Assembly (NCBI GenBank): GCA_024709105.1
Contig: JANJXJ010000033.1
Location: 1 to 52,844, forward strand
From: Lentimicrobium sp.
GTDB lineage: Bacteria; Bacteroidota; Bacteroidia; Bacteroidales; Lentimicrobiaceae
Direction: 5' to 3'
DNA: 52,844 nucleotides
Positions 1 through 52,844 of this stretch are shown in pieces (position 1 is the first letter of the stretch; each line of letters opens with the position of its first letter). The notes below the pieces were generated by a model. The model searched no databases and had not been told where the DNA came from. It worked only from the letters and a program-made list of their open reading frames with translations. A program made the position numbers and the translations under genes.

Positions 1-113
1 GTCAACATTGACGAGAGAGCTTTGTGCTTCTAATGAACTTTAGTAATAAATTGAAACTTTGTGCTTCGAAACCCGTACGAACGCCAAGCGCAAAACCGTT
101 AAGCACAAGTAAT
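1..113. repeat. Cassette-boundary-like repeat region (attC-like, unproven)
   Basis: The direct repeat CTTTGTGCTTC occurs at 20-30 and 57-67. GTGCTT at 61-66 is the reverse complement of AAGCAC at 101-106, so 61-106 can fold back on itself. GTTAAGC at 98-104 fits the GTTRRRY core of integron attC sites, and the same heptamer recurs at 629-635, after the next gene. A proper RYYYAAC partner box is not visible in either place, so this is only a resemblance. The region may equally be the tail of an unrelated repeat array left of the window. Confidence 0.3.
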
Positions 114-554
114 ATGAAAAAATATAAGACACAAGATTTTGTCCTGACATTTTTATTATTAGGACTGTTCCTGACAGCTTGTTCCGACAAGAAAAGTAAT
201 GTTTCGGACAACTCTGACAAGCCTGAAAGCTTCACTGACTTTTACCAGAAATTCACAACTGACTCTTTGTTCCAGCTTGACAGAGTTGAATTTCCGGTTC
301 ATGGTCGCTACATGGACAATGAAATAGCAGGAACAACTGAAAGTGACAGTACCACCTGGACAAGACAGAATTGGATAATTATTCGTGCTATAAAAAAAGA
401 AGATTTGAGCAATCTTAGAATTTCGAAAAGCATTTCAGACAGTATAGCAATTATAAAGACAGAAGGAATTGACTTCAACTTTACTTTTGAAGAGACTTAT
501 AAAAGAAAGAACGGGAAATGGTATTTAACAAACCTGACAGATTTGTCTTTATAG
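114..554 (+). CDS. Small hypothetical lipoprotein
   Basis: This 146-residue protein of unrecognised family is probably exported and lipid-anchored. The ATG at 114 is chosen because it is followed directly by a lipoprotein signal: basic n-region (MKKYK), hydrophobic stretch, then the lipobox LTAC with Cys about 23 residues in. An in-frame opening from 24 would add 30 polar residues before the signal and is unlikely. The mature part is polar, with charged Asp/Lys/Ser stretches after the Cys, and ends in a KNGKWYLTNL-like strand typical of small secreted beta proteins. Base composition is visibly richer in A+T than the hydrolase genes to the right. The gene stands alone, with no promoter recognised and GTTAAGC heptamers on both sides, which suggests a laterally acquired single-gene unit. 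No function can be assigned. Confidence 0.7.
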   Translation: MKKYKTQDFVLTFLLLGLFLTACSDKKSNVSDNSDKPESFTDFYQKFTTDSLFQLDRVEFPVHGRYMDNEIAGTTESDSTTWTRQNWIIIRAIKKEDLSNLRISKSISDSIAIIKTEGIDFNFTFEETYKRKNGKWYLTNLTDLSL

Positions 555-656
555 AATTACCTGTGCCCAGTCGAGTAGACAGCTCCGCCAGAACTTAGTT
601 GCCAAAGTTCACCTTTCACACCAATGTAGTTAAGCGTCACCTGGAAAGCGGAGGTT

Positions 657-708
657 GCTTGTCTTGGGAGCGCGCAGCGATAACGAGAGAGGTCGGAGGT
701 CAGAGATC
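657..708. repeat. 52-base intergenic repeat, copy 1
   Basis: This is the first of three near-identical 52-base units, running from GCTTGTCTTGGGAGCGCG to GTCAGAGATC. It lies in the 405-base gene-free stretch (555-959) between the small lipoprotein and the convergent GH2 gene. No credible coding frame covers it. Copies 2 and 3 are at 780-883. Confidence 0.8.
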
Positions 709-779
709 TGATCCCGATGGCCTTTAGATTTGCAAACTTTATTAACAACAATTTACTATCGGAACGGAGGTCAGAGGTC

Positions 780-883
780 GCTTGTCTCGGCAGGGCGCAG
801 CGATAACGAGAGTGATCGGAGGGCAGAGATCGCTTGTCTCGGGAGCGCGCAGCGATAACGAGAGAGGTCGGAAGTCAGAGATC
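780..883. repeat. 52-base intergenic repeat, copies 2 and 3 in tandem
   Basis: Two head-to-tail units sit at 780-831 and 832-883. Copy 3 differs from copy 1 at only two positions, and copy 2 differs at several more. All three share the core GCGCAGCGATAACGAGAG. A shorter echo, GGAGGTCAGAGGTC, precedes copy 2 at about 766-779. The remaining DNA to 959 is simple-sequence-like, with repeated AATCCGCAATCC-type words. Confidence 0.8.
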
Positions 884-914
884 AGAAATCGGAGCCCCAA
901 ATCCGTAATCCAAT

Positions 915-930
915 ACCGATAGCCATCGGT
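915..930 (-). terminator. Possible weak hairpin after the GH2 gene
   Basis: ACCGAT (915-920) and ATCGGT (925-930) form a perfect 6-base stem with a 4-base loop, 30 bases downstream of the GH2 stop codon. There is no clear T-run, so termination is only a guess. Confidence 0.3.
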
Positions 931-959
931 ACTAAAATCCGCAATCCAATCCCCAATCC

Positions 960-3554
960 CTATCTTTTCATAGTTTCTGCCAGATGCAGCACCCTGAAAC
1001 CTTTTTCAAAATCTTCCCAGCGCATGTTTGCCGGGCAGGTGATCAGGCGGGTTTCGCCGGGTTGCATATCAAAAAAGTTATCTGAGAACAGCACATCGCT
1101 GTTGTCGCTGATAAGCATCAGGTTTTTGCAGAGTTTTTGGGTGGTGATTTCTATTACAAAATGATCGCCTTTATCGCTGATGCGGGTTTTTATACCGGGG
1201 TCGGGCAGCTTCAGGTCTTTGGGTTTGGCAAAATAGGCAAACTCCTGGTCAATCTCACGGGTACCTTCCAAAAGGGTGGCGGTGAGGAAAACCTTGTTTT
1301 CGGAATAGTTCAGCGGCAGGTCTTTCAGATCAATGCTGCAGAGCAAGGCCGAACCATTGGCGGGTAAAGTAACCTTGTAAGGCCTGTTCCACAAGGAGTT
1401 GCCGCTGAAATCGGCTAAGTTGAGGCGCAGCAAGGCAGCTGTTTTTTTATCGGTATCAGAAACTCCGAACACCTGCAGTTTGCCGTTTTCGATTACCACC
1501 TGTATCATCTGATTTTTGAGCGCCTCTTTGGCGAAATAATGCAGGGCTTTCCATCTGCCGTAATAATCAATGCCCGACCAGGAGGCCACCGGCCACACAT
1601 CGTTCAGCTGCCAGTAGAGCGAACCCATGCAGTAAGGCATATCTGCGCGGTGGGTTTTCAGAGCCATTTTTATGGCATCGGCCTGAAGCAGCTGTCCCAC
1701 ATAGAGCAGATGCTCAAAGTTTTCGGGAATCTGATAATCCTGTTCCATATACTGCCTGATGCGCAGGTTGCCAATGCCGCTGCGCTGATGCGAAGCCATA
1801 ACGGGCGATTCAATGTTCCAGTCTTCGGGCAGGGTATACTTTTTAACGCTGTTGAACTCAGGGAACGACTGAAATCCGTATTCGCTCATAAAGCGGGCGC
1901 GGTATTTCCTGAAATCGCTGAAGGGGTGTTGTCCGTGCCAAACGCCCCAATAGTGCATATCGCCGGAGTTGCTTTCGTAACCCGACAGCTTGCCCATGCC
2001 CGCCGAAGGGGAGGAATGCCAGTACGGCTGATGATCGGTAAGCTGATCTACCACCTTTGGCAGAATGTGGTGAAAGAGCGTATCGTAGGCTTTCCAGATG
2101 GTTTCGCGCTGTGCGGCATTGTATTCCTGCTTCCAGCCCCAGCCGCGGTCTTCGTGCCCCTGCGCCCAGGCTACTTCAATTTCGTTGTTGCCGCACCACA
2201 GGGCGATGCAGGCATGGTTGCGCAGCCGCTTCACATTGTCTTCGGCTTCGCGGCGGGCGCTGTTCAAAAAGTCATCGTCGCCGGGATACATGCTGCAGGC
2301 ATACATAAAGTCCTGCCAGATCATAATTCCGTATTTGTCGCACAGATCGTAAAACAGGTCTTCCTCGTAAACACCACCGCCCCATACGCGCAGCATATTC
2401 ATGTTGGCATCGGCGGCCGATTTAACAATAAACTCATAGGTTTCGGGCGAAACGCGCGGCAGAAAAACATCGTTGGGGATGTAATTCGCACCTTTGGCAA
2501 AAACCGGCCGGCCGTTTACCTCAAAATAGAAACTCTCTCCCCCACCCTTTGCATCGGGCTTGCGGATGAGTTTGATGGTTCTCAGGCCAATGTTTTCGGT
2601 TTCGGTACTCAGCACGGCATCTCCCCGGCTTAGGCTGGCTGTGATGCTGTACAAATGCTGTTTCCCCAGTCCGTTGGGCCACCAGAGCTCAGGGGAGGAA
2701 ATTTTAAAGTCAATGTTTTGAAGTGAGGTTTCTGTGGTGATGTTTACGGTTTTCGAAACCGCTGGTTTGCCATTAACCATAACATTCAGCACATAACTGC
2801 CGGGGGTGGTTGCCTCGGTTTCAATTACAGCCTCGAGTGATGCTTCTTTGGTTGTAATCCCCTTTTGCCTGATGTGCAGCGACGAAATGCGGCCATTGCT
2901 GAAACCATGCAGATAGGCAGGACGCCATACTCCCGAACTTACCAGGCGCGGCCCCCAGTCCCAGCCAAAATGGTAACCGGCTTTGCGCGTAAAAATGCTC
3001 ACCTGATTGGTGCCCATACCTCCCAGCTTTGACTGATCGTTGGAAGCCGGCAGCGGATAACCGAACTTTTCCTGCAATGCCATGCCTTTGATTACCGGAG
3101 AAGTAAAATATATGCGCAACTGATTGTTGCCGGATTTCAGAAAAGGTTTGACATCCACCCGCCAGGTAACAAACATATTGTCAGCTGACAGAATTTTATT
3201 TTCGTTGAGAAAAACCTCGGCATGAGTATCCAGCCCTTCAAAAACCAGATGTATGTTTTCGGAACTCAGCAGTGCTTCCGAAGCGGTAAATTGGGTACGG
3301 TACTCCCAGTTAACCTTGTCAATCCACTGCTGATCAAGCTCGTTGAGGCGGTAAAAAGGATCCTGAATTTTGCCGGCAGCCAGCAAATCGGTATGCACTA
3401 CTCCGGGAACAGCCGCCGGCATCCAGTTTAATGTTCCGGCCTGCCTGAACTCCCAGTTTTTATCCAATTGCAATAAATGGGAAGCGGAACCTTGTCCCAC
3501 CAGAATTTGCTGTATCATAACTACAAAAACAAGGATGAACCATCTTAACTTCAT
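960..3554 (-). CDS. GH2 beta-mannosidase, exported
   Basis: A family GH2 enzyme of 864 residues, predicted to release mannose from the non-reducing end of beta-mannan oligosaccharides in the periplasm. The ATG at 3554 is preferred over 3605 because it starts a clean signal peptide (MKLRWFILVFVVM) cut near GQGSA. Domain order is an N-terminal sugar-binding sandwich (about 30-200), an Ig-like sandwich ending at WWPNGLGKQ, a TIM barrel (about 315-650) and C-terminal sandwiches. The general acid/base is Glu458 in WCGNNE and the nucleophile is Glu558 in MSEYGF. Both lie close to the catalytic positions of the Bacteroides thetaiotaomicron beta-mannosidase BtMan2A, which has a similar length. The gene is divergent from the HTCS regulator, so the two may share a control region. 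The specificity call rests on these motifs and the mannan context. Confidence 0.9.
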   Translation of the reverse strand: MKLRWFILVFVVMIQQILVGQGSASHLLQLDKNWEFRQAGTLNWMPAAVPGVVHTDLLAAGKIQDPFYRLNELDQQWIDKVNWEYRTQFTASEALLSSENIHLVFEGLDTHAEVFLNENKILSADNMFVTWRVDVKPFLKSGNNQLRIYFTSPVIKGMALQEKFGYPLPASNDQSKLGGMGTNQVSIFTRKAGYHFGWDWGPRLVSSGVWRPAYLHGFSNGRISSLHIRQKGITTKEASLEAVIETEATTPGSYVLNVMVNGKPAVSKTVNITTETSLQNIDFKISSPELWWPNGLGKQHLYSITASLSRGDAVLSTETENIGLRTIKLIRKPDAKGGGESFYFEVNGRPVFAKGANYIPNDVFLPRVSPETYEFIVKSAADANMNMLRVWGGGVYEEDLFYDLCDKYGIMIWQDFMYACSMYPGDDDFLNSARREAEDNVKRLRNHACIALWCGNNEIEVAWAQGHEDRGWGWKQEYNAAQRETIWKAYDTLFHHILPKVVDQLTDHQPYWHSSPSAGMGKLSGYESNSGDMHYWGVWHGQHPFSDFRKYRARFMSEYGFQSFPEFNSVKKYTLPEDWNIESPVMASHQRSGIGNLRIRQYMEQDYQIPENFEHLLYVGQLLQADAIKMALKTHRADMPYCMGSLYWQLNDVWPVASWSGIDYYGRWKALHYFAKEALKNQMIQVVIENGKLQVFGVSDTDKKTAALLRLNLADFSGNSLWNRPYKVTLPANGSALLCSIDLKDLPLNYSENKVFLTATLLEGTREIDQEFAYFAKPKDLKLPDPGIKTRISDKGDHFVIEITTQKLCKNLMLISDNSDVLFSDNFFDMQPGETRLITCPANMRWEDFEKGFRVLHLAETMKR

Positions 3555-3817
3555 ACTCCGGGTTTTTAAATTTTTTAATGAAGCGAAAATAACGAGTTTT
3601 TTCATTCAAAAAAACAGGAACCGGAAAATGCTGTTCCGGGTAGCTGACAAACAAACCATTTAACCATGACATTTGTAACATCAATTTTGTACAGCATTGA
3701 TTTTCATCGCTTTACAACATCAAAAAAAAATCACCACAGGGTAAATGCAGCGGCTGGGGTTATGCACTTACAAACGTATTAAAATGCATACTATTTTAGG
3801 GGCAAAATTTAAAAAGA
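3555..3817. promoter_or_regulatory. Divergent promoter region, GH2 / HTCS
   Basis: This 263-base gap separates two divergent starts. On the minus strand TACGTTTG (CAAACGTA at 3771-3778) is a full match to the Bacteroidota -7 element TAnnTTTG and would start the GH2 transcript near 3767. On the plus strand TATTTTAG at 3792-3799 is a one-mismatch match just before the HTCS start. No -33 TTTG at the expected 19-21 base spacing was found for either, so both are tentative. Confidence 0.4.
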
Positions 3818-6800
3818 ATGCCTCTGACTGCAAAGTTTACTGATTACCGACATTTTTGGGTTTATTTACCAGGCCTTTTGTTGTTTTTTATTCTGCTGAA
3901 CGGGGCCATACAGAGCTTTGGGCAGGATCAGAACATCGAACTTATGCCTGCGCTCAGGGGCACCGAACTGCCCGAAATTGACATCAACAGCATTGCTCAG
4001 GATAGCGCCGGATTTTTGTGGATAGGCACCTGGAAAGGATTATACAGGTACGATGGCCGCGAAGTAATCAACTATTCGCTGCATATGAACAACAAGATTG
4101 GCCGGAAAATCAGCAGCCTGTTTCTCGATTCGGAAGGGATGTTGTGGATAGGAACTTACAGCGAAGGTTTGTTTGTTTACAACACATACAATCAGCACAT
4201 TACTGAATACAAGGAAATCAACGGAACCAAACTGAGCAACATCATCAGGATAAATGAAGCTTCCGGCAAACGGATTATGGTTGCCTCGTACGATGGCATT
4301 TTTATATATAATTATGCTGAAAAGGGATTTGAAACAGCCACCCTTTCGCACAACGCCAAAGCAGGCAACATCAGGCTTACCTTAGCTTATGAAGATGTAA
4401 ACGGCAACTTCTGGGCAGGCTCTGACCAGGGTATTTTACGTTTGGAAAAAGGTAAATCCACTCTGATACACACAGGTTTGCATCCCGGCATTTACATTCA
4501 CAAAATTACGGAGCTCACCAATGGCTGGCTGCTGGTGTCGAGTTTGAAGGGCAACGACCTGTTTGAGGTGATCAACGGCAATCTGCGCCCCCTTAAAGAG
4601 TTGCCGCTGGCCAATGCACTCAGGCAATTTCAAAGAGAATCGAACACTGCCGCCATATTGCGCAGCACGCCCGGGCAGCTATGGATAGGCACCCACAACG
4701 GCCTGATTATTTTTGACATCAAATCGGGTCAGTTGATTTCATCACCGGCATTTGTTGACATTCCAATAAGCGACCTGCCACATATTGAATCCATTTACGA
4801 AGACCGGCAGGGCATTGTGTGGGTGGGCACCAGCAGGGGGCTGTTTAAGTATGACCGCAACCGAAAGCCATTTTATATGATGTCGGCAGGCAAAAATTCA
4901 GCCGAAATCATGGCTATGGCCCGCCACAACAAAAATGCCATCTGGGCCGGCACACGCGGGCAGGGCATCATACTCCTGAATCTTGGGCCCGAAGGCGGCT
5001 CTGCCTCACAGAAATTGCTTACTTTTAATAATGAAAGCATCAATGCCCTGGTAAAAGAAGATATTTTCAGTCTCGAAAGCGGGCTTGAAGGCGATTTGTG
5101 GATCAGCACCAAAGGCAGGGGCATAGTTCATGTAAAAAACTTCAGCGAACAGGCTTCGGTGATAGTTGGGGGAACCACCGTGCTGCACAACGAAGCCAAT
5201 GGCTCGCCCGACAACCATGTGATGAATATTTACCGCGACAGCCGCGGCATTGTGTGGGGAGGAACCTGGTCGAACGGACTGATATACTATTCTCCTGAAG
5301 AACAAAAATTTCTGAGGATAAAAGGCAAACTGGCCCATGAACTGAAAAAATACCCCATTGTTAAAATTGCTGAAACCGGCCCCAACAAATATTATCTGGG
5401 TACCCGTGGCAACGGACTGCTCAGGGTTGAAATGAACAACACCAACGATTCTCTGATCAGGATTGAGCGCTTCATCAACAATCCCGGCGACAGCACATCC
5501 ATTGGCAATAACTTCATAAGCGATATGGTGATAATGCCCGGCAACGATTTGTGGCTGGCCACCGAGTTTGGATTGTCGGTACTGCGAAACAATTCGGGCA
5601 AATTCATCAACTACGGAACCCACCGCGAATTTCCGAGCCCGGTAATACAATCCATCATCCCGGTTTCAGGCAACGAACTTTGGATTTCATCAGAGAACGG
5701 ACTGGCGAAGATTCTTACTGAAAAAGGTTTGCCACAGCTGATAAGAAGTTACAACAAATTCGATGGCCTGAACATTTCGTTTTTTAACACCAGTTGCGCC
5801 ATCAAAGCCGAAAACGGGCATGTGTATTTCGGAGGAAAAGAAGGCATTTGCCATTTTAATCCAGTACAGATTACCGATTCGCGCAACATGCCTGCTGCCT
5901 TAATAACACAGATGAGGCTGTTTAATGAAATGGTAACCTCGGGGCTGGAGTACGACGGCAGAATACTGCTCGAAAAATCAATCTGGGCAACAGAAACGGT
6001 GAAACTTAAATATTATCAGAACACGCTTTCATTTTCCTTTTCGGGAATGGATTTCAGTGTGCCCGAGAAAATCACCTACGCCTATAAATTAGAAGGCCTC
6101 GACAACAGCTGGACTTACACCCACTGGCCCGAGTGCCATTATCCGCGGCTGAGACACGGCAAATACACCTTATTGGTACGTTGCTCAAACAGCGATGGAT
6201 TGTGGAGCGAAAATACCACCCGCCTGCAGATAGTAATCCTGCCGCCCTGGTGGTTCAGCAGACTGGCATATTTTATTTATGTGCTGATTTTCCTTTCGCT
6301 GATTTACGCAGGTTATCGCCTGGTAAGATACAGGCACAGGCTGAAAATAGAAAAGCTGGAAAGAGATCAGGAGGTGGAGCTGAGCGAAATGAGGATGCGC
6401 TTTTACACAAACATCTCGCATGAATTCAGAACACCGCTTACCATTATTATGGGGCTTACCGGAAGGCTGAGAGGCAACGATGACCCTGAAAAGCGCGAAG
6501 ATTTTTACGAAAAAATTGACCGCAACGCCCGCATTCTGCTCCGCCTGATCACCGACCTGATGGATTTAAGAAAAGTGGAGAAAGAGGAAATCCGCCTGAA
6601 GCGCGAAACCCTTAACCCTTCAAAATTCTTTATGCAGACCTGCGAAAACTTCGCGTATCTGTTCCCTACCAAGGGCATTGAATTTTCAGTAACCGACAAG
6701 GTACCCGAAGGCCACAGCATTTATGCAGACCCCGGCCGCCTCGAATCTGTGGTATACAACCTGCTTTCAAATGCCTTTAAATTCACCCCGCACGGCGGAA

Positions 6801-8062
6801 AAGTAAACTGTTCGGTTGATCTGGTTCAAAAAACCGAACGCAGGGAAGGTGATTCTTTCTGGAAAAAAATCAAAACCACACCAACCACTTACCTTTCCTT
6901 TACAGTGCATGATACCGGCATTGGCATGACCCGGGCACAGCTGCGAACCATTTTCGACAAATACAATAAAAACAGACATTACGACACCACCGAAAACAAT
7001 CAGTCGAGTTATGGCATTGGCCTGGTGTTTACCCGTTCGCTCATCGAACTGCATGGCGGAACCATAGAAGTGGAGAGCGACAAAGGCAAAGGAAGCACCT
7101 TTACAGTTTTGCTTCCGCTAAAGGACAGCGCAGCGCAGGGCGAAACCGACGAAAGCAGGGCATTTGCTGAAACAAAAATCATCAGCGGAAGCATACCTGG
7201 CGACAGTGCCAGCCTGAAGCCCGAAGAGAGTACCGGCGATGAAAAGATCATACTGGTAATTGACGACAATGTTGAAGTACGCGACCTGCTGAAAGAAGTG
7301 CTTACACCCGCTTACCGCATTGTTGAGGCTGTTGATGGCAACGATGGCTGGAACAAAACCTGCGAACTGCTGCCCGACCTGGTGATCAGCGATGTGATTA
7401 TGCCCGGCATGGATGGTTATACCCTTTGCGAAAAGCTCAAGACCTCAGCCATGACCAATCACATACCTGTGATACTCCTTACGGCACTGCCTTCAAGCGA
7501 AGACAGAATACGCGGCCTCAAACACGGCGCCGATTCCTATATCCCCAAACCATTTGAACTTGAGCATCTGGTAGTCAGAATCCAGAAACTCATCAGCTCC
7601 AGAATTATACTCAAGGACAAATACATGAAGGACTTTTTGCTGAGGCCTGAAAAAAGTTCAGAAAACGAGGTAAATCCTTCGGTAGAATATATAGGTAAGA
7701 TCAAAAAACTGATAGAGCAGAACATTATCAATTCTGAATATGATGTCTCTGACTTATGCAGGGATCTGGGAACCAGCCGTATGCAGTTGTACCGCAAGCT
7801 CAAGGCCACAGTGGGATATTCGGCCAACGAGCTGATACGAAAGGTAAGGCTCTACAAAGCTGCCGAACTGCTGCTGAGAGGCGATCTGAACATAGCCCAG
7901 GTTACTTACGAAGTAGGTTTCAGCGACCTTCAGTACTTCAGAAAATGTTTCAAGGAAGAGTTTGAAATGACTCCTTCGCAATATATCAAGGCAAATTCAA
8001 AAGAAGGAGAACCCGACTACGACAAAGTTGACCCTTTTGAACAGGAGAACCCGGCCGAATAA
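3818..8062 (+). CDS. Hybrid two-component sensor/regulator (HTCS) of the mannan locus
   Basis: A 1414-residue one-protein signalling system that senses an oligosaccharide in the periplasm and activates the locus genes from the inner membrane. Order of parts: N-terminal signal/anchor (about 13-35); two-bladed beta-propeller sensor with many WIGT/WVGT-type Reg_prop repeats (about 45-690); a Y_Y_Y-type immunoglobulin-like domain ending near residue 805; a membrane helix (about 814-833); HisKA with phospho-acceptor His868 in SHEFRTP; HATPase with DTGIGM at 1032 and a GIGL G2 box; a receiver with Asp1192 in ISDVIMPGMDGY and the usual KPFE lysine; and an AraC-type double helix-turn-helix (about 1308-1390). 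All phospho-residues and ATP-site motifs look intact. It lies between the GH2 gene and susC, the usual place for a locus regulator. The ligand, probably a manno-oligosaccharide, is inferred from context. Confidence 0.95.
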   Translation: MPLTAKFTDYRHFWVYLPGLLLFFILLNGAIQSFGQDQNIELMPALRGTELPEIDINSIAQDSAGFLWIGTWKGLYRYDGREVINYSLHMNNKIGRKISSLFLDSEGMLWIGTYSEGLFVYNTYNQHITEYKEINGTKLSNIIRINEASGKRIMVASYDGIFIYNYAEKGFETATLSHNAKAGNIRLTLAYEDVNGNFWAGSDQGILRLEKGKSTLIHTGLHPGIYIHKITELTNGWLLVSSLKGNDLFEVINGNLRPLKELPLANALRQFQRESNTAAILRSTPGQLWIGTHNGLIIFDIKSGQLISSPAFVDIPISDLPHIESIYEDRQGIVWVGTSRGLFKYDRNRKPFYMMSAGKNSAEIMAMARHNKNAIWAGTRGQGIILLNLGPEGGSASQKLLTFNNESINALVKEDIFSLESGLEGDLWISTKGRGIVHVKNFSEQASVIVGGTTVLHNEANGSPDNHVMNIYRDSRGIVWGGTWSNGLIYYSPEEQKFLRIKGKLAHELKKYPIVKIAETGPNKYYLGTRGNGLLRVEMNNTNDSLIRIERFINNPGDSTSIGNNFISDMVIMPGNDLWLATEFGLSVLRNNSGKFINYGTHREFPSPVIQSIIPVSGNELWISSENGLAKILTEKGLPQLIRSYNKFDGLNISFFNTSCAIKAENGHVYFGGKEGICHFNPVQITDSRNMPAALITQMRLFNEMVTSGLEYDGRILLEKSIWATETVKLKYYQNTLSFSFSGMDFSVPEKITYAYKLEGLDNSWTYTHWPECHYPRLRHGKYTLLVRCSNSDGLWSENTTRLQIVILPPWWFSRLAYFIYVLIFLSLIYAGYRLVRYRHRLKIEKLERDQEVELSEMRMRFYTNISHEFRTPLTIIMGLTGRLRGNDDPEKREDFYEKIDRNARILLRLITDLMDLRKVEKEEIRLKRETLNPSKFFMQTCENFAYLFPTKGIEFSVTDKVPEGHSIYADPGRLESVVYNLLSNAFKFTPHGGKVNCSVDLVQKTERREGDSFWKKIKTTPTTYLSFTVHDTGIGMTRAQLRTIFDKYNKNRHYDTTENNQSSYGIGLVFTRSLIELHGGTIEVESDKGKGSTFTVLLPLKDSAAQGETDESRAFAETKIISGSIPGDSASLKPEESTGDEKIILVIDDNVEVRDLLKEVLTPAYRIVEAVDGNDGWNKTCELLPDLVISDVIMPGMDGYTLCEKLKTSAMTNHIPVILLTALPSSEDRIRGLKHGADSYIPKPFELEHLVVRIQKLISSRIILKDKYMKDFLLRPEKSSENEVNPSVEYIGKIKKLIEQNIINSEYDVSDLCRDLGTSRMQLYRKLKATVGYSANELIRKVRLYKAAELLLRGDLNIAQVTYEVGFSDLQYFRKCFKEEFEMTPSQYIKANSKEGEPDYDKVDPFEQENPAE

Positions 8063-8427
8063 CACCCGGCAAAAAGCAAGTGCTTTGTTCCGGCAGGTAC
8101 TTGCATCAAAGCACCATGTCAGATGTATCAGATCCTTTAAAGAAATGGTACGGGAATAAAAAAGATTTTTGATCCCTCAACGCCAAGTATCTGACAAACA
8201 ATACAATAAGCTTCAGGAATGTAAAAAATTACACAGGCGGTAATAAATGACATTCCTATTTGATATAAATATCATCGGTGAAGCAGGTTAGTAGAATGTA
8301 GTTTTACCCTGCACTTAAACAAGTGTATTCCGGAGCCTGCCTGATTAAAAATGGCACATATAATAAGGTGTGATCCGGAATGAAAGGCTAACTAACCAAA
8401 CATTAACAAAACATTAGCAAAAAGATT
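8063..8427 (+). promoter_or_regulatory. Control region upstream of susC
   Basis: This 365-base gene-free region contains several inverted repeats. Two interleaved pairs follow the HTCS stop: GCAAGT 8076-8081 with ACTTGC 8099-8104, and GTGCTTTG 8080-8087 with CAAAGCAC 8107-8114. GTCAGAT at 8118-8124 pairs with ATCTGAC at 8189-8195. A small hairpin CACTT/AAGTG is at 8312-8325. ATTCCGGA 8327-8334 pairs with TCCGGAAT 8374-8381. No full TAnnTTTG box was found, as might be expected for an activator-dependent promoter. The 8076-8114 structure may act as the HTCS terminator, and the later ones may be operator or leader structures. These roles are inference. Confidence 0.45.
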
Positions 8428-11400
8428 ATGAGAAAACTGAATCTATTGCTGGTATTTATGCTGCTCACAGTCATGCAGGTACTGGCACAACGCACCATCA
8501 CGGGTACAGTAACCGGCAAGGATGATGGCCAAGGCATTCCCGGGGTTTCCGTAAGTATAAAAGGAACCACCCAGGGTACCACCACCGACATCAACGGAAA
8601 ATACAGTCTGTCTGTACCGGGCGAAACCAGTGTACTGGTTTATTCATTTGTGGGAATGAAAAAAGTGGAGTTTCCGGTTCCGGCTTCCGGGGTCCTTAAC
8701 GTTGTTATGGAGTCAGAAGCCATTGACGTAGAAGGCGTTGTTGTGGTTGGATATGGTGTGATGCGCAAAAGTGATGTTACCGGCAGTGTGGGCAAGGTTA
8801 ATGTGGAAGAGCTGAAAAAAGTAACCACTATTGATGCAGCACAGGCCTTGCAGGGAAGAGTTTCGGGGGTAAATGTCATCTCCAACTCAGGTAACCCCGG
8901 ATCAGGAGTAAAAATCCGCGTGCGTGGTGTAGGAACCATCAACAACTCTGACCCTTTGTTTGTAGTTGACGGGTTCCCGATGAGCGACATGAGCCATATT
9001 GCTCCCGGCGATATCGAAAGCCTCGAAGTACTTAAAGATGCTTCGGCAACAGCCATTTACGGATCCCGTGGTGCCAATGGTGTTATTCTTGTGAAAACCC
9101 GTACCGGTTCAAAATCAAAAAAGTTTGAAGTACAGGCCAATGTTCAGACGGGTATTTCGCAGGTTGGCCGCCAGCTCGAACTTGCCGATGCAGTTCAGTT
9201 TGCACAGGCACGCAAAACCATCGGACTGAACGATGAAATTATTGATTACGTGCTGGAACAGTATGAAGCCGGCAACTACCTGAAAGGCACCGACTGGCAG
9301 AAAGAAATTTACCGTCAGGGAGTTAATACCCGCTACAATGTAAGCGTGCTGGGTAATTCAGAAGGTTATTCGTACGATCATGGATTTACCTATTCAAACG
9401 AAGAAGGTATTGTAAAAGGCACTTACTTAGACAAACTTACCTTCCGTTCAAACAACAATATGAAGCTGACCGAAAAAGTAAATCTCGGCCTCAACTTCAA
9501 TTTTGTACACTACGAAAGGCCCGGTGAAAGAACTGACTATTATAGTGGTACTATCCCCGGAGCGCTGCGTTCCGACCCCATCTCAGCAGCGTGGGACAAT
9601 TACACCAATTTCTATGGTGAGGTGTATTACTCACAGGCAGCCACCAACCCCGCTTTGTCAATTTACCTTTCAGGGAAAGACAAATACAAAGGCAACCGGG
9701 CTATGGGAAATGCATTTCTGCAGATTGACGACCTCTTTACCAAAGGGCTTTCATTCAGATCACAGGCTGGCGTACAGCTCGATTTTGATGATCAGAAATC
9801 ATACAGCCCCAAATATTTTATCACTCCTACTCAAAAGAACGACGACGCTTCATTGTATCAAAGGCGCCCTTACGGATTTAACTGGGTAAATACCAATTAT
9901 TTCTCATATAACAAAAGTGTAAGCAAACTCAACATCAATGCTACTTTGGGTTCCGAATTACAGGCCAGCCGCTGGACAGATATCTGGGCAAGAGGTTACG
10001 ATGTTCCTGAAAACGCAGATCTGCAGTACCTCGGAGCACATAAAGATGCTATAAAGTTTGCCCTTGGCGGCGGATCATCCGAAAACAGGATTGCTTCCTC
10101 ATTCTTCCGTGGCAACTTCTCATGGGACAACAAATACGTTTTCACAGGAACCATGCGTGTTGACGGCAGTTCGAAGTTTACTCCCGAAAAACGCTGGGGA
10201 TATTTTCCTTCAGTAGCTGCAAGCTGGAATATTCATAACGAGGAATTTATGACTGCCCTCAGCGATGTACTGCCTTCACTTAAACTGCGTGCAGGCTGGG
10301 GTGTTGTTGGAAACCAGGGAAGTGCCGGCAACTTCGACTATGTATCCAGTGTAAACGGTGGTTATGTTTATGCACTCAACGGGTTGCCCATTGAAGGCGC
10401 TGTTCAGCTGCAACTGGCCAACAGAGAGCTTTCATGGGAAAGTGCTGAGCAAATCAACGTTGGAGTTGACTTTGAACTGTTCAACAGTCAGTTGACCGGA
10501 ACCATGGACTACTTTATCCGCAACACAAAGGATATGATTCTTCAGCGTCCGATTCCACTGTATGCAGGTAAGAGAAAACCTGCTGTAAACGCCGGTACCA
10601 TGCAGAACAGAGGACTTGAATTTGCCCTCAACTATGCACAGAGGTCAAAAGACTTCAAATATGATGTTGGCTTCAACCTTACCTTTATCAAAAATGAAAT
10701 CACCAGTCTGGCAGGTGGCGATCCAATCAGAGGCGGGTCAGCCGGCCGCGTTGGAAGCACAACCAGAACCGAAGTTGGAAGAGAAATTGCTTACTTCTAC
10801 GGATATGAAACTGCAGGCATTTTCAAAACTCAGGAACAGTTGGATGCTCATGCCATTGACGGAACTCCCATTCAGCCCAATGCAGGCCTCGGTGATGTTA
10901 TTTTCAAAGACCTGAACGGTGACGGCAAAATTACAGAGCTTGACATGACTTATCTCGGAAGTGCAAGCCCCGATTTTACAGGTGGTTTCAACCTGAACAT
11001 GTCATACAAGGGTTTTGATATGGTGATGTTTATTTATGGCTCTTTTGGCAATGAAATCATCAACTCAATGTATCAGACACTTTACAGCACCAAAATGTTT
11101 GAAACCAACATCAGCAAGGATATGGCTCTGAACCACTGGTCACCCGAGAATCCAAACTCAGATGTACCCCGCCTGGATGCTGCCGACCTGAATAAAAATG
11201 CAGAAAACTTCTCTGACCTTTATGTAGAGGATGGTTCTTACCTCAGGCTGAAAAACCTGCAGTTTGGTTATACCATGCCCGCAAAAATCACTCAAAAGAT
11301 TCAGGTAAAAAGTATGAGGGTTTATGCTTCGTTCGACAATCTGATTACCTTAACCAAATACACAGGTCTTGATCCTGAATTGTTTGGCTTGTATGGAAAT

Positions 11401-11478
11401 CCTTTCTACTACGGTGTTGACCTGGTAAATTACCCCCAGCCCCGCATGTATTCAATCGGACTTAACATTTCACTCTAA
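8428..11478 (+). CDS. SusC/RagA-family TonB-linked outer-membrane transporter
   Basis: A 1016-residue outer-membrane channel that imports oligosaccharides with energy from TonB. The start at 8428 gives a signal peptide ending in VLAQ at residue 20. It is followed by a carboxypeptidase-regulatory-like domain (about 22-95, with ITGTVTGKDDGQGIPGVSV), a TonB-box-like segment (VVVVGYG), a plug domain (about 115-225, with VDGFP and DASATAIYGSRGANGV) and a 22-strand-type barrel ending in an aromatic-rich strand (MYSIGLNISL). Length and motif order are normal for the family. It pairs with the SusD gene 98 bases downstream. The mannan substrate is inferred from the neighbouring enzymes. Confidence 0.95.
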   Translation: MRKLNLLLVFMLLTVMQVLAQRTITGTVTGKDDGQGIPGVSVSIKGTTQGTTTDINGKYSLSVPGETSVLVYSFVGMKKVEFPVPASGVLNVVMESEAIDVEGVVVVGYGVMRKSDVTGSVGKVNVEELKKVTTIDAAQALQGRVSGVNVISNSGNPGSGVKIRVRGVGTINNSDPLFVVDGFPMSDMSHIAPGDIESLEVLKDASATAIYGSRGANGVILVKTRTGSKSKKFEVQANVQTGISQVGRQLELADAVQFAQARKTIGLNDEIIDYVLEQYEAGNYLKGTDWQKEIYRQGVNTRYNVSVLGNSEGYSYDHGFTYSNEEGIVKGTYLDKLTFRSNNNMKLTEKVNLGLNFNFVHYERPGERTDYYSGTIPGALRSDPISAAWDNYTNFYGEVYYSQAATNPALSIYLSGKDKYKGNRAMGNAFLQIDDLFTKGLSFRSQAGVQLDFDDQKSYSPKYFITPTQKNDDASLYQRRPYGFNWVNTNYFSYNKSVSKLNINATLGSELQASRWTDIWARGYDVPENADLQYLGAHKDAIKFALGGGSSENRIASSFFRGNFSWDNKYVFTGTMRVDGSSKFTPEKRWGYFPSVAASWNIHNEEFMTALSDVLPSLKLRAGWGVVGNQGSAGNFDYVSSVNGGYVYALNGLPIEGAVQLQLANRELSWESAEQINVGVDFELFNSQLTGTMDYFIRNTKDMILQRPIPLYAGKRKPAVNAGTMQNRGLEFALNYAQRSKDFKYDVGFNLTFIKNEITSLAGGDPIRGGSAGRVGSTTRTEVGREIAYFYGYETAGIFKTQEQLDAHAIDGTPIQPNAGLGDVIFKDLNGDGKITELDMTYLGSASPDFTGGFNLNMSYKGFDMVMFIYGSFGNEIINSMYQTLYSTKMFETNISKDMALNHWSPENPNSDVPRLDAADLNKNAENFSDLYVEDGSYLRLKNLQFGYTMPAKITQKIQVKSMRVYASFDNLITLTKYTGLDPELFGLYGNPFYYGVDLVNYPQPRMYSIGLNISL

Positions 11479-11576
11479 AAGCAACCCAAAGGATTAAAAT
11501 GGCACGAATGACAGGAAGATTACAATTAATTTCCGGTTCAGCTCAGAAAAAATCCGAAAACAAAAAAACAACGAAG

Positions 11577-13259
11577 ATGAAAAAGACAATAAATATATTC
11601 ATAGCAGCTTTGCTCGTTTTTGCACTATCGGGCTGCGAGAAATTCCTGGACTTAGACCCCCAGGGCTCTGAAAACAGCGGAAATTTCTTTAATAACAAAG
11701 AGAACGGAACCCGCGCCATCATAGGCATTTATGACATGCTTCAACTCGACGAGGGTGCAGGTCCTGATGGTCAGTGGATGGGACATCACCACGATTTCTT
11801 TATGGGCGACATCCGCTCAGACGATTCCGAAAAAGGCAGCAACGACGGAGACTATGGTGCCATGTGGGAAATGCTTGAGTTTACCATGACCCCGCAGATT
11901 GGCTTTTCCAGCGATTTCTGGATTCATGGATACTGGGGAGTTTCGCGTGCCAATTATGCACTTGACAACCTGCCCGACGTAAGCTGGGATCCTGCAGTTC
12001 GCGACCGCCTCATTGGCGAAGCTTCTTTCCTCAGAGCTTATTTTTACTGGTATCTGGTCAGACTTTACGGAGGAGTGCCCTTATTCACTTCTTCAGTTAA
12101 TCCTTCCGATTTTGGAAAAGTACAACGTGCCAGCCTGAACGAATGTTATGCGCTTATGGCTGAAGACCTTAAAAAAGCCATTGAACTCCTTCCTGAAAGA
12201 AGTGCTGTTCCCCTGGCTGAAACCGGCCGTGCTACCAAAGGAGCTGCCCGTTCGCTGCTTGCCAGAATTTACATGTATCAGATCGGAACCGATATTCAGA
12301 ACACCACCGTTACCTGGCAGGATGTTTACGATCTTACCAATGATGTAATCACTTCAGGAGAATACCGCTTAGTGCCCAACTATGCCACCTTGTGGGAAAT
12401 TGAAAACGAAAACAGCGAAGAATCTGTATTTGAAATTCAGTTTGGCGTTGGTGCCACCGATCAGGCTCCGGGCTCAATCGGAACCAACTGCTACAACTTC
12501 CAGGGCAACCGCAAGGACGACTCAGGCTGGGGATTCAACAACCCTACCCCCGACCTTTTTGAAGCCTACAATGCAGGTGTAACCAACGATCCACGCCAGT
12601 CATGCGTTTTCTACGGCGAAAAATTCAACAATGGAATTCTTTACGGTGAGAAGAAAAAATATGAGCGCAGCGAGCAGGGTTCAGACTGGCTGAACAGAAA
12701 AGCAGCATTACCCGAAAAACCCGCACAGGCAAAAGCTTCTGACCGCAACATTATTGTGATCCGTTATGCCGATGTTCTGCTTATGCATGCCGAAGCCGCT
12801 TATTATATTGGCAACATCGGCGAAGCACAGGACAAACTGAATCAGGTACGTGCAAGGGCGCGCAACAGCACCTACTGCATGGGTTATGCCGAAGGTAAAA
12901 TGGATTACAGCGCTGCACCAGCTTCAGTAAACCTGCCCGACATCACATCTTCGGGAGAGCAATTGCTTCAGGCCATCTGGCATGAGCGCCGCCTTGAACT
13001 GGCTATGGAAGCCCTTCGTTTCTACGATCTGGTAAGAACCGGAAGGTATTTTGAAGTTATGGACAACGAAAAGAACCTGAGACGTGCTCCGGGTCAGGAA
13101 TACGGTCTGGGTGACAAAGCCTACAAACAGTTCCCCAACCTGAAAGCCAACGGAATTGCTAAATCAATACTCGGGCCCAACGGACACCATGTTCCGCTGA
13201 TGCCTATACCTCAAACTGAAGTACAGGCCTGGGGACTTGAGCAAAATCCTGGTTACTAA
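11577..13259 (+). CDS. SusD/RagB-family surface glycan-binding lipoprotein
   Basis: A 560-residue lipoprotein that forms the lid on the SusC channel and binds glycan at the cell surface. The ATG at 11577 is preferred over an in-frame ATG at 11499 because it begins the lipoprotein signal (MKKTINIF, lipobox LSGC with Cys near residue 20). Family features include the post-Cys EKFLDLDPQG segment, TPR-like helices with SFLRAYFYWYLVRLYGG, VIRYADVLLMHAEA and the C-terminal WHERRLELAMEALRFYDLVR. It is the partner of the SusC gene just upstream, and the two are surely co-transcribed. Confidence 0.95.
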   Translation: MKKTINIFIAALLVFALSGCEKFLDLDPQGSENSGNFFNNKENGTRAIIGIYDMLQLDEGAGPDGQWMGHHHDFFMGDIRSDDSEKGSNDGDYGAMWEMLEFTMTPQIGFSSDFWIHGYWGVSRANYALDNLPDVSWDPAVRDRLIGEASFLRAYFYWYLVRLYGGVPLFTSSVNPSDFGKVQRASLNECYALMAEDLKKAIELLPERSAVPLAETGRATKGAARSLLARIYMYQIGTDIQNTTVTWQDVYDLTNDVITSGEYRLVPNYATLWEIENENSEESVFEIQFGVGATDQAPGSIGTNCYNFQGNRKDDSGWGFNNPTPDLFEAYNAGVTNDPRQSCVFYGEKFNNGILYGEKKKYERSEQGSDWLNRKAALPEKPAQAKASDRNIIVIRYADVLLMHAEAAYYIGNIGEAQDKLNQVRARARNSTYCMGYAEGKMDYSAAPASVNLPDITSSGEQLLQAIWHERRLELAMEALRFYDLVRTGRYFEVMDNEKNLRRAPGQEYGLGDKAYKQFPNLKANGIAKSILGPNGHHVPLMPIPQTEVQAWGLEQNPGY

Positions 13260-13317
13260 CCTTACAACAGTTGCCTGACGCATCAAATCAGAGTTTTAAT
13301 CAAAAAAAAGAACAATC

Positions 13318-15000
13318 ATGAAAATAATATCCAGATTTATCCAGGTAGCAGCCATTCTGGCAGTGATATCGGGATGTAAAAAAGAAGAACCCTTCTCCAA
13401 GGACTACGACGTTAACCTGCCGGCAGCAACCCTTGCTTCGGTAAGCGATTCCAAACCTTTTGTCGGGGATACCATTACCCTGAACGGCGAAAACATGCTT
13501 ACTCTGCAAAAAGTTTCTATCGGAGCCTACAACTTCCAGATTCTGGAGAAAACTGAAACTTCAGCCAAGGTAATTGTCCCCCGACTGATTGACGCAGGGC
13601 AGATTACCTTAACCAATGCCTATAAAAGAGAATTTGTGAGTGAAGTAATTCTTCAGCCGCAGTTCTACCCTACTGTTATTACATCATGGCCTGCTGAAAT
13701 ACAGAGAGGCAAAGCTTTCACCATCAAAGGAGAAAACATTGACCTGATCAAGGAAGTACGGGTAAATGGCAAAATCAGTTCGATTGTTGGCTCAGCAACT
13801 CCTACTCAGGCAAGTTATGCAACTGCCGGTATTGAGCTGGGTGAAACAGCAACCATAGTTGTAACGCCCAAAGCCGGAGAGAAACAAACTTCAGCAGCGC
13901 TTTCGGTAATCGCGCCGATCAACACCTACATTCCTCAGCAAACCATTATGTTGTGGGATTTTGAAACTCCTCCCGCAACCACCGAAGGATGGGGAGGCAG
14001 CCCGTTTACCGCTTCAAACGGACCTGGTTTCTTTGGCAAGGAATACAAAATTTCTTCACCTGCAGGTAACGGCTGGGACGGATGCTACATTCGTCTCACC
14101 AACGACAACGGCGGCCAGGGATTTGACCTTTCAGCTTTTGCCAAACCACACATTACCTTCTTAGTAAACACCTATGGTAAAAAAGGTTATGCCAACCCCG
14201 CCATCACCATTGGTGGCAGCGAGTCTGACAAACACTTTACCGGACAGGGCGGACAATACAGCGACAGCTACATGATTACCACCGAAGGCTGGGAATGGCG
14301 TTCATATGACCTGGAAGCCATGGGCTGGGCCGACATCAAAGGTAAACTCGACAAAGTGGATATGTGGTTCAGAGGTGGAAATGTTGGTTCAGGCGATGTA
14401 TTTGAAATTGCCCTCGATCAGGTTATGATTACCGATGGTCCACTTACCCCGGGTCTTATCTGGGATGCCGAAGCTCCTGCCGGCGGCGATTTGCCCATCA
14501 CCTTTAACGGAGGCACCGGGCTTACCGGCTACAGTCAGGGCGAAAAATATGCTTCTTACCTCTATACCGTAGGCAGCGACACCTGGGCATGGCTTGGAAA
14601 TATCATGGCAGTAGGTAACCTTACCCTCGATCCTATGGCTTATTCAAATGGCATCTACATCAACTTCCTGGTTAATACCGGAGATACCGAAGGTTATGCA
14701 GGTATTCAGGTTGAACAGAACGGCAACAAGGCCGCCAATCAGAAACTTGATCCAGCTTACGGCGACAACTACAAGTTCAGGCCTACCAATGGAAAATGGG
14801 AATGGAGATCCATGAAATTTGATATTGCTTCCTGGGACAACTGGGGAGGAACCATTGGAGATATCAACCTGGCCGAACCATTCAACCTGAGTGTTTATGC
14901 CCGTGGCGGAAATATTGCCAGCGGCGTAAATGCACAACTGCACATGGATTACTTTATCTTTACCACTGTGCCACTGGATCCGACCCTGATTCCTGAATAG
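13318..15000 (+). CDS. Surface glycan-binding lipoprotein with two IPT/TIG and two repeated beta domains
   Basis: A 560-residue lipoprotein in the position of SusE/SGBP-B proteins, expected to hold mannan at the surface for the SusCD complex. The lipobox is ISGC with Cys20. Residues about 35-200 look like two IPT/TIG immunoglobulin-like spacers. From about residue 212 the chain contains two copies of one beta-sandwich-like domain. Lobe 1 starts at WDFETPP and contains FLVNTYGKKGYA, GWEWRSYDLE and WFRGGNVGSGD. Lobe 2 starts at WDAEAPAG (Trp382) and contains FLVNTGDTEGYA, KWEWRSMKFD and YARGGNIASGV. The lobes resemble the glycan-binding C-terminal domain of SGBP-B proteins, here duplicated. The gene closes the susCD transcript and a strong hairpin follows at 15162. 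The ligand is inferred, not seen. Confidence 0.85.
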   Translation: MKIISRFIQVAAILAVISGCKKEEPFSKDYDVNLPAATLASVSDSKPFVGDTITLNGENMLTLQKVSIGAYNFQILEKTETSAKVIVPRLIDAGQITLTNAYKREFVSEVILQPQFYPTVITSWPAEIQRGKAFTIKGENIDLIKEVRVNGKISSIVGSATPTQASYATAGIELGETATIVVTPKAGEKQTSAALSVIAPINTYIPQQTIMLWDFETPPATTEGWGGSPFTASNGPGFFGKEYKISSPAGNGWDGCYIRLTNDNGGQGFDLSAFAKPHITFLVNTYGKKGYANPAITIGGSESDKHFTGQGGQYSDSYMITTEGWEWRSYDLEAMGWADIKGKLDKVDMWFRGGNVGSGDVFEIALDQVMITDGPLTPGLIWDAEAPAGGDLPITFNGGTGLTGYSQGEKYASYLYTVGSDTWAWLGNIMAVGNLTLDPMAYSNGIYINFLVNTGDTEGYAGIQVEQNGNKAANQKLDPAYGDNYKFRPTNGKWEWRSMKFDIASWDNWGGTIGDINLAEPFNLSVYARGGNIASGVNAQLHMDYFIFTTVPLDPTLIPE

Positions 15001-15161
15001 TTAACCCTGAGTTGGTTAACCAACAACCCCGGGAGATAAAAATCAAACCATTAAGCCCAGCACCATGCAAAACAACAGACTGCAAACTTCAATTATCTTC
15101 AACTGCATAAAGTTGATGGCAGCTGACGGCTTTTCCGGAATGATTATATTGTAAAATCCAT

Positions 15162-15189
15162 AAAAGGGAAGCTTGACTGCTTCCCTTTT
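15162..15189 (+). terminator. Rho-independent terminator after the susCD-SGBP genes
   Basis: AAAAGGGAAGC (15162-15172) and GCTTCCCTTTT (15179-15189) form a perfect 11-base stem with a 6-base loop. A T-rich stretch follows. It lies 160 bases after the SGBP stop and only 17 bases before the next ATG, so it can also act as an attenuator that sets enzyme expression below that of susCD. Confidence 0.8.
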
Positions 15190-15206
15190 ATTCATTTTTT
15201 TCATCA

Positions 15207-17276
15207 ATGAGCAACCACCGACTGTTTACCACCCTGCTTCTGTTTATTTCAATGACTTTGGGCCTGCAATTATCTGCAGAAACCATTGTAATTGACAACT
15301 TTAACGATAATACCATAAGCCCTGAATGGCAGATAGAAGGAAGCACATTCGCCCTTTCTGCCGAAAACCAGGCCATGCGGGTAGACTATAACCGTACCTC
15401 GTCGAGCTGGGAATGGGATCAGTTTCATAAAATCATACTGCCCCAACCCGAACTGAGTCAGTTTCAGATTGAATTCCGGGTAAAAACCGATGTACAGTTT
15501 CAGATGAATGTAAAACCCGTTTACACCGACGGAAGCAGCGACTGGCTCACCAACAGCATACCGGTTACAGCCGATTATCAGCTGTTTACTTTTGGAGTTA
15601 CTTCTGCCGGACAGAAAGTCCTTGAAACCATCTATATTTATTTCGACGGAGGCAGTACTGCTATAAAATCGGGCATCATCCACATTGATGAAATACTGAT
15701 TCAAACCACCTCCAAAGCTATGCTTACCGAAGCTGTGACCAATGGAGAGTTGTTCTTACAATATGCTACCGAAGGCAGCAATGAAGGACAGTTTACCCCG
15801 GGCTCAAAAGTTGTTTTTCAGTCGGTGATAACCGGTGCAAAAGTGTTGCTCAGTAATGCTCAGGCAACACAGGAAGAGATTGATGCGAAGCTTTTTCAGG
15901 TAAACAATGCGAACATTGCACTGGAGTCAGCCAGGGTAAGATCTGAAAAACTTTCAGGATTAAGCCTTGCCTGCGAACAGGCCAGTTTTGAAACTCAAAA
16001 CCTGTATTACAACCTGAGGCAAATTGCCAAACACAACACCTTGTTTGGGATGCAGGATGCTACAGGCTATGGTGTGGGCTGGTCGGGCGACAATTTCAGG
16101 TCGGATGTGGAGGATGTTTGCGGAGACCTGCCCGCCGTTTGTGCCTGGTCAATCAAGGATGTAGCCTACGGAAACGGATTTGCCGATCTGAAGCAGCGCA
16201 TCACCTACATTTATAACCTGGGAGGCATCAATACCGTGGAATGGCATATGGACAATCCCTATGGTGGTGACTTTTACTGGGAAAACAACCCCTATCCCGA
16301 TTCAAATGTTGTGCGCTCCATACTGCCCGGCGGTGTAAACCACATCAGCTGGAGAAATCAGCTCGACAACATCGCCCTGTTTCTCAGAAACCTGAAAGGC
16401 AGCAAAGGAGAATCAATCCCGGTAATTTTCAGGCCCTGGCACGAGCACAACGGAGGCTGGTTCTGGTGGGGAGAAACGCATTGCAGCATAGAGGAATATG
16501 TTCAGCTCTGGCATTTTACGGTAGATTATCTGGTGAATGACAAAAATGTCAACAACCTGATTTTTGCCTACTCGCCCGACAGGTTCTTTACCAAAGACAA
16601 ATACATGCAGCGTTACCCGGGCGATGACTACATTGATATCTTCGGACACGACAACTATGGAGATGTTTCCAGTACCTCAGGAATACAAACTTTGCTGAGT
16701 CAGCTGCGCCATGTGGTTGAACTTGCCGAACAGCGCAATAAAATCCCGGCCCTTACCGAAACCGGACTGGAAAGGATTACCAATGCAACCTGGTTTACAC
16801 AATTTATGCTGAATCCCATAAAAGCCGATCCGGTTGCGAAACGAATTGCATATCAGGCAGTCTGGAGAAATGCCAACACAAATCATCACTATGCACCTTA
16901 CCCCGGACATACATCAGTGCCAGATTTTATGAACTTCTACCACGACGACTTTACCACATTTCTGAGCGATCTGCCCGATATTTATGGAAGTGCTCTTACC
17001 GTTAACGGGCCGCTGGATCTGGGCGAAAATATGATCCCTTCGGGGAAAATTCAGGTTTATCCCAACCCTGCAGAACATAACCTCAGCATCTCAAACACAA
17101 CAGAAATCGCTTATTTTCAAATCATTGATTTACAAGGACGTACATTGGAATCTGGCATACTTCCCGCGGACTCTGTCACCGGAAAAGATGTAAGTCATCT
17201 CCCTTCAGGTATGTATCTGCTAAAAATCAGTTTGAATAACGGAACCGGTACCACCCAAAAATTCCTGATCAGATAG
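15207..17276 (+). CDS. GH26 endo-beta-mannanase with N-terminal beta-sandwich and T9SS tail
   Basis: A 689-residue secreted enzyme predicted to cut internal beta-1,4-mannosidic bonds. A signal peptide ends near LSAE at residue 25. Residues about 25-170 form a carbohydrate-binding-like beta domain (IVIDNFNDN to IHIDEILI). A helical spacer follows (about 175-255), then the GH26 barrel (about 260-590) with acid/base Glu413 in RPWHEHNGGWFWWG, YPGDDYID and nucleophile Glu518 in ALTETG. Residues 615-689 are a type A T9SS sorting domain (IQVYPNP at its start, GMYLLKI and KFLIR at its end), so the enzyme should be exported across the outer membrane and anchored or released. It is the first gene after the terminator and probably heads the long enzyme transcript. 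Confidence 0.93.
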   Translation: MSNHRLFTTLLLFISMTLGLQLSAETIVIDNFNDNTISPEWQIEGSTFALSAENQAMRVDYNRTSSSWEWDQFHKIILPQPELSQFQIEFRVKTDVQFQMNVKPVYTDGSSDWLTNSIPVTADYQLFTFGVTSAGQKVLETIYIYFDGGSTAIKSGIIHIDEILIQTTSKAMLTEAVTNGELFLQYATEGSNEGQFTPGSKVVFQSVITGAKVLLSNAQATQEEIDAKLFQVNNANIALESARVRSEKLSGLSLACEQASFETQNLYYNLRQIAKHNTLFGMQDATGYGVGWSGDNFRSDVEDVCGDLPAVCAWSIKDVAYGNGFADLKQRITYIYNLGGINTVEWHMDNPYGGDFYWENNPYPDSNVVRSILPGGVNHISWRNQLDNIALFLRNLKGSKGESIPVIFRPWHEHNGGWFWWGETHCSIEEYVQLWHFTVDYLVNDKNVNNLIFAYSPDRFFTKDKYMQRYPGDDYIDIFGHDNYGDVSSTSGIQTLLSQLRHVVELAEQRNKIPALTETGLERITNATWFTQFMLNPIKADPVAKRIAYQAVWRNANTNHHYAPYPGHTSVPDFMNFYHDDFTTFLSDLPDIYGSALTVNGPLDLGENMIPSGKIQVYPNPAEHNLSISNTTEIAYFQIIDLQGRTLESGILPADSVTGKDVSHLPSGMYLLKISLNNGTGTTQKFLIR

Positions 17277-17375
17277 AAGCATTCTGATAACAGGTATTTA
17301 ATTGATTTTCAGAGTATAAATCAAAGCATCCAAAAGATGCACAGGCGATAGCCTTGTCAACAAAAAAACATAAAG

Positions 17376-18887
17376 ATGAAGAACAGAACCTTTTTACGTA
17401 TTGCTTTTATTCTGTCGCTGCTCAGCTACGGATCAGGAAACCAAGCTCTTGCACAAATGATCAAACCAGTATTCAAACATTTTATCACCCGTTCGGGCGA
17501 CAAACTGATGGAAGGCGACAAGGAGTACCGGTTTTTCGGTCTGGCAGCGCCCAACATCCAGCAAAATGAATCACAAATCAGGGAAGATCGCACCAATCGT
17601 TTTCCCGATGAGTTTGAAATCAGAGACATATACAGCGGAATTCAGCGCACCGGAGGTTTGGCTACGCGCACCTTTTCGCTTTCAATATATCATCCTGACG
17701 ACAAGGGAATGCCTGTGTATATTCCCGCCCGCAGAACCTACAACGAAGAAGCTTTTCAGTGTCTTGACCGGGTGATTGCCCTGGCGCATGAATACAATGT
17801 ACGACTGGTCATCCCCTTTATTGCTTCGCAGTCGTTTGGCGGAATACGCGGAGTGGATGAATTTTCTGCCCTTTCGGGGAAACCCAATGGCTCATTCTGG
17901 ACCGATGAAGAGGTAAAAGCCGATTTCAGGCATTTCCTTGATTACATACTTAACCGCAGAAATACAGTTAACGGATTGATTTACAAGGAAGATCCGGCCA
18001 TTTTATGCTGGCAGTTGGGCAATGAGTTCGGCAGTTATGCCGGCGACCGCGGCCTGAGCTACGACGAATGGAATCCCAGGGTTCTGGCCTGGAGTCTTGA
18101 AATGGCAGCCTACATCAAAACCATTGACAAAAACCATCTGCTGATGGAAGCCGGCGGTGCCGATCGCAAGGCATTCCTGGCTGATCCGAATATTGACATC
18201 ATCAGCGATCATTTTTATGAATACTGGAACCGCATGGGTGGCCGCCCATGGCAGCTGGCACCTCTGGCCAAAGCATCCATGGCAGAATGCCGCGGCATAA
18301 AACCGCTTATGGTTGATGAATTTGGCCTCGGTTCAACCGAAAACCTCAGAGAACTCATGCAAACCATTCGTGAAGAAGGTATTTCCGGCGGACTCATCTG
18401 GAGCATCCGCGGCCGCAGGCGCGACGGTGGCTGGTATTATCACAACGAAGGAGGTACGCCTGTAAATTCATTTCATATTCCCGGTTTTACTGTTGGTTAT
18501 GTGTATGAAGAAACCCGCCTGCTTGATTTGCTGCGCAGGGAAGCCTTCCTCATCAGAGGAATAGCCCCCGATGCATTGCAAAAACCCTCCCCTGCCCCGG
18601 TGCTTTTTTTGCAGGGCGAAGGATTCACCTGGAGGGGTTCTGCAGGAGCAGAAAACTATACCATAGAAAGGGCTGAAAAAGCTTCAGGACCCTGGACTGT
18701 AGTGGCTATGGGGCTGGAAGACTCAGTAATAGCCGATGTGGTGAATTTTGAACATACCCCTGAAGCTTCAAATCCGCTGGAACTGTGGCATGATGAAAAC
18801 CGCGAACCCGGAAAAACTTATTTCTACAGAATCAAAGCCGTGAATCAGGCCGGTGAAACTGATTACTCTGCACCCATCTCAAAATAA
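17376..18887 (+). CDS. GH5-type (GH5_7-like) beta-mannanase, exported
   Basis: A 503-residue clan GH-A enzyme with a signal peptide (cut near QALAQ, residue 27). The barrel spans about residues 30-400. The acid/base is Glu217 in QLGNEFG and the nucleophile is Glu315 in MVDEFGLG. The layout matches the plant-like mannanase branch of GH5, with NIQQNES-type early strands and WSIRGRR late in the barrel. A short Fn3-like domain (about 410-503, with YTIERAEKASGPW and YFYRIKAVNQAGETDYS) closes the protein. There is no T9SS tail, so a periplasmic or outer-membrane location is more likely than full secretion. A weak hairpin GCATC/GATGC (17327-17341) lies in the 99-base gap before it. Family assignment is good, but the exact subfamily and substrate preference are not certain. 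Confidence 0.85.
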   Translation: MKNRTFLRIAFILSLLSYGSGNQALAQMIKPVFKHFITRSGDKLMEGDKEYRFFGLAAPNIQQNESQIREDRTNRFPDEFEIRDIYSGIQRTGGLATRTFSLSIYHPDDKGMPVYIPARRTYNEEAFQCLDRVIALAHEYNVRLVIPFIASQSFGGIRGVDEFSALSGKPNGSFWTDEEVKADFRHFLDYILNRRNTVNGLIYKEDPAILCWQLGNEFGSYAGDRGLSYDEWNPRVLAWSLEMAAYIKTIDKNHLLMEAGGADRKAFLADPNIDIISDHFYEYWNRMGGRPWQLAPLAKASMAECRGIKPLMVDEFGLGSTENLRELMQTIREEGISGGLIWSIRGRRRDGGWYYHNEGGTPVNSFHIPGFTVGYVYEETRLLDLLRREAFLIRGIAPDALQKPSPAPVLFLQGEGFTWRGSAGAENYTIERAEKASGPWTVVAMGLEDSVIADVVNFEHTPEASNPLELWHDENREPGKTYFYRIKAVNQAGETDYSAPISK

Positions 18888-18951
18888 AGACGTGAATTTC
18901 ATTGCGAACCCTGCGATAAAATCCATATCACATGCAATTTAAGCCGAAACC

Positions 18952-19941
18952 ATGAATTATCAGGCAAAAGATACACGTTACGACTCAGCGGCTTTCCGCC
19001 GTTGCGGAAACAGCGGACTTAAACTCCCCGAAATTTCTCTGGGGTTGTGGCAAAACTTCAGCGATAATGACCTTTTCAGTAATTGCCGCGAGATACTGAG
19101 GACAGCATTTGACCACGGCATCACTCATTTTGACTTAGCCAACAACTATGGACCTCCTCCCGGCTCGGCAGAAGAACTGTTTGGAAAAATACTGGAGAAA
19201 GATTTCAGGCCTTACCGCGACGAAATGATCATCGCCACCAAAGCCGGTTACGATATGTGGCCCGGGCCTTACGGCGACCACGGCTCCCGCAAATACCTGC
19301 TGGCCAGCCTCGATCAAAGCCTCAAAAGGTTGAAATCGGATTATGTTGACATTTTTTATCACCACAGACCCGACACCGAAACACCGGTAGAGGAAAGTAT
19401 GTTGGCGCTTGATCAGGCTGTGCGACAGGGAAAAGCGCTTTATGCCGGCATTTCAAATTACAATGCTGAACAAGCCGGAAAAGCCATTGCAGTGCTGAAG
19501 GAGTTGCGCACTCCGTTTATCATTCACCAGGCCAAGTACTCCATGTTTGAGCGTTGGGTAGAAAGTGGTTTGCTGGATGTGCTCGAAAAAACCGGCACAG
19601 GCTGCATCGCCTTTTCGCCTCTGGCTCAGGGAATGCTCACCGACAAATATCTGAAAGGAATACCCGATCACTCGCGGGCAGCACGCAATCACACCTCCCT
19701 CAAACCCGAACACCTGCTTCCTGGCAGAATTGAAAAGGCCCGGAAACTCAACGAGCTGGCATTGCAACGCGGGCAATCGCTCGCACAAATGGCCATTGCC
19801 TGGCTGCTGAAAGACAACAGAATTACCTCTGTACTTATCGGCGCCAGCCGCAGCACACAGCTGCTGAATAGCCTGCAGGCGCTTGAAAACAAGAATTTTA
19901 CCAAAGAAGAAATAACTGAAATCGAAGCCATTCTTGCCTAA
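18952..19941 (+). CDS. Aldo/keto reductase, cytoplasmic
   Basis: A 329-residue NADPH-type aldo/keto reductase with no signal peptide. The catalytic tetrad is visible: Asp61, Tyr66 (DLANNYG), Lys97 (ATKAGY) and His137 (FYHHRP). The sequence is closest in style to the YghZ/L-glyceraldehyde-3-phosphate reductase branch (GLWQNF near the start, NNYGPPPGSAEE, SPLAQGMLTDKYL). It sits between two secreted mannan hydrolases, 10 bases before the next start, and is clearly within the operon. A cytoplasmic oxidoreductase there suggests a further sugar-conversion step, such as reduction of an aldose or removal of a reactive aldehyde. Substrate and direction cannot be read from the sequence. Confidence 0.9.
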   Translation: MNYQAKDTRYDSAAFRRCGNSGLKLPEISLGLWQNFSDNDLFSNCREILRTAFDHGITHFDLANNYGPPPGSAEELFGKILEKDFRPYRDEMIIATKAGYDMWPGPYGDHGSRKYLLASLDQSLKRLKSDYVDIFYHHRPDTETPVEESMLALDQAVRQGKALYAGISNYNAEQAGKAIAVLKELRTPFIIHQAKYSMFERWVESGLLDVLEKTGTGCIAFSPLAQGMLTDKYLKGIPDHSRAARNHTSLKPEHLLPGRIEKARKLNELALQRGQSLAQMAIAWLLKDNRITSVLIGASRSTQLLNSLQALENKNFTKEEITEIEAILA

Positions 19942-19951
19942 AAGAAAAAAC

Positions 19952-21817
19952 ATGAAGCTAAAAGTATTTGCTGCGGCAATCGCATTATTATTAATAAGCG
20001 TTTCAACAATTCAGGCTCAGCTGGTGAACCCAAACGCCACGCCCGAAGCCCTGGCACTGAAACAATTTATTGATTCCGTTTACGGGCATAAAATTATAAG
20101 CGGACAGTGCGACGACAAATACCTGAACTATATTGAAACGGTAACCGGAGGAAAAGCGCCTGCCATAATGGGCTATGACTTCAATGGAATTTGTCCTTCG
20201 CAGGGAGGCAACAACGATGCTGACAAAGCCATCAGATGGGTAAAAGACCGTAAGGGAATTGCTCAGTTTCAATGGCACTGGATTTCGCCAAATGCCGATG
20301 GCGACTGGTCGTCGGGTAACTTTAAGCTTGCTGAGGCATTGGCCGACACCACTTCAGAATCCTACCTGAACATGATCAGGGATATTGATCTGGCATCGGC
20401 AGCGTTGAAAAAGATGCAGGACAGCCTGGTGCCTGTACTGTGGCGGCCGCTGCATGAAGCCGAAGGAGCCTGGTTCTGGTGGGGAATGGCAGGTAAAGAT
20501 GCCTGCATCTCGCTATATCGGCTGATGTATGACCGAATGGTAAATCACCACGGGCTGAACAACCTGATATGGATATGGAACAGCTACGGAACCGACAAAC
20601 CCAACTGGTATCCCGGTGATGATGTGGTGGATATCATTGCCTGGGACTACCCGCGCTACACAGGGAACAATAACTCATGGAGTCAGTATCAGCAGCTGTT
20701 TGCAAACAATGGCAAACCCTTCGGAATTGGAGAAGATGGCAGGCTCACCGATCCCGAAATTCTGGATGAACAACCCTGGCTGTATTTCCTCACCTGGGCA
20801 TACATGATTGAAGACAACAACACTCCGGAATGGATCAATCAGGTTTACAACGACCCCAGGGTTATTACACTCGACGATATGGTGCCCGGGCCCAAAGCCA
20901 AACCAGGGTTCAGTCGCACACTTTTCGATCTTGACGACAATGGCTCTGAAACCACCACCCTGAACGGAAGCAGCAGCTACACCAACAACGGAAATATAAC
21001 AGCCTACAAGTGGACATTAAACGGACAAATCATATCACAGCAGGCCGTTTTTGATTATTCATTCGGTATTGGAATTCATTCGGTTACCCTCACCGTTACC
21101 AGCAGCACTGGCGAAACAGGATCGGGAAATGTAGTAATAACCGTACGGAAACCAAGTTTGTCGCTCAGTAAACCCGTTCAGGTATCGTCTACCGAAAACA
21201 ATTTCGGAAATGTGGCCGCCCATGGGGTGGATGGTGATGCAAGCACCCGCTGGTCGAGCCAGTATGCAGACCCGCAATGGTTTACCATTGACCTGAAAAA
21301 TACTTACCATATCAGTCAGGTGATAATCTTATGGGAAGTTGCATCGGCAAAAGATTATAAGATTCAGGTTTCAGACGATGGCATCAGCTGGAATAGCATT
21401 GCCGACAAGATCAATATGGCAGCCGGTGCCAGAAAGGATACCATTACAAATATGAATGGCACAGGAAGATACATCAGAATGCACGGCAGCCAGCGTAATA
21501 CCAGCTATGGCTATTCCTTTTATGAATTTGAGGTGTACGGATCTCCCGCCAATTCTACCGGAGAGGCATCAGATGAAGATTTAAAGGTGTTACCATTACA
21601 GGAACATGGCAACAGGGTGATCAGAATCAGCAGCAAAAACAATTATGATTCAATTACATACAAATTAATCAACAGTTGTGGTGCATGTCTGCAGCAAGGC
21701 AAATTAACGGGCACTGAAAACGAAATCAAGCTGAGCCAGACAATTCCTGATGGTTTTTATCTGTTGCAGCTGGCCTTCAATGGAAAAATCCATACTGAAA
21801 AAATTATCATCAATTAA
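19952..21817 (+). CDS. GH26 enzyme with PKD-like and F5/8-type C (CBM32-like) domains and T9SS tail
   Basis: A 621-residue secreted GH26 enzyme. The ATG at 19952 is chosen over 19934 because it gives a clean signal peptide (MKLKVFAAAIALLLI to IQAQ) and avoids overlap with the reductase gene. The barrel (about 25-315) has the acid/base Glu169 in RPLHEAEGAWFWWG, YPGDDVVD, and a likely nucleophile Glu261 in PFGIGEDGR. A PKD-like Ig domain follows (about 325-400), then an F5/8-type C/CBM32-like module (402-535, with VDGDASTRWSSQYADPQW and YGYSFYEFEVYG). The last 80 residues look like a T9SS type A tail (DGFYLLQLAFNGK to KIIIN). The active-site surroundings differ from the other three GH26 proteins here, so product pattern or glycan may differ. 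Confidence 0.9.
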   Translation: MKLKVFAAAIALLLISVSTIQAQLVNPNATPEALALKQFIDSVYGHKIISGQCDDKYLNYIETVTGGKAPAIMGYDFNGICPSQGGNNDADKAIRWVKDRKGIAQFQWHWISPNADGDWSSGNFKLAEALADTTSESYLNMIRDIDLASAALKKMQDSLVPVLWRPLHEAEGAWFWWGMAGKDACISLYRLMYDRMVNHHGLNNLIWIWNSYGTDKPNWYPGDDVVDIIAWDYPRYTGNNNSWSQYQQLFANNGKPFGIGEDGRLTDPEILDEQPWLYFLTWAYMIEDNNTPEWINQVYNDPRVITLDDMVPGPKAKPGFSRTLFDLDDNGSETTTLNGSSSYTNNGNITAYKWTLNGQIISQQAVFDYSFGIGIHSVTLTVTSSTGETGSGNVVITVRKPSLSLSKPVQVSSTENNFGNVAAHGVDGDASTRWSSQYADPQWFTIDLKNTYHISQVIILWEVASAKDYKIQVSDDGISWNSIADKINMAAGARKDTITNMNGTGRYIRMHGSQRNTSYGYSFYEFEVYGSPANSTGEASDEDLKVLPLQEHGNRVIRISSKNNYDSITYKLINSCGACLQQGKLTGTENEIKLSQTIPDGFYLLQLAFNGKIHTEKIIIN

Positions 21818-21826
21818 AACAAAGAG

Positions 21827-24800
21827 GTGGTGCTGAAAACAGAATTTCCGAAAAACATTATTAGAATCATTCTGACATTTGTGCTCATTTCCGGCGCAAA
21901 TGCCAGCCTGTTTTCACAGCACAATCTTGCGTTGAACAGGGCTGTTTTACATTCCTCGGTGGCGGGATACAATCCGGCCGGGCATCTTGTAACCGACGGT
22001 CACAGCAACACACTCTGGAAAAGCAATCTTACCCGGGAAGCATCACTTATTATTGATCTGGGAGAAATCTGCAGAACAAAACAAATCGTCATTCACCGTC
22101 CGGTGGAAAATGAAATTCAGGTTCAGGTCAGTGTTTCGCAAGAGGGTACACTGCAACAGGTAAAGAACTGGAAATCCGTCATTTCAGGAACAAGCATCAG
22201 GCAAAAAAACAGCAAACTGTCTTTCAGCAGCAGCAGCCGCTTCGTTAAAATTCATTTTTCATCAGAGTCCGCAATTTATTTCGAAGTAAATGAAATTGAA
22301 ATTCAGGGAACCAAACCGGTCCACAAATCAAAGATACCAGAAAAGCCAACCGATACAGGTGTTTTGAGCGGCGAGGGCTGGAAAATCATGCGCGAGAGAT
22401 ATGCCGGAGGCAACGGGCAGCGCATTTCAGAACCCGATTTCGATGACAGCCAATGGATTCCGGCCTCTGTCCCCGGAACCGTGCTGGCCAATTATGTGGC
22501 AGCAGGAGCTGTTGCCGACCCGTTGTATGCCGATCATCAGCTGCAGATTTCAGAAAGCTGGTTTACAGCAGATTTCTGGTACCGCAAAGCATTTGTGGTA
22601 CCTGGCGCAATGGCTGGCAAACAGATATTTCTGAATTTTAAAGGCATCAACTGGAAAGCCGAAGTATTTGTTAACGGAAAACATATCGGTAACATAAACG
22701 GAGCCTTTACCAGAGCTGAATTTGATATTTCTGACATGGTTACCCCGGGAAAGTACGCTGCCGTGGCAGTTCTGATCAGAAAAAACGACAACCCCGGTGA
22801 AGTAACCGAACAACATCTCAAAGATCCTGATGGAAACGGAGGCATCATTGGCCTCGACAGCCCAACTTATGTATCAGCCATCGGCTGGAACTGGCTGCCC
22901 ACCATTCGCGGCAGAAACACCGGAATTACCGATGATGTTTACCTCTCAGCAGTCAGCGCCATACAGCTGAGCAACCCTCAGATTACTACCCAACTGAACC
23001 TGCCCGATACAAATCTGGCTGAATTTGGCATCTCTGTATCTCTTAAAAACCTGAGCCACTCCCCTGCTTCTGGAAAACTAAAGATACAATGCAGATATTT
23101 TCAACTGGAAATTCCTGTTGATAATCTGGAGCCAAAGGAAAGCAGGGAAATTCATCTGAGTGCGGATAAATATGAGCAACTCCGGGTTGAAAATCCAGCA
23201 TTATGGTGGCCCAACGGCTATGGAAAACAGGCGCTGGATCGGGTGAGTTTTAGTTTTATCAAAGATTCACAGTTATGCGACAGCCTGTCGGTGCAATATG
23301 GAGTCAGGCAATACGGGTATCATTATAAAAACGGGCATTTATTTCTGCATTGCAATGGCTATCCGGTGCTGATACGCGGCGGTAACTGGGGGCTACCCGA
23401 GGCTTTGCTCAGAAACACTCCCGAACAGTATGATTTGTGGGTAAGGCTTCACAAAGACATGAATCTGAACATGATACGCAACTGGGTTGGACAAACGGCT
23501 CATGATGCCTTTTATGAGGCCTGCGACAGACACGGAATCATGATTTTTGACGATTTCTGGCTGGCAAATCCGGTTGACGGGCCACATCCGGCCAACGAAG
23601 AAATGTTCCTTAAAAACGCCTCAGATAAAATCCTGAGGTTCAGAAATTACCCTTCAGTAGCCATCTGGGCAGGGCGCAACGAAGGTTATCCTCCGGCAAC
23701 CCTCGACTCAGCACTGCGCGAAATGACCGGCCGCCTTGACCCGGAAAAGCACTATATTTCAAACACTTGCCAATATCCTGTTACCGGACTCGGGCCCTAC
23801 GAAATAAAAAGCCCGGAATGGTATTTTAGCAGCAGAGGCAGGAGTTTCCATACTGAACAAGGCATTGTTGCCGTGCCTGTTGCCGAGAGCATGAGGGCCA
23901 TGATGCCTGCAGAAAACCTTTGGCCGGCAAACGATATGTGGGGCAAACACGACTGGACACAGCCCCGTGTGGATATTTACACCCGGGACCTGGAACGCAG
24001 TTATGGAAAACCTGAAAATATTGATGATTTCTGCAAGAAAGCCTGGCTGATGAACACCGAAGGTCCCAAAGCCATGATGGAATCCTGGCAGTTCCACCGC
24101 GGCCCGGGAGTTCTGATCTGGATGACACACCCTGCCTGGCCTTCCATGATTTGCCAAACCTATGATTATTATCTGGAACCTACTTCGGCATATTTTGCCG
24201 TAAAAAAAGGCAGCGAACCCATCCATATTTTCCGCAATCCGGTGAACGGGAATATTTTCATCTCAAACAATACCATCAAAGAATTAAAACCGGTGAGCGC
24301 TGAAATGGTAATGGTGAATGAAAAAGGCCAGTTTATCAATAAAGACGCTGTTCGTCAAAATCTCCCTGCGCTCAGCACCGTGCAATGTTTCACACCTGTA
24401 ATTCCTGCAGACTCCGGCCAGCTTATTCTGCTGAGTCTTAAACTTAAAAACAGCGATGGCGCTGCAATTTCCGAAAACTTTTACTGCTTAAATCCTTCAG
24501 ATCCAGGAAACTATACCGCCTTAAACAGATTACCGGAAGTATTGCTGAATACAGAATACACAAAAATTACCACTGAAAGCAAAACTCACTTTGATGTAAA
24601 AATCAGCAATCCGGCTGAAACTGCTGCAGTTATGATCAGACTGAAAGCAGTAAATGCGGAGGATGGCAGCAGGGTACTTCCGGCATTCTGGAGCGACAAT
24701 TACATCAGCCTGTTGCCCGGCGAGACGCGCACCATCAGGTTTACACCTGAAAAACCAATCTCAGGAGAAATAAAGATCATGACCGAAGCTTACAACTGTC

Positions 24801-24829
24801 CGCTTCAAACCGCAATCAGGAAAAAATGA
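21827..24829 (+). CDS. GH2 enzyme (endo-beta-mannosidase/exo-glucosaminidase-like branch) with N-terminal F5/8C domain
   Basis: A 1000-residue exported GH2 protein. The only plausible starts are GTG codons at 21827 or 21830, preceded by AAAGAGG, 9 bases after the previous stop. No ATG occurs before the signal sequence. A signal peptide (IIRIILTFVLI) is followed by an F5/8C-like binding domain (about 33-160), the GH2 sandwich and Ig domains (about 170-480, ending WWPNGYGKQ), the barrel, and a C-terminal Ig_GlcNase-type domain with FWSDNYISLLPGETRT. The acid/base is Glu619 in WAGRNEG and the nucleophile is Glu677 in HTEQG. Exo-beta-glucosaminidases of this branch carry Asp instead of Glu at the acid/base, so a mannosidase-type activity is favoured. 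It overlaps the next gene by four bases. Confidence 0.85.
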   Translation: MVLKTEFPKNIIRIILTFVLISGANASLFSQHNLALNRAVLHSSVAGYNPAGHLVTDGHSNTLWKSNLTREASLIIDLGEICRTKQIVIHRPVENEIQVQVSVSQEGTLQQVKNWKSVISGTSIRQKNSKLSFSSSSRFVKIHFSSESAIYFEVNEIEIQGTKPVHKSKIPEKPTDTGVLSGEGWKIMRERYAGGNGQRISEPDFDDSQWIPASVPGTVLANYVAAGAVADPLYADHQLQISESWFTADFWYRKAFVVPGAMAGKQIFLNFKGINWKAEVFVNGKHIGNINGAFTRAEFDISDMVTPGKYAAVAVLIRKNDNPGEVTEQHLKDPDGNGGIIGLDSPTYVSAIGWNWLPTIRGRNTGITDDVYLSAVSAIQLSNPQITTQLNLPDTNLAEFGISVSLKNLSHSPASGKLKIQCRYFQLEIPVDNLEPKESREIHLSADKYEQLRVENPALWWPNGYGKQALDRVSFSFIKDSQLCDSLSVQYGVRQYGYHYKNGHLFLHCNGYPVLIRGGNWGLPEALLRNTPEQYDLWVRLHKDMNLNMIRNWVGQTAHDAFYEACDRHGIMIFDDFWLANPVDGPHPANEEMFLKNASDKILRFRNYPSVAIWAGRNEGYPPATLDSALREMTGRLDPEKHYISNTCQYPVTGLGPYEIKSPEWYFSSRGRSFHTEQGIVAVPVAESMRAMMPAENLWPANDMWGKHDWTQPRVDIYTRDLERSYGKPENIDDFCKKAWLMNTEGPKAMMESWQFHRGPGVLIWMTHPAWPSMICQTYDYYLEPTSAYFAVKKGSEPIHIFRNPVNGNIFISNNTIKELKPVSAEMVMVNEKGQFINKDAVRQNLPALSTVQCFTPVIPADSGQLILLSLKLKNSDGAAISENFYCLNPSDPGNYTALNRLPEVLLNTEYTKITTESKTHFDVKISNPAETAAVMIRLKAVNAEDGSRVLPAFWSDNYISLLPGETRTIRFTPEKPISGEIKIMTEAYNCPLQTAIRKK

Positions 24830-25506
24830 AAAAAATCAGGATAAAAATCTGCATTTTCACCGTTTTGTTGCCTTTGGCCATAATTCCATGTGCCTTTGGC
24901 CAGCTTCCTGCAGGATATGCAGGCGTTCCATACTTTGATTCAGCTTACTGCATGGGTGCTCAGAATATACCGGGTCGTATTGAGCTGGCGTATTACGATC
25001 TGGGTGGTGAGGGAATAGCCTATCACGATGCCGATGCCACCAACAACGGAAGCATACTCAACAGCACGGAGGGACATTGCAGGCCCGGGATTCCCGAAGA
25101 TATCTGCTTTTTCCGCAAAAACGAAGGTGTTGACATTTCTTACACCAAAGACTGGGCAGATTTTAACCATCCCAACAAAACCGATCCCAAAGTCAATCAG
25201 CTTTACATTGGCTGGCAGGAAGATGGCGAATGGACAAATTACACTGTAAATATTCTGGTGAAAGGACGTTACAAAATTGTTACCATTTATGGCAATCGCG
25301 ACAACGGGGCTTCGCTCTGGCTGAACGACCAAAAGCTCACCGACCTGAAATTACCTGAAGATACCGGCAACTGGCATTACTGGACTCAAGCCACCGTTGC
25401 TGAAACCACCATTACAAACACCGGAATTAACCTGCTTACCCTGAAATACAACAGCGGAGCAAACCTGGCCTATCTCGACTTCATTCTGATAGAAGCCATT
25501 GAATAA
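24826..25506 (+). CDS. Stand-alone secreted CBM6/CBM35-like carbohydrate-binding protein
   Basis: A 226-residue exported protein with no catalytic domain. A signal peptide (KICIFTVLLPLAIIP, cut near AFGQ) is followed by one beta-sandwich module. Its hallmarks are PGRIELAYYDLGGEGIAYHD, RKNEGVDIS, GWQEDGEWTNYTVN, a YKIVTIYGNRDNGASLWLN strand and a final YLDFILIEAIE strand, all as in CBM6/CBM35 modules usually attached to hydrolases. Its ATG overlaps the stop of the upstream GH2 gene (ATGA), so the two are translationally coupled and likely made in fixed ratio. It may act as a soluble binding partner of that enzyme or as a periplasmic glycan carrier. The ligand cannot be read from the sequence. 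Confidence 0.8.
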   Translation: MKKIRIKICIFTVLLPLAIIPCAFGQLPAGYAGVPYFDSAYCMGAQNIPGRIELAYYDLGGEGIAYHDADATNNGSILNSTEGHCRPGIPEDICFFRKNEGVDISYTKDWADFNHPNKTDPKVNQLYIGWQEDGEWTNYTVNILVKGRYKIVTIYGNRDNGASLWLNDQKLTDLKLPEDTGNWHYWTQATVAETTITNTGINLLTLKYNSGANLAYLDFILIEAIE

Positions 25507-25527
25507 ACTACTTAAAAACTCATCCAT

Positions 25528-28491
25528 ATGAAGATCAAAAGACTTTCGTTACTGCTGTTCATTGCGTTTGTTTTCAGCAATGTACAGGCTCAGTTTACAA
25601 CCATTACGCCTGCCGCTAAATCGGTAGTTCAAAACAACATGCCCGTAATGAGCTGGACACCGGCAGTTTGCGACCATTACGAGATAACTGTAAATCAAAA
25701 GATTAAGGAGATCGTTCCTGCGGATATTAATTATTACGTCCCTTTTGCCCTTCCTTTCGGAACCTGCCATTGGGAAGTAAAAGCCATTCAAAACGGCAAA
25801 GCCATTGCTGAGGCTTCTTCATCATTTACCATGGATGATCAGCCGCTGAATCCAATGCCCGAACAATCAGTGTTACTCCGGCACAACTGGAAAGTTCAGT
25901 CGGCATGGATCGAAAAAAGCAACGGAAAAAAAATCAGCACCCCTGCCCATCAGGCAGATGACTGGTACAGCACTACTTTGCCTGCCACTGTGCTGACGGC
26001 TTTGGTGCGCAACGGAGTATATCCGAACCCGTACACCCACAAAAACAACATGCTGATTCCCGACATGAACGATGCTTTCAATAAAAAGTTTAACCTGCTT
26101 CAATACAGCCATATCCCCGGAAAAAATCCCTGGAAAAAAGCATGGTGGTATCGCAATGAATTTGAAGCAAAACAGGCTGAACCAGGCAAAAAAGTATGGT
26201 TGCATCTCGATGAAATCAATTACCGGGCCGAAGTCTGGCTCAATGGCACCCGACTGGGCAGTAAAGATGAACTGACAGGTATGGAAAGAAATTTCAGATT
26301 TGATGTATCCAATCTAATTCTTTCCGGTAAAAATGTACTGGCCATCGCCATTTACCCTCCCGATCATCCCGGGGAACCGGTAGCCGACCCTGTTACCCCG
26401 CTGGCCGATCCGGGTCAGAATATGGCCGATGGGATGATCAGCCGCGACTACACCAAATGGGATGTGCTGGGTTGGGATTGGCAACCTGCTGTCCGCGACC
26501 GCGACATGGGAATCACCGAAGATGTGTATCTGAGCTACAGCAATGAACTGGAAATCAACAATGTTTACATCAGCAGCCAGCTTCCTCTGCCTGACACAAG
26601 CAGTGCAACGCTCACCCTGTCCTTCGATCTGGTTAATCACTCAAATGCTGCAATTCGCGGTAGTTATGAACTCATGATTACAGGAAGCAATCAACAGGTT
26701 AAACTGAATATTCCTTACGAAATTCCTGCAGCATCTACCAAAAGTTTCCTGTTAACTCCCGAATCCAATCCCGAACTGCAGCTCAGCAATCCCGAACTGT
26801 GGTGGCCTCACGGCTATGGCTCACCCAATCTTTACACCCTGAACATTAAAGCCTTATCAGAAAAAATCGTGGCTGACGAATATGAAACCCGTTTTGGAAT
26901 CAGGGAAATCAGCACCTATATTGGCAACAACGAACGTGTTTTTAATATTAACGGGCGCGACATCTACATCAGGGCCGGCAACTGGGTAATTGACATGATG
27001 CTCAACTGGACCACAAACCGGTATCATGAAGAAATCAGGCTTTCGAAACATGCCGGACTTAATCTGCTGAGAATCTGGGGCCCAACGGGTGTTCCTCCGC
27101 GTGCATTGTATGAAGCCGCTGATGAACAAGGAGTAATGCTCTGGCAGGACTTTCTCAACGACTACTGGGGTACTTTTAAAAATACGCCCGGATATCAGCC
27201 TGATATTAAATTGTTTGAGACTGCCTCTGCTGGTATTGTCCGCAAATTGCGCAACCATCCCTCACTTATCATCTGGTGCGGAGGCAACGAAGGTGTAAAT
27301 CCAAGAGAAGAGCTTATTACCGGGAAAATACTGCCCGAAAACGACGGCAGAGATACCCGATATTACCTGAAAGCCTCAGACGGCGATGGCCTGCATGGTG
27401 GCGGACCATATCACACCCTGGAACCCGATGAATATTTCACCCATGAGAAACTGCATGGCTTCAGCAGCGAAATCGGGGCAAGCGGAATTCCGGTAGCTGA
27501 AAGCATAAAAAAGTTTATGCCCCTGGTACCCGAAACCTGGGCCGAAAACCGTTTCCCGCTCGACGGATACTGGGCTTTTCACGATGCCAACAACTGGCCG
27601 GGCGAAGATACACGCAAGTTTTCGGCATTCGATGACATCCTGCGCAACAGCTACGGGGCACCTGAATCTCATGATTATGCCGGAGCCATGGATTATCTGG
27701 ATAAGTGCCAGCTCATAAGTTATGAAGTATACCGAGCTGCCATTGAAGCCATCAACCGGCAGTTGTGGACAAATTCAAGCGGTTTTGCGCTATGGAAATC
27801 AAATTCGAGCTGGCCAAGCATGGTGTGGCAGGTGTACGATTGGTATCTTCAGGCTCATGCCGGATTTTATTCCACCCGCACATCAAATGCCGCACTAAAC
27901 CTTCAATTCAACCGCGACAAGCGGAGCATTTCCCTTGTTAGCACCGGAAACCACGGACATAGTAAATTGAAAATAAGTGCTGAAACTTTTGGAACCGACT
28001 TAAAAAATACCTGGAAGCAGGAAAGTGAAATCATCCCCCTTGCCGACAATGCCCAATCAACAGGCTGGACCGTTCCCCCGGCTGAAGAATTGCAATTCCT
28101 GAGACTAAGAATATTCACTGACAGCAGCGAATTGGTTCAGGACAAAATTTACTGGTTGTCGCCCGACCGCAATTTTACCGCCCTCAACTCACTTCCGGAA
28201 CCGGAACTTGAGGTAAGAGCAACAGGGCTAAGAGGAAACGAAAGAAAAAAATGGGAGGTAAACATCACCAATACAGGCGAAACCATTGCATTTATGACGG
28301 CACTGAGCCTGAGAGGAGAAAACTCCGGAACAGAAATACTCCCTTCACTCTGGAGCGACAATTACATCACTCTGCTGCCCGGCGAAACGCGTACATTAAC
28401 GGTAGAGGCTCCGGCTCACGATGTTCATGAAAATGTGGTCATCGGATACCGGACATACAAAGGCAGGATGAAGCATGCAAGAGTGCTTTAG
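25528..28491 (+). CDS. GH2 enzyme (endo-beta-mannosidase-like branch) with N-terminal Fn3-like domain
   Basis: A 987-residue exported GH2 protein, distantly paralogous to the gene at 21827. A signal peptide ends at VQAQ (residue 22). Residues about 23-105 resemble a fibronectin-III-like module (VMSWTPAVCDHYEI). The GH2 sandwich (about 115-330) and Ig domain (to WWPHGYGSPN) precede the barrel, with acid/base Glu588 in WCGGNEG and nucleophile Glu648 in GFSSEIGASG. The C-terminus has LWSDNYITLLPGETRT, nearly the same as in its paralogue. It shows Glu rather than Asp at the acid/base, which argues for mannosidase-type rather than glucosaminidase activity. No T9SS tail is present, so the likely site is periplasmic. 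Specificity within mannan is unknown. Confidence 0.85.
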   Translation: MKIKRLSLLLFIAFVFSNVQAQFTTITPAAKSVVQNNMPVMSWTPAVCDHYEITVNQKIKEIVPADINYYVPFALPFGTCHWEVKAIQNGKAIAEASSSFTMDDQPLNPMPEQSVLLRHNWKVQSAWIEKSNGKKISTPAHQADDWYSTTLPATVLTALVRNGVYPNPYTHKNNMLIPDMNDAFNKKFNLLQYSHIPGKNPWKKAWWYRNEFEAKQAEPGKKVWLHLDEINYRAEVWLNGTRLGSKDELTGMERNFRFDVSNLILSGKNVLAIAIYPPDHPGEPVADPVTPLADPGQNMADGMISRDYTKWDVLGWDWQPAVRDRDMGITEDVYLSYSNELEINNVYISSQLPLPDTSSATLTLSFDLVNHSNAAIRGSYELMITGSNQQVKLNIPYEIPAASTKSFLLTPESNPELQLSNPELWWPHGYGSPNLYTLNIKALSEKIVADEYETRFGIREISTYIGNNERVFNINGRDIYIRAGNWVIDMMLNWTTNRYHEEIRLSKHAGLNLLRIWGPTGVPPRALYEAADEQGVMLWQDFLNDYWGTFKNTPGYQPDIKLFETASAGIVRKLRNHPSLIIWCGGNEGVNPREELITGKILPENDGRDTRYYLKASDGDGLHGGGPYHTLEPDEYFTHEKLHGFSSEIGASGIPVAESIKKFMPLVPETWAENRFPLDGYWAFHDANNWPGEDTRKFSAFDDILRNSYGAPESHDYAGAMDYLDKCQLISYEVYRAAIEAINRQLWTNSSGFALWKSNSSWPSMVWQVYDWYLQAHAGFYSTRTSNAALNLQFNRDKRSISLVSTGNHGHSKLKISAETFGTDLKNTWKQESEIIPLADNAQSTGWTVPPAEELQFLRLRIFTDSSELVQDKIYWLSPDRNFTALNSLPEPELEVRATGLRGNERKKWEVNITNTGETIAFMTALSLRGENSGTEILPSLWSDNYITLLPGETRTLTVEAPAHDVHENVVIGYRTYKGRMKHARVL

Positions 28492-28557
28492 AGATACTGC
28501 CGGAATCAATGAGAGGCAAAATTTGCCGGAATACAGGCGTTAACTAAAAGTAAGAGC

Positions 28558-30579
28558 ATGAAAACCAAAAGATTAATCGCATTATTAGTTTTTATCACAG
28601 GCTTGTTTCCGGCGTTCGCTCAGCCTGTCTGCACCCCCTGGGGCAATATCAAAGGCCTGCATGTGGAAGGCGAAAAAATGGATTTTGAAACTTCACTCAG
28701 GTCCGTAAATACCGGCTGGAAAAGTTATGTAAAAAGTGAAAAATACCATTGGGAAGGCACACAAACCTACACCATAGATGACAAAAGTCATTTTGTTTCG
28801 CACTATTTGCTCGGCACCCCCATTGAATATCAATGCCGTATGACTGAAACAGGTGAGGGAAAGGTAAAGTCGGAGTTGGTTATAAAAGCCACCGGAAATC
28901 ATGATCAGGCCGGAACTTACTTTTGCTTTGAAGTTCCCGGATCTGATTTTACTGATGGCACCATTGAATTTTACCTTAAAAATAAGAAAGCCGGTGAATT
29001 ACAGCTGTCTTCTGCAATAAAAGGAATTGACGGAACTTTTGCAGCCCTGAAAGCCGACCGCGTTGTCTGGAAGTCGGCGCACCGCAATTATGTGATTGCT
29101 GCCGGAGAAGCAGTTCGGGTTTTCCTGCGCCAGGATTTTGACAGCAATCCTGCATACCGCAACGATCCATGGCCACAGCAGAGTTTCGCTGAAAATGATC
29201 CTCTGTTGAAAAAGGCGAACTTTCAGCTCTACTTTACACTCATTGAGGGCAAAACGAAAAAGGGAACAGAAAAAAGGTTTTCATTTAACATAGAAGCCTC
29301 CGGCACCATTGACCGCGAACCTGTTACACTGGTAATCAACCCTGCCAATCCCGGAAGAAAATGGGACGGAATCAGCGGAAATTATCGCTTTCAGTTCCCT
29401 GAAAAAGATCCGATGGTGATTGATTATTGCCTCGACAGCCTTCGGGTGACCCTGAGCCGCATATCCATGTGGTGGGAAATGTGGCATGCTGAAGAGCATT
29501 CCAATCCGGCAGAACTTGCCAGAGCCGGACAACTGCCGCCTCGTTTTTACGAACAGATGGAACTGGCAAAGAAGCTTCAGCAGCGCAATATCCCTGTAAT
29601 TGTTTCAGTTTGGTCGGCTCCGGGATGGGCAATTGACAAAAATAATATCCCGCGCAAAGGTGTTCATCTCGACCAGAGTAAAATGGAAGCCATCTGTGAA
29701 TCCATTTCCGGCTTTTTGCTGTATCTGAAGCAGGATTACGGCGTAGAGGCTACCCTGTTTTCATTTAACGAAACCGATTGTGGTGTGGAGGTATTTCAAA
29801 CGCCTGAAGAACATGCCATATTCAACAAAGCCATTGGCAAACATTTAAAAGAAAAAGGACTAAGCACCAAAATGCTGCTGGGTGATACCGGCCATGGTAC
29901 TGCAGTGGCCAATCAGATTGTCTGGCCCAGCATCAACGACCCTTCCATCCATAACTATCTGGGAGCCATAGCATTTCACACTTATCACGGTTGCACCAAT
30001 ACTGACCTGCAGGCCTGGGCAAAATCGGCAGAAGCCATTAATCTGCCAATTATGGTTACTGAAGGCGGCACCAACTCAGCAGCACACCGCTACCCGCTTG
30101 TTTTTCTGCAGCCCTGGTTTCAGCTTGAAGAAATTGATACATACATACGCATTTGTAATTTATGCCAGCCATCTACTATTATGGAATGGCAGCTTACCTC
30201 TGATTATTCGGTGCTCACCGGTAAGGGATTATACGGCGACAACGGACCACTGCGTCCCACCCAAAGATTCTGGAATCTGAAACAATTGGGCAACACCCCC
30301 GCTGGATCTTTCTGGCTGCCTGTGAGTTGCGACCGGCCCGGAATCAGCTGTGCTGCCGCTGCTCATATTGCACAAAACCGCTGGTCAATACATCTGGTAA
30401 ACAACGGAGCTGCCCGAACCATTACCATCGAAGGCATTCCCGATACTGCGAAAACTTTTGATGTGTATCTCACCGATGCCCTGCATGGAATGCAGAGAAT
30501 GGAAACCGTGAGTGTAAAAGATGGCAAATTGCAGTTTGTTGCCGGAAAACAGGCGTATTATTCACTTTTCAGCAGATAA
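28558..30579 (+). CDS. GH30-like clan GH-A enzyme, paralogue 1, unknown specificity
   Basis: A 673-residue exported protein. A signal peptide ends at AFAQ (residue 22). Residues about 23-255 form an N-terminal domain that I do not recognise, opening with TPWGNIKGLHVEGEKMDFET. From about 257 a barrel begins with KWDGISGNYRFQFPEKDP and LSRISMWW, as in GH30-like enzymes. Candidate acid/base Glu405 is in SFNETDCG and candidate nucleophile Glu502 is in IMVTEGG. A C-terminal beta domain (about 575-673, with IHLVNNGAARTITIEG) resembles the GH30 side domain. It lies 3 bases before its paralogue, so the two are co-translated. Function within mannan use is unknown. It could attack a side chain or a co-occurring polymer. 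Confidence 0.7.
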   Translation: MKTKRLIALLVFITGLFPAFAQPVCTPWGNIKGLHVEGEKMDFETSLRSVNTGWKSYVKSEKYHWEGTQTYTIDDKSHFVSHYLLGTPIEYQCRMTETGEGKVKSELVIKATGNHDQAGTYFCFEVPGSDFTDGTIEFYLKNKKAGELQLSSAIKGIDGTFAALKADRVVWKSAHRNYVIAAGEAVRVFLRQDFDSNPAYRNDPWPQQSFAENDPLLKKANFQLYFTLIEGKTKKGTEKRFSFNIEASGTIDREPVTLVINPANPGRKWDGISGNYRFQFPEKDPMVIDYCLDSLRVTLSRISMWWEMWHAEEHSNPAELARAGQLPPRFYEQMELAKKLQQRNIPVIVSVWSAPGWAIDKNNIPRKGVHLDQSKMEAICESISGFLLYLKQDYGVEATLFSFNETDCGVEVFQTPEEHAIFNKAIGKHLKEKGLSTKMLLGDTGHGTAVANQIVWPSINDPSIHNYLGAIAFHTYHGCTNTDLQAWAKSAEAINLPIMVTEGGTNSAAHRYPLVFLQPWFQLEEIDTYIRICNLCQPSTIMEWQLTSDYSVLTGKGLYGDNGPLRPTQRFWNLKQLGNTPAGSFWLPVSCDRPGISCAAAAHIAQNRWSIHLVNNGAARTITIEGIPDTAKTFDVYLTDALHGMQRMETVSVKDGKLQFVAGKQAYYSLFSR

Positions 30580-30582
30580 AAA

Positions 30583-32553
30583 ATGAGAACTAAAGGTCTT
30601 ACGCTGTTGCTACTGGTTTTGATAACCTTTTCAGGAATCAGTCATGTAAATGCGCAGGTTAATTTTGCGCCCTGGGGAAACATCAGAGGTATTCTTTATG
30701 CCGATGAAGTAGTTCCGTTTGAAACTTCTATCAGGATAAAGGAAAACAGCTGGGAAAACATTCAGCAGACCCGGCACTATGGGCTCGAACCTTCCTTTAA
30801 ATCAAAAGGTAAATTATTTCTCAACGAATCAGTACTTGACGGAACCGCTTATTCGCAGAAAGTCACCGATCACGGTGATGGCAAAGCCATTGTAAACCTG
30901 CGCATTAACCCTGAATTAACCGGAAACGGCAAAGATGTATTTTTCTGCACCGAAATTGCTGTGGAACATTACAGCGGAGGCAGCATTTTATTCGAAGGCA
31001 AAGGAATAAAGAATAAAACTCTGAATATCAGCGATGTTTTTACCGATGGGCTCATCTGGCAGGATCAGAACCCGGTAAAAAAAGTAACGATTCAGGGAAA
31101 GAGCCGAAAGATAGAAATCGCTTCGGAGCTGCCACTCAGGGTTTTTGTGGTTAAAGGTGCATCCCGTACCGGAGATGCTTTACTTCCGGTTTATTACCAC
31201 GTTTATTTTCAATTACGCGATAGCTCACACAATCAGGCTGTTGAACATAATTTCAACATCAGTGCGTTCTGTATTCCTGACAAGAATCCTGTTTATCTGA
31301 AAATTGACCCGGGTCAACCGGGCCGGCGTTTCGACGGCATCGGAGGCAATTTCCGGCTACAGTTCCCCGAAACTGATCCGCAGGTAATCCAATGGTGCCT
31401 CGACAGCCTGAATGTAACCTGGAGCCGGATTGGCATGTGGTGGAGCGACTGGCATCCCGAAGAAGCCATTGATCCGGTTGCGCAGGCAAGGGCCGGCAAG
31501 CTTATTCCTAAAGTTTATGAACAGATGGAAATGGCTGCCGAACTTTCAAAACGGGGACTTCCTGTTATTGTTAGTGCCTGGTTTGCACCAAAATGGGCAT
31601 CACTCGAAGGCATAGCCCGCCCGGGAACATACGGCGAACAACTCAACCCCGCCAAATGGGAAGCCATTGTTGAGTCCATCACCAAATACCTGCTCTTTTT
31701 AAAGACAGATTACGGTGTGGAAGCCGTAATGTTCTCTTTCAACGAACCGGAAATCGGTGTGCGTGTGGTGCAGTCGCCATACGAACACATCACTTTTATA
31801 AAAATGCTCGGCAGCAGTTTTGCACGCCACGGCCTCTGCACCAAACTGCTGCTTGGCGACACCTCCAACGGCACTCCCTTTGCCCTGAGCTTTGTTGATG
31901 CTGGTGTTGCTGATCAGTCAGCACATCAATACATCGGCGCCCTCGGCTTTCACACCTGGGGTGGTATGGAAAACGAAAACCTTCTTCGCTGGAAAGCAGC
32001 TGCCATGCAACTGCAGGTGCCTCTGCTCGTTACCGAAAGTGGCCCCGATTCCGAAGCCCACCGCAATCCCGATCTCTTCCTTGACCGGTTTTACCAGCAA
32101 CAGGAAATTGACCTTTACATCAGACTGTGCGCTGTATGCCAGCCACAAAGCATTATGCAATGGCAACTTACGGCCGATTATTCTGTTTTATCGGGCGGAG
32201 GGGTTTACGGAAACCACTGGCCGCTGCAAACAACCCAGCGCTACTACAACCTGAAACAACTCGGGCTGACGTCTGAGGGCTCTTTTGCAATTCCTGCAAT
32301 CACCGGGGGCAAAAACATTACCGCAGCAGCTTTTGGTGATAAGGTAAATCAGCGTTATGCCGTTCATATTGTAAACAATGGCGCCGGAAGAACCATTACT
32401 GTAGATGGCATACCTGAAGGAATCAACAGCATGTCGGTATTTACAAGTAGTTTTACCAAAAAAATGGAAAAAGACAAATCCCTGAAAGTTAACAACGGTA
32501 AAGTTGTCTTTGAGGCTCCGGCAGGCAGTTACATCACTATAATCAACCTTTGA
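30583..32553 (+). CDS. GH30-like clan GH-A enzyme, paralogue 2, unknown specificity
   Basis: A 656-residue exported protein, the tandem paralogue of the preceding gene with the same domain order. A signal peptide ends near VNAQ (residue 25). The unrecognised N-domain opens with FAPWGNIRGILYADEVVPFE. The barrel begins with RFDGIGGNFRLQFPETDP and WSRIGMWW. Candidate acid/base is Glu388 in SFNEPEIG and candidate nucleophile Glu485 in LVTESGPDS. A C-terminal beta domain has VHIVNNGAGRTITVDG. Differences from paralogue 1 around the active site (NEPEIG against NETDCG, ESG against EGG) suggest the two have split in specificity rather than being redundant copies. GH30-like placement is from motif style only. 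Confidence 0.7.
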   Translation: MRTKGLTLLLLVLITFSGISHVNAQVNFAPWGNIRGILYADEVVPFETSIRIKENSWENIQQTRHYGLEPSFKSKGKLFLNESVLDGTAYSQKVTDHGDGKAIVNLRINPELTGNGKDVFFCTEIAVEHYSGGSILFEGKGIKNKTLNISDVFTDGLIWQDQNPVKKVTIQGKSRKIEIASELPLRVFVVKGASRTGDALLPVYYHVYFQLRDSSHNQAVEHNFNISAFCIPDKNPVYLKIDPGQPGRRFDGIGGNFRLQFPETDPQVIQWCLDSLNVTWSRIGMWWSDWHPEEAIDPVAQARAGKLIPKVYEQMEMAAELSKRGLPVIVSAWFAPKWASLEGIARPGTYGEQLNPAKWEAIVESITKYLLFLKTDYGVEAVMFSFNEPEIGVRVVQSPYEHITFIKMLGSSFARHGLCTKLLLGDTSNGTPFALSFVDAGVADQSAHQYIGALGFHTWGGMENENLLRWKAAAMQLQVPLLVTESGPDSEAHRNPDLFLDRFYQQQEIDLYIRLCAVCQPQSIMQWQLTADYSVLSGGGVYGNHWPLQTTQRYYNLKQLGLTSEGSFAIPAITGGKNITAAAFGDKVNQRYAVHIVNNGAGRTITVDGIPEGINSMSVFTSSFTKKMEKDKSLKVNNGKVVFEAPAGSYITIINL

Positions 32554-32564
32554 TCGCAAAAACA

Positions 32565-34283
32565 ATGAAAACAAAACATCTGATTCTGGTTTTCACGCTT
32601 TTTATGCTTGTTTTAAGCAGTTCGTGCAGCAAAATAAAAACCGGCACTACTCCCGGTGACACCATCCTGCTTTACAACAAAGCCGAATGGCTACTCGCTG
32701 TTAATGATGAATATACCAATCCCTACGACCCGGCCGATGTTGCGCTCGACATGGTTTTACTGAGTCCCTCAGGCCGTGAAATCATGCTCCCTTGCTTCTT
32801 CGATCCCCTGGCGAAAGATAAAACCCTGCCCTGGAAAGCCCGCTTTATGCCACAGGAAACCGGCAATTATACATACTCTTTCAGGCTGAGCCGGAAAGGA
32901 CAAATAACCGGGGAAAGCAGCAAAAAATCATTTACTGTGGCTGCTTCTGACGGAAAAGGCATATTGCACACCCATGATTTCTGGACACTGCGCTACGACA
33001 ATGGCGAATCTTTCCGCGGCATCGGCAAAAACATAAGCTGGGAATCGCGCGATGAGGATGATTCAAAGTACTTCAGGGAATTGCATGAAGACAAGCGCTT
33101 TAACTACGATTACATGCTCGGGAAACTTTCGGAAAACGGAGGCAACTTCTTCCGTACCTGGATGATCTACTGGAATCTGCCTGTTGACTGGAAAACCATT
33201 CACAACAACAGCCGTTACCAAAACTCAACTTCTGCCTACAACGAAAGCGGGATACAACGCATGGATGAACTGATTGAGCTCTGCGATTCGCTGGGAATTC
33301 ATGTTATGCTGGCGCTGGAAAGTCATGTTGGCTACATGGGAATGGGCTGGGATATAAGCAATTACAATGTTAAAAACGGTGGTTTTGCCAATACTCCCAC
33401 TGAGTTCTTTTCGTTGCCCGAATCGCGTGAGCAATACAAAAACAAACTCAGATATATGGTGGCCCGCTATGGATACAGCCCGGCCATTGGTGCCTGGGAG
33501 TTTTTTAATGAGGTGGACAATGCCATGTACAATGTTGGCCCCGATGATCAGATACCGGCCGATATAGTTGCCGACTGGCATGGCGAAATGAGTTCTTATC
33601 TGAAGAAAATTGACCCTTTCGGCCATATTGTAACCACCAGTGTTTCGCACCGCGATATACCGGGCATGAACGACCTGCCAAATATCGACCTGAATCAGAG
33701 ACATATATACAAAAACACAAATGCAATTCCGTCAACCCTGCGCGATTATTCGGCTAAACACAACAAGCCTTATGTAATCGGGGAATCGGGTTACGAATGG
33801 GACTGGAGCAAAAACTTCAACGACTTTGCCGATGAAATGGATGGTGATTTTAAACGCGCCCTTTGGTACGGCCTGTTCAGCCCTACGCCTGTACTGCCGA
33901 TGAGCTGGTGGTGGGAGTTCTTTGAAAACCGCGGCATGATGAGCTATTTTGCAAAAGTCAGGCAAATAAACGATATGATGCTGAAAGCCGGCGAAGGTTC
34001 GTTTACTGAAGTTGAAATCAAACCCATGCAGAATGAGGTAATTGCATTCGGTGTAAAATGTGGCGAAACCAGTTTTATTTATCTGTTCAATTCAGGCACA
34101 AAGGAAACTGAAGTACATTTCAGTGTTCCTGCTGATTTTAAATCTTCTGCATCCATGGATTGCTTCGATTGCGAAACCGGACTTTTCAGCAAAACAGAAA
34201 CCCTGGAAATGACCGGCAACAGCGTAAAAGTTTCCGGGCTTATACTTAAACCAGGAAGTGACATAATTCTGATAAGGAAATAA
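32565..34283 (+). CDS. GH5-like glycosidase lipoprotein with DUF5060-type N-domain
   Basis: A 572-residue lipoprotein. The ATG at 32565 is preferred over a TTG opening at 32550, as it begins the lipoprotein signal (MKTKHLILVF, lipobox SSSC at about residue 21). Residues about 32-125 match the DUF5060 style of beta domain (WLLAVNDEYTNPYDPADVAL). The barrel follows, with candidate acid/base Glu316 in EFFNEVD and nucleophile Glu407 in IGESGYEW. A C-terminal beta domain (about 490-572) closes the protein. The lipid anchor suggests display on the outer membrane facing either side. It follows the GH30-like pair by 11 bases in the same transcript. The substrate is unknown. DUF5060-linked GH-A enzymes act on several polysaccharides. 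Confidence 0.75.
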   Translation: MKTKHLILVFTLFMLVLSSSCSKIKTGTTPGDTILLYNKAEWLLAVNDEYTNPYDPADVALDMVLLSPSGREIMLPCFFDPLAKDKTLPWKARFMPQETGNYTYSFRLSRKGQITGESSKKSFTVAASDGKGILHTHDFWTLRYDNGESFRGIGKNISWESRDEDDSKYFRELHEDKRFNYDYMLGKLSENGGNFFRTWMIYWNLPVDWKTIHNNSRYQNSTSAYNESGIQRMDELIELCDSLGIHVMLALESHVGYMGMGWDISNYNVKNGGFANTPTEFFSLPESREQYKNKLRYMVARYGYSPAIGAWEFFNEVDNAMYNVGPDDQIPADIVADWHGEMSSYLKKIDPFGHIVTTSVSHRDIPGMNDLPNIDLNQRHIYKNTNAIPSTLRDYSAKHNKPYVIGESGYEWDWSKNFNDFADEMDGDFKRALWYGLFSPTPVLPMSWWWEFFENRGMMSYFAKVRQINDMMLKAGEGSFTEVEIKPMQNEVIAFGVKCGETSFIYLFNSGTKETEVHFSVPADFKSSASMDCFDCETGLFSKTETLEMTGNSVKVSGLILKPGSDIILIRK

Positions 34284-34366
34284 ACATCCTTGTCTCACAA
34301 AATCGGCCGCAACAGGGGAAAAACGAAAAAATGATACTTACCTTTGCATTTCACAAAACCAGAAAC

Positions 34367-35059
34367 ATGCAAAATCGTCATTTTACCCGGAAATCCCTTG
34401 CTGCGGCCTTGATTTTTGTCACCCTGCTTATCACTTACTCATTTATGCAACCCAAACCCATGCGTATTGTGCTTTTCGGAGATTCCATCACCCAGATGGG
34501 CAATGACCCCGGAGGTTACATTGACCTGATGCGCCAACACCTTGCAAACAAGGGCCTGAGCGACAGATACGAGCTGATTGGTGAAGGAATCGGTGGCAAT
34601 AAAGTGTACGACCTGTACCTCAGGCTCGAAGAAGATGTGCTTGCACACCAACCCGATATGGTTTTTATTTACATAGGTGTAAACGATGTGTGGCATAAAA
34701 TGTGGGGCACTGGCACCGATGCCGATAAATTTGAAGGTTTTTACAGGGCTTTGATTACCAAAATTCAGGCAACAGGCGCAAAGGTGGTGTTGTGCACCCC
34801 CGCGGTTATCGGCGAAAAAACCGATTTTACCAACCAGCTTGACGGCGACCTGAACAAATATTCAGCAATTATCAGGAATCTTGCCGGCGAATACCACTGC
34901 AACCTGATTGACCTGCGCCGTTTGTTTCTCGATTACAACCTGAAAAACAACCCCGGAAACCTGGAAAAAGGCATACTTACCACCGATGGAGTGCACCTCA
35001 ACGAAAAAGGCAACCAAATGGTGGCCGATGCTTTTTTGAGTGAGGTTTTTCCGAAGTAG
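34367..35059 (+). CDS. SGNH/GDSL-type esterase, exported
   Basis: A 230-residue SGNH hydrolase, a candidate deacetylase of mannan. The ATG at 34367 is chosen because it gives a normal n-region and hydrophobic core (LAAALIFVTLLITYSFM). An in-frame ATG at 34331 would add 12 residues and remains possible. Catalytic blocks are intact: Ser40 in FGDSIT (block I), Gly in GEGIGGNK (block II), Asn106 in IGVND (block III), and Asp207/His210 in DGVHLN (block V). It is the last gene of the plus-strand run and ends convergently with the GH26 gene on the other strand, 40 bases away. Acetylated glucomannan is a common natural mannan, which fits, but the ester substrate is an inference. Confidence 0.85.
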   Translation: MQNRHFTRKSLAAALIFVTLLITYSFMQPKPMRIVLFGDSITQMGNDPGGYIDLMRQHLANKGLSDRYELIGEGIGGNKVYDLYLRLEEDVLAHQPDMVFIYIGVNDVWHKMWGTGTDADKFEGFYRALITKIQATGAKVVLCTPAVIGEKTDFTNQLDGDLNKYSAIIRNLAGEYHCNLIDLRRLFLDYNLKNNPGNLEKGILTTDGVHLNEKGNQMVADAFLSEVFPK

Positions 35060-35099
35060 TTTGTTTCAGAATCAGGTATTGAATTTGATGACTCTTCTT

Positions 35100-36257
35100 T
35101 TACTTTCCGGTTATCTTCTCTTGCACATTCTCCCACGCCCTGTACAAATCAGGAACATTATTCTGCATCAGCATAAGCGGGTCATTGACAAAATTGATAA
35201 AATCCCGTGAGGCTTTGTGGCCTGCATAGGGAACAAAGTAATGTTTGTCGTGAGCATTGCGCCAGAACAGCACCCACGATAAGGAGCGGGTCTTGTCTGA
35301 GTGGCTGAGTACCGGCAGCAACCTGCGCGAAAAATATCCTCTGCTGCTCAGCTTATTGCTCCCGGCTTCGGTAAAAGCCGCAATTTTGCCCTTTTCAGCA
35401 GCAATTTCAGCTGCAGTTTCAAGGCTGAAAATCAGTTTTTCTGTTTCTTTCCGGCGCAGCACGGTGTAATCGTTAACTCCGAACACGTCAACCATGTCAT
35501 CTCCTGGATATTTTTCGAGGTATTCGGCTGCGCTGTTAAAGCCAACATACGGTGAATAGGCTACGAGCAGATTATTAAGTCCGTGTTTCTGCCGCAGATG
35601 CAATATGGTGAACCGGAAAAGCTGAATATATTCATCCGTTGAACAATGTATCTGCCCCCACCAGAACCAGTTGCCGGTATGTTCGTGCCAGGGCCTTAAA
35701 ACAATGGGAATGAGTTGGCCCGATTCATCGCGCAGCGAAGCGAGAAAAGCCCCTGCCCTGTCTAAGCGCTCCATAAACTGACTGTGATGGCTGCCCCCGG
35801 GCAAGATCATACTTACTGTATTATTGGGGGTTTTGGTATCTGCCCAGGGGTCTTTACCGGTAACCGGATTAAACAGATGCCAGCTGATGGTATTCACTCC
35901 GCCGGATTTATACACCTGTAAAACGTATTTTCGTATGTCGGCTGCTTTTAAAACATACGTTACCCCGCCGGCTTCCAGGTCCAGCTCTCCTATGTCCCAC
36001 CCATAAACTGCAGGATGTGAACCACATACATCTTTTATATCCGACCTCCCAGCATCTCCTCGCCACTTTACTCCATACGCCAACGCATCCTGATGGCCAA
36101 CCATGACATAATTCTTCGCCAAAGACTTCAGGTTTCTGTATAGATTAATCGTGGCCTGACTGGCATTGACATCAGCAGGCAGGTCTCCTGTGGTGTATGC
36201 AGGCAAATGGAACAACAGCAGAAATAAAACAGAAAGTATCCTGAAAATCATGGTCAT
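35100..36257 (-). CDS. GH26 beta-mannanase, short form, paralogue A
   Basis: A 385-residue GH26 enzyme of barrel plus signal peptide only. Start 36257 (or ATG 36251) gives the signal MTMIFRILSVLFLLLFHL. A longer open frame reaching 36449 would run through the terminator at 36394-36421 and is rejected. The acid/base is Glu192 in RPWHEHTGNWFWWG and the nucleophile is Glu297 in AFTEAGS, with YPGDDMVDV between them. It lacks the binding domains and T9SS tails of the large GH26 enzymes, so it probably works in the periplasm on imported oligosaccharides. It is closely similar to the GH26 gene directly upstream, from which a terminator separates it, so it is a tandem duplicate with its own or read-through expression. 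Confidence 0.9.
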   Translation of the reverse strand: MTMIFRILSVLFLLLFHLPAYTTGDLPADVNASQATINLYRNLKSLAKNYVMVGHQDALAYGVKWRGDAGRSDIKDVCGSHPAVYGWDIGELDLEAGGVTYVLKAADIRKYVLQVYKSGGVNTISWHLFNPVTGKDPWADTKTPNNTVSMILPGGSHHSQFMERLDRAGAFLASLRDESGQLIPIVLRPWHEHTGNWFWWGQIHCSTDEYIQLFRFTILHLRQKHGLNNLLVAYSPYVGFNSAAEYLEKYPGDDMVDVFGVNDYTVLRRKETEKLIFSLETAAEIAAEKGKIAAFTEAGSNKLSSRGYFSRRLLPVLSHSDKTRSLSWVLFWRNAHDKHYFVPYAGHKASRDFINFVNDPLMLMQNNVPDLYRAWENVQEKITGK

Positions 36258-36393
36258 GGCAGTCAAATTTTGGGATAAAAATAATTGTTTCTGCCAAATC
36301 ATTGACAGCACCGGGTCATTCTGTCCACAAAAGAGACTTCCGAAACTTTGTTTTGCATTTTCAGAATGGGAAACAATACCTGGAAAGGCAAAA

Positions 36394-36421
36394 AAACTTC
36401 CCTGCCTGAGCAGGGAAGTTT
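36394..36421 (-). terminator. Strong rho-independent terminator between the two short GH26 genes
   Basis: AAACTTCCCTGC (36394-36405) and GCAGGGAAGTTT (36410-36421) form a perfect 12-base stem with a 4-base loop. On the minus strand it is followed by a T-run (the plus strand shows AAAAAA at 36391-36396). It lies about 40 bases after the stop of the GH26 gene at 36462 and would end the GH130-GPH-epimerase-GH26 transcript. Confidence 0.85.
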
Positions 36422-36461
36422 CACACACTATAAACCAACCAACCTCCAACCAAAGAGGATC

Positions 36462-37652
36462 TTAATCGGGCGAGGTTCCCGAAATTTCGTTACTGATGTC
36501 AGGATAAACCCTGTATAAATCAGGCAGATCATTCTGCATTAATATCATCGGGTGAGCAACAAATCTACGGAAATCAGCAGCAGATTTATGGCCGCGATAG
36601 GGCATAAAATGGTGTTTTTTGTTACCGTTTCTCCAGAAAAGCACCCATGAAATGTAGCGGGTAAGCTCAGAATGTTGCAGCACCGGAAGTAATTTTTCAG
36701 TGAAATATTTTTTATCTTCCATATTGGTGCATCCGGTTTCGGTAAAAGCGGCTATCTTTCCTTTTTCTTTTGCAACAGCTGCAATAATTTCAAGATTTCT
36801 GATCAGATTCCCGGGCTTGTTTTGCCTGAGTGAGTGATAATCATCCACCCCGATTACATCCACCATATCATCACCGGGATATCTTTCGAGGTATTCGGCG
36901 GCGTTGGTGTAGCCGATGTCCGGCGAAAAGGCAATAAGAAGATTATTCAGGGCGTGTTTTTCCCTGAGGTACTGAATGGTAAAACGATATAGTTCAATGT
37001 ACTGCTCTCTGGTGCAATGTAAACGTCCCCACCAGAACCAGCTGCCTGAGTGTTCGTGCCAGGGCCTGAAAACCACCGGAATCAGTTCTCCGTTTTTGCT
37101 CCTGAGCGATGCCAGAAAGGCTCCTGTACGGTCGAGATTTTTAAGAAAATCGGCATGACGGGCACCTCCTGGAAGAATCTGGCCAACCACATCAACTGCA
37201 ATCTGTGTATCAACCCACGAATCCTTGCCGTTCAAGGGGTTATAGGCATGCCAGCTGATGGTGTTGAGTCCCCCGGCTTCAAACACGCTGATCATGTTCT
37301 TTCGCATCTGATCAAAGGGCACACTGTCGAGATTTTTTGCCAAACCAATGTCAATACCACCGATATCCCAGCCAAATACTGCGGGATGTGAGCCGGTAAC
37401 ATCGTGCAGATCGGAGCGGTTTTCATCGCCCACCCACTTCACACCATAGGAAAGTGCATCCTGATGCCCCACCATGATGTAATCGGGAGCCAGTGCCTTC
37501 AGGTTATTGAAAAGGATAACAGTCCTTTCTCCTGCATTTTGATCGGCAGGTTTGTTTTTGCCGGCCAGAACTCCTGTTGGCCAAAGTGTTGTTCCGGCCA
37601 AACAGAGGACCAGAAACACTGATTTTGTTATTTTATGAGCAATGCTGAGCAT
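36462..37652 (-). CDS. GH26 beta-mannanase/mannobiohydrolase-like, short form, paralogue B
   Basis: A 396-residue exported GH26 enzyme. A signal peptide (SVFLVLCLAG, cut near VLAG) leads into the barrel with acid/base Glu200 in RPWHEHSGSWFWWG, YPGDDMVDV and nucleophile Glu305 in AFTETG. There is no T9SS tail, lipobox or binding module. Its start lies one base after the epimerase stop, so it is tightly coupled with epimerase, symporter and phosphorylase. The same set in Bacteroides fragilis includes a GH26 that releases mannobiose, the substrate of the epimerase. By that synteny a mannobiose-forming periplasmic role is likely, though exo action cannot be read from the sequence alone. Confidence 0.9.
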   Translation of the reverse strand: MLSIAHKITKSVFLVLCLAGTTLWPTGVLAGKNKPADQNAGERTVILFNNLKALAPDYIMVGHQDALSYGVKWVGDENRSDLHDVTGSHPAVFGWDIGGIDIGLAKNLDSVPFDQMRKNMISVFEAGGLNTISWHAYNPLNGKDSWVDTQIAVDVVGQILPGGARHADFLKNLDRTGAFLASLRSKNGELIPVVFRPWHEHSGSWFWWGRLHCTREQYIELYRFTIQYLREKHALNNLLIAFSPDIGYTNAAEYLERYPGDDMVDVIGVDDYHSLRQNKPGNLIRNLEIIAAVAKEKGKIAAFTETGCTNMEDKKYFTEKLLPVLQHSELTRYISWVLFWRNGNKKHHFMPYRGHKSAADFRRFVAHPMILMQNDLPDLYRVYPDISNEISGTSPD

Positions 37653-37653
37653 G

Positions 37654-38898
37654 TTAGTTTTTGTAGTTTACAGCCTGAAACGGCATTTTTGAAACCAGCG
37701 AGGGTACCCGCCTGATAATTTCCAGACACATTCTGGCATTGTGGTAAGGGCATTTCCATTCACCTGCCAGATCCTGCGACAGATCGGGGGTATACTTGTT
37801 GTCAATGAGCCACCACCATTCCCCTGAGGGATGCCTGAAATGGGTTTTTATAAATTCCCAGCTATTAATTGCGGCATCCAGATAAGTGGATTCCCGGCTG
37901 AGCTCCCAGGCATCAATAAATCCTATCACAGCCTCAGCCTGAGGCCACCAGTGGCGGTCGTGGTCGGTAACTTTTCCGTGAAGCCCTTCGTTGAGCAACG
38001 AACCGTCCTGTGCTGTACCTTCGGCAAGGGTAACTCTTGCCATATAAAGTGCTTTTAGTCCAGAGGCATTCAGCAACATCTGATTGTCGAGCACCATGGC
38101 TGCCCTGCGAATGAGCCAGGCTCCTTCAATATCGTGGCCATAGGAATAATGCTCCGATGCCGGTTTCCAGTCCATCTCAAAGAAAAGGTTAAAATGTCCG
38201 GTGCGCTGGTTTAGAATCTTCTCCAGATGTATAATTACCAGGTTCTGCAGCTGAGCCTTCAGTTCCTTGTCTTTCCAAACGGTATACAGATTTGTATAGG
38301 CCTCCAGCACATGCAGGTGGGTATTCATACTTTTGGGCAGGTTGGCATCTTTGGTGCTCAGCCTTAAATCTTCTAGCGCTGTCCATTCCTGCGAAAGGGC
38401 CTCAGTATAGCCATTGTGGGCCGGATCAAAAGCATGTTTTTCGATAAGATTATACAAATCAATGGCAGCAATAATGGCTTCGGTGTCTTCGCTGGCCTTA
38501 TAGTATTCCGAAAGGGCATAAATGGCAAAAGCCTGGGCATAAATCTGTTTTCTGCCGTTCAGTACGTTTCCTTCGGCATCCACCGACCAGAAGACGCCTC
38601 CATTTTTGCGGTCAATGAAATTTGATGTAAATGAATGGAATGCCCGGTGCGCTTCGGCCAGATATTCGTCGCGGCCACAGGCATTCCATGCTGCCGAAAA
38701 GGTCCAGAGTATGCGGGCATTCAGCACTGCTCCTCTGGCAGAATCGTTCACCACAGATCCGTCATAAAGAATCTGCCCGTGATATCCGCCGCGTTCCCTG
38801 TCGGCTACCTGATTCATCCAGAACGGGAGTATGTTGTCGTGCAACTCCGATTCAAGTTCGGTATATAAATGCAACAATTGCTTGCTGTTGGAGTCCAT
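37654..38898 (-). CDS. Cellobiose/mannobiose 2-epimerase (AGE family)
   Basis: A 414-residue cytoplasmic enzyme of the N-acylglucosamine 2-epimerase superfamily that converts beta-1,4-mannobiose to 4-O-beta-mannosyl-glucose. The ATG at 38898 is chosen over 38949 because the latter overlaps the symporter gene by 41 bases and adds a non-conserved tail. Histidines in the family pattern are present: His196 (NTHLHVLEAY), His255 (YGHDIEGAW) and His385 (CPYHNARMC), matching the catalytic set known from the Rhodothermus marinus enzyme (200/259/390). DRHWWPQAEA is also diagnostic. There is no signal peptide. It sits between the symporter that would import mannobiose and the GH26 that would make it, and two genes from the phosphorylase that uses its product. 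Confidence 0.93.
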   Translation of the reverse strand: MDSNSKQLLHLYTELESELHDNILPFWMNQVADRERGGYHGQILYDGSVVNDSARGAVLNARILWTFSAAWNACGRDEYLAEAHRAFHSFTSNFIDRKNGGVFWSVDAEGNVLNGRKQIYAQAFAIYALSEYYKASEDTEAIIAAIDLYNLIEKHAFDPAHNGYTEALSQEWTALEDLRLSTKDANLPKSMNTHLHVLEAYTNLYTVWKDKELKAQLQNLVIIHLEKILNQRTGHFNLFFEMDWKPASEHYSYGHDIEGAWLIRRAAMVLDNQMLLNASGLKALYMARVTLAEGTAQDGSLLNEGLHGKVTDHDRHWWPQAEAVIGFIDAWELSRESTYLDAAINSWEFIKTHFRHPSGEWWWLIDNKYTPDLSQDLAGEWKCPYHNARMCLEIIRRVPSLVSKMPFQAVNYKN

Positions 38899-38908
38899 TG
38901 TATTGATT

Positions 38909-40315
38909 TTAGCTGCTGCTTTCTGACGAACCTGCAGCACGTTTTTCATTAAGTTCTAGACTGATCTGCCCCATTCTGCGTTCGCTCAGCGGATACATTG
39001 AGATAAAAATCACCGACATTACTGTGCCAATGGCGGGGAATATGCTGAGCATCAGCTTAATGCCGGTTTGTACATTTTCGGTCTGAACCACATTGGCCTG
39101 AAATCCATAATATCCCAGCAGCCAGCCGGTGAGTGCTCCACCCAGGGTCCATCCAAACTTCTGCGACATGGATGAGGATGAAAAAATGAGTCCGGTGGCC
39201 CTGCGGCCGGTTTTCCATTCAGAATAATCGGCAATATCGGCATACATGCTCCACAACAGCGGGAATATACTTCCGGCACACATGCTGATCAGACTCTGGA
39301 GAATAAAAATCATGGCGATGCTGCCGCTGTGCAGAAAATAGAAGAATATGCTGAACACTGTTGCCAGAAGCATGGCCCCGAGATAGGTTGCTTTTTTGCC
39401 AAAACGATTCGACAAGGGGGTTACAACAATAATCCCTGCGATGTTAAACGCCTGTCCAAGAACCAGATAAAAAGTGGTAAGGGTAAAACCTGATCCTATC
39501 AGGGGCAAATCGAGAGAGCCGGAGTCCTGCACATAATATTTGAAGTAATATACTGCTGCTCCATCGCGTATCGAATTGAAAATGAGGGCCGCAATGCCTG
39601 CTCCCAGCAATATCCACCAGGGTTTGTTCCGGTAAAGGTCAGCCAGGTCATTTTTTAAGGAATCGCTTTTCTCGTTCAGTGGTTTTACCCGCTCCCGGGT
39701 CAGGTAAAAACAACCCAGGAAAAACAACACACAAAGTATTGCAATCACCATTACACCCAATGTCCAGCCGGTTTGTGGTGAACCGCTGGCTTCCGTAAAG
39801 AAGTTTACCAAAGGTTCAATAAGCAGCAGGGAAATAAAACTTCCGATAAAAGCAAAAACCATTCTGAAAGACGACAAAATATTGCGTTCCTTTACATCGG
39901 CCGACATCACTCCGAGCAGCGATGCATAAGGTACATTGATGAGTGAATAAATCATCATCATCAGCGAATAGGTAAGATATGCGTAAATGAGTTTTCCGGT
40001 GGTACCGAAGGAGGGAGTAATAAACATCAACGTTCCCATGATCCCGAAAGGCAGTGCAAACCAGAGCAGATAAGGCCTGAATTTGCCCCAGCGGCTGCGG
40101 GTGCGATCGCCGAGTACCCCTACTACAGGATCAAAAAGTGTATCCCAGATGCGGGTAATCAGAAACATGGTTCCTACCGCTGCGGCGGGCAATCCGAAAA
40201 TGTCGGTGTAAAAGAAAAGCAGATACATCCCGAAAATTTTCCAGAACATGGAGGATGCGAGATCGCCAAATCCATATCCGATCTTTTCTTTTAACTGAAG
40301 TCGCTGTGTTGCCAT
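38909..40315 (-). CDS. GPH-family sugar:cation symporter (mannobiose uptake)
   Basis: A 468-residue inner-membrane transporter with about 12 hydrophobic helices, of the glycoside-pentoside-hexuronide:cation symporter family in the MFS. Typical are the N-terminal KIGYGFGDLASSMFW, the loop RIWDTLFDPVVG and GDRTRSRWGKFRPYLLW between helices 2 and 3, and NVPYASLLGVM. A polar C-terminal tail is cytoplasmic. It lies between GH130 (51 bases upstream) and the epimerase (10 bases downstream). Linkage with mannobiose epimerase and mannosylglucose phosphorylase points to mannobiose as cargo. The coupling ion is not readable. Confidence 0.9.
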   Translation of the reverse strand: MATQRLQLKEKIGYGFGDLASSMFWKIFGMYLLFFYTDIFGLPAAAVGTMFLITRIWDTLFDPVVGVLGDRTRSRWGKFRPYLLWFALPFGIMGTLMFITPSFGTTGKLIYAYLTYSLMMMIYSLINVPYASLLGVMSADVKERNILSSFRMVFAFIGSFISLLLIEPLVNFFTEASGSPQTGWTLGVMVIAILCVLFFLGCFYLTRERVKPLNEKSDSLKNDLADLYRNKPWWILLGAGIAALIFNSIRDGAAVYYFKYYVQDSGSLDLPLIGSGFTLTTFYLVLGQAFNIAGIIVVTPLSNRFGKKATYLGAMLLATVFSIFFYFLHSGSIAMIFILQSLISMCAGSIFPLLWSMYADIADYSEWKTGRRATGLIFSSSSMSQKFGWTLGGALTGWLLGYYGFQANVVQTENVQTGIKLMLSIFPAIGTVMSVIFISMYPLSERRMGQISLELNEKRAAGSSESSS

Positions 40316-40366
40316 ATGTTACATTTTTTTTTGCCCGTCAGTAAACTGAAAAGCCTGCTCTTTTGG

Positions 40367-41545
40367 TTACCATCCAATGGATTTGTTCTGATCAATGAGG
40401 TTGCAGATTGTATTTACCGAGGCTCCTGAATTCATACCATCTGCAGGGGTATTCATGCAGTAATCCACGAGTTTTTCGATGGTGGAAGTGGCCACATGAA
40501 GTCGGGTATCTGAGGAGGCATAATATATGTATACACTTCCATCGGGGTTGGCAATCCAGCCGTTTGAGAACAGAACATTCGACACATCCCCTACCCTTTC
40601 ATTGCCTTCGGGTGCCATAAAATATCCGGCCGGACTGGCAATAAGCCTGGCCGGGTCTTCGAGCGAAGTCATATACATATATAATACGTAACGCAATCCT
40701 GCAGCACAATTTCTTACTCCGTGTGCCAGATGCAGCCAGCCATGACTTGTTTTGATGGGATGAGGGCCTTCGCCGTTTTTCAGTTCCTTAATGGTATGGT
40801 AGTACCGGTGATCAATAATTGTTTCGTGCTCAACCACAGCATTTTCCATACTGTCCACCAGCGCCCAGCCTATTCCGCCACCTTTGCCGGTATCAATAAA
40901 ACCATCCTGCGGGCGGGTGTACAGGGCATATTTTCCGTTTACAAATTCAGGATGAAGCACCACATTGCGCTGCTGACTTTTCGATTTCAGGTCGGGAAGC
41001 CTTTCCCAGGTCTCCAGGTCTTTTGTGCGGACAATCCCTGCAGCAGCAATTGCCGAACTCAGGTCGCCATCGGGAGCAGCAGGATCTTTTCGCTCGGCGC
41101 AGTAGATTCCGTAAATCCAACCGTCTTCGTGAAGTGTCAGCCGCATATCATATACATTGGTTTCGGGATTTTCGGTTTGCGGAAGCCTTACCGGATAATC
41201 GCGGAACCGGAAATTATCAAGCCCGTTGTCGCTTTCGGCGATGGCAAAAAATGATTTGCGGTCGTTTCCTTCCACCCTGGCAACCAGCACATAACGATTG
41301 TTGAAGAACATGGCTCCTGCATTAAAAACAGCATTTACCCCTATGCGCTCAAGTAAAGCGGGATTGGTGGCGTAGTTCAGATCGTACCTCCAGTTTAAAG
41401 GAATATGTGCCGGGGTAAGCACCGGATGTTCGAAACGTAAATATATTCCGTTGCTTTCAGCTACAGGCTGGTTGCTTCGCGACAGCAGGGATTCGTGACG
41501 CAATCTGAGTTCATTTAAACTTTCAGAAAACTGTTGTGGAGTCAT
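40367..41545 (-). CDS. GH130 4-O-beta-mannosyl-glucose phosphorylase
   Basis: A 392-residue cytoplasmic enzyme that phosphorolyses mannosyl-glucose to mannose 1-phosphate and glucose. The five-bladed propeller fold is suggested by repeated beta motifs. The catalytic Asp is Asp133 in VYDMRLT, near Asp131 of the Bacteroides fragilis enzyme. Phosphate- and sugar-site motifs such as [41 protein letters not shown] and [13 protein letters not shown] are present. The length equals that of the GH130_1 subfamily, and no signal peptide exists. It is the first gene of the minus-strand catabolic operon and diverges from a sigma-54-type regulator. Subfamily is inferred from length, motifs and the epimerase next door. 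Confidence 0.93.
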
Positions 41546-41918
41546 ATTTGTAGTTTTTTTTACCGTAATAAATTGTATGGCTGTATTTTTTCGCCATACT
41601 CCTTTACCCTACAAAGATCGCATCAGCCAGGCCAAAAACCCCTTGTCATTCTTTCCAAAAAAGGTTGTCTGATGTAACAAAAAGCGAATAATAACCATGT
41701 CAGAAATAACATGCCGAAATATTAAATAACTGTTTATAAGCATATTACACATTTTGCTAAAAATCAATCCTTGTTTTTAAACATAATTGTCCGGCGCAAC
41801 CCTGTATCCCTGCATGAAATCTTAATATTGTATAAATTTGCATATTAATAGGCCCTGTTTACAACTTTTTGTTATCTTAGCTGTTTAATATCACTTGTTC
41901 ATTTTTCCCCACAAATCA
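41546..41918. promoter_or_regulatory. Divergent promoter region, GH130 operon / response regulator
   Basis: This 373-base gap is A+T-rich. On the plus strand TAAATTTG at 41833-41840 matches TAnnTTTG fully and TATCTTAG at 41873-41880 matches at all but one base. Either could serve the response regulator that starts at 41919. On the minus strand GATCTTTG (CAAAGATC, 41612-41619) is a one-mismatch box about 70 bases before the GH130 start. No -33 boxes at ideal spacing and no obvious sigma-54 GG/GC element were found. An operator for either gene cannot be named. Confidence 0.4.
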
Positions 41919-43283
41919 ATGTACAAAGTCCTTATTGTTGATGATGATCCAACATTCAGTCTGATGCTCAGGTCGTTTCTGAGTAACAAAGGCTTCGATG
42001 TAAGGGAGGTTTTCAGTGCAGGGTCGGCGCTCAAGGCAGCTGCTGAACAGGATTATGACATTGTACTCACCGATCTGCGGCTTCCCGATTTTGACGGCAT
42101 TGAGTTGATTGACAGGCTTAAAAAGATTCAGAACAACATTCCGGCCATACTTATGACCCGTTACGGCGACATACGCTCTGCTGTAACAGCGATAAAATCA
42201 GGCGCTTTCGACTACATCACCAAGCCGGTGAATCCCGATGAGCTGCTCCTCACCATCAACAATGCCATAGAAAAACGGGGTAAAACCACAAAACCTGCCT
42301 CAGGAATCAAAGCCGAAAACCTTCCCGGAAACCCGCCCTATCTCAGAGGCAGTAGTCAGCCTGCACTGCTGGTTGAGCAATACATTTCGCTTATTGCACC
42401 TACCGATATGTCGGTAATTATTCAGGGAGAAAGCGGAACCGGAAAGGAATATGTGGCCAGAATGATACATGCCAAAAGTCCGCGCAAAAACAAACCCTTT
42501 GTGGCCGTTGACTGCGGTGCACTTACCAACGAACTGGCCGCCAGCGAGTTATTCGGACACGCCAAAGGCTCTTTTACCGATGCCCATACCGAAAAAGAAG
42601 GGCAGTTTCAATTGGCCAACGGCGGAACCCTGTTTCTTGATGAAATTGGCAACCTCTCTTACGAAAATCAGCTGAAGCTGCTCAGGGCCACGCAGGAACG
42701 TAAAGTAAGAAAAATAGGCGGAACCCGGGATGTGGATATTGATGTACGCATTATCGTGGCTACCAACGACGACCTTTCGGCCAGCGTGCAAAGAGGGTCG
42801 TTCAGAGAAGACCTCTTTCACCGCCTCAACGAATTTAAAATCAACATTCCGCCGCTTCGTCAGCGCGGGGAAGACATTATGCTCTTTGCCAGCTTTTTTC
42901 TTGATCAGGCAAATGCTGAGCTGAAAAAAGAAGTTGCCGGCTTCGACAATGCCTCAGCCACTGCCATGCTGAATTACCGCTGGCCGGGCAACATCAGGGA
43001 ACTGAAAAATGCTGTAAAACGCGCAGTTCTGCTGGCATCGGCTGGCGTAATTACCTCCACCGAGCTGCCCCAGGAAATGTTTGCCGACAAAACTCCAGCA
43101 ATCGAAACCCCGAATCGCCCCAACACCACCGACCTGAAGTCAATTGCAGAAACCCAGGAAAAAAGCACGATACTCAATGTGCTTAAACAGGTACATTACA
43201 ACAAAACCAAAGCAGCACAGCTGTTGAATATTGACCGCAAAACCCTGTACAACAAGATGAAACTGTACGGGATTGAAGGGTAA
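41919..43283 (+). CDS. NtrC-type sigma-54-dependent response regulator, orphan
   Basis: A 454-residue cytoplasmic regulator. The ATG at 41919 starts the receiver directly (MYKVLIVDDDP), so the in-frame opening at 41895 is rejected. The receiver (1-120) has phospho-acceptor Asp52 in LTDLRLPDFDG and a KPVN lysine motif. The AAA+ domain (about 145-370) has Walker A GESGTGKE, Walker B GGTLFLDEIG, and the sigma-54 contact loop GSFTDA in place of the textbook GAFTGA. A Fis-type helix-turn-helix ends the protein (NKTKAAQLLNIDRKTLYNKM). No histidine kinase is adjacent. It diverges from the GH130 operon, so it may control it or just be a neighbour. Target genes are not identifiable here. Confidence 0.92.
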   Translation: MYKVLIVDDDPTFSLMLRSFLSNKGFDVREVFSAGSALKAAAEQDYDIVLTDLRLPDFDGIELIDRLKKIQNNIPAILMTRYGDIRSAVTAIKSGAFDYITKPVNPDELLLTINNAIEKRGKTTKPASGIKAENLPGNPPYLRGSSQPALLVEQYISLIAPTDMSVIIQGESGTGKEYVARMIHAKSPRKNKPFVAVDCGALTNELAASELFGHAKGSFTDAHTEKEGQFQLANGGTLFLDEIGNLSYENQLKLLRATQERKVRKIGGTRDVDIDVRIIVATNDDLSASVQRGSFREDLFHRLNEFKINIPPLRQRGEDIMLFASFFLDQANAELKKEVAGFDNASATAMLNYRWPGNIRELKNAVKRAVLLASAGVITSTELPQEMFADKTPAIETPNRPNTTDLKSIAETQEKSTILNVLKQVHYNKTKAAQLLNIDRKTLYNKMKLYGIEG

Positions 43284-43307
43284 TACCCACACATAAAAAA
43301 TACAACC

Positions 43308-43601
43308 ATGAAAAAATCTTTGATTTCCTATTTCCTTCCTGTTATCACAGTATTTGCTCTTACAGCCTGCGGAGACTTATCCAGGGAGGTAGAAGAGAAA
43401 CTCAATGAACTCAACACCAAAACAGAGTCATTGGATTCGCTGGTAAATCAGGAATTTGAAAAAGTGCTGACGCTGGACTCCCTGATTAATTCCGAAAGTG
43501 AAAAGGTGAAAAAGTTAGATTCGTTAATTGATAAATCTGCTTCCAGAATTGACTCCATCTCCAACCGGGGCAGTAAAATCCTTGAAAAATTCAACAATTG
43601 A
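43308..43601 (+). CDS. Small coiled-coil lipoprotein
   Basis: A 97-residue lipoprotein with signal MKKSLISYFLPVITVF and lipobox LTAC (Cys21). The mature part is one predicted helix with regularly spaced LDSL units (TESLDSLVNQ, LTLDSLINSE, KKLDSLIDKS) about 15 residues apart, with charged Glu/Lys residues between. This suggests a coiled coil, in the manner of Lpp-like or stalk lipoproteins. It follows the response-regulator gene by 24 bases and is likely co-transcribed. No family is recognised. A role in the envelope is inferred only from anchor and coil. Confidence 0.75.
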   Translation: MKKSLISYFLPVITVFALTACGDLSREVEEKLNELNTKTESLDSLVNQEFEKVLTLDSLINSESEKVKKLDSLIDKSASRIDSISNRGSKILEKFNN

Positions 43602-43646
43602 TTTTGCGGGGGAGTGGAAAGGATGAATTTAAACCAAACTGCACGG

Positions 43647-43706
43647 GGAGGAAACGCAGTGGTTTACCTCCCACCGATGGCGGGATGGTGGAAACGAAAT
43701 TCCTCC
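43647..43706. repeat. Structured intergenic palindrome (REP/MITE-like)
   Basis: Nested inverted repeats occur within 60 bases: GGAGGAA (43647-43653) with TTCCTCC (43700-43706), GTTT with AAAC, and CCACC (43671-43675) with GGTGG (43687-43691). It lies just downstream of the Rpn-type nuclease gene and within the only gap on that side. It may be a mobile repeat or a terminator shared by two convergent genes. Confidence 0.5.
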
Positions 43707-43721
43707 ATGCTGGGAAGGGTT

Positions 43722-44630
43722 CTACATTTCAGCTATATCCTCTTCACTTAAACCTGTCAACTCAGCAATATCCTTGACCGGCATTCCTTTTTGTTTTGCA
43801 TTAAGGGCTACCTTTCTCATTCCGATTTGCTCGCCTTTCTGTAGTCCGATTTGCTCGCCTTTCTGCAGTCCGATTTGCTCACCTTCAGCAATACCTTCGG
43901 CCTTGGCTGTATCGAGAGAGTTTTTTAAATCCCTGTAATATTTTAAACTGTCTTCGTAGTTTTGGTGTTCAGTTTTGCTGAATTTCGCTATTTCGGCTGT
44001 TAAAAACAACTTTTCAAAAATGTTTTCACTCAATTTGTCGGGAATCCTGTCAAGTTTGTTCAGATTTTTTAATACAAACATCCACTTTTCGAAACGGGTT
44101 TCAAGTTCGTTTACACTCTTGTTAAATTTTGGCATTTGAAGGTAAATGAAGGTAAGTTTGTCGTAAAATACCTTGTGAGTAATAATATCCGACAATTTTA
44201 CATCGTACCTGTATTTATCGGGTTCGGCTTTATCTTCATCAAAAATAAAATCCAAAATAGCAATGGTGTATATTTTTTTAAGTTCAAAATCCCACTCACT
44301 ACCTTTTACCGCCTGTTCCTGTATAGGGAATGTTGAATAATACAATGTTCTGTCTTTAAAAAACTTTTGTTTGGTTTTTTGCAGCTCTACGATAAACTTC
44401 TCGCCTCCTGCGTTTGTACAATACAAATCAAATATTGCTCTGCGGTTTAATTCAGATGTTCCGAGGTATTCGGTTTTCAGATAGGTAAGTTCTACTATTT
44501 CGCCTTGCTCCTCTTTAAGCAATTCATTCAAAAAATCCATTAACAAGTCTTTATTGGGCTCTTCTCCAAAAAGCCTTTTAAATCCAAAGTCGGTAAATGG
44601 ATTTACGAATTTCTCTCGGAATTCTGACAT
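43722..44630 (-). CDS. Rpn/PD-(D/E)XK nuclease-family protein (putative transposase-like)
   Basis: A 302-residue member of the Rpn recombination-promoting nuclease / PF12784-like family. The ATG at 44630 is chosen because it gives the family start (KFVNPFTDFGFKRLFGEE) and because a full TAnnTTTG promoter box (44655-44662) covers the alternative ATG at 44657. The nuclease core shows Asp68 (AIFDLYC), Glu82 and Gln84 (FIVELQK), the D-ExQ form of the fold. The C-terminal part has an in-frame 8-residue repeat (GEQIGLQK) before a short helix-turn-helix-like end (PVKDIAELTGLSEEDI). It is visibly richer in A+T than its neighbours, in keeping with lateral transfer. Such proteins cut DNA and promote RecA-independent recombination. 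Mobility of this copy is unproven. Confidence 0.88.
   Translation of the reverse strand: MSEFREKFVNPFTDFGFKRLFGEEPNKDLLMDFLNELLKEEQGEIVELTYLKTEYLGTSELNRRAIFDLYCTNAGGEKFIVELQKTKQKFFKDRTLYYSTFPIQEQAVKGSEWDFELKKIYTIAILDFIFDEDKAEPDKYRYDVKLSDIITHKVFYDKLTFIYLQMPKFNKSVNELETRFEKWMFVLKNLNKLDRIPDKLSENIFEKLFLTAEIAKFSKTEHQNYEDSLKYYRDLKNSLDTAKAEGIAEGEQIGLQKGEQIGLQKGEQIGMRKVALNAKQKGMPVKDIAELTGLSEEDIAEM
43821..43883. repeat. 24-base in-frame tandem repeat inside the Rpn gene
   Basis: TCCGATTTGCTCGCCTTTCT begins units at 43821, 43845 and, partly, 43869, giving about 2.6 copies of 24 bases. Each unit encodes eight residues (GEQIGLQK), so copy-number changes keep the frame and vary the length of a linker. Confidence 0.85.
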
Positions 44631-44654
44631 TGCCTGTTTTGTTTTTTCTAGTAA

Positions 44655-44662
44655 CAAAGATA
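44655..44662 (-). promoter_or_regulatory. -7 promoter element of the Rpn gene
   Basis: On the minus strand the sequence is TATCTTTG, a full match to TAnnTTTG, 25 bases before the chosen start. A -33 box at standard spacing was not found. Confidence 0.5.
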
Positions 44663-45033
44663 ATTGATTTTAAAATCGGTTTCACATTTTTATCAATCAA
44701 GCTCAGGTCAGTGCAGTGAAAATTAATGGGTAGCTTTTAAATTCCAATGCAAATTTATTGGTTTTTTAAAATAATCGCCAAAGTTTCGGGGACCTTAAAA
44801 GCATACTGACAAACTCCCCTTTCCAAACCCAGCTCTTCCCAAAACACAAATCCATAAAACGCTGGCATCCAGCACTTGAACAAACAAAAGAAAACATAAA
44901 ATGCAATAAATACTTTTTTCTGTCCATTTGCTGAAACGAATACAAGTGAGCAGATCACTGCATTTTATTACATTTTTGTTATTGATAACTCACAAAACGC
45001 CTGCTTTATAAACTTCCATTGCACATTTCTCTA
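44663..45033. other. A+T-rich gene-free stretch
   Basis: Between the Rpn and ClC genes about 370 bases show no convincing coding frame. A 67-codon minus-strand opening (44755-44958) has no start signals or family features. The stretch may be debris of an insertion linked to the Rpn gene. Confidence 0.5.
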
Positions 45034-45064
45034 TTGCACAATGAAATTAAATCTTGTAAGTTTG
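45034..45064 (+). promoter_or_regulatory. Promoter of the ClC gene, implying a leaderless mRNA
   Basis: A -33 TTG at 45034-45036 and a full -7 box TAAGTTTG at 45057-45064 are 20 bases apart, the best promoter in the window. The box ends 4 bases before the ATG at 45069, so transcription should start at or next to the start codon. Confidence 0.6.
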
Positions 45065-45068
45065 CCCT

Positions 45069-46844
45069 ATGATCGTTACAGGCATTTTTATCAGGATTCA
45101 CAAGTGGCGGGTGCGCAACATCGGGCACCGCAATTTTGTACTTATTCTCGCCCTGATAATTGGCCTGATCAGCGGCCTTGCCGCCGTACTTCTCAAAAAT
45201 ACAGTCCATTACACCCACTTCTTTCTTACCCGCGGGTTCGATGCCCGGGATGGCAACCTGCTCTATCTGGCTTATCCGCTTTTCGGAATGGCCCTCACCG
45301 TTTTGTTTGTGCGGTATGTGGTTAAAGACAACATTTCGCACGGGGTAAGCCGCATTTTATATGCCATTTCAAAAAACAACGGTTTCATCAGGTCGCACAA
45401 CAACTATTCGTCGCTGGTAGCCAGTACCATCACTGTAGGTTTTGGAGGGTCGGTCGGGCTGGAGGCGCCCATTGTGCTTACCGGTGCTTCCATTGGCTCC
45501 AACTTAGCCAGGGTAATGCGTATGGATTACAAAACCATGACCCTGATGATAGGCTGCGGGGCAGCAGGTGCTATTGCCGGAATTTTCAAAGCTCCCATTG
45601 CTGCCCTTATTTTTGCCCTGGAAGTACTGATGCTCGACCTCACCATGGCTTCACTGATACCCCTGCTTATTGCAGCCGTTACCGGAGCCTCCATTTCGGC
45701 ATTTCTTATGGGAAGTGCAGTAATTTTCACCTTCAGCGTATCCGAACCCTTTAATCTGGCCAACATTCCCTTTTACATTATTCTTGGGATTGTTACCGGC
45801 CTGGTTTCGCTGTATTTTACCCGGGCCAACATCTTTATCGAAAGCAGGATCGGAAAAATCAAAAGGCCGCTGAACAAGCTGCTTATCGGAGGAATTACCG
45901 TAAGTACACTGATTTTTATCCTGCCACCGCTTTACGGCGAAGGTTACGAAGTACTTACTGCCATCCTGAATGGCCGTGGCGACGACATTCTCAACAACTC
46001 TTTCTTTTACAGCTTCCGCGAAAATCACTGGCTTTTCATGATTTTTCTGTTGCTGGTGCTGTTCCTCAAGGTGGTAGCCATGGCTTTTACAACTGCCGGA
46101 GGCGGAGTGGGCGGAATTTTTGCTCCATCGCTGTTTATGGGTGGTGTCGCCGGATTCCTCACCTCGCGCTTTATTAACTTCTTTGGTTATCACCAGCTTC
46201 CCGAAGGAAATTTTGCCCTGGCCGGAATGGCTGGCGTAATGGCTGCCGTAATGCATGCCCCGCTCACCGCCATATTCCTGATTGCAGAAATCACCGGCGG
46301 CTACGAGCTGTTTATTCCACTCATGATTACTGCCACCATTTCGTACCTCACCATTAACCTTTACGAACCACACAGCATCTACACCAAGCGGCTGGCTGCA
46401 CGCAACGAACTGATTACCCACGACAAGGACAAAGCGGCGCTTTCGCGGATGAGCATTCAGCGCCTCATCGAAAACAATTTCCTTACCATTGGCCCCGACA
46501 ATACGCTGGGCGAACTGGTAAAAGTAATTGCACAATCATCACGCAATGTTTTTCCGGTTACCGATGAACAGAATAACTTCCTGGGCGTTGTTTTTATCAA
46601 CGACATCAGGCACATCATGTTCAATCATGAGTTATACGATTCAACCTATGTGCGCAACCTGATGTATATGCCTGAGCCCCTGGTAAGTATTGATGAAAGT
46701 ATGGAAGATGTTGCCCAGAAGTTCAGCGAATGTGCTCATTACAACCTTCCGGTGCTCAACAAAGGCAAATACATTGGTTTTGTGTCGCGGGCCAACGTTT
46801 TTTCGGCCTACCGCAGCCTGATAAAGGAATACTCTACCGATTGA
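45069..46844 (+). CDS. ClC-family chloride channel/transporter with C-terminal CBS domains
   Basis: A 591-residue inner-membrane protein. About 10-12 membrane helices (residues about 20-440) carry the ClC selectivity motifs: GGSVGLEAP with the gating Glu132, GGGVGGIFAPSLFMGG, and AGMAGVMAAVMHAPLTA. The second motif position is GLEAP rather than the commoner GREGP/GKEGP. Two CBS domains follow (about 455-590: FLTIGPDNTLGELV, FPVTDEQNNFLGVV, VSIDESMEDVAQKF, LPVLNKGKYIGFVS). The N-terminal RIHKWRVRNIGHRNFVLIL is shared by Bacteroidota relatives and supports this start. The mode, channel or Cl-/H+ exchange, cannot be decided; the gating Glu makes exchange possible. Confidence 0.95.
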   Translation: MIVTGIFIRIHKWRVRNIGHRNFVLILALIIGLISGLAAVLLKNTVHYTHFFLTRGFDARDGNLLYLAYPLFGMALTVLFVRYVVKDNISHGVSRILYAISKNNGFIRSHNNYSSLVASTITVGFGGSVGLEAPIVLTGASIGSNLARVMRMDYKTMTLMIGCGAAGAIAGIFKAPIAALIFALEVLMLDLTMASLIPLLIAAVTGASISAFLMGSAVIFTFSVSEPFNLANIPFYIILGIVTGLVSLYFTRANIFIESRIGKIKRPLNKLLIGGITVSTLIFILPPLYGEGYEVLTAILNGRGDDILNNSFFYSFRENHWLFMIFLLLVLFLKVVAMAFTTAGGGVGGIFAPSLFMGGVAGFLTSRFINFFGYHQLPEGNFALAGMAGVMAAVMHAPLTAIFLIAEITGGYELFIPLMITATISYLTINLYEPHSIYTKRLAARNELITHDKDKAALSRMSIQRLIENNFLTIGPDNTLGELVKVIAQSSRNVFPVTDEQNNFLGVVFINDIRHIMFNHELYDSTYVRNLMYMPEPLVSIDESMEDVAQKFSECAHYNLPVLNKGKYIGFVSRANVFSAYRSLIKEYSTD

Positions 46845-46989
46845 TGCGGTAACAAAAAGCGATTTTTTACCAGGTAGTTCAATTAACGGAACAGTTCAAA
46901 AAGAAGCAGCATGATTTTCCGCAAGGCGAATCTCAAATAAAATACTACAAAACCTGCACAGGAAATTTACAAACAGGAAACTAATTACA

Positions 46990-47718
46990 ATGAACACCAG
47001 CCCCCTGCGGAATAACCTCACTTTCTTTATTACACTTACGGTTTACTGGCTTTTTCAGCTTTTGCTGCTACTGATTCACGGGTACAAAGACAGTTTCCTG
47101 CTGCTCAATTCCTTGCATTTCAGTGCCCTGGATTATCCTATGTTTGTACTCACACATCTGGGCGACCCGCTTATCATCACCTCATTGCTGGCATTGTTGC
47201 TTTCTGGCCGCAACCCTCAGGGAGTATTGTATATAATTGTAGCTGTAACGCTTACCGGTTTGTTTGGGCAGCTGCTGAAAAATACCTTTTTTGAAGGCTG
47301 GGACCGTCCGCTTCAGGTTTTCAGGGAGATTGCCGGGGTGCACACCGTAGCCGGATACAAAATGTATCACAATTCCTTTCCTTCTGGACACAGTATTGTA
47401 GTGGCTGCTGCAATCACTGCTGCCATGCTCATCAGTAAAACCGGGAAATGGATGCAGGTGTCTGCCGCACTTTTTGTAGCCCTGGTTTCGTACACCCGAA
47501 CCTATGTGGGCGTGCATTTCCCGGGCGATGTGCTTACAGGTACTCTTATTGGCAGCGCCGGAGCCATATTGCTCTTCAGGCCTGTTTACGGAAACCTGAT
47601 CAAAAGGAACAATTCGGGAAGTGATTCGCGCAAAGGCCGTACTTTAAAAACCCTGCATATCATTGCCGTCGTCAGCTTTGTGCTGGGCATCTATCTGATT
47701 GCAGAATCCTTATCCTGA
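46990..47718 (+). CDS. PAP2-family membrane phosphatase
   Basis: A 242-residue integral membrane protein of the type 2 phosphatidic acid phosphatase family. The three signature motifs are visible: KNTFFEGWDRP, the PSGHS motif (HNSFPSGHSIVV), and YTRTYVGVHFPGDV with the catalytic His and Asp. Five or six hydrophobic helices flank them. It would dephosphorylate a lipid phosphate or undecaprenyl pyrophosphate on the outer face of the inner membrane. It lies 145 bases after the ClC gene and 17 before exonuclease III. The exact lipid is unknown. Confidence 0.9.
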   Translation: MNTSPLRNNLTFFITLTVYWLFQLLLLLIHGYKDSFLLLNSLHFSALDYPMFVLTHLGDPLIITSLLALLLSGRNPQGVLYIIVAVTLTGLFGQLLKNTFFEGWDRPLQVFREIAGVHTVAGYKMYHNSFPSGHSIVVAAAITAAMLISKTGKWMQVSAALFVALVSYTRTYVGVHFPGDVLTGTLIGSAGAILLFRPVYGNLIKRNNSGSDSRKGRTLKTLHIIAVVSFVLGIYLIAESLS

Positions 47719-47735
47719 CAAAAGCTACAGAACCG

Positions 47736-48500
47736 ATGAAAATCATAACATACAACGTAAACGGAATTCGTGCAGCCCTCACCAAAGGCCTGATTACCTG
47801 GCTGATGAATGAAAAGCCAGATGTACTATGCCTTCAGGAAACCAAAGCACAGCCCGACCAGATACCTGTTGAGGAGTTTGAAGCCCTGGGGTACCACTGC
47901 CACTGGTTTTCGGCTGAGAAAAAAGGATACAGCGGAGTTGGGCTCCTCAGCCTGAAAAAGCCGGATCAGGTGGTGTATGGTATGGGCATTGACCGCTACG
48001 ATGCCGAAGGGCGGCTGATCAGAGCCGATTTCGGCGACCTCAGCATCATAAGCGCCTATCATCCGTCAGGAACAACCGGCGATGAACGGCAGGCATTTAA
48101 GATGGAATGGCTCGATGATTTTTATGATTTTGCCCACGATCTGGCCGACGAAAGGCCCAATCTGGTGCTCTCGGGCGATTACAACATCTGCCACCGCCCC
48201 ATCGACATCCACGATCCGGTGCGCAATGCCACCAATTCAGGATTTCTGCCCGAAGAACGGGAATGGATGGAAGACTTTCTGAACAGTGGATTTACCGATA
48301 CTTTCAGGTATTTCAACAAACATCCGCATCACTACACCTGGTGGAGCTACCGGGCTGGCGCAAGAACCAGAAATCTGGGCTGGCGCATAGATTACAACAT
48401 GACTTCCGAACCCCTGAGAAACCGCCTGAGCGGAGCCTGGATTCTTCCCTCAGCCATGCACTCCGATCACTGCCCGGCAGTGCTGGAATTGTTTGATTGA
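47736..48500 (+). CDS. xth: Exodeoxyribonuclease III (AP endonuclease)
   Basis: A 254-residue cytoplasmic DNA repair enzyme of the ExoIII family that cuts at abasic sites and removes 3'-blocking ends. Motifs in order: MKIITYNVNGIRAA with Asn7, CLQETKAQ with metal ligand Glu35, GYSGVGLLS, SAYHPSG, LSGDYNICH with the catalytic Asp/Asn pair, TWWSYRAGARTRNLGWRIDY, and SDHCPAVLEL with the terminal Asp-His. Length is normal. It follows the PAP2 gene by 17 bases and ends 9 bases from the convergent serpin gene. Confidence 0.95.
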   Translation: MKIITYNVNGIRAALTKGLITWLMNEKPDVLCLQETKAQPDQIPVEEFEALGYHCHWFSAEKKGYSGVGLLSLKKPDQVVYGMGIDRYDAEGRLIRADFGDLSIISAYHPSGTTGDERQAFKMEWLDDFYDFAHDLADERPNLVLSGDYNICHRPIDIHDPVRNATNSGFLPEEREWMEDFLNSGFTDTFRYFNKHPHHYTWWSYRAGARTRNLGWRIDYNMTSEPLRNRLSGAWILPSAMHSDHCPAVLELFD

Positions 48501-48509
48501 TTCAGTAAG

Positions 48510-49730
48510 TTAATACTCAGGCATTTCTACCTTTCCCATAAACAATAGTGCATTGGTGGTGCGCTCGCGGATGGCAAAAATAAACGGCCGGTTGATGAGC
48601 ATGGTTTCCGGCAGGCTGGTAAGTTCCACTCCTATGGTTGTTACAGCTGCAGCCTCGGTGCCTTCTTCATTTACATCTACAAAAGTGTTCTGCTTTACAA
48701 AGCTCACAAACAGATCGGCATCGGCAATGCCTGTAAGGTCGGCTAATCCTGGGACAAAGGCATCGTTCATCCCCAGCGCACTGAGCTGATCGTTGAGCAC
48801 TTTTTCGTAAGAGAACTTAAACCGGGGCATGGACAATTCGTTGGAAATCAAAGATGCATCATCTAATCTGCCGGTAATTTCACTCCATTTGCCGCCGGTA
48901 AAGCCTGGTAAAAATTCCTGAATGCTATTCTGAGGAATCAGCAATACCATGGCGAAATTCTGTCTTCCGTAAGGCAGCTCCACAGTGGTGTAATCGTTGC
49001 CCGATGCCTGACGATAGGATATTTTGGAGCGCATCATATCCACCTGCACCGCACCCTGGCCCTCCGGGTAAAAGTCCTGTTTCGAGGTGAGGGATTTATC
49101 AAACTGATAAGTCCAGTTTCCTTTAAAGTACAGGGCATTCATCAGAAACATGACTGCATCCGGCGAAATCTCGTTCAGTACTTTTGTAATTTTGTTATTG
49201 GTATGATCAGCAGCCCAGCCATTGATGGTATTGAGGGCCTGTGGCGAATAAAAATCCAGGGCTTGTGCCTCGGCATTGTATTCCTGCTGAAGCGTTGACA
49301 AAAACTCCTGCTTTACTTCAAAACCCTGCCTGTAAAAACAAGCATTGGCTAAGCTGAGTTTCACTTCTGGATCCGCGGCAAGCAGTTGTGCTGAAAGGGT
49401 TTTGTAAAGCTGATTAATTTCATCAGGAGTCATGTTGCCATAACCCAGCATTGAGGCAATTTGTGATAAGGTTTCGCCACGGCTTCCGTTCAGCAGCATA
49501 CTCAGGGCTGAGGATGCGCTCACCGGCGAAAGCATGATGTTCTCGTTGTTTCCGGTGGCTATTGCCGAAAATAGTTCCACCCCAAAATGATTTCCGGCTT
49601 CGATAATTGCAGCCCCCTTTTCGGGAAGTTCAATAATAACAGGCTCTTTGGGGGTGTTGTCAGAATCCTTTTTGCAGGATATCAGAAACGAAAACGAAAG
49701 CAAGGTCAGCAACAGAATGGAGGTTCTCAT
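48510..49730 (-). CDS. Serpin-family protease inhibitor, lipoprotein
   Basis: A 406-residue serpin with a lipoprotein signal (MRTSILLLTLL, lipobox LISC, Cys19). The ATG at 49730 is chosen for that signal. A longer open frame from 49937 adds 69 unlike residues. Serpin features: NIMLSPVSASSALSMLLNGS, NACFYRQGF, FLMNALYFKGNW, the breach-region VDVNEEGTEAAAVT hinge with small residues as in inhibitory serpins, and the C-terminal NRPFIFAIRERTTNALLFMG. It should trap serine or cysteine proteases outside the cytoplasm. The P1 residue cannot be placed with certainty. Bacterial serpins are patchily distributed, which suggests past transfer. Confidence 0.93.
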   Translation of the reverse strand: MRTSILLLTLLSFSFLISCKKDSDNTPKEPVIIELPEKGAAIIEAGNHFGVELFSAIATGNNENIMLSPVSASSALSMLLNGSRGETLSQIASMLGYGNMTPDEINQLYKTLSAQLLAADPEVKLSLANACFYRQGFEVKQEFLSTLQQEYNAEAQALDFYSPQALNTINGWAADHTNNKITKVLNEISPDAVMFLMNALYFKGNWTYQFDKSLTSKQDFYPEGQGAVQVDMMRSKISYRQASGNDYTTVELPYGRQNFAMVLLIPQNSIQEFLPGFTGGKWSEITGRLDDASLISNELSMPRFKFSYEKVLNDQLSALGMNDAFVPGLADLTGIADADLFVSFVKQNTFVDVNEEGTEAAAVTTIGVELTSLPETMLINRPFIFAIRERTTNALLFMGKVEMPEY

Positions 49731-50030
49731 ACTTTTGTGGTTTAAACGACAGTGAATTACTACAAAAATCATGCAGAGATTTGGTTTGCAATGGTGAATA
49801 AGAATAAATTTTATCCGATCTACCATCTTCAAACCGTTCAACTTACAGAGCAGACAAAACCTGGCTAAAGTTTTGGGCCAGCGATGCTTAAAAGTAAAAA
49901 TCAGGTACCTATGTTCACTTAAGACATCAGCATACATCAGGCAAACCCATCCACTTTTTTAATTCTTTGTATTGGGCTTCATCCGGGAAACGGAAGAATA
50001 ATTGCCTGCTTTAATTTCACTTCAGTCTGT
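49731..50030. other. Gene-free stretch between serpin and surface protein
   Basis: A 300-base gap between two minus-strand genes. No full TAnnTTTG box or hairpin terminator was recognised. It should hold the serpin promoter and the 3' end of the surface-protein transcript. Confidence 0.5.
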
Positions 50031-52844
50031 TTATCTGATCAGGGTAACACTTCCCGAAACCGGACTAGAAACAAGGCGTGTAACATAAGAAGGAGCTTCA
50101 AACGCAATTACATACGCATATACTCCCGGAGGCAGAGGTACACCATCTGCAGTACCATCCCATCCTTCGGACGGATTGGTGGTTTCGTAAAGCAACTGAC
50201 CCCATCTGCTGTAGATCTGCATAAAGTAACTGCCTGGTTCCCAGCCCCTGAATATCGGTCTGAAGACATCGTTCAATCCGTCGCTGTTGGGAGTAAATGC
50301 GTTGGGCAGCAACAAATCAATGGTACAAGGCACCAATGCTACTGAATCGGCGGCCATACATCCCTTTTCGTTGGTAACCACTACCGAATAAAGGCCCGGA
50401 TCCATCGCCAGCATGGTTTGTGCCGTACTTCCGTCTTGCCACAGGTAGGATTCAAAACCGTTGCCCGGATCGAGGAGCTGTGGCTGTCCGTAACAAACGG
50501 TATCGGCATAACCTAAGTAAATGATGGGTTTGGCGTTTACAATCAGGTCGAGCGATTCTTCATCTGAACATTCATCGGTGTTGGTCGCCCGTACTGTGTA
50601 ATGTCCGTGATCGTTTGAGCCAAGTGCGCCCAGCTGCCATTCGGCTGACAGATGAGTATGTCCTGTCGGGCCTGTCCACAAATAAGAGAGTTCTTCTCCT
50701 CCGAATGATGCTGCCCTCAGGGTTAAGGTATCACCTTCACAGAATTCTCCTGCACCACTTACATACAAGGCAGGGGCAGGTTTGATGATGGCTTGTCCGG
50801 GAACCATAACTTCCTGAACCTGATACCCTCCTGAAGCAAAGATGTTGCACTGAATGCTGTTCCAGCTGATGTTTGCCAGACCCGGCATCAAGGCTTCAAA
50901 TCCAATGGAGAACAGGTTTTCATTTTCCGGAATGGTAATGGATCCGGTGTATGCCGAGAAGCTGATTATCAATGTATTGCCATTCAGCTGATACCGGAAT
51001 TCTCCGTTCGGGGTATCCAATACCGGATTCTTCATAAATAAGTCCATGAATGCGAGCATAGCAGGGTCAAATTCCAGCTCCAGCGTAAAGGATGAAATGT
51101 CGGTAAAATTGCGCGAGCCAACAGGAATGGTAACCGGCACATTCATACAGAACGACACGGTATCGGCTGAAACCAGCACGTTTCCATCCACCTGATTAAG
51201 AATTTCGAAATCAAGACTATCCACACAACCATTGGCATCCTGAACGTAAGCCATGTAATGTCCTGCCATCAGGTCATTGAATACTCTGTCGCCCTGCCAG
51301 GTATTTCCTGTAATGGAATATTGCAAAGGAGTTGCATAGCCGCTCGCTACAATCACCACACTACCGTTGGGCAGCCAGAAGGTGGTGTGTGTGAGTTCAG
51401 TTTCAATAATATCCGGGCCAGCCAGGTAATTTATTTCAACAATCTGTGACTCAGCGGTACATCCATTTTCATCACGTGCCAGCACTGTGTAAATTCCGGC
51501 AGGCAAACCGGCAAACAGCTGTTCTGTCTGCCACCCGGTAACACCGGACAGGCTGTATTCATATAAACCTGTTCCTCCTGTGGCCGATGCGGTGATGCTG
51601 CCGTTGTCATCCGAGCAAATTGAAGGCAACGCCTGTGCAATGAGCTGCAGCGGTTCGGGCTGAGTTAATAATACGGTTGCCTGTGCTGTAAAGCCAACAG
51701 CATCGGTTACTGTAACCGTATAGCTGCCAGCTGCGAGATTGATGGCAGTGGTTCCAGATTGTGTGGCCGGATCGTTCCAACTGTACTGATATGGAGCTAT
51801 CCCACCCTGGGCACTGGCAAGCAATTGCCCGTCAGCTGCACCGAAACATGAAATTTGTTTGGTCACTGTTGCTGTTACGGTAAGTTGTGATGCCGGCTCT
51901 GTAAGTATTACCGAGCCTTCAGCGACACATCCGTTGGCATCGGTTACAGTAACCGTATATAAACCGGAGGTGAGCCCGTTGATGGTTTGGGTGGTTGCTC
52001 CATTGTTCCACAGATAAGTGTAGCCCGGAGTGCCGCCTGCCGGAGTTGCAGTGGCCTGACCATCGCTTCCGCCGGGAGCTGAAGGATTGTCGCCGATCAC
52101 ATTGACTGTCAGCTGTTCAGGCTGCGTAATGGTAACACTGGCACTGGCAGTTGCTCCCAAAGCATCGGTAACGATCACGGTATAATTGCCCGGAGTCAGT
52201 CCGGTAGCTGTGGCAGAGGTTTGTGCAAATGCATCATTCCACAGATAGGTATAAGGGGGCATGCCGCCGGTTACAAAGGCTGTGGCTTCGCCATCGCTTC
52301 CACCAAAACAGCTGACATGCTGTACATTGATAATGGTAACCGCCAGTTCAGGCAATGGATCGGTTAATGTGATGCTTTCGCTTGCGGTACATCCATTGGC
52401 ATCGGTAACCATTACGGTATAGGTACCGGCCGTGAGTCCGGTGGCAGTGGCGGTGGTTTGGGCCAGTGCATCGTCCCACAGATAAGAATAAGCCGGAGTG
52501 CCGCCGCTAACAGTAGCAGTAGCGGTTCCATCTGTGCCGCCGGGTGTGGTGGGGCTGGTTCCTGTAACGCTGACCAACAGTTCATCGGGTTGCGTAATGG
52601 TAACAGAGGCACTAACAGTTGCTCCTAATGCATCGGTTATGGTAACGTTGTAATCGCCTGCAGCCAGGCCTGTGGCGGTGGCGGTAGTCTGCGCCAGCGG
52701 ATCATCCCACTGATAGATATAAGCAGGTGTTCCGCCGGTTACAAAGGCTGTGGCTTCGCCATCGCTTCCACCAAAACAGCTGACATGCTGTACATTGATA
52801 ATGGTAACCGCCAGTTCAGGCAATGGATCGGTTAATGTGATGCT
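50031..52844 (-). CDS. Giant SprB-repeat surface protein with cohesin-like domain and type B T9SS tail (5' end outside window)
   Basis: The open frame runs off the window edge, so only the last 937 residues are seen. The apparent start at 52823 is an internal TTG. The visible part begins with about five SprB-type repeats of roughly 75-78 residues (ISCFGAADGQ, TGLTAGTYTVMVTDANGC), then variant repeats, then a cohesin-like beta domain (about 540-680, with NFTDISSFTLELEFDPAMLAF and VPVTIPVGS), and an Ig/PKD-like domain with FCEGDTLTLRA. The last 95 residues are a gliding-motility-type C-terminal domain (LPNAFTPNSDGLNDVF, YSRWGQLLYE, WDGTADGVPLPPGVYAYVI), a type B T9SS signal. It is predicted to be an adhesin or gliding-surface protein. 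Confidence 0.92.
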   Translation of the reverse strand, partial: SITLTDPLPELAVTIINVQHVSCFGGSDGEATAFVTGGTPAYIYQWDDPLAQTTATATGLAAGDYNVTITDALGATVSASVTITQPDELLVSVTGTSPTTPGGTDGTATATVSGGTPAYSYLWDDALAQTTATATGLTAGTYTVMVTDANGCTASESITLTDPLPELAVTIINVQHVSCFGGSDGEATAFVTGGMPPYTYLWNDAFAQTSATATGLTPGNYTVIVTDALGATASASVTITQPEQLTVNVIGDNPSAPGGSDGQATATPAGGTPGYTYLWNNGATTQTINGLTSGLYTVTVTDANGCVAEGSVILTEPASQLTVTATVTKQISCFGAADGQLLASAQGGIAPYQYSWNDPATQSGTTAINLAAGSYTVTVTDAVGFTAQATVLLTQPEPLQLIAQALPSICSDDNGSITASATGGTGLYEYSLSGVTGWQTEQLFAGLPAGIYTVLARDENGCTAESQIVEINYLAGPDIIETELTHTTFWLPNGSVVIVASGYATPLQYSITGNTWQGDRVFNDLMAGHYMAYVQDANGCVDSLDFEILNQVDGNVLVSADTVSFCMNVPVTIPVGSRNFTDISSFTLELEFDPAMLAFMDLFMKNPVLDTPNGEFRYQLNGNTLIISFSAYTGSITIPENENLFSIGFEALMPGLANISWNSIQCNIFASGGYQVQEVMVPGQAIIKPAPALYVSGAGEFCEGDTLTLRAASFGGEELSYLWTGPTGHTHLSAEWQLGALGSNDHGHYTVRATNTDECSDEESLDLIVNAKPIIYLGYADTVCYGQPQLLDPGNGFESYLWQDGSTAQTMLAMDPGLYSVVVTNEKGCMAADSVALVPCTIDLLLPNAFTPNSDGLNDVFRPIFRGWEPGSYFMQIYSRWGQLLYETTNPSEGWDGTADGVPLPPGVYAYVIAFEAPSYVTRLVSSPVSGSVTLIR
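52264..52376. repeat. Exact 113-base repeat, copy 1
   Basis: Identical to 52732-52844 over all 113 visible bases, with an offset of 468 bases (156 codons, two SprB units). It lies within the surface-protein gene and reflects recent homogenisation of the repeat array. Confidence 0.9.
52732..52844. repeat. Exact 113-base repeat, copy 2 (continues past window)
   Basis: Identical to 52264-52376 up to the window end. The repeat may extend further, so the array size in the full gene cannot be judged here. Confidence 0.9.

Follow-up and report, generated by a model that had tools for sequence, protein, structure and literature searches.

The window (the whole 52,844-nucleotide stretch of Lentimicrobium DNA analysed here) contains a beta-mannan PUL with four GH26 genes, two GH5-like genes (one of them under the Pfam cut-off), a GH130 and an AGE epimerase, together with an MFS_2 transporter, three GH2, an SGNH, SusC/SusD and a hybrid two-component regulator. 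A run of plus-strand genes (15207..34283) encodes GH26, GH5-like, AKR, GH26-F5/8C, GH2, a CBM6 protein, GH2, the two proteins studied here (FAM1 and FAM2) and GH5-DUF5060, and it is faced on the minus strand (35100..41545) by genes assigned from ORFs and Pfam as GH26, GH26, the AGE epimerase, the MFS_2 transporter and GH130. The earlier note had put the pair in a mannan operon; the gene content confirms a beta-mannan PUL, and the spacing suggests that the plus-strand run is an operon. The window shares GH26, GH5, GH130, epimerase and SusC/SusD with the beta-mannan PUL of marine Muricauda, but that PUL also has GH27 and GH5_26, and the accessible part of its description makes no mention of a FAM1-like protein (PMC9860051).

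FAM1 (28558..30579, plus strand, 673 aa) and FAM2 (30583..32553, plus strand, 656 aa) have intact reading frames that lie where the earlier note placed them. They are separated by three bases (AAA) and align across 667 columns at 40% identity (E 7e-165), bearing out their description as adjacent paralogues, with identity falling to 24.8% in the N-domain and rising to 48.6% across the barrel and C-domain. A likely signal peptide ending in AFAQ and without a lipobox was found in FAM1 (28558..28623, plus strand) using a hydrophobic-stretch and motif script, not a dedicated signal-peptide predictor, and in both proteins the hydrophobic leader is directly followed by the PWGNI[KR]G motif previously noticed as their common opening. 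The FDGIGGN-type barrel start that had also been ascribed to both is found as such in FAM2, but FAM1 has WDGISGN.

A structural model of FAM1 (pLDDT 87.4, pTM 0.88) comprises an all-beta N-domain, a (beta/alpha)8 barrel (29323..30291, plus strand; also from PDB search and profile comparison) and a C-terminal beta domain (30310..30576, plus strand; also from profile search). It gave 1582 matches to PDB structures at E<=10, the best 50 of which are GH30 or GH30-like chains by title or classification, and to these FAM1 is 12-16% identical. A (beta/alpha)8 barrel with an attached beta domain is a GH30 feature, and its presence in the FAM1 model, the PDB matches and the profiles upholds the clan GH-A-like barrel and C-terminal beta domain proposed before; alignment to FAM1 predicts the same arrangement for FAM2. 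The N-domain (FAM1 residues 23-253, 28624..29316, plus strand; in FAM2, by alignment, 30655..31284, plus strand) gave no meaningful sequence match in PDB or Pfam and was confined to this family among 296 genomes searched, so at the sequence level it is indeed the unrecognised domain it had been called. It carries in FAM1 an insert (residues 195-218, NDPWPQQ; 29140..29211, plus strand), a low-confidence loop in the model, which is shared with the three near relatives of FAM1 and is absent or shorter in FAM2 and 15 other aligned rows. A likeness of the N-domain to GH97_N was considered and dropped, as comparison with one GH97 protein gave nothing. A viral structure library gave weak and uninformative matches, mostly glycosidase-like or unnamed.

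The proposed acid/base of FAM1 lies in Asn404-Glu405 (29767..29772, plus strand) after barrel strand 4, aligned to the GH30 NE pair, and the proposed nucleophile is Glu502 (30061..30063, plus strand) on barrel strand 7, aligned to the GH30 TE glutamate; the predicted fold and these residues are as expected for clan GH-A, whose retaining mechanism FAM1 would share. In FAM2 the Asn-Glu, again the proposed acid/base, and the second Glu, the proposed nucleophile, were located by alignment and codons at 31741..31746 and 32035..32037 (both plus strand). All three residues are unchanged in 22 of 22 aligned proteins, FAM1 and FAM2 among them. The differing loop motifs reported previously (NETDCG/EGG against NEPEIG/ESG) were read correctly, but the letters around the catalytic pair vary across the family, NESDLG being commonest, and the difference is ordinary family variation. 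It does not signify lost catalysis because neither the Asn-Glu nor the second Glu ever changes, and loss of catalysis in one copy was rejected.

A profile search against Pfam, where the earlier note had proposed CAZy families, yielded no match at E<=1 for FAM1 or FAM2. GH30 membership was judged by the curated PF02055 cut-off of 23 bits, which was reached by none of the 12 members scanned singly (FAM1, FAM2 and 10 others); three of those 10 matched the model, with a best score of 18.0 bits. In a tally that gives no bits, and which includes members scored singly (12 of them), 8 of 20 members matched PF02055 weakly at E<=1 (best E 1.1e-4). The two real GH30 genes of the host genome scored 252 and 152 bits in a search from which FAM1 and FAM2 were absent. 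Profile comparison with 15 GH30-type proteins (two above the PF02055 cut-off and thirteen sharing 27-69% identity with the first of those two; L019 was omitted from the GH30 alignment) gave 98.0% (E 2.5e-13) for the whole family profile and 98.7% (E 2e-16) for its barrel and C-domain, with NE and second Glu aligned, while comparison with the four window GH26 and three GH5-DUF5060 proteins revealed no relation. The family profile matched 11 PDB sequences at E<=10, all of them GH30-type as named, titled or classified, and its top match was AcXbh30A, a GH30_10 xylobiohydrolase (PDB 7n6h/7n6o). The BT3312-type endo-beta-1,6-glucanase (NF053856; PDB 5ngk/5ngl) is related by a profile match (E 2.5e-6) and by a structure match ranking 44 among the best 50 for the FAM1 model, but against NF053856 FAM1 scores 11.4 where the cut-off is 700, and FAM2 has no match.

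It is quite possible, if short of an even chance, that these proteins form an ordinary far branch of GH30, which CAZy would number as one more subfamily carrying an N-terminal accessory domain, as the barrel, C-domain and catalytic pair are those of GH30 and the weak PF02055 matches point the same way. However, no singly scanned member reaches the cut-off and the pair is missing where the genome's real GH30s are readily found, and the family has an extra N-domain of about 230 residues. Mean identity between GH30-7 and GH30-8 is given as 24.5%, and between-subfamily identity as about 24-28%, in the accessible part of PMC8453022, against 12-16% to the solved GH30s among our best 50 matches, although the identity measures differ. 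The earlier suggestion of a clade outside existing GH families thus holds against the Pfam and NCBIfam models, and we regard the family as a candidate GH family set apart by those models, and not as a new kind of system. No description of it was found in our searches of openly licensed PMC papers, nor in the accessible parts of PMC9860051, PMC8453022, PMC10492685 and PMC12704710.

In the family tree FAM2 splits off below both the FAM1 group and the L033 copy. Forcing FAM1 and FAM2 together lowers the likelihood by 72 log units (p-AU 1.3e-5), by which a recent tandem duplication was rejected. Placing FAM2 inside the Bacteroidales FAM1 group gave a p-AU of 9.4e-4, which weighs less as this test was chosen after the tree was seen and FAM2 is a long branch. 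FAM1 and FAM2 represent two old and distinct lineages, and so their substrates probably differ.

Members of the family were found across several taxonomic families and classes within the phylum, and near relatives of FAM1 keep the mannan gene set in three further loci (L009, L010 and L033; in the stretches examined L010 has GH26 and an epimerase, and L033 GH26 only). These recurrences make the observed pair more than a chance occurrence. GH26, GH130 or a 2-epimerase lies within about 10 kb of the family gene at 10 of 23 loci, the window included, and in none of 20 control windows, which were arbitrary DNA of the family's genomes and not other sugar-degradation loci (pieces of a family gene at contig ends in G761, at loci L041 and L042, were excluded from the 23, and L111, with its gene in two reading frames, was included). 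The full combination of GH26, GH130 and 2-epimerase that we used to recognise a beta-mannan PUL occurs in the window, as it does in G011 (L039, L040), but not for the family overall. Across the whole family there is no fixed link to mannan, since the other 13 loci show none of these genes in the stretches examined and some family genes adjoin GH20, GH97, carboxylesterase or acid-sugar genes. Two public Hymenobacter plasmids each carry a relative with an epimerase about 9 kb away and a GH130, 67-68% identical to that of the window, at a distance of about 10 kb, in loci also holding GH27, GH2, GalA and SusC/SusD. Plant walls have beta-mannans among their major polymers, and the loci that degrade them are annotated by reference to known enzyme families; the family genes on these plasmids are annotated as hypothetical proteins, yet the family forms part of mannan gene sets in two of the phylum's classes, and its recognition would close an annotation blind spot.

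Cellobiose 2-epimerase is an enzyme of beta-1,4 disaccharides. The AGE protein of the window (37654..38949, minus strand) is a relative of cellobiose 2-epimerases (PDB 3wkf, 9l8i) encoded by a separate gene, whereas L112 encodes a single 1011-aa protein that joins a domain of this kind to a family member, and of which residues 16-415 are 39% identical to the window epimerase and match a PDB cellobiose 2-epimerase (E 9.5e-98), and residues 427-1009 are 33% identical to FAM1. This fusion was found once; at L061 the two are neighbouring genes, with 24 bases between the end of the epimerase gene, which has a signal-like leader, and the family gene. Fusion and adjacency point to work on beta-1,4 disaccharides or oligosaccharides rather than on a side group, and the natural fusion is an unusually direct, testable hint to substrate.

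We consider it slightly better than an even chance (about 0.55) that FAM1 and FAM2 are secreted retaining clan GH-A beta-glycosidases acting on (gluco)mannan oligosaccharides in the same chain as the epimerase and GH130. Together with some 20 relatives they would form a family that has the barrel, glutamate pair and C-terminal beta domain of GH30, stands outside the GH30 models and has its own N-terminal beta domain. We infer that the two are active, retaining and probably periplasmic enzymes, and their most likely substrate would be beta-1,4-linked glucomannan or mannan oligosaccharides imported after GH26 action; for FAM2 it is gene position that suggests this. Our guess is that they cut from the chain end, which would release glucose or a disaccharide, and either glucose or mannose may be accommodated at subsite -1. 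The window epimerase has no visible signal peptide and FAM1 and FAM2 have a likely one, so they would occupy different compartments in this host, a point that tells against this reading. More doubtful is a wider proposal, that a new clan GH-A family with an N-domain of its own would serve as hydrolytic counterpart to cellobiose/mannobiose 2-epimerase. The epimerase would flip the sugar at the reducing end of a beta-1,4 disaccharide, and the family enzyme would make or cleave that disaccharide, in some hosts with both enzymes in a single secreted protein. Such a pathway would offer an alternative to the cytoplasmic route through epimerase and GH130 phosphorolysis.

The earlier note held that no mannan step needs the pair, which may instead act on a side group or linked polymer. 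Examples would be the beta-galactosyl of galactoglucomannan or beta-1,6 linkages. The nearest solved relatives do include a beta-1,6-glucanase (in part from the best 50 structure matches), the Hymenobacter loci have GH27 and GalA, and many relatives lie outside mannan loci, but we think this unlikely given the epimerase fusion and adjacency. Furthermore, no GH1, GH3, GH9, GH27 or GH36 was found among the 25 other window proteins scanned, so glucosyl removal from glucomannan pieces is a step without an obvious enzyme in the locus. That the pair are non-catalytic glycan-binding proteins of glycosidase descent, with the N-domain as a possible binding module and activity so far only predicted, is very improbable, as Arg301, Trp352, Asn404, Glu405, His474, Glu502, Trp544 and Tyr550 (FAM1 numbering) are invariant in all 22 aligned rows. 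The two genes were also considered as a foreign patch, which was rejected, as GC and GC3 of both stay within the values seen among the remaining PUL genes, with GC3 at the low end.

The adjacent genes FAM1 (28558-30579, forward strand, 673 aa) and FAM2 (30583-32553, forward strand, 656 aa) are both intact in the window sequence, with 3 bases between them, and their products are 40% identical overall (24.8% over the N-terminal domain and 48.6% over the barrel and C-terminal domain). Neither protein was matched in a Pfam scan at E<=1, and in NCBIfam FAM1 gave noise only (E 0.089; 11.4 bits, where the cut-off is 700) and FAM2 no match. By a simple script, both proteins start with a hydrophobic leader that lacks a lipobox, so both are likely to be periplasmic.

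The family formed by these two proteins and their relatives is GH30-like in its working parts, yet it misses the GH30 model and has an added domain. The FAM1 structure model (pLDDT 87.4) was confident except in the leader and residues 195-218 and 406-410, and gave 1582 matches to the PDB at E<=10; the 50 listed were 12-16% identical over 430-518 columns and, by title or usual classification, are GH30 or GH30-like. From the number of columns and the sequence alignments we infer that the matched part is the barrel plus C-terminal domain. The family profile matched 11 PDB sequences at E<=10, which we take to be GH30-type by name, title or usual classification, and in profile-profile comparison the family joined a set of 15 GH30-type proteins and was not joined to the window's GH26 or three GH5-DUF5060 proteins. 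This set comprised the two GH30 genes of the host genome (252 and 152 bits with the Pfam GH30 model, PF02055) and 13 weak matches, 27-69% identical to the first of the two. Arg301, Trp352, Asn404, Glu405, His474, Glu502, Trp544 and Tyr550 were invariant in 22 aligned rows, which took in FAM1, FAM2 and two short relatives. The N-terminal domain profile found nothing better than E 1.4 among PDB sequences and only scattered single-member matches in Pfam (the best to CreA, E 0.0081, in 1 of 20), and among 296 genomes the domain was confined to proteins of the family (6 matches in 5 genomes). An NDPWP-containing insert is present in FAM1 and three near relatives and absent or shorter in FAM2 and 15 others.

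Judged by the Pfam matches of 25 further proteins encoded in the window, the gene content around the pair is that of a beta-mannan utilisation locus, with a hybrid two-component regulator, SusC, SusD and an MFS_2 transporter, four GH26, three GH2, a GH130 and two GH5-like glycosidases (one under the Pfam cut-off), and a CBM6 protein, an aldo-keto reductase, an SGNH protein and an AGE epimerase (37654-38949, reverse strand). No GH1, GH3, GH9, GH27 or GH36 was found among these 25 proteins. Beta-1,4 disaccharides, mannobiose among them, are established substrates of cellobiose 2-epimerase, which feeds GH130. Our best-supported guess for the FAM1 substrate is beta-1,4 (gluco)mannan oligosaccharides; for FAM2 the same substrate is a guess from gene position alone. 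PMC10492685 lists GH30 among the beta-glucosidase families and describes beta-glucosidases as freeing glucose from cellulose and glucomannan. The window also encodes a 560-aa protein downstream of SusD (13318-15000, forward strand; no Pfam match at E<=0.001), a PD-(D/E)XK transposase-family gene immediately outside the mannan locus (43722-44657, reverse strand) and a Serpin-family protease inhibitor (48510-49937, reverse strand) adjoining the gene for a large SprB/CHU_C protein.

Surroundings were readable at 23 loci with a family gene (the window; L009, L010 and L033; 15 others; L111 and L112; and two Hymenobacter plasmids), and GH26, GH130 or epimerase genes lay within about 10 kb in 10 of these, counting the window, which was itself the source of the search proteins. 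The positive loci were the window, L009, L010, L033, L038 (GH26), L061 (epimerase), L111 (two GH26 close by), L112 (the fused epimerase) and the two plasmids, which were negative with 9 kb flanks and counted positive on wider stretches only, each having an epimerase about 9 kb and a GH130 about 10 kb from the family gene; GH26 was seen in one of them alone, split into two pieces at a distance of about 13.5 kb. None of these genes was found at 13 of the 23 loci, several of which stop early at contig ends, or in 20 control windows, which are weak controls. Away from mannan loci the neighbours included GH20 at L059 and L060, GH97 at L067, a carboxylesterase at L037 and acid-sugar genes at L063. 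At L063 (13120-17433, reverse strand) Fe-ADH, DHDPS, PdxA and SBD_N/NBD_C kinase-like genes look like a set for acid-sugar catabolism, and at L062 genes of similar sizes plus a symporter adjoin the family gene.

The fusion at L112 (9151-12186, reverse strand) is a single uninterrupted reading frame of 1011 aa in which an epimerase half (PF07221, E 3.7e-43; E 9.5e-98 to a PDB cellobiose 2-epimerase; 39% identical to the window epimerase) is joined to a family half. Its epimerase domain has a signal-like leader, no leftover signal peptide of the family half was found at the join, and a GH9 gene follows directly. Among 12 genomes of its taxonomic family one had the fusion, which was seen at no other locus examined. 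The gene that stops 24 bases upstream of the family gene at L061 codes for an epimerase, again with a signal-like leader.

In two trees FAM2 formed a long branch basal to the FAM1 group (support 99/99 and 100/99). A joint group of FAM1 and FAM2 was rejected (p-AU 1.3e-5), as was FAM2 within the Bacteroidales FAM1 group (p-AU 9.4e-4, the group having been defined after the first tree was seen), and thus the pair seems, on these sequence comparisons, to join two old lineages. The closest FAM1 relatives, at L009 (69%, same genus), L010 (68%) and L033 (47%, a different class of the same phylum), share with the window GH26, paired GH2 and CBM6 genes, and FAM2 relatives on the Hymenobacter plasmids, 38% identical, are annotated 'hypothetical protein'.

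With the window's own genome counted, a full-length member was present in 2 of 19 genomes of its genus and 6 of 395 in the phylum sample, where 9 others had weak matches (E 2e-6 to 6e-4) of a kind also given by GH30-type proteins; the class sample had 4 of 395 (own counted, one in pieces), and the order sample 5 of 218 (own counted), including two short relatives, one gene broken in two frames and one fusion. Elsewhere, 10 of 151 genomes were positive in the family of genome G273 (one, G884, with short relatives only) and 4 of 245 in the class of G179. The L111 gene (9207-11151) is split over two reading frames and so is broken or misassembled. Short relatives of 436-459 aa, without the N-terminal domain, were found at L066 (8110-9468 and 9511-10836, neither with a Pfam match at E<=0.01), L113 (2485-3864) and L114 (9277-10587). 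The two at L066 form a tandem pair within a SusC/SusD locus that also encodes MR_MLE and DHDPS proteins, a symporter and a SASA esterase, and the one at L114 has GH26 and GH5-CBM6 genes in its vicinity.
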